Source: a virus
Direction: 5' to 3' (one strand)
Length of the DNA stretch: 40,427 nucleotides
IMG/VR virus record: IMGVR_UViG_3300004369_000043
Span: 1-40,427 of that record
The translations under genes were made by a program, and so were the position numbers. Below, one piece after another: positions 1-40,427 of the stretch (position 1 is its first letter; the number at the start of each line of letters is the position of its first letter). A model generated the notes under the pieces. The model was not told the origin of the DNA and searched no databases. It was given only the letters and a program-made list of their open reading frames with translations.

Positions 1-122
1 TCATTATCATCACCGTCAGAAAAGCGTGCAACATTAATTTCCACAACAGGATCAATATTGAAGTAAGTAGCAACTAAGTCTACAACTTCCGAAATAAGCT
101 GCACCTTTTCTTTTAGTTTCAT
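1..122 (-). CDS. Partial small hypothetical protein (C-terminus beyond window)
   Basis: Open frame read leftward from an ATG at 120-122 to the window edge, 40 codons visible (starts MKLKEKVQLISEVVD). The peptide looks helical and charged. I do not recognise it. Its ATG overlaps the TGA of the upstream 27-codon gene (ATGA), so it is probably translated by coupling, as no strong Shine-Dalgarno sits in front of it. It is the third gene of a leftward operon driven from the promoter at 581-609. The true length cannot be seen. Confidence 0.5.
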   Translation of the reverse strand, partial: MKLKEKVQLISEVVDLVATYFNIDPVVEINVARFSDGDDN

Positions 123-202
123 AGAATCAGTATTCCAATAAAAGCAACTTCGATGAAAGTAAATACAACTGTAACAGCAATGTCAATATTTGAATAAAAC
201 AT
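119..202 (-). CDS. Tiny membrane peptide, 27 aa
   Basis: A 27-codon frame whose ATG overlaps the stop of the preceding gene (TAATG) and whose TGA overlaps the next start (ATGA). After a short N-terminus (MFYSNIDIA) the peptide is almost wholly hydrophobic and ends FIGILIL, consistent with one membrane span. Tight coupling on both sides in a leftward operon is the main evidence that it is real. Function is unknown. Similar one-span mini-proteins occur elsewhere in this genome (see 1895-1987). Confidence 0.5.
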   Translation of the reverse strand: MFYSNIDIAVTVVFTFIEVAFIGILIL

Positions 203-555
203 TAGACAATCAGAGGTGCATAGAAAACTTGATCCATGTCAACCTCTTCTTCTGCCAACTCTTGAAGTACGTCAGCCCACTCATGCAGCGTGAAAACATT
301 TAGATCGTTAGTTTCTTGATCAAAGAACATCATGTAGTCGGTGTTGCGCTCAACATGAAAAGCATCAGAAAACATTTCATCGCCGTAGAACATTTCGACA
401 ACTTCCCAGTCTTCCAACTGCTCAGCGAGCACTTCATTCAGCTCGCCAGCATCAATCAGGGACTCACGATGCCGACGTACTTTTTCCGCCCATTCGATTG
501 GCTGAAAGAAAGAGAATTGCGCGTCAGCTGCGTCAAACATTACTCGTACAATCAT
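202..555 (-). CDS. Acidic hypothetical protein, 117 aa
   Basis: A 117-residue, strongly acidic protein with long Glu/Asp stretches (for example ELAEEEVDMDQV near the C-terminus). I do not recognise the family. The start is well set: GAGGAG lies a few bases upstream, and a consensus promoter (TTGACA, 17 bp, TATAAT) lies at 581-609, giving a leader of about 20 nt. It heads a leftward operon with the 27-aa membrane peptide and the partial gene at the window edge. The high acidity is compatible with a DNA-mimic or inhibitor role, but that is only a guess. Confidence 0.8.
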   Translation of the reverse strand: MIVRVMFDAADAQFSFFQPIEWAEKVRRHRESLIDAGELNEVLAEQLEDWEVVEMFYGDEMFSDAFHVERNTDYMMFFDQETNDLNVFTLHEWADVLQELAEEEVDMDQVFYAPLIV

Positions 556-590
556 GGTACTCTCCTCAAACTATGTGTATATTATACAAC
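553..590 (-). repeat. Duplicated promoter/RBS/start cassette, copy 1 (copy 2 at 756-793)
   Basis: The 38 bases at 553-590 and at 756-793 differ at two positions only. Each copy runs from the -10 box through the GAGGAG ribosome-binding site to the ATG. Two unrelated proteins therefore start behind nearly identical expression signals, which points to duplication of a control cassette rather than of a gene. Confidence 0.85.
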
Positions 591-609
591 CTTCGGCATT
601 CTATGTCAA
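581..609 (-). promoter_or_regulatory. Consensus sigma70 promoter (leftward)
   Basis: On the minus strand TTGACA (604-609) is followed by 17 bp and TATAAT (581-586), a perfect match to the sigma70 consensus. It feeds the acidic gene at 202-555. The -35 box overlaps the stop codon of the upstream gene at 606-758. The region from -10 to the ATG nearly repeats the promoter at 784-812. Confidence 0.85.
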
Positions 610-758
610 GCACTTTTTTGCAGTTTTTGTGCGAGCCACGCAAGGTTTTTGGGCTCATAGCCCATAACTGCAATGTAACCGAGAGCCACTTCCTTGGAGC
701 AGCCTTCTTGCAGCATACCATAATACACCGTTAGCATCTCGAACTGAATTTTGGTCAT
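606..758 (-). CDS. Small hypothetical protein, 50 aa
   Basis: A 50-codon leftward gene (starts MTKIQFEMLTVYYGMLQ, ends LAQKLQKSA). The ATG at 756-758 has GAGGAG at ideal distance and a perfect promoter at 784-812. The peptide looks helical and contains a segment (GCSKEVALGYIAVMGYEP) that could be a small helix-turn-helix, but I do not recognise a family. It is the first gene of the leftward cluster. Its stop codon lies inside the -35 box of the next promoter. Confidence 0.75.
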   Translation of the reverse strand: MTKIQFEMLTVYYGMLQEGCSKEVALGYIAVMGYEPKNLAWLAQKLQKSA

Positions 759-783
759 GGTACTCTCCTCAAACTATGTGCAT

Positions 784-812
784 ATTATACACCATAAAGC
801 AACTGGTGTCAA
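784..812 (-). promoter_or_regulatory. Consensus sigma70 promoter (leftward)
   Basis: On the minus strand TTGACA (807-812), 17 bp, TATAAT (784-789), a perfect consensus. It drives the 50-aa gene at 606-758 and is the second copy of the cassette at 553-609. Strong host-type promoters directly in front of tiny genes suggest early, constitutive expression. Confidence 0.85.
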
Positions 813-957
813 TATGTTTTTTCTTCTTCGGTCGAAAATTAACGTAACCGAATTCCGGGGGGCCGCATTCGACCTAAAAAAATCAAGAATTATTTTGCTT
901 CAATTTACCAAAATTTTCGTGAATTATCTGCGATTTGCTGCTCGCTGCCACTTTTAA

Positions 958-972
958 ACCCCGCAACGGGGT
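958..972. other. GC-rich hairpin, 6-bp stem
   Basis: ACCCCG and CGGGGT pair around a CAA loop. On the plus strand it is followed by TCTTTG, so it might be a weak terminator, or a protein-binding palindrome ahead of the promoter array. No gene next to it clearly needs a terminator. Confidence 0.4.
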
Positions 973-1029
973 CTTTGCGAATTAGACCAAATTGTTTAAA
1001 ATTTTTTGCACTTACGACCCCGCGTAGGG

Positions 1030-1058
1030 TTGACACTGTTAGCTTTTGCACTTAAAAT
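1030..1058 (+). promoter_or_regulatory. Rightward promoter P1
   Basis: TTGACA (1030-1035), 17 bp, TAAAAT (1053-1058). Directly after the -10 comes GGCGCGAAGCGC, a short GC-rich inverted repeat over the expected transcription start. P1 is the first of three similar promoters that fire into non-coding DNA. Confidence 0.75.
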
Positions 1059-1068
1059 GGCGCGAAGC

Positions 1069-1100
1069 GCTTATAAAATTTTGTTATAAGCAGCTGCTTA
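1069..1100. other. Two overlapping palindromes downstream of P1
   Basis: GCTTATAA (1069-1076) and TTATAAGC (1084-1091) form an 8-bp stem with a 7-nt loop. It overlaps the perfect 14-bp palindrome TAAGCAGCTGCTTA (1087-1100). Their place just downstream of P1 suits an operator or an RNA structure in the leader. Confidence 0.45.
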
Positions 1101-1149
1101 CAAAGACTAAAATATTCTAAAAAATTTGCGCAAATGCAGGCAGAAAAAC

Positions 1150-1178
1150 TTGACACCGGATCGCTTTGGCACTATAAT
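1150..1178 (+). promoter_or_regulatory. Rightward promoter P2, perfect consensus
   Basis: TTGACA (1150-1155), 17 bp, TATAAT (1173-1178). The expected start site lies within the palindrome GGCGC-GCCG-GCGCC (1180-1193). No ribosome-binding site and gene pair follows within the region, so the product is probably a non-coding RNA or activating transcription through the repeats. Confidence 0.85.
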
Positions 1179-1179
1179 G

Positions 1180-1193
1180 GGCGCGCCGGCGCC
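1180..1193. promoter_or_regulatory. GC-rich palindrome at the P2 start site
   Basis: GGCGCGCCGGCGCC, a 5-bp stem with a 4-nt centre, immediately after the P2 -10 box and followed by AAAA. A close relative (GGCGCGCCCGCGCC plus AAAA) occurs at 1315-1328. The position is that of a repressor operator, or a 5' RNA hairpin. Confidence 0.45.
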
Positions 1194-1243
1194 AAAAGAC
1201 CATTCAAAGCAAAAACAATTTTGCCCATACCTGCAAAAAAGAC

Positions 1244-1272
1244 TTGACAAAGTTAGCTCAAGCACTTATACT
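1244..1272 (+). promoter_or_regulatory. Rightward promoter P3
   Basis: TTGACA (1244-1249), 17 bp, TATACT (1267-1272), followed by GGCGC as at P1 and P2. The three promoters share a pattern around the -10 (GCACT, then TA-A-T, then GGCGC), so they look like copies of one module. Confidence 0.8.
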
Positions 1273-1314
1273 GGCGCAGGGGACACTTTGGGAAATCGTC
1301 GTCGTACTACTACT

Positions 1315-1328
1315 GGCGCGCCCGCGCC
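1315..1328. promoter_or_regulatory. GC-rich palindrome, second full copy
   Basis: GGCGCG-CC-CGCGCC is a perfect inverted repeat followed by AAAATTTTTT. The bases before it (ACTACTACT) align with the P2 -10 region, but no -35 box is recognisable, so it looks like a decayed promoter module that kept the palindrome. Confidence 0.45.
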
Positions 1329-1360
1329 AAAATTTTTTGTCAAGAAATTTTTTTCCAAAT

Positions 1361-1428
1361 GCGAGCGATTCGCATTTGCGAGCGATTCGCATTTGCGAGC
1401 GATTCCCATTTGCGAGCGATTCGCATTT
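1361..1428. repeat. Four tandem 17-bp repeats (iteron-like)
   Basis: GCGAGCGATTCGCATTT is repeated head to tail at 1361-1377, 1378-1394, 1395-1411 and 1412-1428, with a single G-to-C change in the third copy. Each junction also forms the inverted repeat AAATGCGA / TCGCATTT. The period and tandem order resemble iterons bound by plasmid or phage replication initiators, and an A/T-rich stretch lies directly upstream. No initiator gene is recognised in the window. A CRISPR array is excluded because there are no spacers. Confidence 0.85.
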
Positions 1429-1453
1429 GGAAGTTGGCACGGAAATTGCTTAT

Positions 1454-1474
1454 CGGAAAATTTTGGTTTTTCCG
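1454..1474. other. AT-rich hairpin
   Basis: CGGAAAA (1454-1460) and TTTTCCG (1468-1474) pair over a 7-nt loop between the tandem repeats and the parS site. The A/T-rich stem could be part of an unwinding element or a structure in a transcript from P1-P3. Confidence 0.35.
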
Positions 1475-1503
1475 GAAAAAAGGAAAAATTTGGCGAGAGG
1501 GAG

Positions 1504-1519
1504 TGTTCCACGTGGAACA
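1504..1519. promoter_or_regulatory. Chromosomal-type parS site (ParB-binding palindrome)
   Basis: TGTTCCACGTGGAACA is a perfect 16-bp palindrome and a symmetric variant of the bacterial chromosomal parS consensus TGTTTCACGTGAAACA, bound by host ParB (Spo0J), which loads and spreads from such sites. It lies in non-coding DNA beside the tandem repeats. No ParA or ParB gene is seen in the window, so the obvious partner is the host ParB. Use by the phage for segregation, for SMC/ParB recruitment or as a ParB sink is inference. Confidence 0.75.
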
Positions 1520-1566
1520 GGGCCAAATGCAAATAAGAACCATTCGCATCTGCTAGTTAAATAAAA

Positions 1567-1586
1567 AAGCCGGGCTAACCCGGCTT
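1567..1586 (-). terminator. Intrinsic terminator, mainly leftward
   Basis: AAGCCGGG and CCCGGCTT form an 8-bp stem with a CTAA/TTAG loop. On the minus strand it runs into a T tract, so it ends the 3862-to-1575 operon. On the plus strand the 3' side is also T-rich (TATATTCTTT), so it may also stop transcripts from P1-P3. The last codons of the 1575-1691 gene lie within the stem. Confidence 0.85.
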
Positions 1587-1691
1587 ATATTCTTTATTTA
1601 GGCGTCCAATTAATTGCCCTTTTTTATTATAATAAGTAGTCCAAGCTACAATAGGCGATTTATAATAATAAGCATTTGTAATAAGCCTCAT
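1575..1691 (-). CDS. Small basic hypothetical protein, 38 aa
   Basis: A 38-codon gene (starts MRLITNAYYYKSPIVAW, ends RLNKEYKPG). Its ATG directly follows the TAA of the preceding gene (TAAATG), and GGAG sits five bases upstream. The stop codon lies in the loop of the terminator hairpin, a compact end to the operon. Tyrosine- and lysine-rich. No family recognised. Confidence 0.65.
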   Translation of the reverse strand: MRLITNAYYYKSPIVAWTTYYNKKGQLIGRLNKEYKPG

Positions 1692-1892
1692 TTATTCTCC
1701 AAGCCTATCCCATGCTTCAATTTTAAAATTAATATCAAGCGTAAAATCATTTAGAGGCGAGGTGCAGTTATAAGTATCTTCAATATAAAAGCGCTCACAG
1801 ATTTGTTGTTCAATTGCGAAAATAATAGCATTATAAGCGGCAGAGTCCAGGTTAAGGTCGTCCAGGTTTGCTTTAAATTTAAGTTTCATCAT
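1692..1892 (-). CDS. Small hypothetical protein, 66 aa
   Basis: A 66-residue leftward gene. GGAG lies nine bases upstream of the first of two adjacent ATG codons (1890-1892 and 1887-1889), so either may be used. The mildly acidic sequence looks like a mixed alpha/beta domain with two cysteines (C32 and C43). No family recognised. It sits two bases after the 30-aa membrane peptide and directly before the 38-aa gene. Confidence 0.75.
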   Translation of the reverse strand: MMKLKFKANLDDLNLDSAAYNAIIFAIEQQICERFYIEDTYNCTSPLNDFTLDINFKIEAWDRLGE

Positions 1893-1894
1893 TT

Positions 1895-1987
1895 TTATTT
1901 TCTCCAGATAATCGGATCAGTCATAATAGCGTAAACAAGCGTGCCTAGGGGAATTAAAACCATAATAGCCATAATTAAATAAATCAT
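1895..1987 (-). CDS. Tiny membrane peptide, 30 aa
   Basis: A 30-codon frame (starts MIYLIMAIMVLIPLGTLVYA) that is one hydrophobic span followed by a short polar tail. AAGGGGCGGG lies just upstream and its TAA is two bases from the next ATG, so it fits the compact operon between the exonuclease and the 66-aa gene. The function is unknown. It could be a holin-like or superinfection-related membrane peptide. Confidence 0.55.
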   Translation of the reverse strand: MIYLIMAIMVLIPLGTLVYAIMTDPIIWRK

Positions 1988-2000
1988 AATAACCCGCCCC

Positions 2001-2717
2001 TTATAAGGGGCGGAAGTTATTGGAAACAATAGCATCTTTCCAATTGGGAGCAGGCGCTTCCATATATTCGCTCCGCTTCATATCGCGTAGCAAGCGCGGC
2101 AGAATAACGCGCCCTTCATAGTCCCGCGCATCCTCAAGCGCCGTGTGAGGCTCAGGGGGAAGCTCTGGCGCGATGAAAGAGGCGACAGTATCCGCTTTCC
2201 GATGAAACGTCATATTGCCCAACGCCGTCGGAGCATTGAAGGCATGACGGTCTAAAACGTGCGCCAGATAGCGACGCTTTCGGCGAGGGCCGCTCTCAAT
2301 CCATGCACACGCCGCCGCATACATGCAGAAGCGATCTAGAAAGGGCTCCAGGTCAATTCCCGTAGAGTCGCAAGCGCGAACATCAAAGGGCATATTGTAA
2401 GCCGTCAGCACGGGCTGGTAATGCGCCAGGGCTTGAGCAAGCCAGCGGTTCACGGCAGGCACGCTGGCGAGCATCCGGCGACCGTCCGCCAGCATTGCCG
2501 AATAAGCAGACCGGCGAGCGGCAAGGCGATCATGGGAAAAAACCGGATCTTTCGCGACGTGGAAAAGCTCGTCATTCTCGTCAGCATAAACTTCCCGAAG
2601 CAAGACCCCGCAAGAAGTCTGGACATTGCCCATTTTGTCCACAATGACAGCGCCAAAGTCCGCGACGCGCCCCGACATAGAGGTCTCAGTGTCCACCACC
2701 AGGAAAAACTTTTTCAT
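2001..2717 (-). CDS. DnaQ-like DEDDh 3'-5' exonuclease
   Basis: A 238-aa single-domain exonuclease. The DEDD signature is visible: ExoI VVDTET with D9 and E11, ExoII AYNMPFDVR with D112, and ExoIII HTALEDA with H191 and D196, which puts it in the DEDDh class with two-metal-ion catalysis. Relatives proofread DNA synthesis or degrade DNA/RNA ends. As a stand-alone phage enzyme it may recycle host nucleic acid or trim recombination ends. It starts one base after the HAD phosphatase gene in a leftward operon. G+C is clearly higher here (33 of 60 in the line at 2221) than in the late genes. Confidence 0.9.
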   Translation of the reverse strand: MKKFFLVVDTETSMSGRVADFGAVIVDKMGNVQTSCGVLLREVYADENDELFHVAKDPVFSHDRLAARRSAYSAMLADGRRMLASVPAVNRWLAQALAHYQPVLTAYNMPFDVRACDSTGIDLEPFLDRFCMYAAACAWIESGPRRKRRYLAHVLDRHAFNAPTALGNMTFHRKADTVASFIAPELPPEPHTALEDARDYEGRVILPRLLRDMKRSEYMEAPAPNWKDAIVSNNFRPL

Positions 2718-2718
2718 T

Positions 2719-3174
2719 TTAGTGTCCCTTAGCTGCTAGCTTTTTATTTATCTGGTTCGCATCAATCGCGTTCCAGCCTTCGGCTCGCGCCATTGCGAGC
2801 ACAGAGGCATTATCGTCAATAATGCTAATGCTTGTCAATGGGCTAATGTATTTTTTTATTAGCGCCTTTTTCAATTCTGCATCAGGGCGATTATCGCCTT
2901 CCCGACGCGAAAGGATTAGGGAAGGTTTAATCCCGTGCCTTTCCAGATAGGCTAGATCAGCTTCACCTAAAACCCGCGCTGTACAAATAGCTGCGGGCTG
3001 GTCAAGCGCAATATCGGCTTGCAGGTATTTAGCGAGCGGGAGCAGTGAATCTTTCGCAATTTTTTCGGGTGTGGAATTTGCGCGCCATGCTGCCAAGTCT
3101 AGATTGCCTTGCGAGTCCGCAAGCTGGCGATGGCGAGAGCAGACCACAGTCCCGTCTAAGTCCCAAATTTTCAT
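2719..3174 (-). CDS. HAD-superfamily phosphatase (polynucleotide 3'-phosphatase or nucleotidase type)
   Basis: A 151-aa protein with the HAD motifs in order: motif I WDLDGT (nucleophile D5, acid/base D7), motif II ICTAR (T65), a basic helix with the likely motif III lysine around residues 102-109, and motif IV IIDDN (D120, D121). The size and the TAR motif resemble the phosphatase half of phage PNK/PseT proteins and small phage 5'-nucleotidases. Either end repair or nucleotide salvage would fit beside the exonuclease. Its start overlaps the upstream stop (TAATG). Confidence 0.85.
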   Translation of the reverse strand: MKIWDLDGTVVCSRHRQLADSQGNLDLAAWRANSTPEKIAKDSLLPLAKYLQADIALDQPAAICTARVLGEADLAYLERHGIKPSLILSRREGDNRPDAELKKALIKKYISPLTSISIIDDNASVLAMARAEGWNAIDANQINKKLAAKGH

Positions 3175-3371
3175 TAAATCAAGCTCCAGTAGCCGACAAT
3201 CGAAACCAGGTTTAAGCCTACCAGATTCCAGGCCCGGAGTCTAGTAGCCTGGACCGTAAGCAGGGCGAGCCCTACGCAAGCGAGCCAATATCCGCGCACC
3301 CCTGGCATATGGTAGGGAGCGAGGGCGAGCGCGCAAGCGCCCACCCACCCCATGACAACATCAAGCCTCAT
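3174..3371 (-). CDS. Small membrane protein, 65 aa
   Basis: 65 residues with about two to three hydrophobic spans (roughly 5-20, 28-43 and 49-64) joined by Arg-containing loops. The ATG overlaps the stop of the upstream HTH-like gene by about 11 bases and its own stop overlaps the next start. I cannot assign a family. The C-terminal part (NLVGLNLVSIVGYW) recalls small transporter-like or inner-membrane phage proteins, but this is weak. Confidence 0.7.
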   Translation of the reverse strand: MRLDVVMGWVGACALALAPYHMPGVRGYWLACVGLALLTVQATRLRAWNLVGLNLVSIVGYWSLI

Positions 3372-3663
3372 TGTTGACAGCCTCTAGAATGAGCCCAAGC
3401 GTAGCAGTGGGCGCTTTGTCAAGCCCCGGAAGGCTCATGCCCATTGCCTGTTCAATTGCGGAGCAAATATCCGCCTTGCTAGGTCCCGTGCGCTTCCGCG
3501 CGGGGGCTTGTGCCTTAACGTATTCGATGCCCAAGCTTTTAGCCTTAGAGATAATGGAGCGATAGCTAACGCCTAGCTCAGCAGAGAGGGCGTGCGCCTT
3601 CTCTAGGTTAAGGGGGGCCGCAGCACGAAGCTTAGCGACCGACGCATCATTGTAAGCAGACAT
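3361..3663 (-). CDS. Putative HTH DNA-binding protein, 100 aa
   Basis: I take the ATG at 3661-3663 because AAAGGA lies eight bases upstream. Longer in-frame starts overlap the 46-aa gene. The N-terminal half has a helix-turn-helix-like pattern (AHALSAELGVSYRSIISKAK, about residues 28-47), followed by a basic linker and a C-terminal helical part. Similar short proteins are frequent in phages of aquatic bacteria and are probably transcriptional or replication regulators. A weak promoter (3697-3725) lies just upstream. Confidence 0.75.
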   Translation of the reverse strand: MSAYNDASVAKLRAAAPLNLEKAHALSAELGVSYRSIISKAKSLGIEYVKAQAPARKRTGPSKADICSAIEQAMGMSLPGLDKAPTATLGLILEAVNNEA

Positions 3664-3696
3664 AGGAGTCATCCTTTCTCGGTTAATTGAAGGTTT

Positions 3697-3725
3697 ATTG
3701 TGGAGCCATTTTCTGATTAGGTCAA
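3697..3725 (-). promoter_or_regulatory. Weak leftward promoter candidate
   Basis: On the minus strand TTGACC (3720-3725), 17 bp, CACAAT (3697-3702), upstream of the HTH-like gene. The -35 is good and the -10 poor. It overlaps the stop codon of the 46-aa gene, the same arrangement seen at 604-609. Confidence 0.4.
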
Positions 3726-3862
3726 GCATTTTTTTCTGTTTTCTGCGCGTTATAATTAGCGATAGCGCGCGCGACGTGTGCAGCCTCACTATCACGGCGA
3801 TAGGACGCCGCGCGCTTGTAAGCATAGAGAGAGCGAGGAGCGCGGGAGGTACGATATTTCAT
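3722..3862 (-). CDS. Small basic protein, 46 aa
   Basis: A 46-codon gene (starts MKYRTSRAPRSLYAYKR, ends AIANYNAQKTEKNA) rich in Arg, Tyr and Ala. The start is supported by GGAAAGGA about ten bases upstream and by a promoter at 3896-3924. It is the first gene of the leftward operon that ends at 1567. Probably nucleic-acid binding from its charge. No family recognised. Confidence 0.7.
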   Translation of the reverse strand: MKYRTSRAPRSLYAYKRAASYRRDSEAAHVARAIANYNAQKTEKNA

Positions 3863-3895
3863 TTGTTTATTTCCTTTCCTTTACCTTATGAGCCT

Positions 3896-3924
3896 ATTAT
3901 GCGCGCCCACCAAAAATTCCGCAA
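3896..3924 (-). promoter_or_regulatory. Leftward promoter of the 3862-1575 operon
   Basis: On the minus strand TTGCGG (3919-3924), 17 bp, CATAAT (3896-3901). The -10 matches at five of six positions and the -35 at the key TTG. It gives a leader of about 25-30 nt with a purine-rich ribosome-binding site. The 26-bp repeats lie immediately upstream. Confidence 0.6.
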
Positions 3925-3957
3925 GTACCGTTCGTCGGCTGGCCGCCATACAAAAAT

Positions 3958-4017
3958 CGTGCCAGCTTTTTGCTAGCAAAAACCGTGCCAGCTTTCCGCT
4001 AGCAAGAAGCGTGCCAG
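3958..4017. repeat. Three direct repeats spaced 26 bp in a divergent promoter region
   Basis: CGTGCCAG occurs at 3958, 3984 and 4010, exactly 26 bp apart. The first two are followed by the similar stretches CTTTTTGCTAGCAAAAA and CTTTCCGCTAGCAAGAA, of which the first contains the perfect palindrome TTTTTGCTAGCAAAAA. The repeats sit between the leftward promoter (3896) and the rightward promoter (4142). They could be regulator operators or a second set of initiator-binding sites. Confidence 0.8.
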
Positions 4018-4031
4018 GTAGGGGGCGGTAA

Positions 4032-4046
4032 TGAGACTCATTCTCA
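4032..4046. promoter_or_regulatory. Fur-box-like palindrome
   Basis: TGAGACTCATTCTCA fits the 7-1-7 inverted pattern of Fur boxes (TGATAAT-N-ATTATCA, with TGAGAAT/ATTCTCA variants), with one mismatch between its arms, and is flanked by AAT and TTT. It is about 100 bp from either promoter, so classic promoter occlusion is unlikely. It may be chance or an operator for another regulator. Confidence 0.3.
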
Positions 4047-4141
4047 TTTAGGCCAGCCGCGCTCCCCCGCACGTACAACTTTGTAAAAATTCAAAAACCG
4101 ATTTCGGTGTATAAAAATCGATACATAACCAAAAACAAACC

Positions 4142-4170
4142 TTGACAACGCTCCTCAAATTGCATATAAT
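4142..4170 (+). promoter_or_regulatory. Consensus sigma70 promoter of the exported-protein island
   Basis: TTGACA (4142-4147), 17 bp, TATAAT (4165-4170), preceded by an A-rich tract that could act as an UP element. The leader of about 20 nt carries AAGAGGA before the ATG at 4197. It is the first rightward promoter of the long plus-strand gene block. Confidence 0.9.
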
Positions 4171-4196
4171 ATTTTTCAAGTTAAGAGGAATCTTTC

Positions 4197-4721
4197 ATGA
4201 AAAAACAAATTTTACTCTTGCTCGTCCTAGTCGCCTCGGCCAATGCCGCAGAAGACCCAATCATTACAGAAACAACGAGCACGGTTACAACAGATTCGAC
4301 AACTACACTCAAGTCGCCCCCGCCGTCGGCAATTATTCCGACTATGAACTTTTCCAACTCGGACTTGTGCACGGTGGGAGTAGCTGGAGCAGTTCAGACA
4401 CAAATTCTCGGACTTTCGGCAGGTGCGACGGTACGAGATATGAACTGCGAGCGATTGAAAAATGCCAAAACCCTGTTTGATATGGGTATGAAAGTAGCAG
4501 CAGTTTCTACAATGTGCCAAGACAAACGTGTATTTGACGCAATGATGAATGCCGGGACACCCTGCCCGTATGACGGGCTAATCGGTCCAGACGCAAAAGC
4601 CGCGTGGCTAGCAAATGAAGAGAAACAACCAGGTGCAGAAAAAGAGATGTCAAATGGGAAAAAGACTGCTTTGGGCGGTGCTGGGCTTTTGGGCCTTCTT
4701 GCCGCTCTGCTCGCACTCTGA
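4197..4721 (+). CDS. Exported protein with C-terminal hydrophobic anchor, 174 aa
   Basis: Begins with a clear Sec signal peptide (MKKQILLLLVLVASANA, cleavage near residue 17), then a Ser/Thr/Pro-rich linker and a compact domain with four cysteines (in CTVGVAG, MNCERLK, TMCQD and TPCPYDG) that could form disulphides. It ends in a Gly/Ala/Leu-rich hydrophobic tail. I recognise the MNCERLK domain from other aquatic phages, where it is unannotated and near the same partner genes. It probably acts in the periplasm or envelope. It is first behind the 4142 promoter with a good ribosome-binding site, and its 3' end overlaps the next gene by 68 nt. Confidence 0.85.
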   Translation: MKKQILLLLVLVASANAAEDPIITETTSTVTTDSTTTLKSPPPSAIIPTMNFSNSDLCTVGVAGAVQTQILGLSAGATVRDMNCERLKNAKTLFDMGMKVAAVSTMCQDKRVFDAMMNAGTPCPYDGLIGPDAKAAWLANEEKQPGAEKEMSNGKKTALGGAGLLGLLAALLAL

Positions 4722-5481
4722 AGAGTTATTCGACTCTTCCGTAGTTTCTGCTTTGAGATGGGCAAATGTGTTGCCTCCGCAGGCGGGACTGCAAGTCAAC
4801 AGCGTTTTTTACCGCTACACAACTGAAAAAGCCGTGGAAGACGCTTTGCTGGTTCATGTGCAGAACGAAGACACGGATGGACCTGGGTACATTTTTCGGT
4901 CTACCGATGATTGGACAGGCGTTCCTGGAAATACAATTACTCGATTTATCCCAGTATCTCTAGCTGGCTCACGATTTGGACAAGGCTCAATTCAGACTGA
5001 AGGATTCGGAACGGTTTCAAACCCGACAGTAATTTACAACTATTCATACGATCCGTGTTTCGACCCTCAGTCTGATCCTTCTTGCCCTGGTTACCTACCT
5101 CCATTTGAGCCTCTCGAAATGGAAATGTATGATTCTGATGAGTTTATTCAGGCGGAGCTGGACCGCAAGGCGACTTTAGACCGTACCGACGAAGAAGAGC
5201 GTGACCGTCGGCGTATGCAGGGTATGAAACAGGAAAGGCTTGAAAAAACTCTTTCCGCCGTAAATACCGCAATGCTTACAGCAAATGCAGCAGCAATGGA
5301 AGCTCAGTTAGTTGCAATGAGCGTAATTCCTTCTAGCTACCAGACTACGATAGTTGGTGGCAGATACGACGACTCAGTAGAGTTGCCTAGTAAAAAGCTA
5401 CCCGACAATGCTTCCGGGCGTCGAGTCGGCCTAGCACAGCAATTACTCCATGAGAGAATGGTTGATTCTCAATATGATTAA
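4654..5481 (+). CDS. Exported protein, 275 aa
   Basis: Start taken at 4654 (AAGAGA upstream), because it yields a proper signal peptide (MGKRLLWAVLGFWAFLPLC, cleavage near SHS). A longer in-frame start at 4615 would bury it. The mature protein has a beta-rich domain with two cysteines (YDPCFDPQ and DPSCPGY) and a charged helical C-terminal half that is probably coiled coil (about residues 165-225). The PPQAGLQVNSVFYRY and DDWTG motifs belong to an unannotated phage family as I recall. It lies between two other exported proteins. Role unknown. Confidence 0.85.
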   Translation: MGKRLLWAVLGFWAFLPLCSHSEELFDSSVVSALRWANVLPPQAGLQVNSVFYRYTTEKAVEDALLVHVQNEDTDGPGYIFRSTDDWTGVPGNTITRFIPVSLAGSRFGQGSIQTEGFGTVSNPTVIYNYSYDPCFDPQSDPSCPGYLPPFEPLEMEMYDSDEFIQAELDRKATLDRTDEEERDRRRMQGMKQERLEKTLSAVNTAMLTANAAAMEAQLVAMSVIPSSYQTTIVGGRYDDSVELPSKKLPDNASGRRVGLAQQLLHERMVDSQYD

Positions 5482-5491
5482 GGAGACTTTA

Positions 5492-5986
5492 ATGAAGAAA
5501 GCACTTGCCTTACTAGGTTTAGCAACAGCAAGCACGGTGTTTGCAGTTGATGCGCCCATTACTGGTACAGTAGCCTCTAAATGTGTAATTGTGACTGATA
5601 CAGCAGGTGTGTATGGAAACCCGACGCCCTCTGTCCTTTCTACAGCAGCCGTAGATGGTGGCGTTGAGCCCATCGTTCGCTATGATGTTATTAGTGCAGA
5701 TTTTTATAAAGCTGTAATTTCTACTCCAGATAGTTTTTCTTCTTCTCCGGTCTTAACTGATGTTGTAAACTGGACTGGCTCTGTTTCTGTAGCAGAAGTG
5801 ACAGATCCGCTTATGTCGGCTTACGATACAAATAAGCGTACTTTTAATAACGTAACTGAGTTCGATCTAACTGTAGCGGGTACTGTATGGTTCAAAGTTT
5901 CTTCGCAAGCAGATTATGGAGCAACAAAAGCATTTCCTGGAGGCAACTATGTCTCCGTGGTAAATGCGGAGTGTATTGCGCTTTAA
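5492..5986 (+). CDS. Exported fimbrial-subunit/spore-coat-U-like protein, 164 aa
   Basis: AAGGAG sits seven bases before the ATG, and a textbook signal peptide follows (MKKALALLGLATASTVFA). The mature domain is beta-rich and has one cysteine near its start (SKCVIV) and one near its end (NAECIAL). With the final strand pattern GGNYVSVVNAEC, this recalls the fold of fimbrial subunits or spore-coat-U proteins, in which the cysteines clamp an Ig-like domain. The assignment is by pattern only. Its neighbour downstream looks like a small fimbrial-chaperone-type domain, which strengthens the idea of an exported pilin-like pair. Confidence 0.8.
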   Translation: MKKALALLGLATASTVFAVDAPITGTVASKCVIVTDTAGVYGNPTPSVLSTAAVDGGVEPIVRYDVISADFYKAVISTPDSFSSSPVLTDVVNWTGSVSVAEVTDPLMSAYDTNKRTFNNVTEFDLTVAGTVWFKVSSQADYGATKAFPGGNYVSVVNAECIAL

Positions 5987-6330
5987 TTCTGTGTATGCCC
6001 GCTTATGGGCATCAGTTTATGCCAACCTACCCGAAGCTACAGCCTTCATATGTTGAAGGCGTGCTTCGGGCAAGAATGGAAATATTCAATTCTCGAGAAG
6101 ATATTGAATATTATGAATTTAGTGTACATGACGAAAACTGGGATAAAATTCCTTTTGCTACAACAGAACGTATTCTTTATGTACCTTATTTAAAAAGAAC
6201 TTATGTAGATATATTCATAAAACAAGAAGATAGAGATCGAGCGGTCTACATTTGTTCAATGTCGAAGATTCTAGCAGGAGTACATCAATCTACTGTGGTA
6301 TCTTCTAAAATTTGTTCTAAACTGAAGTGA
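5971..6330 (+). CDS. Exported small beta-sandwich, chaperone-like protein, about 119 aa
   Basis: The start is uncertain. GTG at 5971 gives a short signal peptide (MYCALILCMPAYG) but has a poor ribosome-binding site. ATG at 5995 would remove it. The body has alternating strands (FNSREDIEYYEFSVHDENW, then VPYLKRTYVDIFI) that resemble the N-terminal domain of PapD-type periplasmic chaperones. Two cysteines near the end (YICSM and KICSK) may pair. It overlaps the fimbrial-like gene by 16 nt, suggesting coupled expression. Only one domain is present, about half the size of usual chaperones. Confidence 0.7.
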   Translation: MYCALILCMPAYGHQFMPTYPKLQPSYVEGVLRARMEIFNSREDIEYYEFSVHDENWDKIPFATTERILYVPYLKRTYVDIFIKQEDRDRAVYICSMSKILAGVHQSTVVSSKICSKLK

Positions 6331-6335
6331 GTTGA

Positions 6336-6743
6336 ATGAGATTTCTTTTTCTTTTATTAATGCCTTGTGTAGTGTTGGCAGATACAAGTTCTTTGAACTT
6401 GGCTCTTCCAGCTTCTCCGCAGAGCTTTCAGACCGATAGATTTCGGGCAGGCGACATGGATTGCTCTTCAGCGATCGGTTCTGCTACGAATATCGAGTTT
6501 GGGGTTGTAGGTGTGATTAATGAAGGAAATCAATTTGCTCAACAGCTTCTAGCACAGGGACCAATTTACAACGACGCAAAAGATATTGGCGTCTATGGAA
6601 AGATTACTATTCCAATTGGCGCTCCCAAAGAACGAATCAATTGTAATGTTTTGTACAAACTAGAGCTTGAAAGAAGGCGTCTAGAAATTGCAAAGTTGAG
6701 GCAAGAAGTTGAAACGCTACGTAATCTTAAATTTGAGAATTAG
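6336..6743 (+). CDS. Exported protein with C-terminal coiled coil, 135 aa
   Basis: Signal peptide MRFLFLLLMPCVVLA, then a small domain with cysteines in GDMDCSSAIGS and RINCNVLY, and a C-terminal helix rich in Leu/Glu/Arg heptads (LELERRRLEIAKLRQEVE) that probably forms a coiled coil. The order DVGVY-like strand, IPIGAPKERINC, helix matches a family I recall from marine phages, again without known function. It is five bases downstream of the chaperone-like gene and overlaps the lipoprotein gene by 35 nt. Confidence 0.8.
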   Translation: MRFLFLLLMPCVVLADTSSLNLALPASPQSFQTDRFRAGDMDCSSAIGSATNIEFGVVGVINEGNQFAQQLLAQGPIYNDAKDIGVYGKITIPIGAPKERINCNVLYKLELERRRLEIAKLRQEVETLRNLKFEN

Positions 6744-6927
6744 TTTACTTCTCTTAGCAGGCTGTGCTACTAATCCGCCTTCATTGATTGAGCAGATTAA
6801 ACTAGACACTGCCAAAAAGTATAGAGAAGCCTGTATGAATAGTATGGGCGAAAATATTGACCCTCTTATGCGTGTACAAATTTTGCAACAATGCAACGCC
6901 TGGGCAAGAAAAAAAGCAGGTTTCTAG
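6709..6927 (+). CDS. Small lipoprotein, 72 aa
   Basis: Contains a clear lipobox (LLAGC) that would place the modified cysteine at residue 19 when started at TTG 6709, which has GAGG eight bases upstream. A second TTG at 6733 would give a very short signal. The mature part is about 53 residues, helical and charged, with two more cysteines. It is a membrane-anchored partner for the exported cluster, or could act like a spanin outer-membrane subunit or superinfection-exclusion lipoprotein. The evidence does not decide. Confidence 0.7.
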   Translation: MKRYVILNLRISLLLLAGCATNPPSLIEQIKLDTAKKYREACMNSMGENIDPLMRVQILQQCNAWARKKAGF

Positions 6928-6928
6928 T

Positions 6929-7477
6929 ATGGCTGACTTAGGAGAAGGACTAGATAAAGTTGAGGAAGAAGTAGAGAATCTAAAGAATACTAAGGTTACT
7001 CTTTTTGGTATCTCTATGACTCCCACTACGATTGGAGCTGCTTTTGCTCTTGTAAGCTCTCTGCTTGGAAGTCTCTATGCAGGCTTTGAAATTTATAAAG
7101 ACTACATGGAAATGAAAGAGAAGCTTGCAAATCTTGATGTTGAAGCAATCGAAAGCCGCAATGCACTAATTGAAACAAAGCTGGACGAAGCCATCGAATA
7201 TACACGAGACATTAAATCTGGACTTCGTGATGACATTCTGGCGATTGAAAAGCAGGCTGATCGTGTAGAAGACATGGTTCGTGAAACTGAAAATGACGTA
7301 CGCTCTATCGTTCGTGAAGCAGAAAAGAGCTTTGACGAAAAAAGAGACCGTTTACAGTCTGATTATGACACAGCCGCTTCCCGTCTTCGTGATAATAGCG
7401 ACCGAAAGATCGCCGAGCTAGAAGAACGTTTAAATGCAAAACTTCAGCGAGCCTTAGATAACCCGCTTGCTGAGTAA
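6929..7477 (+). CDS. Membrane-anchored coiled-coil protein, 182 aa
   Basis: The start is ATG 6929, one base after the lipoprotein stop; longer in-frame starts overlap that gene. A short N-terminal helix precedes a membrane span at about residues 28-52 (GAAFALVSSLLGSLYAGFEIY), followed by about 130 charged residues with heptads, a long coiled coil. The lipoprotein upstream plus a one-span coiled coil resembles a spanin-like pair in general layout, but gene order and the exported neighbours also allow a role in an envelope complex. It is the last gene before the TerS promoter. Confidence 0.75.
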   Translation: MADLGEGLDKVEEEVENLKNTKVTLFGISMTPTTIGAAFALVSSLLGSLYAGFEIYKDYMEMKEKLANLDVEAIESRNALIETKLDEAIEYTRDIKSGLRDDILAIEKQADRVEDMVRETENDVRSIVREAEKSFDEKRDRLQSDYDTAASRLRDNSDRKIAELEERLNAKLQRALDNPLAE

Positions 7478-7504
7478 TTTTGATACACCAAACAAAAATA
7501 TTTC

Positions 7505-7533
7505 TTGACTTTGTAACCTCACCCCCGTATAAT
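7505..7533 (+). promoter_or_regulatory. Promoter of the packaging operon, leaderless arrangement
   Basis: TTGACT (7505-7510), 17 bp, TATAAT (7528-7533), preceded by an A/T-rich tract. The -10 ends seven bases before the ATG at 7541, so transcription should begin at or within about two bases of the start codon. An earlier ATG (7532) lies in the -10 itself and cannot be on this transcript. Confidence 0.85.
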
Positions 7534-7540
7534 GAACGAC

Positions 7541-8002
7541 ATGACAAAAGAACTTGCTGCCATTTCTCCTGAAGGACTTGAAGTTGCAAATACTTATTTG
7601 CAATACGGGAACATTCGTGCTGTATCTCAAGACCTTGGAATTCCAGAGAATCAAGTGGTAGAGGTTTTAAATAAACGTGAAGTAAAGAAGTACATTGATA
7701 ATGTCTATCTAGACATGGGCTATCGCAATAAAAACCTTATCGGAGCTGTTCTTGACGAAATGATTGAGAGCAAACTTGAAGAGGCAAAAGAAACTGGCAT
7801 ATACTCGAGCAAAGATCTAGCGGACTTACTGCAAATGGCACATAAGATGCGTATGGATGAGTTAAAGGCACAAGCTGAACTCGAAAAAGCATCTGCCGCC
7901 AACATTCGCAATCAAACGAATGTTCAAATTAATGAAGCAGTTCCGTTTGGTCAGGGCAATTATGGCAAGCTTATGGAGAAGCTGTTAAAAAATGTCAACT
8001 GA
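7541..8002 (+). CDS. terS: Terminase small subunit (putative)
   Basis: 153 aa. The N-terminal part has a helix-turn-helix pattern (NIRAVSQDLGIPENQVVEVL, about residues 24-43), as expected for DNA recognition at packaging start sites, followed by helices that could mediate ring assembly. The segment SSKDLADLLQMAHKM is typical of terminase small subunits of aquatic phages as I recall. The position ahead of TerL supports the role, although eight small genes and two membrane genes intervene. The start at 7541 is forced by the promoter. It probably has no leader and no Shine-Dalgarno. Confidence 0.75.
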   Translation: MTKELAAISPEGLEVANTYLQYGNIRAVSQDLGIPENQVVEVLNKREVKKYIDNVYLDMGYRNKNLIGAVLDEMIESKLEEAKETGIYSSKDLADLLQMAHKMRMDELKAQAELEKASAANIRNQTNVQINEAVPFGQGNYGKLMEKLLKNVN

Positions 8003-8198
8003 TGAAGTCGAAAAGGTGCGTTCAGAACTGCGTCTTCATGAAATTCAGTGCGAAGAACGTTGGAAAACCAACTTTCAGCGACTGGAGGCCATTGAAGGGC
8101 AGCTTTTGCGATTTGAAAACAGAATGATGGCCGTATCTGGTGCTCTTATTCTTTTTCTCGGCGGGGTCATTGTGACTCTCGTGACTATGCTAGGCTAA
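7992..8198 (+). CDS. Small membrane protein with coiled coil (XhlA/holin-like), 68 aa
   Basis: About 40 charged helical residues followed by one C-terminal membrane span (MAVSGALILFLGGVIVTLVTML). This layout matches XhlA-type and other haemolysin/holin-associated phage proteins, so a role in lysis is possible. The start overlaps the TerS stop by 11 nt and its TAA overlaps the next ATG (TAATG). No endolysin is evident nearby. Confidence 0.7.
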   Translation: MSTDEVEKVRSELRLHEIQCEERWKTNFQRLEAIEGQLLRFENRMMAVSGALILFLGGVIVTLVTMLG

Positions 8199-8350
8199 TG
8201 CCTCTTGTATTTGGCTATAGCAAAGCATCCATTTCAAAAAATATTCGCACAGAAATGCGTGCGGGAAAGTCTCGAAAGCAAGCAGTAGCAATTGCTTTGT
8301 CTACTGCAAGAAAAGCGCGTAAAAAGCGCAAGAAGTCGAGGAGACAATAA
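8198..8350 (+). CDS. Small basic phage protein with KQAxAIAL motif, 50 aa
   Basis: A 50-codon gene with TAATG overlaps at both ends. The motif RKQAVAIALSTARKA is shared by a widespread family of short phage proteins (start MPLV-K-S, a few helices). A very basic tail (ARKKRKKSRRQ-type, many Lys/Arg) suggests nucleic-acid binding. It is the first of a run of tiny lysine-rich genes between TerS and the membrane genes. Confidence 0.75.
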   Translation: MPLVFGYSKASISKNIRTEMRAGKSRKQAVAIALSTARKARKKRKKSRRQ

Positions 8351-8508
8351 TGCTAGCAGGAAAAGGAACATACGGTAAGAAACGTGGTCGTCCGCCCATG
8401 AAGGGTAAGAAAAAGCCTATGAAAGGCAAGAAAAAAGGACTTACTGCAAAGCAGAAAAAGCTTCCGATGGCTCTTCAAAAAGCCATTATGAAACGGCAAC
8501 GCGGCTGA
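8350..8508 (+). CDS. Lysine-rich mini-protein with AT-hook-like motif, 52 aa
   Basis: 20 of 52 residues are Lys or Arg. KKRGRPPMKGK contains a GRP core like an AT-hook, which binds the minor groove of A/T-rich DNA. The ATG overlaps the stop of the previous gene (TAATG). The peptide is likely disordered apart from a C-terminal helix. A role in DNA condensation or as an ejected protein is inferred from composition and from its place in the packaging operon. Confidence 0.65.
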   Translation: MLAGKGTYGKKRGRPPMKGKKKPMKGKKKGLTAKQKKLPMALQKAIMKRQRG

Positions 8509-8546
8509 AGCCGTCACTAGAAGCCGGGAGCTTCTTGGAGACACAT

Positions 8547-8738
8547 ATGATTCATCAAAAACGTGAGACATGGTGGTACACAGGTGCCGGGAGCAAAAAA
8601 GCATTTACTTCCAAAGAGGAAGCAGAGCAATTTGCAGGAGTTAGCAGTGGCACGAAAAAAGAAATCTTCATCGAAGAAGAAGCCAGTACCGACGAACAAA
8701 ACTTTGTATTCGAGAGTGAAAGCGGAAGCGAAGAGTAG
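8547..8738 (+). CDS. Small acidic-tailed protein, 63 aa
   Basis: ATG at 8547 has GGAG seven bases upstream. The N-terminal half (MIHQKRETWWYTGAGSKK, then TSKEEAEQFAG) looks like a folded segment. The C-terminal half is very acidic (ends ESESGSEE). The last 92 nt overlap a second gene in another frame (8647-8823) that encodes a basic protein, so the acidic tail may partly be a by-product of the basic frame. Function unknown. Confidence 0.55.
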   Translation: MIHQKRETWWYTGAGSKKAFTSKEEAEQFAGVSSGTKKEIFIEEEASTDEQNFVFESESGSEE

Positions 8739-8823
8739 ATTTAAAGTCTATCCCTCTGCATACGCAAATGGCTGGCTCGTGCGAACATATAAAGCACGCG
8801 GCGGCAAATATAAAATGGGTTAA
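8647..8823 (+). CDS. Small basic phage protein, YPSAYANG family, 58 aa
   Basis: Starts at GTG 8647 with CAGGAG seven bases upstream. After a Lys/Ser-rich N-terminus it carries AEAKSRFKVYPSAYANGWLV and RGGKY, a conserved core I recall from many phage mini-proteins of unknown role. It overlaps the preceding gene by 92 nt. Probably a nucleic-acid-binding or virion-packaged peptide, by charge only. Confidence 0.7.
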   Translation: MARKKKSSSKKKPVPTNKTLYSRVKAEAKSRFKVYPSAYANGWLVRTYKARGGKYKMG

Positions 8824-8826
8824 ATT

Positions 8827-9084
8827 ATGAAAGCTCTATATATAGGTAATGGGAAAGCCATTCTTACAAAAGATGGCCACACTGATGTAGCTTCTGCTAT
8901 GAAGAGTGTACAAGTAATCATGCAACACTGTGAAATGATTATGGGCGCTTTTAGTGAAATGGATTCGGAAAGCCCGCTTCCCACTTGGTGGACGAATAAA
9001 ATCGCTATCTCCGAGTACGAAGTCGTCTCTGCTGCAAACTACTTGTCTGCGGACATGAGCATGAATGATGGCGAGGAAGCCTAG
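8827..9084 (+). CDS. Small helical phage protein, 85 aa
   Basis: An 85-residue acidic protein that contrasts with its basic neighbours. It has a helical middle part with several Met and a WWTNKIAISEYEVVSAANYLS segment. Similar sequences (a short helix followed by W--KI--------YL) occur as unnamed small proteins near head genes in aquatic phages. The ribosome-binding site is weak. Its stop overlaps the next gene by 20 nt. Function unknown. Confidence 0.65.
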   Translation: MKALYIGNGKAILTKDGHTDVASAMKSVQVIMQHCEMIMGAFSEMDSESPLPTWWTNKIAISEYEVVSAANYLSADMSMNDGEEA

Positions 9085-9352
9085 CGGCGGTCTTACAAAG
9101 TGGTTTAAAGAAAACTGGGTTGATCTATCTCGACCTAAGAAAGGCGGGGGCTTTGAGCCTTGTGGGCGTTCCAAAGCCAAGAGTGGAAAATATCCAAAGT
9201 GTGTTCCAGCAGCAAAAGCTGCACGGATGACACCAGAGGAAAGACGCTCCGCCATTCGTCGTAAACGTGCGGCGGGTAATAAAGGCGGAAAGCCGACGTA
9301 TGTAGCTACATTCGCTCGCAAGAGACGTAGAAATGGTAAGAAAAAGAAGTAG
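9065..9352 (+). CDS. Lysine/arginine-rich small protein with CxxxP motifs, 95 aa
   Basis: Two adjacent ATG codons (9065 and 9068) are possible starts. The core KWFKENWVDLSRPKKGGGFE, then PCGR and YPKCVPAAKAA with two cysteines, then a basic tail, belongs to a conserved family of short phage proteins of unknown function. The C-terminus is almost wholly basic (ARKRRRNGKKKK-type). It lies in the middle of the packaging operon between TerS and TerL. Confidence 0.75.
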   Translation: MMARKPSGGLTKWFKENWVDLSRPKKGGGFEPCGRSKAKSGKYPKCVPAAKAARMTPEERRSAIRRKRAAGNKGGKPTYVATFARKRRRNGKKKK

Positions 9353-9638
9353 CACGCGTAAAAAGCATCCAGCAGTTAAGCGTGCTGGAGTTGCTGGGTT
9401 TAATAAGCCGAAACGTACTCCAGGGCACCCGAAAAAATCGCATATTGTAGTAGCAAAAGAAGGAAGCAAAGTAAAGACAATTCGCTTTGGTCAGCAAGGT
9501 GTAAGCGGCTCTCCTAAGAAAGCTGGGGAAAGTCCTGCATATCGAGCACGCCGTCTGGGATGGAAAGCCCGTCATGCGAAAAATATCGCAAAGGGCAAGA
9601 TGTCAGCGGCATACTGGGCTGACAAGGTGAAATGGTAA
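9333..9638 (+). CDS. Basic small phage protein (KTIRFGQQGVSGS family), 101 aa
   Basis: A 101-residue basic protein with the conserved blocks KPKRTPGHPKKSHIVVAKEG, KTIRFGQQGVSGSP and the C-terminal ARHAKNIAKGKMSAAYWADK. I recall this as a widespread, unnamed phage family found near terminase and portal genes. High charge and no signal peptide suggest a cytoplasmic or virion DNA-binding role. It overlaps the previous gene by 20 nt. Confidence 0.75.
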   Translation: MVRKRSSTRKKHPAVKRAGVAGFNKPKRTPGHPKKSHIVVAKEGSKVKTIRFGQQGVSGSPKKAGESPAYRARRLGWKARHAKNIAKGKMSAAYWADKVKW

Positions 9639-9961
9639 TGGAAGAAGAAATCAAGAAATCAGGATTTCATCCCGCAGACACTAATGGGGATGGACGCGTA
9701 AGTGATGAAGAACAATCAATGTACTTAGAGTTTAAGCGTAAAGAGCTCGAAGACAAAGATTCACAGCGAGATGCAATTCGTAAGATGGCTTGGTTTGCAC
9801 TTTTTGGGCTTCTTGTCTACCCTATTGGCATTGCAATCACTTCAGCTTTTGGTATGGATACTGCGTCAGGTCTTATTGCTGATATTGCTCCTACCTACTT
9901 TGCTTCTATCGCGGTTCTTGTTTCCGCATTCTTTGGTGCTGATGCACTGAAAAAGAGCTAA
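9638..9961 (+). CDS. EF-hand membrane protein, holin candidate, 107 aa
   Basis: The ATG at 9638 overlaps the upstream stop (TAATG); a start two codons earlier is possible. The N-terminus carries a canonical 12-residue EF-hand loop, DTNGDGRVSDEE, with D1, N3, D5, G6, V8 and E12 all in place. A charged helix leads to two membrane spans (about residues 50-70 and 83-101). Two spans and a size near 100 residues fit a class II holin. The calcium-binding loop on one side of the membrane is unusual. Confidence 0.75.
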   Translation: MEEEIKKSGFHPADTNGDGRVSDEEQSMYLEFKRKELEDKDSQRDAIRKMAWFALFGLLVYPIGIAITSAFGMDTASGLIADIAPTYFASIAVLVSAFFGADALKKS

Positions 9962-9964
9962 ATT

Positions 9965-10153
9965 ATGTTGGATCTTATTTATACAGTCTGGAACTACATT
10001 CAAGCAATTCCGATTGTTGTAACCATTTGCTCGGCAATCGCGGCTACAACGCCAACTCCTGCCGATGATAAACTTTGGGCAAAAGTGTATAAATGGATTG
10101 ATATTTTTGCAATCAATATTGGAAAAGCAAAAGAGCAAGCCGGAATTAAATAA
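9965..10153 (+). CDS. Small membrane-associated protein, 62 aa
   Basis: One hydrophobic span (IPIVVTICSAIAATTP) and a C-terminal amphipathic helix rich in Lys. The sequence AATTPTPADDKLWAKVYKWID is a conserved pattern in small phage proteins next to terminase genes. It starts three bases after the EF-hand gene and its stop touches the TerL start (TAAATG). A second lysis or membrane component is plausible, without direct evidence. Confidence 0.7.
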   Translation: MLDLIYTVWNYIQAIPIVVTICSAIAATTPTPADDKLWAKVYKWIDIFAINIGKAKEQAGIK

Positions 10154-11458
10154 ATGGCAATTCAAATTAGTAGGCAGGATGTAATCGCAGATAGTCTTAT
10201 GGAATTACCTGCTGACACTAAATTTTTGAAACTCCCAATAGACCCTTATCTAGAGCTATTGGGAGTTTCTCCTCTTCCTTCCCAGATGGCAATTATCAAT
10301 GCCGTCAATAACCCGAAGTATCGTTTTATCTGTGCTGCAATTTCTCGTCGGCAGGGAAAAACTTATATTGCCAATATTATTGGGCAGCTAGTGTCTCTTG
10401 TTCCCAACTCAAACATTCTCATTATGTCTCCAAACTATTCGCTTTCTCAAATTTCTTTTGATTTGCAGAGAAATTTGATAAAGCACTTTGATTTGGAAGT
10501 CACTAAAGACAATGCAAAAGACAAAGTAATTGAACTTTCAAATGATTCGACTGTGCGTATGGGCTCAGTTAACCAAGTCGATTCGTGCGTAGGTCGAAGC
10601 TACGACCTCATTATTTTTGACGAAGCAGCGTTAGCAGATGGCAGGGATGCCTTCAATGTAGCTCTTCGACCTACGCTCGATAAAGATAACTCAAAAGCAA
10701 TCTTTATCTCTACACCTCGTGGCAAGAGTAACTGGTTCGCAGAATTTTTTGATCGAGGATTTAGCTCTGAATTCCCAGAATGGTGCTCAATCCGCGCAAC
10801 CTACAAGGATAACCCGCGCATGTCCGAGCTTGATATCGCTGAAGCTCGTAAGTCCATGAGCGACGCAGAATTTCGGCAGGAATATGAAGCAGACTTTAAC
10901 ACATATGAAGGACAGATTTGGGCATTTAACTCAGAGCGATGCGTGGACAACTTTTTGGAATTGGACACTCGTCGTATGGATGTGTTCGCCGGTCTTGACG
11001 TGGGCTATCGTGACCCTACTGCATTTTGCGTCGTTGCTTATGATTGGGATTCCGGAAAATACTACATTCTAGACGAATACCTAGATGCAGAAAAAACAAC
11101 AGAACAGCACGCTGAAGTCATTCGCGGTATGATTGACAAATGGAATATTGACTATATCTATATTGACTCAGCGGCTCAGCAGACACGATTTGACTTTGCA
11201 CAAAACTATGACATTTCTACAGTCAATGCAAAGAAATCAGTTCTGGATGGAATTGCTCATGTGGCAGCGATTGTGGACAATGATAATCTTCTGGTGGACC
11301 AAACTTGTAAGGAGACTCTTGCAGCCTTGGATCAATACCAGTGGGACCCAAACCCGAACCTAGCAAAGGAAAAGCCAAAACACAATCGTGCATCGCACAT
11401 GGCAGATGCTCTTCGATATGCTTTGTATTCGTTTGAAACAAGCAATAGCGGGTTTTAA
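10154..11458 (+). CDS. terL: Terminase large subunit
   Basis: 434 aa with both terminase domains. ATPase: Walker A SRRQGKT (residues 64-70), Walker B LIIFDE (152-157, catalytic E157) and a coupling motif STPRG (187-191). RNase-H-like nuclease: acidic residues in GLDVGYRDPTA (D282), YIDSAAQ (D338) and HMADALRYA (D418). It cuts concatemers and pumps DNA into the prohead through the portal. Start touches the previous stop. A promoter and HNH gene follow. Confidence 0.95.
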   Translation: MAIQISRQDVIADSLMELPADTKFLKLPIDPYLELLGVSPLPSQMAIINAVNNPKYRFICAAISRRQGKTYIANIIGQLVSLVPNSNILIMSPNYSLSQISFDLQRNLIKHFDLEVTKDNAKDKVIELSNDSTVRMGSVNQVDSCVGRSYDLIIFDEAALADGRDAFNVALRPTLDKDNSKAIFISTPRGKSNWFAEFFDRGFSSEFPEWCSIRATYKDNPRMSELDIAEARKSMSDAEFRQEYEADFNTYEGQIWAFNSERCVDNFLELDTRRMDVFAGLDVGYRDPTAFCVVAYDWDSGKYYILDEYLDAEKTTEQHAEVIRGMIDKWNIDYIYIDSAAQQTRFDFAQNYDISTVNAKKSVLDGIAHVAAIVDNDNLLVDQTCKETLAALDQYQWDPNPNLAKEKPKHNRASHMADALRYALYSFETSNSGF

Positions 11459-11481
11459 TGATACCTGCTGAAAAATAATAT

Positions 11482-11510
11482 TTGACAAGCTACCTGTAAA
11501 CCGATATAAT
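11482..11510 (+). promoter_or_regulatory. Consensus promoter of the head operon
   Basis: TTGACA (11482-11487), 17 bp, TATAAT (11505-11510), with an A/T-rich tract upstream. Transcription should start around 11516-11518, only six to eight bases before the ATG at 11524, leaving no room for a standard ribosome-binding site. Confidence 0.9.
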
Positions 11511-11523
11511 TCTGGATATAAGA

Positions 11524-11907
11524 ATGAAGAAGCTGAAGCGTGATCCCATAAAGTACATTCGTGACCGTGCTAAATCCAAGTACGAAAAAGGAACCGAATG
11601 TTTTATCTGTGGAGCGAAAACAGAGCTTGATTTTCACCACTTTTACTCTCTAAGCCCTTTACTTGCACAGTGGCTGAAGAAGAAGCAAGGGGAAAGACCG
11701 CAGCATTACACTGATGAATACATTGTAATTTGGCGAGACGAGTTTATTGAAGAAAACCAGGCAGAGCTTTATGAGCATACAGTTACACTTTGCCATAAGC
11801 ACCATCTAGAGCTTCATTCAATTTATGGAAGAAACCCAGGGCTTGGTACTGCAAAGAAGCAAGCGAACTGGGTACAGATTCAAAGAGACAAACATGGCAT
11901 GGTATGA
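11524..11907 (+). CDS. HNH endonuclease
   Basis: 127 aa with a zinc-ribbon HNH layout: ECFICG (C26, C29), FHH (H38, H39) and LCHKHH (C90, H93, H94). Such small HNH proteins beside the terminase take part in DNA packaging with TerL in several phages. A homing nuclease is possible but there is no split gene here. The leader is extremely short, six to eight bases. The 3' end overlaps the portal gene by 14 nt. Confidence 0.85.
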   Translation: MKKLKRDPIKYIRDRAKSKYEKGTECFICGAKTELDFHHFYSLSPLLAQWLKKKQGERPQHYTDEYIVIWRDEFIEENQAELYEHTVTLCHKHHLELHSIYGRNPGLGTAKKQANWVQIQRDKHGMV

Positions 11908-13099
11908 CAGACTTATCGGCAAGAAGCTAGAGGATACTGAGGAAAAGCTCAATCCTGCTCAGCCGTACTATGACCATAAAGTCGAGTCTTCTCGCGAGTT
12001 TACATTTCGCTACGAGCGCGCATACGAAGACATTGAAATTGTCAACCGTGGTGTAAACCTTATTGTAGACGATGCGTCTGAGATTCCCGTAAAGGTTGGG
12101 CCTCAGATTCCGAATATGATGAGTGTAGTGAAAGGCATCAAACGCTCTCGCGTTGAACTACTTCTGAATAAAGAGCCTAACCCTTTTCAGGATATTTCCA
12201 CGTTTCGTCGTAACCTAATTACTGACTTTATTTTAGATGGAAATATTTTTATTTATTTTGATGGTTTGCACCTGTATCATTTGCCTGCAAACAAAATGAT
12301 TATTCATGCAAGTGAAGATACTTATATTGAAAAGTTTACTTTTAATGAGCGTGTAAACTTCAAGCCTTCCGAAATTATTCATGTAAAAGATAACTCGTTT
12401 TACTCCATTTATCGTGGAACGAGCCGCCTCAAGCCTGCACTTCGTACAATGATTCTTATGCAGCGTATGCGCGATTTTCAGGATAATTTCTTTAAGAATG
12501 GTGCAGTACCGGGGCTCGTTCTGAAAAGCCCAAATACTCTTTCAGAAAAGATTAAAGAGCGAATGATCCAATCTTGGGTCGCTCGCTATCGCCCCGATGC
12601 GGGGGGTCGTCGTCCTCTTATTTTGGACGGTGGCGTAGAAATTGACCAAATCTCGAATGTAAACTTTCGTGAATTGGATTTTCAAGAAGCAATCGCAGAG
12701 AATGAAAAGATTATTTTGAAAGCACTTGGAGTGCCCCCGATTCTTCTTGATTCTGGAAACAATGCAAATATTCGTCCGAATATGCGTCTTTACTATCTGG
12801 AAACAATTCTTCCGATTGTACGCAAGATGAATTTTGCAATTGAAAGATTTTTTGGGTTTGAGCTTACAGAAGATGTTACTGACATTCCTGCGCTTCAGCC
12901 CGAACTTCGCGACCAGTCTCAGTATTACTCTGCACTTGTGAATACTGGTATTATTACTGCAAACGAAGCGCGTGAACATTTAGGGTTTGAGCCGGTAGCG
13001 GGGCATGATGAATTACGAGTTCCTGCGAATATTGCAGGGAGCGCTACAAACCCTGACCAAGGCGGCCGCCCCACAGAAGGAGATAACACAGATGGGTAG
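11894..13099 (+). CDS. Portal protein (HK97 family)
   Basis: 401 aa from the ATG at 11894. The pattern IVNRGVNLIVDDASEIPVKV, then LLNKEPNP and FRRNLITDFILDGNIFIYF, and the late GVPPILLD, is that of HK97-type portals, the dodecameric ring through which DNA passes. AAGAGA precedes the start. The longer in-frame start at 11825 lies inside the HNH gene and is rejected. Its stop overlaps the next gene by 8 nt. Confidence 0.92.
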   Translation: MAWYDRLIGKKLEDTEEKLNPAQPYYDHKVESSREFTFRYERAYEDIEIVNRGVNLIVDDASEIPVKVGPQIPNMMSVVKGIKRSRVELLLNKEPNPFQDISTFRRNLITDFILDGNIFIYFDGLHLYHLPANKMIIHASEDTYIEKFTFNERVNFKPSEIIHVKDNSFYSIYRGTSRLKPALRTMILMQRMRDFQDNFFKNGAVPGLVLKSPNTLSEKIKERMIQSWVARYRPDAGGRRPLILDGGVEIDQISNVNFRELDFQEAIAENEKIILKALGVPPILLDSGNNANIRPNMRLYYLETILPIVRKMNFAIERFFGFELTEDVTDIPALQPELRDQSQYYSALVNTGIITANEAREHLGFEPVAGHDELRVPANIAGSATNPDQGGRPTEGDNTDG

Positions 13100-13433
13100 T
13101 ATACGACAAAGGCATAAAGTTCTCGAAGCTGTCGTAATGACAATGATGGAGCAAGGAAAAGTTCTTTCTCGTCATGAGTATGAGCAGCTTGGGATGAATG
13201 TTCAGGTTCGAGCTGGTATTGTTATGAATCATTTTGGAAGCTGGTCTCGCCTGCTTCGCATTATTGAAAACACCATGCCAGAAGAGTGGGCACAGATGCA
13301 GCCGAAAGCTGCTCCTCCTGCGCCAAACCCCGCTCCCGCAGTGGAGAAGAAAGAGGTGCCTAAGCCGGCACCGAAGGCGGAGCCAAAACCTGCTCCCAAG
13401 CCTGCTGCACCAGCAGCAAAGTCGGAAGAGTAA
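13092..13433 (+). CDS. Small head-module protein with HTH-like repeat and Pro/Ala/Lys-rich tail, 113 aa
   Basis: Start at 13092 with AAGGAG nine bases upstream. The first 65 residues are helical and contain LSRHEYEQLG and FGSWSRLLRI, spaced like the small repeat found in homing-endonuclease-associated DNA-binding domains (Y---G ... FGSW). The rest is a low-complexity Pro/Ala/Lys tail (PKPAPKAEPKPAPK). A short DNA-binding protein carried in the head module is possible. No direct functional evidence. Confidence 0.7.
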   Translation: MGSIRQRHKVLEAVVMTMMEQGKVLSRHEYEQLGMNVQVRAGIVMNHFGSWSRLLRIIENTMPEEWAQMQPKAAPPAPNPAPAVEKKEVPKPAPKAEPKPAPKPAAPAAKSEE

Positions 13434-13434
13434 G

Positions 13435-15429
13435 ATGGAAAAGATTTTCAACCTTACTTCCACCTTTAAAGCCTTACAGGAAGACGAGGACGGATCTGTC
13501 CAAATCGCTGGAATGGCAAGCACAAAAGACTTTGATCGTGCTGGTGATTCCATTTCTCCGGAAGCCTGGACAAAGGGTGGACTAAACAATTTTGAAAAGA
13601 ATCCTATCATTCTTTTTAATCATGATTACAATAAGCCGATTGGCCGTGCAACTGGACTGAAAGTCACAGAGAACGGTCTTGAGATGAAGGCAAAGATTAG
13701 CAAGTCTGCTCCCGATTCTGTGGCGCAGTTAGTTAAAGAAGGTATCCTTGGTGCATTTTCCGTTGGTTTCAAAGTCAAGGATGCTGATTACATTAAAGAA
13801 ACTGACGGATTAATGATTAAGGATGCTGAGTTGTTTGAAGTATCGGTTGTTTCCGTACCTTGCAATCAAGCAGCTACTTTTTCTCTGGCGAAATCTTTCG
13901 ACTCCATGACGGAGTATGAAGAATTCAAGAAAACTTTCACCAATCGTGTAGATCTAGCCGGTCAGTCTCTGGCTAAGGATGAAGATTCATTAGTAGCTAG
14001 TGATACACCGGACGGAGCGAACACTGTCGCTCAAAAGGAGATCAAAATGTCGGAGCAAAAAACTCCCGAAATCGACTTGGAAGCTTTTGCTAAGAAGGTG
14101 GCAGAGGAAACTGCTGCTAAAATTGCAATGAAGCAGGCCGAGACGAAGGCAGCCGAAGAGAAGGCAGCCGCAGAAGCCGCTAAGAAGGCGCAGGCAGAAG
14201 CCGAAGCCAAGGCACAACAAGAAGCCGAAGTGAAGCAAGCAGTTGTGACGGGCGTTGAGTCCGGCACCGAGAAGCTTCTCGCAGAAATGCAAGAGAAGAT
14301 GACTGCTCGCGATGCAGACATGGAAAAGATTCTTAACGAGTACAAGCAGCAGCTCGAAGAGAAGACCGAGGAAATCACGAAGATCCGTGATTCCAAGCGT
14401 GTGTTTGCCGATCGTGCTGAGAAGTCCGACATCAGCAAGTGGGGCAAAGATTTTGTCACCGCTCATATGCTCGGTGTGATGACCAACAAAGGTTGGAATA
14501 CTCGTTTTGCTCAAGACCTTCAGCAGAAGGCTGGGATCGACTATACCTCCAACGCAGCAGACATTGATCAGGAAGTTTCTAACCTGATCGAAAAAGAAAT
14601 TATGCGTGAGCTTCGCGTTGCACGTCTTTTCCGCGAAATCCCCGTAAATGGTGCAGCTACTGTGCTCCCCATTCAGGTGGACGCAGCTCCTGCTTCCTGG
14701 GCTACCAATGCAACCTCTGGTAACCTCGAGAATCGTGGTGCTTCTAACAACACCTATCAGCCCAAGCAAGTGATTCTGAACGCTTATCGTCTGATTTCTT
14801 CGACCTTCATGGACAACGAAGTTGACGAGCAAGTGCTTGTGAACCTGATGCCGATGCTGGTCGAGTCCGTTGCTCGTGCCCATGGCCGTGCAGTGGAAGC
14901 CGCTATCCTCAATGGTAACGGTGCTTCCATCACAGGTCTCGACGGGTATGCAGCTGCTTATGATCCTGGTACATTCTCTCTGGCTGCTGGCACGCGCCTG
15001 ACAGCAGCAATGCTTCTCGGCGCTCGCGAAGCAATGGGTAAGTATGGTCTGAGCCCTGCTGAAATGACTTACGTTGTAAGCCAGAACAGCTATTTCGACC
15101 TGCTGAACGATGCAAACTTCCAGACTCTGGATGAAGTTGGTTCCGATCTCGCAGCTCGTGTGACGGGTACCATTGGTGCAGTGTTTGGTACCCCCGTTGT
15201 TGTTTCCGAGGAGTTCCCCGCAGAATCCGCTGGTGCTCCCGCAGCTTTCGCAGTCTACAACCGCAACTATGTGATTCCGCGTCTGCGTGGTGTCTCCGTT
15301 GAGCAAGACTACGAAGTGATGAATCAGCGTCGCGTGATCGTTGCTACTCAGTCTCTTGGCTTTGAAGAAATTCTGGCTGGTGACGGTGCAGGCAACGAGC
15401 CCGCAATCAAGATCGATCACGAGGCATAA
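13435..15429 (+). CDS. Prohead protease fused to scaffold and major capsid protein
   Basis: A 664-aa polyprotein. Residues 1-160 are an HK97-type prohead protease: H63 in LFNHDYNKPIG, S109 in LGAFSVGF and an acidic residue near VSVVSVP. About 205-325 is a long Ala/Glu/Lys coiled coil like a scaffold/delta domain. About 330-664 is an HK97-fold capsid protein. GGAAGAG precedes the ATG at 13435. An in-frame internal start (14047, AAGGAG) would yield scaffold plus capsid alone. Maturation presumably removes protease and scaffold. A terminator follows. Confidence 0.92.
   Translation: MEKIFNLTSTFKALQEDEDGSVQIAGMASTKDFDRAGDSISPEAWTKGGLNNFEKNPIILFNHDYNKPIGRATGLKVTENGLEMKAKISKSAPDSVAQLVKEGILGAFSVGFKVKDADYIKETDGLMIKDAELFEVSVVSVPCNQAATFSLAKSFDSMTEYEEFKKTFTNRVDLAGQSLAKDEDSLVASDTPDGANTVAQKEIKMSEQKTPEIDLEAFAKKVAEETAAKIAMKQAETKAAEEKAAAEAAKKAQAEAEAKAQQEAEVKQAVVTGVESGTEKLLAEMQEKMTARDADMEKILNEYKQQLEEKTEEITKIRDSKRVFADRAEKSDISKWGKDFVTAHMLGVMTNKGWNTRFAQDLQQKAGIDYTSNAADIDQEVSNLIEKEIMRELRVARLFREIPVNGAATVLPIQVDAAPASWATNATSGNLENRGASNNTYQPKQVILNAYRLISSTFMDNEVDEQVLVNLMPMLVESVARAHGRAVEAAILNGNGASITGLDGYAAAYDPGTFSLAAGTRLTAAMLLGAREAMGKYGLSPAEMTYVVSQNSYFDLLNDANFQTLDEVGSDLAARVTGTIGAVFGTPVVVSEEFPAESAGAPAAFAVYNRNYVIPRLRGVSVEQDYEVMNQRRVIVATQSLGFEEILAGDGAGNEPAIKIDHEA
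14035..14049 (+). promoter_or_regulatory. Internal ribosome-binding site and in-frame start inside the capsid polyprotein gene
   Basis: AAGGAG (14035-14040) is six bases before ATG 14047, codon 205 of the polyprotein. Initiation here would make scaffold plus capsid without protease, giving more capsid than protease. It is the best ribosome-binding site in the gene. Confidence 0.75.
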
Positions 15430-15444
15430 GCCTCATCCCTATAG

Positions 15445-15474
15445 CCAGGGGGACTTCGGTCCCCCAGGTTTTTA
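15445..15474 (+). terminator. Intrinsic terminator after the capsid gene
   Basis: GGGGGAC-TTCG-GTCCCCC, a 7-bp stem with a UUCG tetraloop, then AGG and TTTTT. It follows the capsid gene stop by 18 bases, so capsid mRNA can be made in excess of the downstream genes. Confidence 0.95.
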
Positions 15475-15487
15475 CTAGTTGACTTTT

Positions 15488-16078
15488 ATGGCAAATTTAG
15501 TTACACTCGAAGAATATAAAGACGCTGAGGGCATTAGCAATCCCAAAGAGGATTTGCGTATTAATGCTCTCATTCCATCTGTAAGTCAGCTAGTAAAAAC
15601 CTATTGTGGCAATAGTATTATTGATTACTATTCTACTAATAAGACAGAAACTTTTAATATTGACTGGAATACACACATTATTCAGTTGACAGAAAGTCCT
15701 GTAAATACAATTGTAAGTGTTGAAGAGCGAGCTTCCTATCAAGATTCTTACGTGACTCTCACAGAAGCAAACTATGATTATTATTTTGATTCTACTACTG
15801 ATAGTATTCTTCGGACTAACTCTTCTGGTGGGTATAACTCTTGGCGTAAGGGAGTTGCTGCCGCCCGAGTAGTTTATACTGCCGGATATGCTTCTACTCC
15901 TGAAGATTTGAAACTTGCAGTTTTTGATTTAATTACTTATTATCTGAAAGATGAATACAAAGAGCGTCGCACTCTTGGCGGTGCTAGTATTCAGAACCAG
16001 ACTAGCACAACTCAACGTGATAATGTGGCATTTCCTGATCACATTAAGAGGGTACTTGACCTGTATAAGAATTTCTAA
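15488..16078 (+). CDS. Head-tail connector (head completion) protein
   Basis: 196 aa from ATG 15488. The pattern (N-terminal acidic LEEYKDAEGI, ALIPSVSQLVKTYCG, TAGYASTPEDLKLAVFDLITY) is that of HK97 gp6-like connectors, which form the ring between portal and tail. Position directly after the capsid gene agrees. There is no Shine-Dalgarno before the ATG, and the gene lies just after the terminator, so it may depend on readthrough. The TTG three codons upstream is a less likely start. Confidence 0.8.
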   Translation: MANLVTLEEYKDAEGISNPKEDLRINALIPSVSQLVKTYCGNSIIDYYSTNKTETFNIDWNTHIIQLTESPVNTIVSVEERASYQDSYVTLTEANYDYYFDSTTDSILRTNSSGGYNSWRKGVAAARVVYTAGYASTPEDLKLAVFDLITYYLKDEYKERRTLGGASIQNQTSTTQRDNVAFPDHIKRVLDLYKNF

Positions 16079-17427
16079 TGAGCCTAAGCGATCAAAAAAG
16101 ATTTTTAAGAAAGTTTGACGAAGAGCTTAGGAAATCAAGTAAGGCTTATAGAAAAGCAAAAGCAGATCAGCAGCATCATAGTTTTACAGTATCCAAGACA
16201 GCAATTATTCGAGGTATTACAGATACTATTCGTAGAGGGCTGGCCGGAAACAAAAACGCAGAGAAAATTATCTCAAAAATTCTATCAGATCTTTATAAAG
16301 ATATTGAAGGGGCTATTGATAGTATTGCGCAGAATGTTGCCAATAAAATAGAAGATGACAGCGTAGTTGTAGGAAAAGTTGTAGCGTATGATAAAGGTAA
16401 TCGTTTTGTAGCTTGGTTTGCTGCAACTCGACAAGAATCCGGAAAATTCAGAAGCGTTTACAGACAAGTATACAGAAGCTATGATAAAATTCTAGATAAT
16501 CTTGCTAAGCGAATATCTGAAGTAAGCAAAGAAGTTGCTGGTGTTTCTTTTGGCGAACAAGCCAAAAACTATTTTAACCTAGAGCATGGAAAATTTAAAG
16601 GCGTTGCAGAATCCTTTGCGAAAGATGCAATGGTAGAAGCCCTTTTAGAAACTACATCAATTGGTGAAGCCGACGTATTAGAGTGGCTACGAAGAAGCGG
16701 AATAGACATACGAATTATAAGAAACACCAAAACAGATCTAATGGAAGTTTTTATTGGATCTAAATTTGCAAACCTGGAAGAAGGCGACTTATCCAAAGAT
16801 AGGCTAAAACAGTTAAAAGAAATAGCTGCGGATGCTAGAGCCGTTGTTGAAAGTACAGGAGCAGAAATTCTTGGCCTTCCTGGCTCTCCTAGTTTTATTG
16901 ATATTAAAAGAAAAAAGCTACTAAAAAAGGTAGCAAAAGAATTTGAGTCAATTAAAAACGTACAGGTAAAGATAGGCGAAAAATTAGACGTCAAAGGACA
17001 AAAAACTTCTGTAGAGTCAAAGTCTAAGCAAAGAAAGACTAAGAAAGCAGCAGCAGGGTTTACAAAAGGCAAAGGGGGCACGGCACCCACTCGCCGAGTA
17101 AAAAAGGGTGTTGCTTCTTCGCCTCTACAACTAATTGCGATTATTAACAGTAAGCTTCCGAAGACAGTTGCAGAGAATATGCAGTATCCTCGACTACAGT
17201 ACCGAACTGGAAGATTTGCAAGCTCTGTGCGTGTTACAGATGTTAATATAACTGCTCAAGGTTTTCCAAGCATCGGTTATACTTATCAAAAGTTCCCTTA
17301 TCAGACTTTTGAACCAGGCTACGCGCAAGGCAGTGTAGAGCGAGATCCTCGTCGATTAATTGATATATCTATCCGGCAAATAGCAGCCGAACTTGCATTA
17401 GGAAGGTTTTACACTCGGAGAGTATAA
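16078..17427 (+). CDS. Putative neck / head-tail joining protein, 449 aa
   Basis: A TAATG overlap joins it to the connector gene and another joins it to the next. The long N-terminal part is charged and helical; about residues 305-340 are a Lys-rich linker (VESKSKQRKTKKAAAG). The C-terminal part (RYQ-type start, GYTYQKFPYQTFEPGYAQG, RDPRRLIDISIRQIAAELA) resembles C-terminal regions of neck and minor head proteins in aquatic phages. Larger than the usual joining protein (about 120-200 aa), so an extra domain is fused. Assignment rests mainly on position. Confidence 0.55.
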   Translation: MSLSDQKRFLRKFDEELRKSSKAYRKAKADQQHHSFTVSKTAIIRGITDTIRRGLAGNKNAEKIISKILSDLYKDIEGAIDSIAQNVANKIEDDSVVVGKVVAYDKGNRFVAWFAATRQESGKFRSVYRQVYRSYDKILDNLAKRISEVSKEVAGVSFGEQAKNYFNLEHGKFKGVAESFAKDAMVEALLETTSIGEADVLEWLRRSGIDIRIIRNTKTDLMEVFIGSKFANLEEGDLSKDRLKQLKEIAADARAVVESTGAEILGLPGSPSFIDIKRKKLLKKVAKEFESIKNVQVKIGEKLDVKGQKTSVESKSKQRKTKKAAAGFTKGKGGTAPTRRVKKGVASSPLQLIAIINSKLPKTVAENMQYPRLQYRTGRFASSVRVTDVNITAQGFPSIGYTYQKFPYQTFEPGYAQGSVERDPRRLIDISIRQIAAELALGRFYTRRV

Positions 17428-17879
17428 TGGCAGCAAGAGATTACACATCAAGACGCCTGAACATTGTAAATGCTCTCGTTGATAAGCTCAAAACAATTAA
17501 TGGTTCTGGGCAGTTTTTAACAGATGTAAATGAAAATGTTCATCCTCGACTAAAATTTTGGGATGAGGTAGAAGAGTTCCCTGCACTGCATCTTAACGCG
17601 GGGTCAGAAACTCGAGAATACCAAGGCGGTGGATATAAAGACCGATTCTTATCCGTTACTATTCGCTGCTATGTAAACGAAGAAGATGCACAGGCAGCAT
17701 TAAATGCTCTTATGGAAGATGTTGAGACGGTTCTCGAAGAGAATTCTCAAATAGAGTATAGAGATGCACAGAACCGCACATTTAATGTGCAACAAATTTC
17801 TATCGTCAGTATTGATACAGACGAAGGAGTTTTGGAACCTCTTGGAGTGGGAGAAATCCTCATAGAGGTTCGATACTAG
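17427..17879 (+). CDS. Tail terminator / tail completion protein
   Basis: 150 aa, coupled to the neck gene by TAATG. The pattern IVNALVDKLKTINGSG, then PRLKFWDEVEEFPALHL and SVTIRCYV, is typical of gpU-like tail terminators, which cap the tube and fix tail length. Its place before the tail tube is standard for siphoviruses. Confidence 0.8.
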   Translation: MAARDYTSRRLNIVNALVDKLKTINGSGQFLTDVNENVHPRLKFWDEVEEFPALHLNAGSETREYQGGGYKDRFLSVTIRCYVNEEDAQAALNALMEDVETVLEENSQIEYRDAQNRTFNVQQISIVSIDTDEGVLEPLGVGEILIEVRY

Positions 17880-17940
17880 AAAATACTGGCACGAACAAAA
17901 GTTCACGTCCAAGTCTTTTCAAGATACATAGGAGAAAACT

Positions 17941-19212
17941 ATGGCTCAACAATTGTATTTTAGCCGCGACTCAAAGATGTACATCGAGTTCGATGGCTAT
18001 GTCTGGGAAGTGCCTGTGCTTGATGGTTTCAGCTTTGCTCAGGCTACTAACAGCTCCGAAATTACTCTAAATGAGATGGAAAGCTCCGCTGGTGTTAGCC
18101 GTCGTGGACGTCGTGCATTTAACGATTCTCTTGCCCCTGGCGAGTGGTCGTTCTCTACTTATGTTCGTCCTTTCACCTCTGCTGGTAGCGGCTCCGGTGC
18201 GGCCGACTCCGCGGCAGAAGTTCACGCTGTAGAGGAAGTTCTTTGGGCACTTATGGCAGGCGCTCGTAACTATGCTTCGTCTGCTTTTGATGACGGCAGC
18301 AGCAATGCTGTGTATACGCCTTCAGGCTCAAATGCTGTTTTGAATTTCGACTACTCGAACAAGTCCACTCTTGGTACCTTTAACATCTACTTTGTGCTTG
18401 GTGAAGCCAATCGTAAGGTAATGAAGCTCCGTGACGCAGTTGTGAATGAAGCCTCCATCGACTTTGATATTGATGGTATTGCTATGATTAACTGGTCTGG
18501 CTTCTCTGCTGAAGTTATTGACTTTACAGGAAGCACAATTGAAGACACGGTTCAGCCCACTGATGGTGACACGACAAACGACAGCTCAGCAATTGCAGTT
18601 GGCGATGTATGGCTTGACTCGAATGATGGATATCGTCTCTATGTTCTCACAAACGTGGGCTCAAGCACAGAGGCTTCTACTACACCTATCTACGAAGCAA
18701 TTACCAGTACCTCTAACTTTATTCGTAACCGTCTTACGATTCTGACCGTTGTTCCCACAACTCAGGATCCTGATTCCGACAGTATCAACGAGCTGGAAGC
18801 TAGCTATAACCTTACTCTTACCGGTGGTAATATTACTGTAAGCAATAACATTACTTACATTACTCCGGAAGAGCTCGGGATTGTGAACGTGCCTATTGGT
18901 CATGTTACTGGTACGCGTTCGGTTTCTGGCAGCTTTACTTGTTATCTCACAGAGGATACCTCCACAACGAATGCTTCTGCTGACTTCTTTGAAGATCTGC
19001 GTGCAATCACAAACGTTGTTACCAACTCTTTTGCTCTTACGTTTAAGATTGGTGGTGCTTCTGGTACGGGCCTTGAACTTGCTTGCGCTACGGCTCACGT
19101 TGAGATTCCGACGCACTCAATTGAGGACGTTATTTCTCTGGAAACAAACTTCCAGGCACTTCCTTCTACAATCGCTGAAACAGACGAATTGGTTCTTACC
19201 TACCGTCCGTAA
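17941..19212 (+). CDS. Major tail tube protein
   Basis: 423 aa. TAGGAGAAAACT precedes the ATG, a strong ribosome-binding site, and a terminator follows, as expected for an abundant structural protein. Beta-rich (LYFSRDSKMYIEFDGYVWEV, GEWSFSTYVRP, GTRSVSGSFTCYL), with features of tube proteins that form stacked hexameric rings. The protein is longer than most tube proteins (150-250 aa), so a surface Ig-like or decoration domain is probably inserted in the middle. Confidence 0.82.
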   Translation: MAQQLYFSRDSKMYIEFDGYVWEVPVLDGFSFAQATNSSEITLNEMESSAGVSRRGRRAFNDSLAPGEWSFSTYVRPFTSAGSGSGAADSAAEVHAVEEVLWALMAGARNYASSAFDDGSSNAVYTPSGSNAVLNFDYSNKSTLGTFNIYFVLGEANRKVMKLRDAVVNEASIDFDIDGIAMINWSGFSAEVIDFTGSTIEDTVQPTDGDTTNDSSAIAVGDVWLDSNDGYRLYVLTNVGSSTEASTTPIYEAITSTSNFIRNRLTILTVVPTTQDPDSDSINELEASYNLTLTGGNITVSNNITYITPEELGIVNVPIGHVTGTRSVSGSFTCYLTEDTSTTNASADFFEDLRAITNVVTNSFALTFKIGGASGTGLELACATAHVEIPTHSIEDVISLETNFQALPSTIAETDELVLTYRP

Positions 19213-19227
19213 CAAGGAATGTACCAT

Positions 19228-19253
19228 AAAAAGGGGCTTCGGCCCCTTTTTTC
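19228..19253 (+). terminator. Intrinsic terminator after the tail tube gene
   Basis: AAAAAGGGGC-TTCG-GCCCCTTTTTT, a UUCG-capped hairpin with a T tract. On the minus strand it would also work. It separates the first tail tube gene from a second promoter and tube-like gene. Confidence 0.95.
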
Positions 19254-19275
19254 TTATACATGAAAAAAATAAATC

Positions 19276-19304
19276 TTGACAATTTTCCTCATGTCAATTA
19301 TACT
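19276..19304 (+). promoter_or_regulatory. Consensus promoter of the second tail operon
   Basis: TTGACA (19276-19281), 17 bp, TATACT (19299-19304), just after the terminator. Downstream lies an 8-codon open frame (ATG 19313, MNVEPPFN) before the gene at 19356, so the leader is about 45 nt. Confidence 0.85.
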
Positions 19305-19355
19305 ATATGGAAATGAATGTTGAACCTCCGTTTAACTAAATAAACCCTGACCACT

Positions 19356-20276
19356 ATGCCTAGTTATAATTTTTTAAAAGAAGCAAAACTTTACATAGTG
19401 TACGGGGGAAACCAGTACAATATTGATGCGTCTAGCATTTCATTTAGTCAAACATTTACGGAAGATAGCTATCCAGTAAAAACATTGCATACGCAATCGA
19501 ATATGTTTGAAGGTAGTGTCATTAATCGTGCAAATGCTGCTAACTTCTCCTTTTCGTTTCCGATGCTACGAGAGAGTGATTTTTCTATCATGTTTGACCT
19601 CTTGGTTGATTATGATGCCTCTGGTGCAAATATTCAATCATTTGATGCCTACATTTCGACAGAGCAAGATGTTTTTCGACTGCAAACTTGTGTTATAACA
19701 AATGGGAGTTTCCTAATTGAGAAATTACGACCCCTGAGTATGACAGTTTCAGGAGAAGCATCAAAGCTATCGAAGGTAGGAGAAAAGTCTAGCTATACTA
19801 TTCCAGGAGTTGTTCAGTCACGTTCTGCAACTCGTACCTACAATCAGTTACTGGATTTAGATATTACGCTAGACGGCTCAAACCTCGATCATATTACTCA
19901 AGTAGCTGTAGAGTTACAAAACGAAATCACTTGGACGCCTTACGCAACTGTGAATGATGCCGTTAATGTAACCTCTGCGAGTAATTCGATGTTTCCCTCT
20001 AGCTACACTCTTGAAAAAAGAATACTTGCGGGGTCTATACAACAGTATGTTACCGATGAAAGCGGTAGCAACGTATTGACCTGGGATACGAATGTCTCTC
20101 TCCGTATTAAAGCAGGGCAAACTGCCGGCACCTTTTACGGAATTGACTTAAATATGCCAAGTTGTAGTTTTACGAATCGAGTAGCTCCTTCCGGAGTATT
20201 TGTTCAAAACTATGACTGGCGTATGCTTTCAAATCCCACAGACCTTGGAAGTATTTTTACTTACACAACCCTTTAG
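19356..20276 (+). CDS. Second tail tube-like protein, 306 aa
   Basis: Beta-rich, with a fold pattern like the first tube protein (YNFLKEAKLYIVYGGNQYNI, SFSFPMLRESDFSIMFDLL) but no close sequence match to it. Position between tail tube and chaperone genes fits a tube paralogue, a minor tube protein or a tail-associated decoration protein. No good Shine-Dalgarno lies before the ATG. It is driven by its own promoter at 19276. Confidence 0.65.
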   Translation: MPSYNFLKEAKLYIVYGGNQYNIDASSISFSQTFTEDSYPVKTLHTQSNMFEGSVINRANAANFSFSFPMLRESDFSIMFDLLVDYDASGANIQSFDAYISTEQDVFRLQTCVITNGSFLIEKLRPLSMTVSGEASKLSKVGEKSSYTIPGVVQSRSATRTYNQLLDLDITLDGSNLDHITQVAVELQNEITWTPYATVNDAVNVTSASNSMFPSSYTLEKRILAGSIQQYVTDESGSNVLTWDTNVSLRIKAGQTAGTFYGIDLNMPSCSFTNRVAPSGVFVQNYDWRMLSNPTDLGSIFTYTTL

Positions 20277-20289
20277 GAGCTTTTAAAGC

Positions 20290-20742
20290 ATGGACCTTAA
20301 AAAACTTATGGTTGACAGCAAAGCTGTCTGGATTGATTTTCCTGGCCTCGAAGGATTTTCTGTAGAAGTAGCCAATCTTTCTCGAAAAGAACTTACGTCG
20401 CTTCGGAAGCGTTGCACTACACAAAAATTTGATCGCAAGACTCGGCAGCTTGTTGAAAGTCTTGACGAAGAAAAGTTCGTAAAAGAATTTACGTATGCAA
20501 CAATTAAAAATTGGCAGGGGCTTACAGTAGAGCATCTTGAAACTCTTTTGCTTATTGATACTGAGGGTCAAGATCCGAAAGCCGAAGTAAATTTTACCGC
20601 AGACAATGCAGAAGCATTAGTTGCAAATTCTACAGAATTTGATACTTGGCTAAATGAGGTAGTTTTTGATCTCGACAACTTTCGTCGAGCAGGAAAAGGA
20701 GGAGACAATCTCGAGGCTGGAGAGAATATTTCAGAATCTTGA
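20290..20742 (+). CDS. Tail assembly chaperone (G-like)
   Basis: 150 aa, between the tube genes and the tape measure, where siphoviruses encode the G / G-T chaperone pair. GAGC and a weak A/T leader precede the ATG. Acidic, helical, with LDEEKFVKEFTYATIKNWQG and a late DTWLNEVVFDLDNFRR segment that is usual in these proteins. A second frame (T part) overlaps its end. A GGA AAA GGA site at 20692 near the junction is the likely frameshift place. Confidence 0.8.
   Translation: MDLKKLMVDSKAVWIDFPGLEGFSVEVANLSRKELTSLRKRCTTQKFDRKTRQLVESLDEEKFVKEFTYATIKNWQGLTVEHLETLLLIDTEGQDPKAEVNFTADNAEALVANSTEFDTWLNEVVFDLDNFRRAGKGGDNLEAGENISES
20695..20698 (+). other. Candidate programmed frameshift site (tail chaperone G to G-T)
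   Basis: The downstream frame is offset so that a +1 (or -2) shift is needed, not the -1 of lambda. At 20695-20698 AAA-G, a Lys tRNA on AAA can re-pair with AAG after +1 slippage, and the ribosome then reads GAG GAG ACA in the T frame. AGGAGGAG overlaps the site. The exact site is inferred. Confidence 0.45.
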
Positions 20743-20749
20743 TACTGGA

Positions 20750-21088
20750 ATGACTCAAGATCGGTATCTTAATCTCTGTGAACAATTAGGGAAAAATCCT
20801 GATCCAAAAGAAATGCCTCCAGCATGGGAAGATCTACCCGATATAGTTATAGATGCAATAAATACATTCAATTTACTCGGAGATAGAGTTTACCCAGAAA
20901 TTGGATATGTAGGAAAAGATTATACAAATCTTTCCCACTTTTTTGAGATTTATGAGGTTCAGGACAAAGACTTTTTTATGCAAATATTGTCCTGGCTCGA
21001 CTCAAGAGCTATCAAAAAATCTTCTGAACAATTGAAGAAGGAATATGATAAGCTAAAGAGACAATCACGTGGCAGCCAACGAGGTTAA
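20750..21088 (+). CDS. Tail assembly chaperone extension (T-like)
   Basis: The frame is open across the end of the G gene with no strong start. ATG 20750 is the first in-frame ATG but has no ribosome-binding site, so I expect most product to come from frameshifting at about 20695. It encodes CEQLGKNPDPKEMPPAWEDL, NTFNLLGDRVYPEIGYVGKD and YDKLKRQSRGSQRG, typical of the T part of aquatic phages. The chaperones keep the tape measure soluble and recruit tube subunits. The end overlaps the tape measure start by 20 nt. Confidence 0.75.
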   Translation: MTQDRYLNLCEQLGKNPDPKEMPPAWEDLPDIVIDAINTFNLLGDRVYPEIGYVGKDYTNLSHFFEIYEVQDKDFFMQILSWLDSRAIKKSSEQLKKEYDKLKRQSRGSQRG

Positions 21089-24000
21089 ACTTACAATACG
21101 CATTGCTGAAGATGGGCAAGGTCTCGATGTTGTTGCAAAAAAGTCAAAGAAAGCAGCAAAAGAAATCGAAGGCGTTGCAGGAGCCACAGAAAAAGTAAAT
21201 AAATCTCGAAACAGATATAGTAAGCAAGAAAAAGGAGTAGCGGGCCTTACTTCCAACTCTACAAAAAGCTTTGCAAAACAAGCACAAACTGTTGGAGGAG
21301 TTCTTGTACCTGCCTATGCTACTCTTGCGGCTAATATCTTTGCCGTTACTGCCGCTTTCGGAGCATTACAGCGCGCAGCTCAAGTAGAGCAGCTTACTCA
21401 AGGCTTAGTGGCATTGGGAACCGTGTCTGGTATTGCTATGGGCACGCTCTCTAAAGAATTGCGCACAGCAACTGGTAATGCGCTTAGCCTTGAAGAAGCA
21501 ATGCGCGCCACGGCCTTAGTTATTAGTGCCGGTTTTGATTCCTCAACTCTTCAAGAGCTGGGAGAAGTTGCTCGAAATGCAAGTATTGCACTTGGTCGAG
21601 ATACCGCGGATTCTCTTGCTCGCTTGACTCGAGGCGCAACAAAACTTGAGCCTGAACTTCTTGACGAACTTGGAATTATGGTTCGTCTTGATGAAGCTGC
21701 AAGTAACTACGCTCTTCAGATTAATAAGTCTGTAAACGAGCTTACTCTTTTTGAACGTCGTCAAGCATTTATGAATGCTGTTCTTGAAGAAGGAGAGCGT
21801 AAATTCTCTGCGATAGGCGACTCAGTAGAAACAAATCCCTACGACCAATTAGCCGCAAGTTTTAGTGATCTTTCTAAAAACGGTTTAAATCTTATTAATG
21901 TTGTATTGGGCCCTCTAGTTAGTATTCTTGCTACTTCTACAGGCGCATTAATTGGTGTACTTACTATTTTTGGTAGCACCGTATCTAAGCAAATGTTGCC
22001 TGTGCTAACTCAGTTTGCAGAAAAAGCAAAAATTGCTGCAACAGAACAGGCTATTTTTGCTAACTCTCAGCTTTCTTCCCTGAAAGGGCTAGAAGGTGCG
22101 TCAAAAGCCGTAAAGAGTTTGGGAGAAGCCGCAGAAAAGGGCGAAGTTAGTCAGAAAAAATTAACCGCGGCGTATAAAGGAGCAACTCTTTCAATAACTC
22201 GAAATACAAAAGATTTACAAAGATTAATTGTAGCAGAAACCCAAGATTTCGAGGCAATTACTCGAAAGAAAAAACTATTAGAAAATTCTGTTCGTACTCG
22301 TAATGAGTTAAGTAAAGCAATTTTTTCAAATACAGTTGCAACAATTCAAAATGCTGAAGTAACTTCTGTTGCAGCATTTGAGCAAGGAAGCCTTCGAGAA
22401 GGGCTAAAATTAGCAAAAGCAGAATTACTAGAAACCGCTCGTGCAACAAAAGTCTATGTTCAATCAAGCTCGGGCGGGACAAAAGTTCTTGCTGGATTAA
22501 AAGGGGGCTTTATTCTTGCTTCCCAGGGAGCTCGAATCTTTGGAGCTGCTCTGATTAATATGATTCCTATTGTAGGGCAAGTACTTTTTGTTCTAAGCTT
22601 GGTAGGCGAAGCAGTTTCTTTTGTATATAATAAATTTTTCAAAACAGAAGCACAGAAACGTTTTGAAGCCGCTTCAGAGTCCTTGAGAGATGTTTTAGAG
22701 GAAACAAAAAATACTCTTGTAGAGGTTGATTTATCTCTGGAAGGAAATAGCCGTAAAATAAAAACAGTAAGTCAGCGATATGAAGCACTTGGAAACTCTT
22801 TAGGAACTTTATTCAATCGTTTTGAGGAAGTGAATCGCCAGGCGGATGAAGGAAGTACGCTTTTAAATAATTTTGGAAAAGATATTCGTGTAGAAGTATT
22901 AGAGGAGGCTTTGAACTCTTCTATATTTTTACAAAAAGCTTTTGAAGAAATATATGGACCTGGACAAAACTTAGAGCGAGTTCTTGCAAATGTGGCAGAT
23001 AAAGGCGCTTTTGCAGGTCAAGTTATGAAAGCACTTGAAGAGCGCATTATGGGAAATGTTACAGCTTTTCGTGCTTTTGCTACTTCTATCGAGGAAGCAA
23101 ACCGTCCTATTGATGAATTTTTTGAACAATTTCGTGCAAAAACTCCAGTAGATCAAATCGCCGCAGCATTTAAAGACTTAGACCTTGCTGTTAAAGGACT
23201 GGGCGCTACGGCCTCTGCCGAGGATGTTGCTTCAATTCTTGGAGAAAAAGCAGGGGCAAACTTGCTCAAGCTTTTGGGACTTCAAACTCGGCTAAATGAA
23301 TCTTTAGAAGTTTTTCGGGCAACTAGAACAGCGGCGGCGGCGAGTACAAGGAAATTCGGAGAGGATCTTCTTGCAGAAACACTTAGTACTGCGCAGGGGA
23401 GAATTTCTTTATTACGAGAAGAATTTAAAGTTGCTCAAAACGTTCTTGCTGTAAATTCTGAACAGCAAAAAACAGCTCAAGCAGAGCTAAAAACTCTTAA
23501 ACAAATTAAAGGCGGACGTGAAATTGCCCAAAAAGTTATCGAAAAAGAAAACGACTTAGTAGATTTAAGAATAAAAGCCCTTGATGCACAACTAAATATA
23601 GCAAAACGAATTTCAGAATTAGCGCCTCAGAGTATAGAAGCCGCGCAGTTAGTAACTGAGTTAGATGGTCAGCGTACACAGCTGCTAAACGATCAAGTGG
23701 ATATTGCAGAAGCAAACGTTAAGCTAGCCGAAGCAGACTTAGGTTTTACGCAAGCACAAATTCAATTAAATCAAACAATTCTAACATTACAAAATAAACA
23801 ACTACAAGCGCGACGTAGTGCTTTGGAAGTTCAAGAAAGTATTTTTAGATTACAAAGAGAGCAAGAAAATCGCCAAAATCCTTTAATCGCAGATCGGACT
23901 GGAGCTTTGACTGCCTCTGATGAATACGAAGTTCAGCGCAAGTTTTTAGTAGATCGTATTAAAATTGAAGTAGAGGCAAAAAGACTTCGTGATACTGCAA

Positions 24001-25352
24001 TTCAAAATGAATTTAAACTTTTGCGCGCACAATATACTTTGCTACGAGCACAAGCTCAGTTAGTAAATAAACAACTAGAGGCTCAAGGTATTAAAGGAGC
24101 CGGGTTTGATCTAGAGTTAGTAGACTCTGCTATTGCAAATCTTGCAAGTGCAGAAAAAGACGCACTACAGGATTCTGCGAATCAATACTCTCAGACTATA
24201 ATTAAACTGGTTCGGCAATTAGAAACCGCAAAAGCAGATGCCCTGGATGCAAGTATTAATGCAGAGGGAGATATATTAGAAAAGCTGCGAGTGATGACAG
24301 GGCCTGGCGGCATTTTTGCTGTAGATACAGATGCTTCCCTTCGAGACAAAATAGCAGCAACTCAAAACCTTCTTCAACCTCAGATTGAGGCACTAAAATC
24401 TCTTGGGCCTGAAGGAGAGTTGATTTCTTCTCTTGTAAGCTCTGCATTTGTAGTAGCAGATGCTTGGACTAATGCCTTTGAAATAATTGGAAGTGCTGAA
24501 AGCAGTACGTCAGAAAAAATCGCGGCGGGGTTAGGGGCACTCTCTTCAACTGTAAGTGCAGTTCAACAAACTTTTACAGCAGCGTCTCAGATGCGAATTA
24601 AAGGAGTCGAAGCAGAGATCGAAGCAGAGAAGAAGCGGGACGGAAAATCCGCTGAGAGCCTTGCTAAAATCCAACAACTTGAAAGAAAGAAAGAAAATCT
24701 AAAAAAGAAAGAGTTTGAGACAAATAAAAAGCTGATGCTTGCAAATGCCGTTATTAGTACAGCAGCAGGTGTTGCAGCAGCTCTTTCAGCAGGTCCTGTT
24801 GGATTGTTTATTGCTCCTTTAATTGCAGCCCTAGGCGCCGCTCAGATTGCAATTATTGCAGGAATGTCATATCAAGGGGGCGCAAGTGCAGGGGATGTAG
24901 CTTCTACTCCTTCAAGCATTCAGACAGGCCAGCGACGAGCTTTAGTAGACGTTGCTCAGTCTCAATCTACTACAGGAGAACTTGCTTATCTTCGTGGTGC
25001 TCAAGGAGTAGGCGGGCCTGAAAACTTCCGTCCGAGCAATGCGTTTGCTGGAATGAAGTACCGAGCAAATGGCGGAAATACTGGAGTCATGGTAGGCGAG
25101 CAGGGCCCAGAACTCTTTGTACCCGATCGTCCTGGTCGTATTGTTCCTTCTGATGAAGTACAGCAATCTTCAGTATCGAATATTAACTTCTCTATCAATG
25201 CTGTGGACGCAGCAGGCGTGGAAGAAGTGCTTATTAAGCAACGTGGAAATATTATCGGAATGTTACGAGAAGCAGCAAATGCGCATGGACAAGAGTTTCT
25301 CGAAGCGGTGGATGTGAGCGTGTATGCTGCTCCTGACCGTAGGACTGTGTAA
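21069..25352 (+). CDS. Tape measure protein
   Basis: 1427 aa, starting at GTG 21069 with AAGAGA upstream and overlapping the T frame. Long helices, coiled coils (about residues 790-1000) and hydrophobic patches near 75-97, 270-292, 470-520 and 1215-1260 are typical. It ends with MVGEQGPELFVPDRPG, the signature of many tape measure C-termini. The length would set a tail of about 0.2 micrometre at 1.5 angstrom per residue. It lines the tube and is ejected into the host. Stop overlaps the next start. Confidence 0.95.
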   Translation: MAANEVKLTIRIAEDGQGLDVVAKKSKKAAKEIEGVAGATEKVNKSRNRYSKQEKGVAGLTSNSTKSFAKQAQTVGGVLVPAYATLAANIFAVTAAFGALQRAAQVEQLTQGLVALGTVSGIAMGTLSKELRTATGNALSLEEAMRATALVISAGFDSSTLQELGEVARNASIALGRDTADSLARLTRGATKLEPELLDELGIMVRLDEAASNYALQINKSVNELTLFERRQAFMNAVLEEGERKFSAIGDSVETNPYDQLAASFSDLSKNGLNLINVVLGPLVSILATSTGALIGVLTIFGSTVSKQMLPVLTQFAEKAKIAATEQAIFANSQLSSLKGLEGASKAVKSLGEAAEKGEVSQKKLTAAYKGATLSITRNTKDLQRLIVAETQDFEAITRKKKLLENSVRTRNELSKAIFSNTVATIQNAEVTSVAAFEQGSLREGLKLAKAELLETARATKVYVQSSSGGTKVLAGLKGGFILASQGARIFGAALINMIPIVGQVLFVLSLVGEAVSFVYNKFFKTEAQKRFEAASESLRDVLEETKNTLVEVDLSLEGNSRKIKTVSQRYEALGNSLGTLFNRFEEVNRQADEGSTLLNNFGKDIRVEVLEEALNSSIFLQKAFEEIYGPGQNLERVLANVADKGAFAGQVMKALEERIMGNVTAFRAFATSIEEANRPIDEFFEQFRAKTPVDQIAAAFKDLDLAVKGLGATASAEDVASILGEKAGANLLKLLGLQTRLNESLEVFRATRTAAAASTRKFGEDLLAETLSTAQGRISLLREEFKVAQNVLAVNSEQQKTAQAELKTLKQIKGGREIAQKVIEKENDLVDLRIKALDAQLNIAKRISELAPQSIEAAQLVTELDGQRTQLLNDQVDIAEANVKLAEADLGFTQAQIQLNQTILTLQNKQLQARRSALEVQESIFRLQREQENRQNPLIADRTGALTASDEYEVQRKFLVDRIKIEVEAKRLRDTAIQNEFKLLRAQYTLLRAQAQLVNKQLEAQGIKGAGFDLELVDSAIANLASAEKDALQDSANQYSQTIIKLVRQLETAKADALDASINAEGDILEKLRVMTGPGGIFAVDTDASLRDKIAATQNLLQPQIEALKSLGPEGELISSLVSSAFVVADAWTNAFEIIGSAESSTSEKIAAGLGALSSTVSAVQQTFTAASQMRIKGVEAEIEAEKKRDGKSAESLAKIQQLERKKENLKKKEFETNKKLMLANAVISTAAGVAAALSAGPVGLFIAPLIAALGAAQIAIIAGMSYQGGASAGDVASTPSSIQTGQRRALVDVAQSQSTTGELAYLRGAQGVGGPENFRPSNAFAGMKYRANGGNTGVMVGEQGPELFVPDRPGRIVPSDEVQQSSVSNINFSINAVDAAGVEEVLIKQRGNIIGMLREAANAHGQEFLEAVDVSVYAAPDRRTV

Positions 25353-26089
25353 TGGCATCTTTTAGTGATTACTTAAATATTCTTCCTGATCCGAATAATC
25401 CGATCGGGGATGCAGGACAGGCTCTTGCAGTAGTCTCTGGGGGAAGTCTGGGTCCTGGCTATGCTTCTGTGCAGCTTTCTTCCGAACAGCCTACAATGAT
25501 TGATCGTACAAACTCTGGGCGAGTTGTTGCTCGCGCTCTTGTGGGGCATAAGTGGAATATTCAAATTGGATATAATCCGATGACTCGCACAGAGTTTGAA
25601 CCTATTTATAACTTTCTCTTACACAAACGAGGGCGTCTACGTCCTTTTTATGTTTCTTTGCCTCAGTATCGTCTGCCCCAAGACTCAAGCTTTGCTACTT
25701 TTGTACAAAGTGCAACTCTTACGATTAATGGAGCGCAGACTGCTGGAGTAGATACTTTTGAAATGAGTAGTGCTACAACTCTTTCTGGAGCCCCAAAACC
25801 TGGAGACCTTTTTACAATTACAGATTCGTCTGACTCAAACCATACAAAAGCTTATATGGTTACTCGCGTAGAAACAAATGCAAACTATCAAAGCGGCGAT
25901 CAGCCTTCTACTAGTCAGTACCGAATTCATTTTACTCCTGGCCTTCAGCGTTCTACAACGAACGGAGCAGAAGTAGTTTTTAATAATCCTTTGATTCGAG
26001 TTATTCTTGCTCAAGACATTCAAGAATACTCTCTCGGAACGAACAATTTGTACTCGTTTAGTTTAAGACTTGAGGAGGCACAACCGTAA
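25352..26089 (+). CDS. Distal tail / minor tail protein
   Basis: 245 aa. Position between the tape measure and the tip protein, and a beta-rich layout (RALVGHKWNIQIGYNPMTR, FLLHKRGRLRPFYVSLPQYR, LYSFSLRLEEAQP), fit a Dit-like or lambda L/M-like protein that joins tube and tip. TAATG overlaps at both ends suggest coupling. A specific family is not certain. Confidence 0.7.
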   Translation: MASFSDYLNILPDPNNPIGDAGQALAVVSGGSLGPGYASVQLSSEQPTMIDRTNSGRVVARALVGHKWNIQIGYNPMTRTEFEPIYNFLLHKRGRLRPFYVSLPQYRLPQDSSFATFVQSATLTINGAQTAGVDTFEMSSATTLSGAPKPGDLFTITDSSDSNHTKAYMVTRVETNANYQSGDQPSTSQYRIHFTPGLQRSTTNGAEVVFNNPLIRVILAQDIQEYSLGTNNLYSFSLRLEEAQP

Positions 26090-29000
26090 TGCCAGAGCGT
26101 TCAGTTAATTCAACACTTCGCGCATCTCTACTCAATAATGATGGGTTCGCTTACGCTCACCTTGTAAAATTTGAAAAACCTTCTCTGACTTCACAGATTG
26201 AGGGGGCAATTGCAGGAAAAGCAACAGATTACGCATATATTACTGATGCAGCACAAGACATTGTTTATAATGATGGCTCTAGTGATTCCGAAGGAAATGC
26301 AAACGGTGCCCAGACGTATCGTGCAAATCGTCTCGTAAGTGTCGGCACTGTTTCCGAGACGACGGAAGCCCGTGCTTCTAATATGGCACTGAAGCTTTAT
26401 GCAACGACACTCGGAACAACTGTAGAAGATTCTCTAAATATTTCTTCAGGGTCTCTTGCAGGTACAGTCAATTTTGCCGATGAAGGCTTTCGAGAAGGCG
26501 ATAAAGTTCTTCTTACTGGAGGCGGATCAAATAACGGCAAGTATGTAATTATAAATGCCTTTTCAAATGCAGGAAAGACTCTTGCAGTTACTCCTGTAGA
26601 TACTACTTTGTCTACAGAAAGCTCTGCAACTTATACGCTTTCTTTGGCGTCCGAAGAAATTACTGCGCTGCTATTGAATAAATCTTCTACCGGCTACGCA
26701 TCTTTTCTGAACCGTGAAGTTTATATTTATAAAGCTCATTTGAGTGCAGAAGACAATTCGATTATTGGAGAGCCCTATCTTATTTTCAAGGGCATCGTAT
26801 CGAATGGCACGATTCAAGAAAAACCAGACGGACAGTCTACAGTAAGTTGGAATCTTACTAGTCATTGGGGGGACTTTGTTCAGGTTCGTGGACGTATTAC
26901 ATCCGATGCTTTTCATCGTGCTCTTGATCCTGCAGGGCGTCCTGACGCAGATGGACTGATTCGTCGTGACTATGCAAATGATCTTGGCTTTTTGCACTCT
27001 GAAAAAGCAGTTAACCTTATCTCTACTTATCAGGTAAAAGAAACTCGTTATCGTAAGCAAACAAAAAGCGGGTTTCTTGGATTTAATAAGAAAATCAGCT
27101 TTATTCCTTATGAAGTCGAAGTTGATCGTGAAGTAGACCTACGATTTAATTTACAAGCAAAATATTTGCCAATAGTTTATGGGGTTCAGCGTGTTGACAG
27201 TATTCCTTTCTTTGTTGATACTCTTGTAAATAACCCAAAAGAAGTTTACGTAGGTTATGCCATTGCAGAAGGTCAGCTAGGGGGTATTTATGATATTTAC
27301 TTTGATGATACTCCAAGCATTTGTATCGACAAAAACGATGAAGATGCTCGTGGAGGTTCTCAAACTGCCGAACAAACTATTGATGTAATTTGCTATGGTC
27401 GAGCCGATAAGGGTGCTACTCTTTCCGGAACTTCTTATTATAATGGTACCTTTTCTTCTGGGCTTCCAAGCTTAGTGCTTGGGGGCTCGGCTTGGGATAT
27501 TCAAGAAGCTGGGTATCTGGGAGCAGTTAATCGAAATCTTCCTGATATTGATTTAAGTTTTCTTTCAGGAGCTTCGGCTTCGTCTGTTTCTGGGGCCGGA
27601 ATTACTCACGAGAAAGGAATTAATTTTACGACTCCTATTGATACAAATATTTTCTTTCATGCGGGAAAACCTTACCAGCGTGCAAATTCTGTTTTATCAA
27701 AGTTAGCAGATAGTGCTTCATTTAAAATTCAAAATGATTACTATGATAACAATGCGGATTATTGGGGTCCAAACCATCGTCTTTTAGACACTGCTTATGT
27801 AACAAGTAAATATGTGATCAGCGAAGGAGAGACTCAGATTCCTGCGCTTGATTTTGTTATTCGTGGAAAGCTAATTGATTGTTACAACTATGACTATAGT
27901 TACGCTCCCGACTTACAAAATGACACTTCTCACGATGAAAGTCTTTTTGAGCTTTTTGATACGGTAACTCTGCATAATACGGGAACGAATGCACAGATTG
28001 GTTCTGCGGTTCAAATTATTGATAAGTGGTCTTTTCAAGATGAAAATGGTAGTACCCAGTATCGTTTTCGTTTTTCAGAAGCCCCTTCGTTAGGATCTGT
28101 AAAACAATTTTATATGAAGAATACTAGCGGAGACCGTTGGTATTTTGAGACTTATGATTACTCGCCTAATTCAGGTACAGTACCTGAGACGCTTACAACT
28201 GCAATTGCGACCGCTTCTAATAATGCTACGGTAGGAGTTGATGTTGTATTAGATACTCCTACTTTAGCAGCAGAAATAGCGTTTGAATATGGTTCTTCTC
28301 TAAATTTAAGTGATGGGCAGTTCGACCGCTGGCTAGAAAGTCAGTATGACTATGTAGAGGATGTTGCCACTAATACTTTGCAGCAAATTGGAGTAGCTAA
28401 TTCTTCGACTTTTGCAGCAACTCAAGCTATTCCGGCAGATTCTATTGCTCTTGCTTCTTCTGCAAGCGCCACTGATGATGTGTATATTGGGTATCGTATT
28501 CGTCTTACAAAATTTGATGCGAATGGACTTCCCTATGTTCAAGAGCGCATAATTACAGACTATATTGGCTCTGCAAAAGTAGCGGTTGTAGACAGTAGTT
28601 GGGACGGTGGAAAAACACCAGAAAATGGTGATACCTATGAGATTCTTTCTCAAGGGGATAAGCGTGTATCAATCAATCCTGCAATGCAGTTGCTTGATTA
28701 TCTTACAAGTCCTCGCTATGGAAAGGGCCTTTCTCTTACTGACGATATTTCTCTTGCAAGTTTTCAGGATACAGCACGTCTTTGCGATACTCGTTCAAAT
28801 GTATTTATGCAAGCTTATGCAAACGCAGAGACTGATGGTGTTGATGTAGCTGATGTATTTAAATACGTAACTTCCGCAGGCAAAACGGTATTTCAAGGAA
28901 AGGTAAAAAAACTTACATATCATTTTGCCGCAAATAGCACAGAAGTAGAGTTTGAAGAGGTTGTAGGAAAGATTGCCCGTAAGTGGGAGGACTGGAAAAC

Positions 29001-32000
29001 TTTTGAGACCGGAGATCTTTATTGGTATCAGGGGCGTCTATATGTAGCTTCTACAAATGGTCCTATTAGTAATCCTACTGGGAATAACACACAGGGGACT
29101 ACTACTCTTACAAAAGTTTCTGGTACCGGCAGCGTTACAAACTGGCTATTTAATACTATTAGTGCAAACTTTGATGGTAATCCAATTGTAAAAGCTTATG
29201 ATGTAAACTCTCAAGGATTTAAAAAGACTGGGTATTCACTATATGATGCAGACGATGTAAAATATTGGCGTTATGTGGGATGGGATGCTCAAGAACAACG
29301 ATATGTTACTCGTCATCAGACAAACTTTGTAATTGATACAGCAAAGCCTGTTTTTGACAATATCAATGGAATGCTAAATCATTTCAACGGTATTCTTCGC
29401 TATGCAAACGGACGTTATGAGCTAGATGTAGAGAGTAGTGCGGGTGTTCTCAGCGAAGCACAGTACATTGATACTGATGATATTATTGGCGAAATTAAAA
29501 TTACAGACTCTGGGCAAAAGGGAGTATTTAACAGCGTAAGTGCGGCAATTCCTGACCCTCAGAATCGTTTTGATAATCGGACTGTAACTTTCTTTAATTC
29601 TCAATATTTGAAAGAGGATCGCGGGGTTCCAAAGCAAGGAAATTTTAATCTACCTGGTGTTACAAACTATTTTAATGCACGAATTAATGTAAAACAGTTT
29701 CTAGATCAATCTCGCTATAGTTTAAGCATTAACTTTACAATGATGCCGAAAGGAGTTCTTCTTTTGGCAGGCAGCCTTATATCTATTACTTATCCGCGAT
29801 TTGGATGGACAAATAAGCTATTTCGTATTTCAAATCTAAACTTTACTTCTGAATGCTTGGTGCAGGTTACAGCCGAAGAGCACAATGATGATGCTTATAT
29901 TATTTCTGGGTTCAATAAAGAATACTATAATAATTATGAGCCTGCTCCAATTGTAAATATTGCTCCTGCTGCTCCTAGTGGCCTAACTGCAACTGGAAAT
30001 GAGCGCGGAGGAATTACTCTTAACTGGACAAATGGAGCTAACTTTAATCCTACGACATTTGTTACAGAAATTTGGAGAAGTTCTACAAACAATCGTGCAA
30101 ATGCAACTCTTATTGGGACTACAAAGGGTACGACATTTACAGATGCTGTTTCTGTAGAAGGTCCAGTAACTCGATATTACTGGATTCGCCACTCGATTTC
30201 CGTTCTCTCACAGCTTTCTTCTCAGGCAGCTCCTCGAGAGGTATTCTCGACTTGGTACCCGCTCTCTGCAACTGCTGGAGAAAGTGGTACTTCGGTTGCC
30301 CTGTTAGATGCTACTAGTGTAATTGTCTCTAGGGCTTCTGTCGCTCTTCCTTCTGATCTAGCAGGATCTATTATTGACTTTTCAGACTCTGGAACAGATA
30401 TTACGGTTACACAGGGCACAACAAAATTTGAGTATGACGCCAGCGTTACTCCAGCAGCCAACACCTTTAGTGTAGTTGCTGTTTCTCCTAGCAACATAAT
30501 TACATTCGATCCCTCGCCTACAACGGTAAATGACAGTAGTGGTAATCCTACTATTCGGCGATATGATAATGTAAGTGCTATGACGGCTTCAACCACTGGA
30601 GCAGTTATATTTACAATAACTGTAAATTATGGGAATGGGCTAAGTTCTATATATGAACTTATTCAAAGCTTTACAAAAGTATCCGAAGGACAAGTGGGAG
30701 AGACCGGTCCTCAAGGCGCAACAGGTATACAAGGAGTGCAAGGTGCCCAAGGGCCTGCAGGGGATACAGGTCCTATCGGGGATACGGGCCCTCAAGGGGT
30801 TCAAGGTGCTCAAGGGCCTATAGGGAATACTGGTGTTCAAGGTGTTCAAGGCGCTCAAGGTAATACCGGTGCTCAAGGTGTTCAAGGGCCTATAGGTGAT
30901 ACTGGTATTCAAGGCCCTCAAGGTAATACCGGTGTTCAAGGTGCTCAAGGGCCTATAGGGAATACTGGTATTCAAGGTGTTCAAGGCCCTCAAGGTAATA
31001 CCGGTGTTCAAGGTGTTCAAGGGCCTATAGGTGATACTGGTATTCAAGGCGCCACAGGACCTCAAGGCGCCACAGGTGTTCAAGGTGTTCAAGGACCTAT
31101 CGGAAATACCGGAGCCCAAGGTGCACTAGGGGCTACAGGAGTTCAAGGCGTTCAAGGCGTTCAAGGCCCTGCGGGTGCTACAGGTACTGCTGGTAATCAA
31201 ACCTTTACTTTCTATTCTACAGCTCCTGATGATACCCTGAATTCTTCTCCTACTATTAATGCTTGGAGTAGCGGTGGGGCTTATACTCAAGGAAATGTTG
31301 TTTCTTATTCTGGGGGAGTTTATGCTGCCCTACTTAATCATACGGGAAGAACAACAGCTCCTTCTACCGACACAAGCTATTGGGTAAGAATATATGCGGG
31401 CGCAAATAATTCTTCTAATACTGCTGATTTTACTCGGCTTACTCCTACAATTTTTATTAGTACCAGTGGATACTGGTTAACCGTTGAGGGAGGACAGACA
31501 GACCCTCAATATAGATGGTATATTGATGCAACAGTAGCCGGAGTTACAAATATTAAGTGGACCATTGCAGCTCTTGAGCAAAACAGTGCTGCAATTACTC
31601 AGGATGATTTTCAAGACCCTGTATTGATAAAAGGGCAAAAAGGAGAGCAAGGAACTCAAGGTGCAACAGGGGCCCAAGGCCCTCAAGGTGCTACAGGTGT
31701 TCAAGGTATTCAAGGACCGCAAGGTAACACAGGTGTGCAGGGTCCTCAAGGTAATACAGGTATTCAGGGTGTTCAGGGTGTTCAGGGCCCTCAAGGTAAT
31801 ACAGGTGCTCAAGGTGCTCAAGGTCCTCAAGGTAATACAGGTGTTCAAGGGCCTCAAGGCCCTCAAGGTAATACTGGTGCACAGGGTCCCCAAGGTAACA
31901 CAGGTATTCAGGGTGTTCAGGGCCCTCAAGGTAATACAGGTGCTCAAGGTGTTCAAGGTCCTCAAGGGGCTACAGGACCCCAAGGAGCTCAAGGGCCCCA

Positions 32001-32352
32001 AGGAGCTCAAGGTGCTGTCGGGGCCACGGGTGTAACAGGTGTAACAGGACCTAGCGGCCCTGTTGGGGAGCCAGGAACGGCTATTGCATTTGATACAGAC
32101 GCGACAGTAGATAGCGATGCTGGAAAAACTAGTTTAGTACAAGCAGTAAAGGGATCCACTGTTGCCAATAATGATATTTATTGGCACGTTCGCACAGATC
32201 AGGTGTGGTATTATTCTTCTGGAAGTTGGATACAGACAGATAGAATTTCTCGAACAGGAAGTAACTCTATTACACTAGATGGAGGAACACAAAGAATTAT
32301 TGTTACTGACGGATCTGGCGTAATTCGAGTGAAGATAGGAAATCTTGCATAA
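26089..32352 (+). CDS. gpJ-like tail tip / host-specificity protein with collagen-like repeats
   Basis: 2087 aa. Residues 1 to about 1280 are the tip core with many beta segments as in gpJ-type hub and adhesion proteins. About 1285-1380 is a fibronectin-III-like domain (PAAPSGLTATGNERGGITLN, YYWIRH). Residues 1540-1704 are 55 uninterrupted Gly-X-Y triplets (30706-31200). About 1724-1770 is a carbohydrate-binding-like segment (WSSGGAYTQGNVVSYSGGVY). Residues 1849-1998 are 50 more triplets (31633-32082), and a short C-terminal beta domain ends it. It probably contacts the host receptor. The Gly-X-Y coding DNA is itself repetitive, which invites slippage and length change. Confidence 0.9.
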   Translation: MPERSVNSTLRASLLNNDGFAYAHLVKFEKPSLTSQIEGAIAGKATDYAYITDAAQDIVYNDGSSDSEGNANGAQTYRANRLVSVGTVSETTEARASNMALKLYATTLGTTVEDSLNISSGSLAGTVNFADEGFREGDKVLLTGGGSNNGKYVIINAFSNAGKTLAVTPVDTTLSTESSATYTLSLASEEITALLLNKSSTGYASFLNREVYIYKAHLSAEDNSIIGEPYLIFKGIVSNGTIQEKPDGQSTVSWNLTSHWGDFVQVRGRITSDAFHRALDPAGRPDADGLIRRDYANDLGFLHSEKAVNLISTYQVKETRYRKQTKSGFLGFNKKISFIPYEVEVDREVDLRFNLQAKYLPIVYGVQRVDSIPFFVDTLVNNPKEVYVGYAIAEGQLGGIYDIYFDDTPSICIDKNDEDARGGSQTAEQTIDVICYGRADKGATLSGTSYYNGTFSSGLPSLVLGGSAWDIQEAGYLGAVNRNLPDIDLSFLSGASASSVSGAGITHEKGINFTTPIDTNIFFHAGKPYQRANSVLSKLADSASFKIQNDYYDNNADYWGPNHRLLDTAYVTSKYVISEGETQIPALDFVIRGKLIDCYNYDYSYAPDLQNDTSHDESLFELFDTVTLHNTGTNAQIGSAVQIIDKWSFQDENGSTQYRFRFSEAPSLGSVKQFYMKNTSGDRWYFETYDYSPNSGTVPETLTTAIATASNNATVGVDVVLDTPTLAAEIAFEYGSSLNLSDGQFDRWLESQYDYVEDVATNTLQQIGVANSSTFAATQAIPADSIALASSASATDDVYIGYRIRLTKFDANGLPYVQERIITDYIGSAKVAVVDSSWDGGKTPENGDTYEILSQGDKRVSINPAMQLLDYLTSPRYGKGLSLTDDISLASFQDTARLCDTRSNVFMQAYANAETDGVDVADVFKYVTSAGKTVFQGKVKKLTYHFAANSTEVEFEEVVGKIARKWEDWKTFETGDLYWYQGRLYVASTNGPISNPTGNNTQGTTTLTKVSGTGSVTNWLFNTISANFDGNPIVKAYDVNSQGFKKTGYSLYDADDVKYWRYVGWDAQEQRYVTRHQTNFVIDTAKPVFDNINGMLNHFNGILRYANGRYELDVESSAGVLSEAQYIDTDDIIGEIKITDSGQKGVFNSVSAAIPDPQNRFDNRTVTFFNSQYLKEDRGVPKQGNFNLPGVTNYFNARINVKQFLDQSRYSLSINFTMMPKGVLLLAGSLISITYPRFGWTNKLFRISNLNFTSECLVQVTAEEHNDDAYIISGFNKEYYNNYEPAPIVNIAPAAPSGLTATGNERGGITLNWTNGANFNPTTFVTEIWRSSTNNRANATLIGTTKGTTFTDAVSVEGPVTRYYWIRHSISVLSQLSSQAAPREVFSTWYPLSATAGESGTSVALLDATSVIVSRASVALPSDLAGSIIDFSDSGTDITVTQGTTKFEYDASVTPAANTFSVVAVSPSNIITFDPSPTTVNDSSGNPTIRRYDNVSAMTASTTGAVIFTITVNYGNGLSSIYELIQSFTKVSEGQVGETGPQGATGIQGVQGAQGPAGDTGPIGDTGPQGVQGAQGPIGNTGVQGVQGAQGNTGAQGVQGPIGDTGIQGPQGNTGVQGAQGPIGNTGIQGVQGPQGNTGVQGVQGPIGDTGIQGATGPQGATGVQGVQGPIGNTGAQGALGATGVQGVQGVQGPAGATGTAGNQTFTFYSTAPDDTLNSSPTINAWSSGGAYTQGNVVSYSGGVYAALLNHTGRTTAPSTDTSYWVRIYAGANNSSNTADFTRLTPTIFISTSGYWLTVEGGQTDPQYRWYIDATVAGVTNIKWTIAALEQNSAAITQDDFQDPVLIKGQKGEQGTQGATGAQGPQGATGVQGIQGPQGNTGVQGPQGNTGIQGVQGVQGPQGNTGAQGAQGPQGNTGVQGPQGPQGNTGAQGPQGNTGIQGVQGPQGNTGAQGVQGPQGATGPQGAQGPQGAQGAVGATGVTGVTGPSGPVGEPGTAIAFDTDATVDSDAGKTSLVQAVKGSTVANNDIYWHVRTDQVWYYSSGSWIQTDRISRTGSNSITLDGGTQRIIVTDGSGVIRVKIGNLA
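30706..31200 (+). repeat. Collagen-like repeat block 1 (55 Gly-X-Y triplets)
   Basis: The coding DNA is a near-regular 9-bp pattern (Gly codon plus two), with many GGTGTTCAAGG-type units. It encodes GVQ, GPQ, GNT, GAQ and GPI triplets. Collagen-like trimers in phage fibres form stiff stalks. The repeat lets copy number vary. Confidence 0.95.
31633..32082 (+). repeat. Collagen-like repeat block 2 (50 Gly-X-Y triplets)
   Basis: A second, separate run of Gly-X-Y triplets in the same protein, rich in GPQ-GNT pairs and ending GVT-GVT-GPS-GPV-GEP. It is set off from block 1 by a non-repetitive region of about 145 residues that carries the carbohydrate-binding-like segment. Confidence 0.95.
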
Positions 32353-32636
32353 TGGCATACGGAATCGAAATATTTAATCCAAGCGGCGTAAAAGTACTAG
32401 AGCTGTCCAATCGGGTGGCTCGACTTGCTGCACAAGGCCAAGCTACTACAATTAATAATGGCAGCAGTAATACGGCTACAGTAAGTATTACCGGAATGGA
32501 AAATAATGATTCTTGGGAGGTAGTGGCTTTTTCCGGTACTCTAGCAGGTGTTAAAGTAGCAAAAAGTACTGGATCTTTTACTATCACTACACCTAGTGTT
32601 AATACAACAGTTGATTATTTGGTAGTACGAACATGA
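32352..32636 (+). CDS. Small tail tip-associated protein, 94 aa
   Basis: TAATG overlap with the tip protein. It starts MAYGIEIFNPSGVKVLELSN, which matches the first ten residues of the next gene (MSYGIEILNN), and resembles small phage proteins with a YG-E--N-SG start found beside tail tips. The mature part is beta-rich with a Thr-rich end. Function unknown. Likely a tip accessory or fibre-attachment module. Confidence 0.65.
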   Translation: MAYGIEIFNPSGVKVLELSNRVARLAAQGQATTINNGSSNTATVSITGMENNDSWEVVAFSGTLAGVKVAKSTGSFTITTPSVNTTVDYLVVRT

Positions 32637-33394
32637 GCTATGGTATTGAAATCCTAAATAATAATAACAGAATATTGATTGATGAAAACTATCCAAATAT
32701 TGGGTTTGTAAGCACAGCTACGACAACAACAAATTTATCTACTTCGGGACGTCAAAGCTACCCCGGAATCACTGGGTATACTACTGGAGACTTAGTCTTT
32801 TCTAGAACAGCTACTAATACTAATGGTTTTATAGCTAATGGATGGGATCATCAAGGAGGCTTTACCCTTAACAAATGGTGGGAGTATATTGAGGGTCCAA
32901 GGAATACTAGCAATCAAGAGCCGCAGGATTTTTTTGAACCTAGTAGTGTTGTGAGCTATTTACTTCGAGATATGTCAGGTATTTACAGCCCCAGTACAAG
33001 TGGCTATGGATTAGAAGTTTACAAATCAAATGGCGATGTTATTTTTACTTCAAATATATCAAAACATTTTTCGATTATTGCATCTGGCTCTTTCAATGCT
33101 TCTGTATCTAACGTAACTCATATAGACTTTCCTTCCTCTACTGGAACATACTCTGACTTAGATAAGTATTATTGTTTAATGAACCCGACTTTTGCTGCAG
33201 AAATTCCCATTTTTACTACTCTTAATGCGGCATTGAGAGGGTATCAATATACTTGGACAAGTAGCACTACTGGAAGAATTCGAGTGTGGAATACGGGTTT
33301 TCAGTGGCTAAACTATATTAATAATGTTAATGGCCCTACCTTGACAAAACCAGACATAGATAGACACTACATGATAATTAAGGAGATAGGATAA
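32633..33394 (+). CDS. Tail tip-associated protein with shared N-terminus, 253 aa
   Basis: ATGA overlap with the 94-aa gene. The N-terminus (MSYGIEILNNNNRIL) is shared with the upstream protein, so this looks like the same attachment module joined to a new beta-rich domain rich in Ser, Thr, Tyr and Asn, typical of receptor-binding or tip proteins. The two therefore look like alternatives in one structural position. No catalytic motif seen. Confidence 0.65.
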   Translation: MSYGIEILNNNNRILIDENYPNIGFVSTATTTTNLSTSGRQSYPGITGYTTGDLVFSRTATNTNGFIANGWDHQGGFTLNKWWEYIEGPRNTSNQEPQDFFEPSSVVSYLLRDMSGIYSPSTSGYGLEVYKSNGDVIFTSNISKHFSIIASGSFNASVSNVTHIDFPSSTGTYSDLDKYYCLMNPTFAAEIPIFTTLNAALRGYQYTWTSSTTGRIRVWNTGFQWLNYINNVNGPTLTKPDIDRHYMIIKEIG

Positions 33395-33840
33395 TGAAAC
33401 AATTTGCTTTTGTAAACAATCAAGGAGAGATTCTTTATGTTATGTCTCCTGGAAAGGATGAAGATTATACTCATGGACAGCAGTATGGAGAAACTACTGC
33501 ATATGAAGTTTCGGCGGATACAGATCCCTCTACATATATAAGCACTTTTTATTATAAAAACGGAGAGTTGAAAAGTAAACCCGCTAAACCAAACCAGTAT
33601 CATAATTGGGATTTAGCAACAGAAAGTTGGATATTAGATACTACCGCATTATTTACTTCGCTTAGAGAAACTAGAAATTCTGCTCTTACTGTTTCTGACT
33701 GGACCCAAATTTCCGACGCACCTTTAACAGCAGAACAAAAAGCTGCTTGGGCAACATATCGTCAGGAGCTTCGTGATGTTCCTGCAAATAACACAGATAT
33801 TACTGATTTAAGCCAAGTTATCTGGCCTACACAACCGTAA
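33394..33840 (+). CDS. Tail fibre assembly-type protein, 148 aa
   Basis: The second half has the pattern ETRNSALTVSDWTQ, DAPLTAEQKAAWATYRQELR, DVPANN, which recurs in phage tail fibre assembly/chaperone proteins. Position at the end of the tip cluster agrees. Coupled by TAATG overlap with the upstream gene. Whether it helps fold the gpJ-like or the downstream fibres is unknown. Confidence 0.7.
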   Translation: MKQFAFVNNQGEILYVMSPGKDEDYTHGQQYGETTAYEVSADTDPSTYISTFYYKNGELKSKPAKPNQYHNWDLATESWILDTTALFTSLRETRNSALTVSDWTQISDAPLTAEQKAAWATYRQELRDVPANNTDITDLSQVIWPTQP

Positions 33841-33850
33841 GGATTTATTT

Positions 33851-34999
33851 ATGAGATTTCACTGTTTAGGAGTTCCTCACACTGTGACGAACAAAGAGTA
33901 TGTAGCTTGTGCGTATACTCAGAAAGTACTAAAGTTCTGCAAAATGATGAAAGATCGTGGACATACCGTGTTTCATTATGGTCATGAAGATTCAGAAGTA
34001 GAATGCACAGAGCATATTACTGTTACTACTAATCAAGATCTACAAGAGGCATACGGCAGCTATGACTGGCGTAAAGACTTTTTTAAGTTTGATACATCAG
34101 ATGCTGCTTATAGGTCTTTTTATATTAACTCTATAAGAGAAATAGGAAAAAGGAAACAGCCCTATGACTTTGTACTTGCTTTTTGGGGTGCTGGGCATAA
34201 AATAGTTTGTGATGCTTTTCCTGATCTTACTGCCGTAGAGCCGGGTATTGGGTATAGTTCTGGTAGTTTTGCCCGATTTAAGATTTTTGAATCCTATGCT
34301 CTTATGCACAACGTTTCTCCTGTTGAAGCATCTTCCCATTGTCAGACAGACTGGTATAGTGTAGTTGTTCCTAATTACTTTGATTTAGGAGACTTTGAGT
34401 TCAAAGAAGAAAAGGAAGATTATTTTTTATACTTAGGTAGAGTGTATGAAGGAAAAGGAGTACATATAGCTATTCAAGCCGCCGAAGCCGCAGGAGTAAA
34501 ATTAAAAGTAGCAGGACAGGGTGGGATTGTAGAAAAAATGAGTCATCTTGGGTATACTTCTGTGCCCGACCATGTTGAAGAATTAGGATATGCTGATGTG
34601 CAAACTCGAAAAAGACTGATGGCAAATGCAAAAGCGGGGTTTGTACCCTCTATTTATCATGAGCCCTTTGGCGGGGTCCAAATAGAGTATCTTCTTTCTG
34701 GTACTCCAACTATTACATCAGACTGGGGCGCTTTTGTAGAAAATAATTTACACGGTCTTACTGGGTATCGCTGCCGTACGTTTGGGGACTTTGTAGAGGC
34801 GGTAAAGAATATTGATAAAATTGACCCGAAGTTTTGTCGAGAGTGGGCAGAGAAAAATTTCAGTATGGAACGAGTTGCCCTCATGTATGAAAAAGTATTC
34901 AGCGATATAATGAACGTAGTAACGAACAATAAAGGCTGGTATAATACATACTCAGATTTAACTTGCTTAGAGAGATACTATCCTCGCGTTAACACCTAA
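33851..34999 (+). CDS. GT-B family glycosyltransferase
   Basis: 382 aa with AAGGA before the ATG. The C-terminal half has the nucleotide-sugar-binding GT-B pattern: YLGRVYEGKGVHIAIQAAEA, AGQGG, and the EPFGGVQIEYLLSGTP motif with the conserved acidic residue and EX7E spacing. The substrate is unknown. In this setting, after the tip and fibre-assembly genes and before more fibres, it may glycosylate a tail or capsid protein, or modify phage DNA or the host surface. It is unusual inside a tail operon and may be an accessory cargo gene. Confidence 0.85.
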   Translation: MRFHCLGVPHTVTNKEYVACAYTQKVLKFCKMMKDRGHTVFHYGHEDSEVECTEHITVTTNQDLQEAYGSYDWRKDFFKFDTSDAAYRSFYINSIREIGKRKQPYDFVLAFWGAGHKIVCDAFPDLTAVEPGIGYSSGSFARFKIFESYALMHNVSPVEASSHCQTDWYSVVVPNYFDLGDFEFKEEKEDYFLYLGRVYEGKGVHIAIQAAEAAGVKLKVAGQGGIVEKMSHLGYTSVPDHVEELGYADVQTRKRLMANAKAGFVPSIYHEPFGGVQIEYLLSGTPTITSDWGAFVENNLHGLTGYRCRTFGDFVEAVKNIDKIDPKFCREWAEKNFSMERVALMYEKVFSDIMNVVTNNKGWYNTYSDLTCLERYYPRVNT

Positions 35000-35012
35000 T
35001 AAAAAATAATTC

Positions 35013-35041
35013 TTGACTACGAATGTCCTGTTTGTTATAAT
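35013..35041 (+). promoter_or_regulatory. Promoter of the fibre operon
   Basis: TTGACT (35013-35018), 17 bp, TATAAT (35036-35041). Transcription should start close to ATG 35048, which begins a 5-codon frame (MEKSK) that ends in ATGA over the start of the gene at 35062. Confidence 0.85.
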
Positions 35042-35061
35042 TTCATCATGGAGAAAAGTAA

Positions 35062-35403
35062 ATGACCGCAGCTACCTATAACCTAGTGATTGACCAAGGG
35101 TCCGACTTTGCCATTGACTTATTGATTAAGGAAGGCGGAGTCGTTAAAGACCTTACGGGCTACTCTGCTCGTGCACAAATGCGCACGACCCGGACAGCGG
35201 ATACAGTAGCTGCTACATTTACTTGCACCGTACTAGAGCCTAAAACAGATGGAAAAGTAAAAATGGAGCTAACAAATGCTGCATCTTCTGCTGTATCTGC
35301 CGGCAAATATTATTACGATCTAGAGATTCATACACCTGGGGATGCAATTGTAAAGCGCCTGATTCAGGGAGAGGTTATACTTAACCAAGAAGTGACACGA
35401 TAA
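35062..35403 (+). CDS. Fibre-associated structural protein, 113 aa
   Basis: 113 aa, with GGAGA eight bases before the ATG. The pattern YNLVIDQGSDFAIDLLIKEGG, then LTGYSARAQMR and YYYDLEIHTPGD, is that of small baseplate/fibre N-terminal domains (BppU-like). One or more such modules usually attach fibres to the tip. A five-codon frame (MEKSK) overlaps its start. Confidence 0.7.
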   Translation: MTAATYNLVIDQGSDFAIDLLIKEGGVVKDLTGYSARAQMRTTRTADTVAATFTCTVLEPKTDGKVKMELTNAASSAVSAGKYYYDLEIHTPGDAIVKRLIQGEVILNQEVTR

Positions 35404-35404
35404 A

Positions 35405-35815
35405 ATGGCTACAGAACCGACTGTCGTATATATTACAGAAGATGTTACTGACATTACGGTTACTGATGATAATACCGTAGAGGTTACTTTATCTCCTGAT
35501 ACAACGACAATTGAAATAAATAACTTTGCAATTCCCGTCAATTTTCTTGATGCAGCAAACGTTTTTGTTACTCCATATAACACTGTAACTGCAACAAACG
35601 TTCAAGAGGCTCTTGAACAGCTTGCAGACCAAGATTTTCGATCTCCCACCACTCCTACAGGATCTAACATTAAAGAAGGAGATACGTGGTACGATACTGA
35701 CGATAACCAACTGAAAGTATACCGCGAAACTAGTGCTGGAGTTTTTGAATGGGTACCTATAATTATAGGTAATATTTCACCAGACTCTGACACGCTAGAC
35801 GCAGGTGCCTTTTGA
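35405..35815 (+). CDS. Fibre-associated structural protein, 136 aa
   Basis: Begins one base after the previous stop. The N-terminal half is acidic and beta-rich (TEDVTDITVTDDNTVEVTL). The C-terminal half carries a GDTWYDTDDNQLKVYRETSAG segment that recurs in phage fibre proteins. No ligand is known. Confidence 0.65.
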   Translation: MATEPTVVYITEDVTDITVTDDNTVEVTLSPDTTTIEINNFAIPVNFLDAANVFVTPYNTVTATNVQEALEQLADQDFRSPTTPTGSNIKEGDTWYDTDDNQLKVYRETSAGVFEWVPIIIGNISPDSDTLDAGAF

Positions 35816-35833
35816 GGCTACCGGAGTTTTTAA

Positions 35834-37549
35834 ATGGCTCAAATTATTAAAATCAAACGCAGTACAACCACAGCGGCTCCTGGAAGCCTAGCTGCGGGGG
35901 AGCTTGCGTATTCCGAGGACAGCCGTAAGCTGTTTATCGGTCGCCCGAATGACGGAGCCGTCATTGATATTGCGGGTGAGATTTACACGGATATGCTCGA
36001 CCATACCGCAGGAACTCTTACCGCGTCTAGTGCTATTATTGTTGACTCGAATAGTAAGATTGATCAGCTAAAAACTGCAAATCTTATAATTGGTGCAAAT
36101 TCGATTACTTCCGGCAGCGGCGATATTGATCTTGTTGCAGCAGCAAATATTGATATTGATGCAGGTACTCTTGATTTTACTACTCAAGCTACTGAGTTTA
36201 AGATTGTTGACAACTCTGCAACTGCTCTTACAATTTCGGAAGGTGTAAATAACTATCTTACTTTCGACAGCCGAAATTCTCAAGAAAAGATTGTATTCAA
36301 CAAGCAAATTCATGTTGGAAATCTTGCCGCAGATGGCTACACCCTTCCTCTTACGGATGGTACGATTGGCCAAGCTCTTATTACAAATGGTGCTGGTGGA
36401 GTAACATTTACTACTATCTCTACTACGCTTGATATTGCTGGCGATACTGGTACAGATACTGTTTCCCTTGTAAATGACACTATTACATTTACGGGCGGCG
36501 AAGGTATTGATACTGTTATTACAGACAATGCTGTTACAATTTCCGCAGAACTTGCAACTTCTTCCAATCTTGGTGTTGCGAGCTTTGATGCTACAGACTT
36601 TACTATTAGCAGTGGTGCAGTAGCTGCAAATGCAATTACTCTTGGGACTTCTTCTCTTAATCTGGGCGAAACGACAAACACTCTTGCAGGTCTGCAACAG
36701 CTTGACGTTGATAATGTTCGTGTTGATGGCAATACGATTTCTACAACCGATGCAAATGGAAGTCTTACTCTCTCTCCGAATGGCACGGGTGTTGTAAATG
36801 TACCTTCTGGATACAAAGATCGTTCTCAGTTTAGCACAAATAGTCTTGTAACAAAAGAGTATGTTGATGCTCTCAAGCAAGCTCTTGATATTAAAGACTC
36901 TGTTCTTGTAGCAACAACCGGAGATCTTGGAGCAGTTTATAATAATGCTTCTGGCACTCTTACAAACGTAGGTGTAAATGCCGCGCTTTCGATTGATACA
37001 ATCGCACTTTCTGTCGGTAATCGTGTACTTGTTAAAGATCAGTCCAGTCAGTTTGAGAATGGTATTTATGAAGTAACTACTGTTGGTGACGAATTTACTG
37101 CGTGGGTACTTACTCGTACTGCTGATGCAAATATTGCGGAAGAGATTACTGGAGGTACTTTTACTTTTGTAGAAGATGGTTCTACAAATGCTGATAATGG
37201 GTATGTATTTACTCATAATGGTGTACCCACTCTTGGTACTACTGCTCTTCCCGTTTCTCAGTTTTCGGGTGCTGGTCAGATTATTGCTGGAGATGCGCTT
37301 TCCAAGACTGGCAACACTCTCAATGTAAACGACGACAATATTACTCTTGAAGTTTCTTCAGATAATCTTCGTATCAAAGGAATTTCAGCGACCGCTATTG
37401 GTGATCTTCTTATCGGTGCTGCTGCAAACGGCGGCTATACTGCTCTTGCGAAGCCTTCTACGAGCGCGACTGCTTATACATATTTGCTGTCGATGGACTC
37501 TTCTGGCACCGCAGCGTGGGCAGACACATTGGATGGTGGTACGTTCTAA
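35834..37549 (+). CDS. Tail fibre protein with adhesin-type N-terminus, 571 aa
   Basis: GGAG before the ATG. The N-terminal MAQIIKIKRSTTTAAPGSLA and LAAGELAYSEDSRKLFIG is a common fibre attachment module. The middle is a repetitive beta-rich shaft, and the C-terminal half has KEYVDALKQALDIKDSV, as in many phage fibres. The gene at 37590 has a similar N-terminus, so both may bind the same tip position. Probably trimeric. Confidence 0.85.
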   Translation: MAQIIKIKRSTTTAAPGSLAAGELAYSEDSRKLFIGRPNDGAVIDIAGEIYTDMLDHTAGTLTASSAIIVDSNSKIDQLKTANLIIGANSITSGSGDIDLVAAANIDIDAGTLDFTTQATEFKIVDNSATALTISEGVNNYLTFDSRNSQEKIVFNKQIHVGNLAADGYTLPLTDGTIGQALITNGAGGVTFTTISTTLDIAGDTGTDTVSLVNDTITFTGGEGIDTVITDNAVTISAELATSSNLGVASFDATDFTISSGAVAANAITLGTSSLNLGETTNTLAGLQQLDVDNVRVDGNTISTTDANGSLTLSPNGTGVVNVPSGYKDRSQFSTNSLVTKEYVDALKQALDIKDSVLVATTGDLGAVYNNASGTLTNVGVNAALSIDTIALSVGNRVLVKDQSSQFENGIYEVTTVGDEFTAWVLTRTADANIAEEITGGTFTFVEDGSTNADNGYVFTHNGVPTLGTTALPVSQFSGAGQIIAGDALSKTGNTLNVNDDNITLEVSSDNLRIKGISATAIGDLLIGAAANGGYTALAKPSTSATAYTYLLSMDSSGTAAWADTLDGGTF

Positions 37550-37554
37550 TTTAA

Positions 37555-37581
37555 CCTATTGCGTATATACGCAACAATAGG
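37555..37581. other. Palindrome between two fibre genes
   Basis: TTGCGTATATACGCAA (37559-37574) is a perfect 16-bp palindrome inside a longer imperfect inverted repeat (CCTATT ... AATAGG). No T tract follows, so it is a possible operator or mRNA-stabilising hairpin, not a standard terminator. Confidence 0.5.
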
Positions 37582-37589
37582 GGAGCCAC

Positions 37590-39452
37590 ATGGCACAGAC
37601 GATTAAATTAAAGCGCTCGGCTGTAGAAGGCCGTGTGCCAACTGTTTCTGATCTTGAATTAGGTGAAGTTGCCATCAACACCTATGATGGTAAGATATAC
37701 ATTAAAAAAAATGTTTTTGGTACGGAAAGTATTGTACAGATTGCAGGCGAGACCCCCGGGACACAAAGTGCCGTTTGGAAAGAGTATATTTATACTGCAA
37801 CGAGTGGCCAGACAACATTCTCTGGCGCAGATGATAATTCCGAAACTCTTTTTTATATTCCCCAATTTATTCAAGTTTTTCTAAACGGCGTTCTTCTCGA
37901 TCCGAATACCGATTATACAGCTACCTCCGGAGACTCTGTAGTTCTTACGTCCGGTGCTGCTCTTAATGATTTAGTTCAAATTGCTACCTTTGTAAAAATT
38001 GTTGGCTCGTCAGATATGATTACTGACGAGTTTACAGGGGATAATAGCACAACTGATTTTACTCTTTCTGCAAATCCTGACGGTGAAGCAAATACAATTG
38101 TATTTATTGACGGTGTTTATCAGGAAAAAGGAACCTACTCTGTAACTGATGCTACTCTTTCTTTTTCCACGCCCCCCTATACTAATGCTTCGATTGAAGT
38201 TATTATTGGTTCTCGAAACGTAACTATAGATAATCTTGAGGCACTTACACTCAATAGTATTCGATTTACTACAGATCAAACTGGTTCTACTTCGCCCGGC
38301 CAAATTGCTTGGAACACAGATACTGGTACTCTTGAGCTTGGTCTTAATGCGAATGTAAACCTGGAAGTTGGTGAGCAAAATTACTTTCAGGTAAAAGCTG
38401 GAGAGGCTCTTTCAAAAGGCGACGTAGTTTACGCATCTGGTGCTGTAGGAAATTCTGGAAAAATTGAAGTAAGCAAGTACATTGCAAATAACACAATTGA
38501 AGAGCGGTTTGTACTTGGTCTTGCGGCAGAAAATATTGCAAGCGGAGAGTTTGGCTTTGTAATGAGTCTTGGAACTCTCCGCGGTGTTTCTGCAGACGGT
38601 TCTGTACTTACAGTTCCAGAGACTTGGAATGCTGGTACAGTTCTCTATGCTTCTTCGACAGTTGCAGGAGAGCTTACTTCTATAAAGCCTACTGCTCCGA
38701 ACCAAGCAATTCCACTTGCATTTGTAGTTTCTGATAATGCTTCAAATGGTGTTCTTGTAGTTCGTGCTTACGATCTCGGGTTTCATATCGGAGAGCTTCA
38801 CGATGTTTACATTACTTCCGAAAGCGATAATGATATTCTTCAGTGGAACGCTTCTACTTCTCGCTGGGAAAATACTACAAATGTTGATTTTTCAGGTACA
38901 GTCTCTCTCGTAGGAAATGCGAACGAGCTGCGATTTTACGAAGGCTCAAACTATGTAGGTTTTGAAGCTCCCGCTCTTGCTGCGGACCAAATTTGGGTTC
39001 TTCCTGCTACTGACGGCTCCGCGGACCAAGTATTAAAAACGGATGGGGCGGGAAATCTTAGTTGGGGTAGTGCAGGTAGCGGAGGCGCTGAAGCGCCAAC
39101 GCTTGACGACTTTTTAGATTTAACTGGGCAACCAGCTTCTGAGATTATTGTTAGCAATGAGTCAGTAGTAGCCGGGGATGAGAATTGGATTTGGCCGATT
39201 ATGGTCCGTGGTGGAGAGCTTCAAATTAATTCTCAGTCTTGGTCTATAGACGGAGTGGTTAGAACAGGGGATACAATCAAGCTGAGGCTAACAAGCGAAG
39301 CTGAATTTGGCGCTGAAACAAGCGCGACGCTTTACGGACAAGGTTTTACAAAACAATGGAATGTCGCAACCTACCAGTTCCCGCTATTTGTTCCACTTGG
39401 ATCGGATAGCTTAATTGATGCAAGCGGCGACACCTTTAGGGTTCAGGAGTAA
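37590..39452 (+). CDS. Tail fibre protein, 620 aa
   Basis: AGGGGAG before the ATG. The N-terminus (MAQTIKLKRS, then LELGEVAINTYDGKIYIKK) matches the attachment module of the 571-aa fibre. The C-terminal two-thirds are a receptor-binding type region with a WNTDTGTLELGLN segment and a YFQVKAGEALSKGDVVYASG domain common in phage fibres. Together with the preceding fibre it suggests two alternative fibres on one tail tip. Confidence 0.85.
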   Translation: MAQTIKLKRSAVEGRVPTVSDLELGEVAINTYDGKIYIKKNVFGTESIVQIAGETPGTQSAVWKEYIYTATSGQTTFSGADDNSETLFYIPQFIQVFLNGVLLDPNTDYTATSGDSVVLTSGAALNDLVQIATFVKIVGSSDMITDEFTGDNSTTDFTLSANPDGEANTIVFIDGVYQEKGTYSVTDATLSFSTPPYTNASIEVIIGSRNVTIDNLEALTLNSIRFTTDQTGSTSPGQIAWNTDTGTLELGLNANVNLEVGEQNYFQVKAGEALSKGDVVYASGAVGNSGKIEVSKYIANNTIEERFVLGLAAENIASGEFGFVMSLGTLRGVSADGSVLTVPETWNAGTVLYASSTVAGELTSIKPTAPNQAIPLAFVVSDNASNGVLVVRAYDLGFHIGELHDVYITSESDNDILQWNASTSRWENTTNVDFSGTVSLVGNANELRFYEGSNYVGFEAPALAADQIWVLPATDGSADQVLKTDGAGNLSWGSAGSGGAEAPTLDDFLDLTGQPASEIIVSNESVVAGDENWIWPIMVRGGELQINSQSWSIDGVVRTGDTIKLRLTSEAEFGAETSATLYGQGFTKQWNVATYQFPLFVPLGSDSLIDASGDTFRVQE

Positions 39453-39455
39453 TTT

Positions 39456-39755
39456 ATGGCCGATTATATTTCAAGTTTTACCGGCGCGCAGATTGATGCG
39501 GGTATTACTGCCGCCAACAGCGCACAGCAGCCGCCTTCTGAGGGGCCGTTCGTCAACGGCGACAAGACCAAGTTGGATAGCGCGGTACAGCCTAACGATA
39601 ACGTATCGACCCTAACCAACGATGCCGCTTATGTCCCGAGCGATCCAACGGGCGTAACGGGTGCGGATGCCATCACTAATATCATGTCGCTGACGCAAGC
39701 CGAGTACGACGCCATCACGCCCAATGCGTCCACCTTCTATGTGATCGTGGGGTAA
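39456..39755 (+). CDS. Fibre-linker protein, 99 aa
   Basis: GGAG precedes the ATG. The protein is acidic, with an N-terminal MADYISSFTGAQIDAGI segment and a C-terminal SLTQAEYDAI-TP---FYVIVG pattern seen in proteins that come before a terminal tail protein. From here G+C content is much higher than in the fibres before it (34 of 60 in the line at 39541, against 19 of 60 at 36241). Confidence 0.7.
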   Translation: MADYISSFTGAQIDAGITAANSAQQPPSEGPFVNGDKTKLDSAVQPNDNVSTLTNDAAYVPSDPTGVTGADAITNIMSLTQAEYDAITPNASTFYVIVG

Positions 39756-39758
39756 ACG

Positions 39759-40427
39759 ATGGCCCTGCGACTCGGAACAACGACACCTAGCAAGCTCTAC
39801 CTCGGCGCGACCGAGGTGACGAAGGCTTACCTTGGGGCGGGTGAGGTTTATAGCAGCGCGCCTGCGGCATGGACTCCCGCTGAACTTGGTGCGGCCCTCA
39901 CGCTGTGGCTCGACGCTGAAGACGCCAGCACGATTACGCTCAATGGCTCGACCGTCAGTCAATGGTCAGACAAGAGCGGCAACGACAATCATGTGTCCAA
40001 CGGTACGGCAGCAACGCAGCCCGATTACTTGGCTACTGGCTGGAACGGCAAGCCTACGGTGTTCTTCACAAAGGTAGGGGAGGAGTTTTTATTCAAGGCA
40101 GGAGTGTCAAACTTCGCTGCAAACAATGACTTCACGATTGCGTCTGCATTTGAGTTTCTGCAAACCGGCAACAACTGGGACATGATTGCGGGCTGGAGAA
40201 ACACTGCAAATAGTACAGGCGCTGCCGGCACACCAATCTTGCAAGGCCTGTTGACAAGCCAACAAATCGGCATTCACAACACGGACAAAGCAGATACTCG
40301 TATCAAGGTCGATGTCACCACACGGCTCGGCAAGAAAATTGCTACCGCAAGCAGGGCAGGCGGCACAAACGGGAACGGCGGGGCGGTCACGGTAACAAGC
40401 ACTGGATTCAGCCAGCCCACCTACCAA
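39759..40427 (+). CDS. Partial receptor-binding protein with lectin-like domain (runs off window)
   Basis: 223 codons visible, the frame still open at the edge. The N-terminal MALRLGTTTPSKLYLGATEV and KAYLGAGEVYSS module, then a domain with LTLWLDAEDASTITLNGSTV and SQWSDKSGNDNHV, is the concanavalin/LamG-type fold of many phage tip proteins that bind sugars. High G+C and its terminal place suggest a recently acquired host-range gene. The C-terminus is missing. Confidence 0.8.
   Translation, partial: MALRLGTTTPSKLYLGATEVTKAYLGAGEVYSSAPAAWTPAELGAALTLWLDAEDASTITLNGSTVSQWSDKSGNDNHVSNGTAATQPDYLATGWNGKPTVFFTKVGEEFLFKAGVSNFAANNDFTIASAFEFLQTGNNWDMIAGWRNTANSTGAAGTPILQGLLTSQQIGIHNTDKADTRIKVDVTTRLGKKIATASRAGGTNGNGGAVTVTSTGFSQPTYQ

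Follow-up and report, generated by a model that had tools for sequence, protein, structure and literature searches.

A phage gene cassette of exported proteins with predicted pilin-like and chaperone-like folds

Related envelope systems and layout of the locus

Chaperone-usher pili (FimC/FimA, PapD/PapA, CfaA/CfaB and the archaic CsuC/CsuA-B) are built from genes in which a PapD-type fold adjoins an exported pilin-like beta-sandwich. Phage superinfection-exclusion proteins are envelope proteins exported from the infected cell and, to our knowledge, the described examples consist of one or two small proteins. Among marine phages, the closest precedent is csgGF, an incomplete set of curli pore genes in the pelagimyophages and Melnitz; the roles suggested for it are lysis timing and 'sibling capture', and clumping was not seen (PMC9004378). 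Two-component spanins of the Rz/Rz1 kind combine a type II inner-membrane protein with a lipoprotein (PMC6139136).

The cassette described here shares features with each of these. It has the chaperone-usher neighbourhood of a predicted PapD-type fold and an exported, predicted pilin-like beta-sandwich, but it contains no usher, its chaperone-like protein corresponds to domain 1 only, sequence-profile similarity is absent, and it is carried by phages together with four extra families. Like csgGF, it would be a partial bacterial fibre-export system in marine phages, and both sets are thought to act in the host envelope; however, csgGF is a pore without a subunit (PMC9004378), whereas the cassette has a predicted subunit and chaperone without a known pore, and the families differ. 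The topology of its last protein resembles that of an i-spanin and it includes a small lipoprotein, but this lipoprotein is not conserved and relatives have a true Rz/Rz1-type pair elsewhere. Its proteins would be exported to the envelope like those of superinfection exclusion, but as a six-gene unit. No description of a phage-encoded chaperone-pilin set was found in the open-licence literature, a search that left subscription papers mostly outside.

The sequence examined is an IMG/VR virus record of 40,427 bases (hereafter the window), in which early genes run leftward from about 3.8 kb and late genes run rightward. A promoter sits at the early/late junction and is followed by seven genes, g1 to g7 (Table 1), and then by the gene for the terminase small subunit (phrog_3802, 1.2e-40; start at 7532 or 7541). 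A preliminary description of this DNA had pointed to a consensus promoter, four or five exported proteins, a lipoprotein, a membrane-anchored coiled coil and a position directly before the packaging genes. All of these features were recovered: the promoter matches the consensus at every position, g1–g5 carry putative signal peptides, g6 and g7 are the lipoprotein and the coiled coil, and the small terminase gene adjoins the 3' side of the cassette. Signal peptides were called by a crude script requiring an N-terminal hydrophobic stretch and a small-residue cleavage motif, which all of g1–g5 and none of the 31 other late genes of the window passed. The cysteine pairs from which periplasmic folding had been proposed are present in all aligned members of g3 (C31/C161, 34/34), g4 (C90/C110, 37/37) and g5 (C43/C103, 35/35), and would form disulphides in the periplasm.

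Table 1. Coordinates of the cassette and of other features in the window
Feature	Positions	Strand	Description
Repeat copies	3945..4010		tandem, hairpin-forming, GTGCCAGCTTTTTGCTAGCAAAAAC type
Sigma-70 promoter	4142..4170	+	TTGACA-17-TATAAT; 12/12 consensus match; dedicated to cassette
g1	4197..4721	+	signal peptide, Thr/Ser-rich linker, conserved 4-Cys domain, C-terminal Leu-rich hydrophobic tail
g2	4654..5481	+	signal peptide, beta-rich domain with two conserved Cys, charged helical part; ATG start
g3	5492..5986	+	exported beta-sandwich, predicted pilin-like, invariant Cys 31 and 161
g4	5971..6330	+	exported, predicted single-domain PapD/FimC-like chaperone; start uncertain, GTG 5971 probable
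g5	6336..6743	+	signal peptide, Cys-flanked amphipathic beta-hairpin, C-terminal coiled coil; phrog_37374
g6	6733..6927	+	small lipoprotein, lipobox LLLLAGC; TTG 6733 start likely
g7	6929..7477	+	one N-terminal transmembrane segment and about 120-residue coiled coil, end LQRALDNPLA
Promoter-like site	7505..7541		TTGACT-17-TATAAT, near-perfect; would serve small terminase gene
Basic-protein cluster	8198..9638		small Lys/Arg-rich proteins between small and large terminase genes
EF-hand-like protein	9632..9961		EF-hand-like motif (DTNGDGRVSDEE) and two transmembrane segments
Protease-capsid frame	13234..15429		prohead-protease-like N terminus apparently fused to HK97-type capsid protein
PF05065 match	14563..15363		within the protease-capsid frame
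Tail protein	26089..32352		2087 aa, two long collagen-like GxxGxQG repeat blocks
Glycosyltransferase-like gene	33851..34999		among tail genes

The cassette promoter is not a chance match in the window, since a perfect 12/12 site lies at most 250 nt 5' of g1 in 21 of 60 loci; the site in L009 has the identical -56 position. Neighbouring genes of the cassette are tightly spaced, and g2 begins inside the end of g1, an overlap of about 60 bases. The repeat copies just upstream of the cassette promoter score as two minus-strand terminator-like sites (3960-3978 and 3986-4004) and could be stops for antisense transcription or operator sites. At the other end, the first ATG of the terminase small-subunit gene coincides in part with the -10 box of the promoter-like site, and transcription from that site would give a leaderless message from ATG 7541.

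Predicted folds of g3 and g4 and the accompanying families

The AF2 model of g3 has a pLDDT of 90.6 (alignment A1). Its best Foldseek match was CfaB (E 1.6e-3), and FimF, FimG, the PapG pilin domain and CsuA/B were among the rest; VIA-align gave a mixed list of Ig-like folds with a best Z of 7.9, and in this as in the other structure match lists the absence of a family does not exclude that family. With Z at most 7.9 and a mixed list, 'pilin-like' is a lean rather than a proof, and the fold is not unique to pilins. In nearly all members the mature protein starts with I-x-G-x-V-x-S-x-C, a stretch that looks like a donor strand, and the family as a whole is well conserved, with a mean column identity of 62%. 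Assignment of g3 to the SCPU pilins by sequence was rejected, the alignment not rising above shuffled controls.

In g4 there is no ATG before the signal peptide, and a GTG is the probable start. Pilus chaperones (PapD, FimC, SfaE, SafB or Caf1M) made up all of the first 12 Foldseek matches of its AF2 model (pLDDT 87.8, alignment A2), and VIA-align superposed 99 residues on domain 1 of Caf1M with a Z of 10.6, SafB and FimC being similar and MSP domains coming next (Z 9.7). The protein stops at the position of FimC residue 114; K112 is among the last residues, and this position is K or R in 37 of 37 members. The protein g4 is predicted to have a single-domain periplasmic pilus-chaperone fold, a PapD-type likeness in fold only and to domain 1 only. 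By sequence, g4 could not be assigned to PapD_N, since the profile comparison did not exceed shuffled columns. More generally, PDB and Pfam profile searches with alignments A1–A4 gave no meaningful match. The two models agree with the initial view of the locus as holding a fimbrial-like subunit and a chaperone-like partner.

Homologues of g1 are found in Pelagibacter phages and roseophages (phrog_20531), and its hydrophobic tail is present in 52 of 53 marine members. A large protein of 450-610 aa with a long acidic stretch is encoded close behind the g1 homologue in the Pelagibacter phages L006, L002, L001 and L004, and the two are possibly a partner pair related to g1-g2. Homology of g2 itself to the large protein that follows g1 in pelagiphages (HTVC115P gp53) was considered and rejected (20% only); g2 is marked by a C-terminal motif, AQQLLHxxMVxxQY, in 26 sequences. 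The marker gene of the system is g5, with homologues in Vibrio and Klebsiella phages. Its two cysteines, found in 35 of 35 members, flank the hairpin, which is followed by a heptad-like helix. Comparison of g5 with the TolC/OEP domain gave an hhalign score of 21.7 against a shuffle maximum of 16.3, at a probability of 1.9%, and by its sequence pattern g5 may be a pore. The lipoprotein g6 is an accessory: it occurs in two of the 82 loci of a first batch, in four close relatives of the second batch and in G022, the relative described below. No signal peptide is present in g7, which has a homologue in HTVC115P gp49.

Distribution among marine, Vibrio and enterobacterial phages

A scan of IMG/VR with g5 returned 343 related stretches, and a scan with the g5 alignment at least 580. 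The order g1-g2-g3-g4-g5-g7 was unbroken in every uncut locus (59/59 in the first batch and 58/58 in the second), counts that are not independent, since the two batches share loci and near-identical contigs occur among them; all other fetched loci end at a contig border. The expectation that the same families would be grouped in other aquatic phages was thus confirmed, and a lack of co-occurrence is ruled out. Terminase genes lie downstream of the cassette, upstream of it or elsewhere, depending on the locus, so the cassette should not be seen as a mere section of the packaging region. It is also independent of capsid type: among 18 carrier records, an HK97-type capsid protein (PF05065) occurs in five, one of which is the window, and a T4-type gp23 (PF07068) in three. 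An usher (PF00577) was found in none of these 18 records of up to 160 kb, with a positive E. coli control, and the cassette is therefore not a chaperone-usher system; a known exit channel other than an usher was likewise not found. No clear bacterial equivalent of the cassette was found, and the few matches in bacterial assemblies may be phage contigs. In the records examined, annotation of the cassette genes goes no further than 'hypothetical'.

A core of g3, g4 and g5, without g1, g2 and g7, is found in Vibrio phages, about 180 of which carry g5. The products 0077, 0078 and 0079 of the Vibrio T5-like phage pVp-1 match g3, g4 and g5 with hhalign probabilities of 95, 94 and 98%, and in phages of this type the genes next downstream of the core encode a small lipoprotein, a T-type holin (PF11031, 1.6e-46) and an M15 endolysin. 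Some 24 enterobacterial-type records, mostly jumbo phages, have g5 with g4-like and g3-like neighbours, in the order g4-like, g5, g3-like in Klebsiella jumbo phages (Eowyn, Kp24, Miami) and in Erwinia pEp_SNUABM_01. In these Klebsiella and Erwinia phages g5 is certain (99.8%), and the sequence match for g4 is weak (86%, with the signal peptide counted in). Eowyn gp39, which adjoins its g5 homologue, is the fourth structural match of the g4 model in BFVD. What links the g3-like proteins of the enterobacterial records to g3 is only their position, their signal peptide and their Cys pattern, and sequence homology to g3 was not detectable. Together with hundreds of marine viral contigs, these records make up the carriers of g5, and the cultured ones (Vibrio pVp-1 and Brizo types; Klebsiella Kp24, Miami and Eowyn) make the function directly testable.

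Proposed working of the cassette and alternative explanations

We regard as evenly balanced the proposition that the island is one operon giving the infected cell a phage-encoded envelope assembly. What the sequences show is that the island has a promoter of its own, is passed on as an unbroken unit, and encodes proteins bearing secretion or membrane-anchor signals. Judging from the folds, g4 would be a periplasmic chaperone of one domain, with pilin-like g3 as the subunit that it folds or caps. Sequence patterns suggest that g5 might form oligomers by way of hairpin and coil and serve as a base or exit in the outer membrane, and that g1, g2 and g7 might anchor the whole in the inner membrane and span the periplasm. 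With no usher present, the product of g3 would be a short fibre, or a layer, located within the outer membrane or on its surface. Such a structure would most likely serve to change the infected-cell surface. This final function is guesswork, the options being ordered by how well they fit, with surface change or superinfection exclusion ahead of lysis timing and lysis timing ahead of adhesion; superinfection exclusion is our first choice of function, although taken on its own it is somewhat unlikely.

On this explanation the cassette is neither a part of the virion nor the endolysin/spanin set. Its place in the late region before the terminase and the pilin-like fold of g3 would suit particle decoration or fibre proteins, but this is very improbable given the signal peptides and conserved Cys pairs, the presence of the same cassette beside unrelated capsid types, and the location of the core among non-structural genes in jumbo phages. 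A lysis role, which had also been raised, fails in the canonical sense. Among g1–g7, no Pfam or PHROG match to an endolysin exceeded noise. G022, a 98-kb near-complete relative with the same late gene order and the cassette at 53.4-56.6 kb, has its lysis set far from it, at 29.9-31.1 kb on the other strand: a GH24-type endolysin (phrog_7, 8.6e-23), an Rz-like inner-membrane protein and an o-spanin (phrog_812, 1.3e-14). G010 likewise encodes an endolysin, an i-spanin and an o-spanin outside the cassette, and pVp-1 is listed with its own separated spanins (PMC6139136). Since close relatives have a separate endolysin and Rz/Rz1-type spanin pair, the cassette is not a canonical lysis set. Within the window g7 and g6 do fit the pattern of a type II inner-membrane protein and a lipoprotein, but no lipoprotein stands beside g7 in about 80 of 82 loci; with the lipoprotein rare and a separate pair in relatives, g6 and g7 were rejected as the phage's spanins in general.

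A subtler form of this idea is that the exported proteins act from the periplasm to regulate the holin or, when infection ends, help to break the outer membrane, alongside the endolysin and spanins. A role in lysis timing has been proposed for phage-encoded curli pores (PMC9004378), and the idea would suit the i-spanin-like topology of g7, the lipoprotein g6, the Vibrio T5-like phages in which core and small lipoprotein lie directly 5' of the holin and endolysin, and the lysozyme near the g1 homologue in ctXG6705 and CRP-810. We nevertheless consider it unlikely, because G022 and G010 have complete lysis sets elsewhere, most loci lack the lipoprotein, and the core of jumbo and Erwinia phages is not beside annotated lysis genes. 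An adhesive function, in which g3 fibres on infected cells hold neighbours close so that progeny meet new hosts, would draw on the folds of g3 and g4 and on the 'sibling capture' reported as an idea for phage curli genes, with which, however, no clumping was seen (PMC9004378). It is improbable, as the cassette has no adhesin-like variable protein, g3 being well conserved, and no usher.

If the envelope assembly is real, lytic-type phages direct into the host envelope a multi-protein set with a dedicated chaperone-like protein that is not among the usual lysis genes. We propose tentatively, and at less than even confidence, that this is a previously undescribed envelope machine: a chaperone-subunit assembly without an usher, with g5 as exit or base, that rebuilds the infected-cell envelope and is found in T4-like, T5-like, HK97-type and jumbo phages. 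That chaperone-assisted, usherless subunit assembly in phages deserves a class of its own is a minority prospect of the same order.

Further features of the window were noted outside the cassette. The cluster of small basic proteins recurs in related loci. The EF-hand-like protein is conserved in 46 related loci and is a possible holin. In G022 the arrangement of the protease-capsid frame is identical, and the tail protein is repetitive too (about 84-86 kb). The DNA of the glycosyltransferase-like gene is 87% identical to that of G022, much closer than most surrounding genes, and a recent exchange of this gene is likely.
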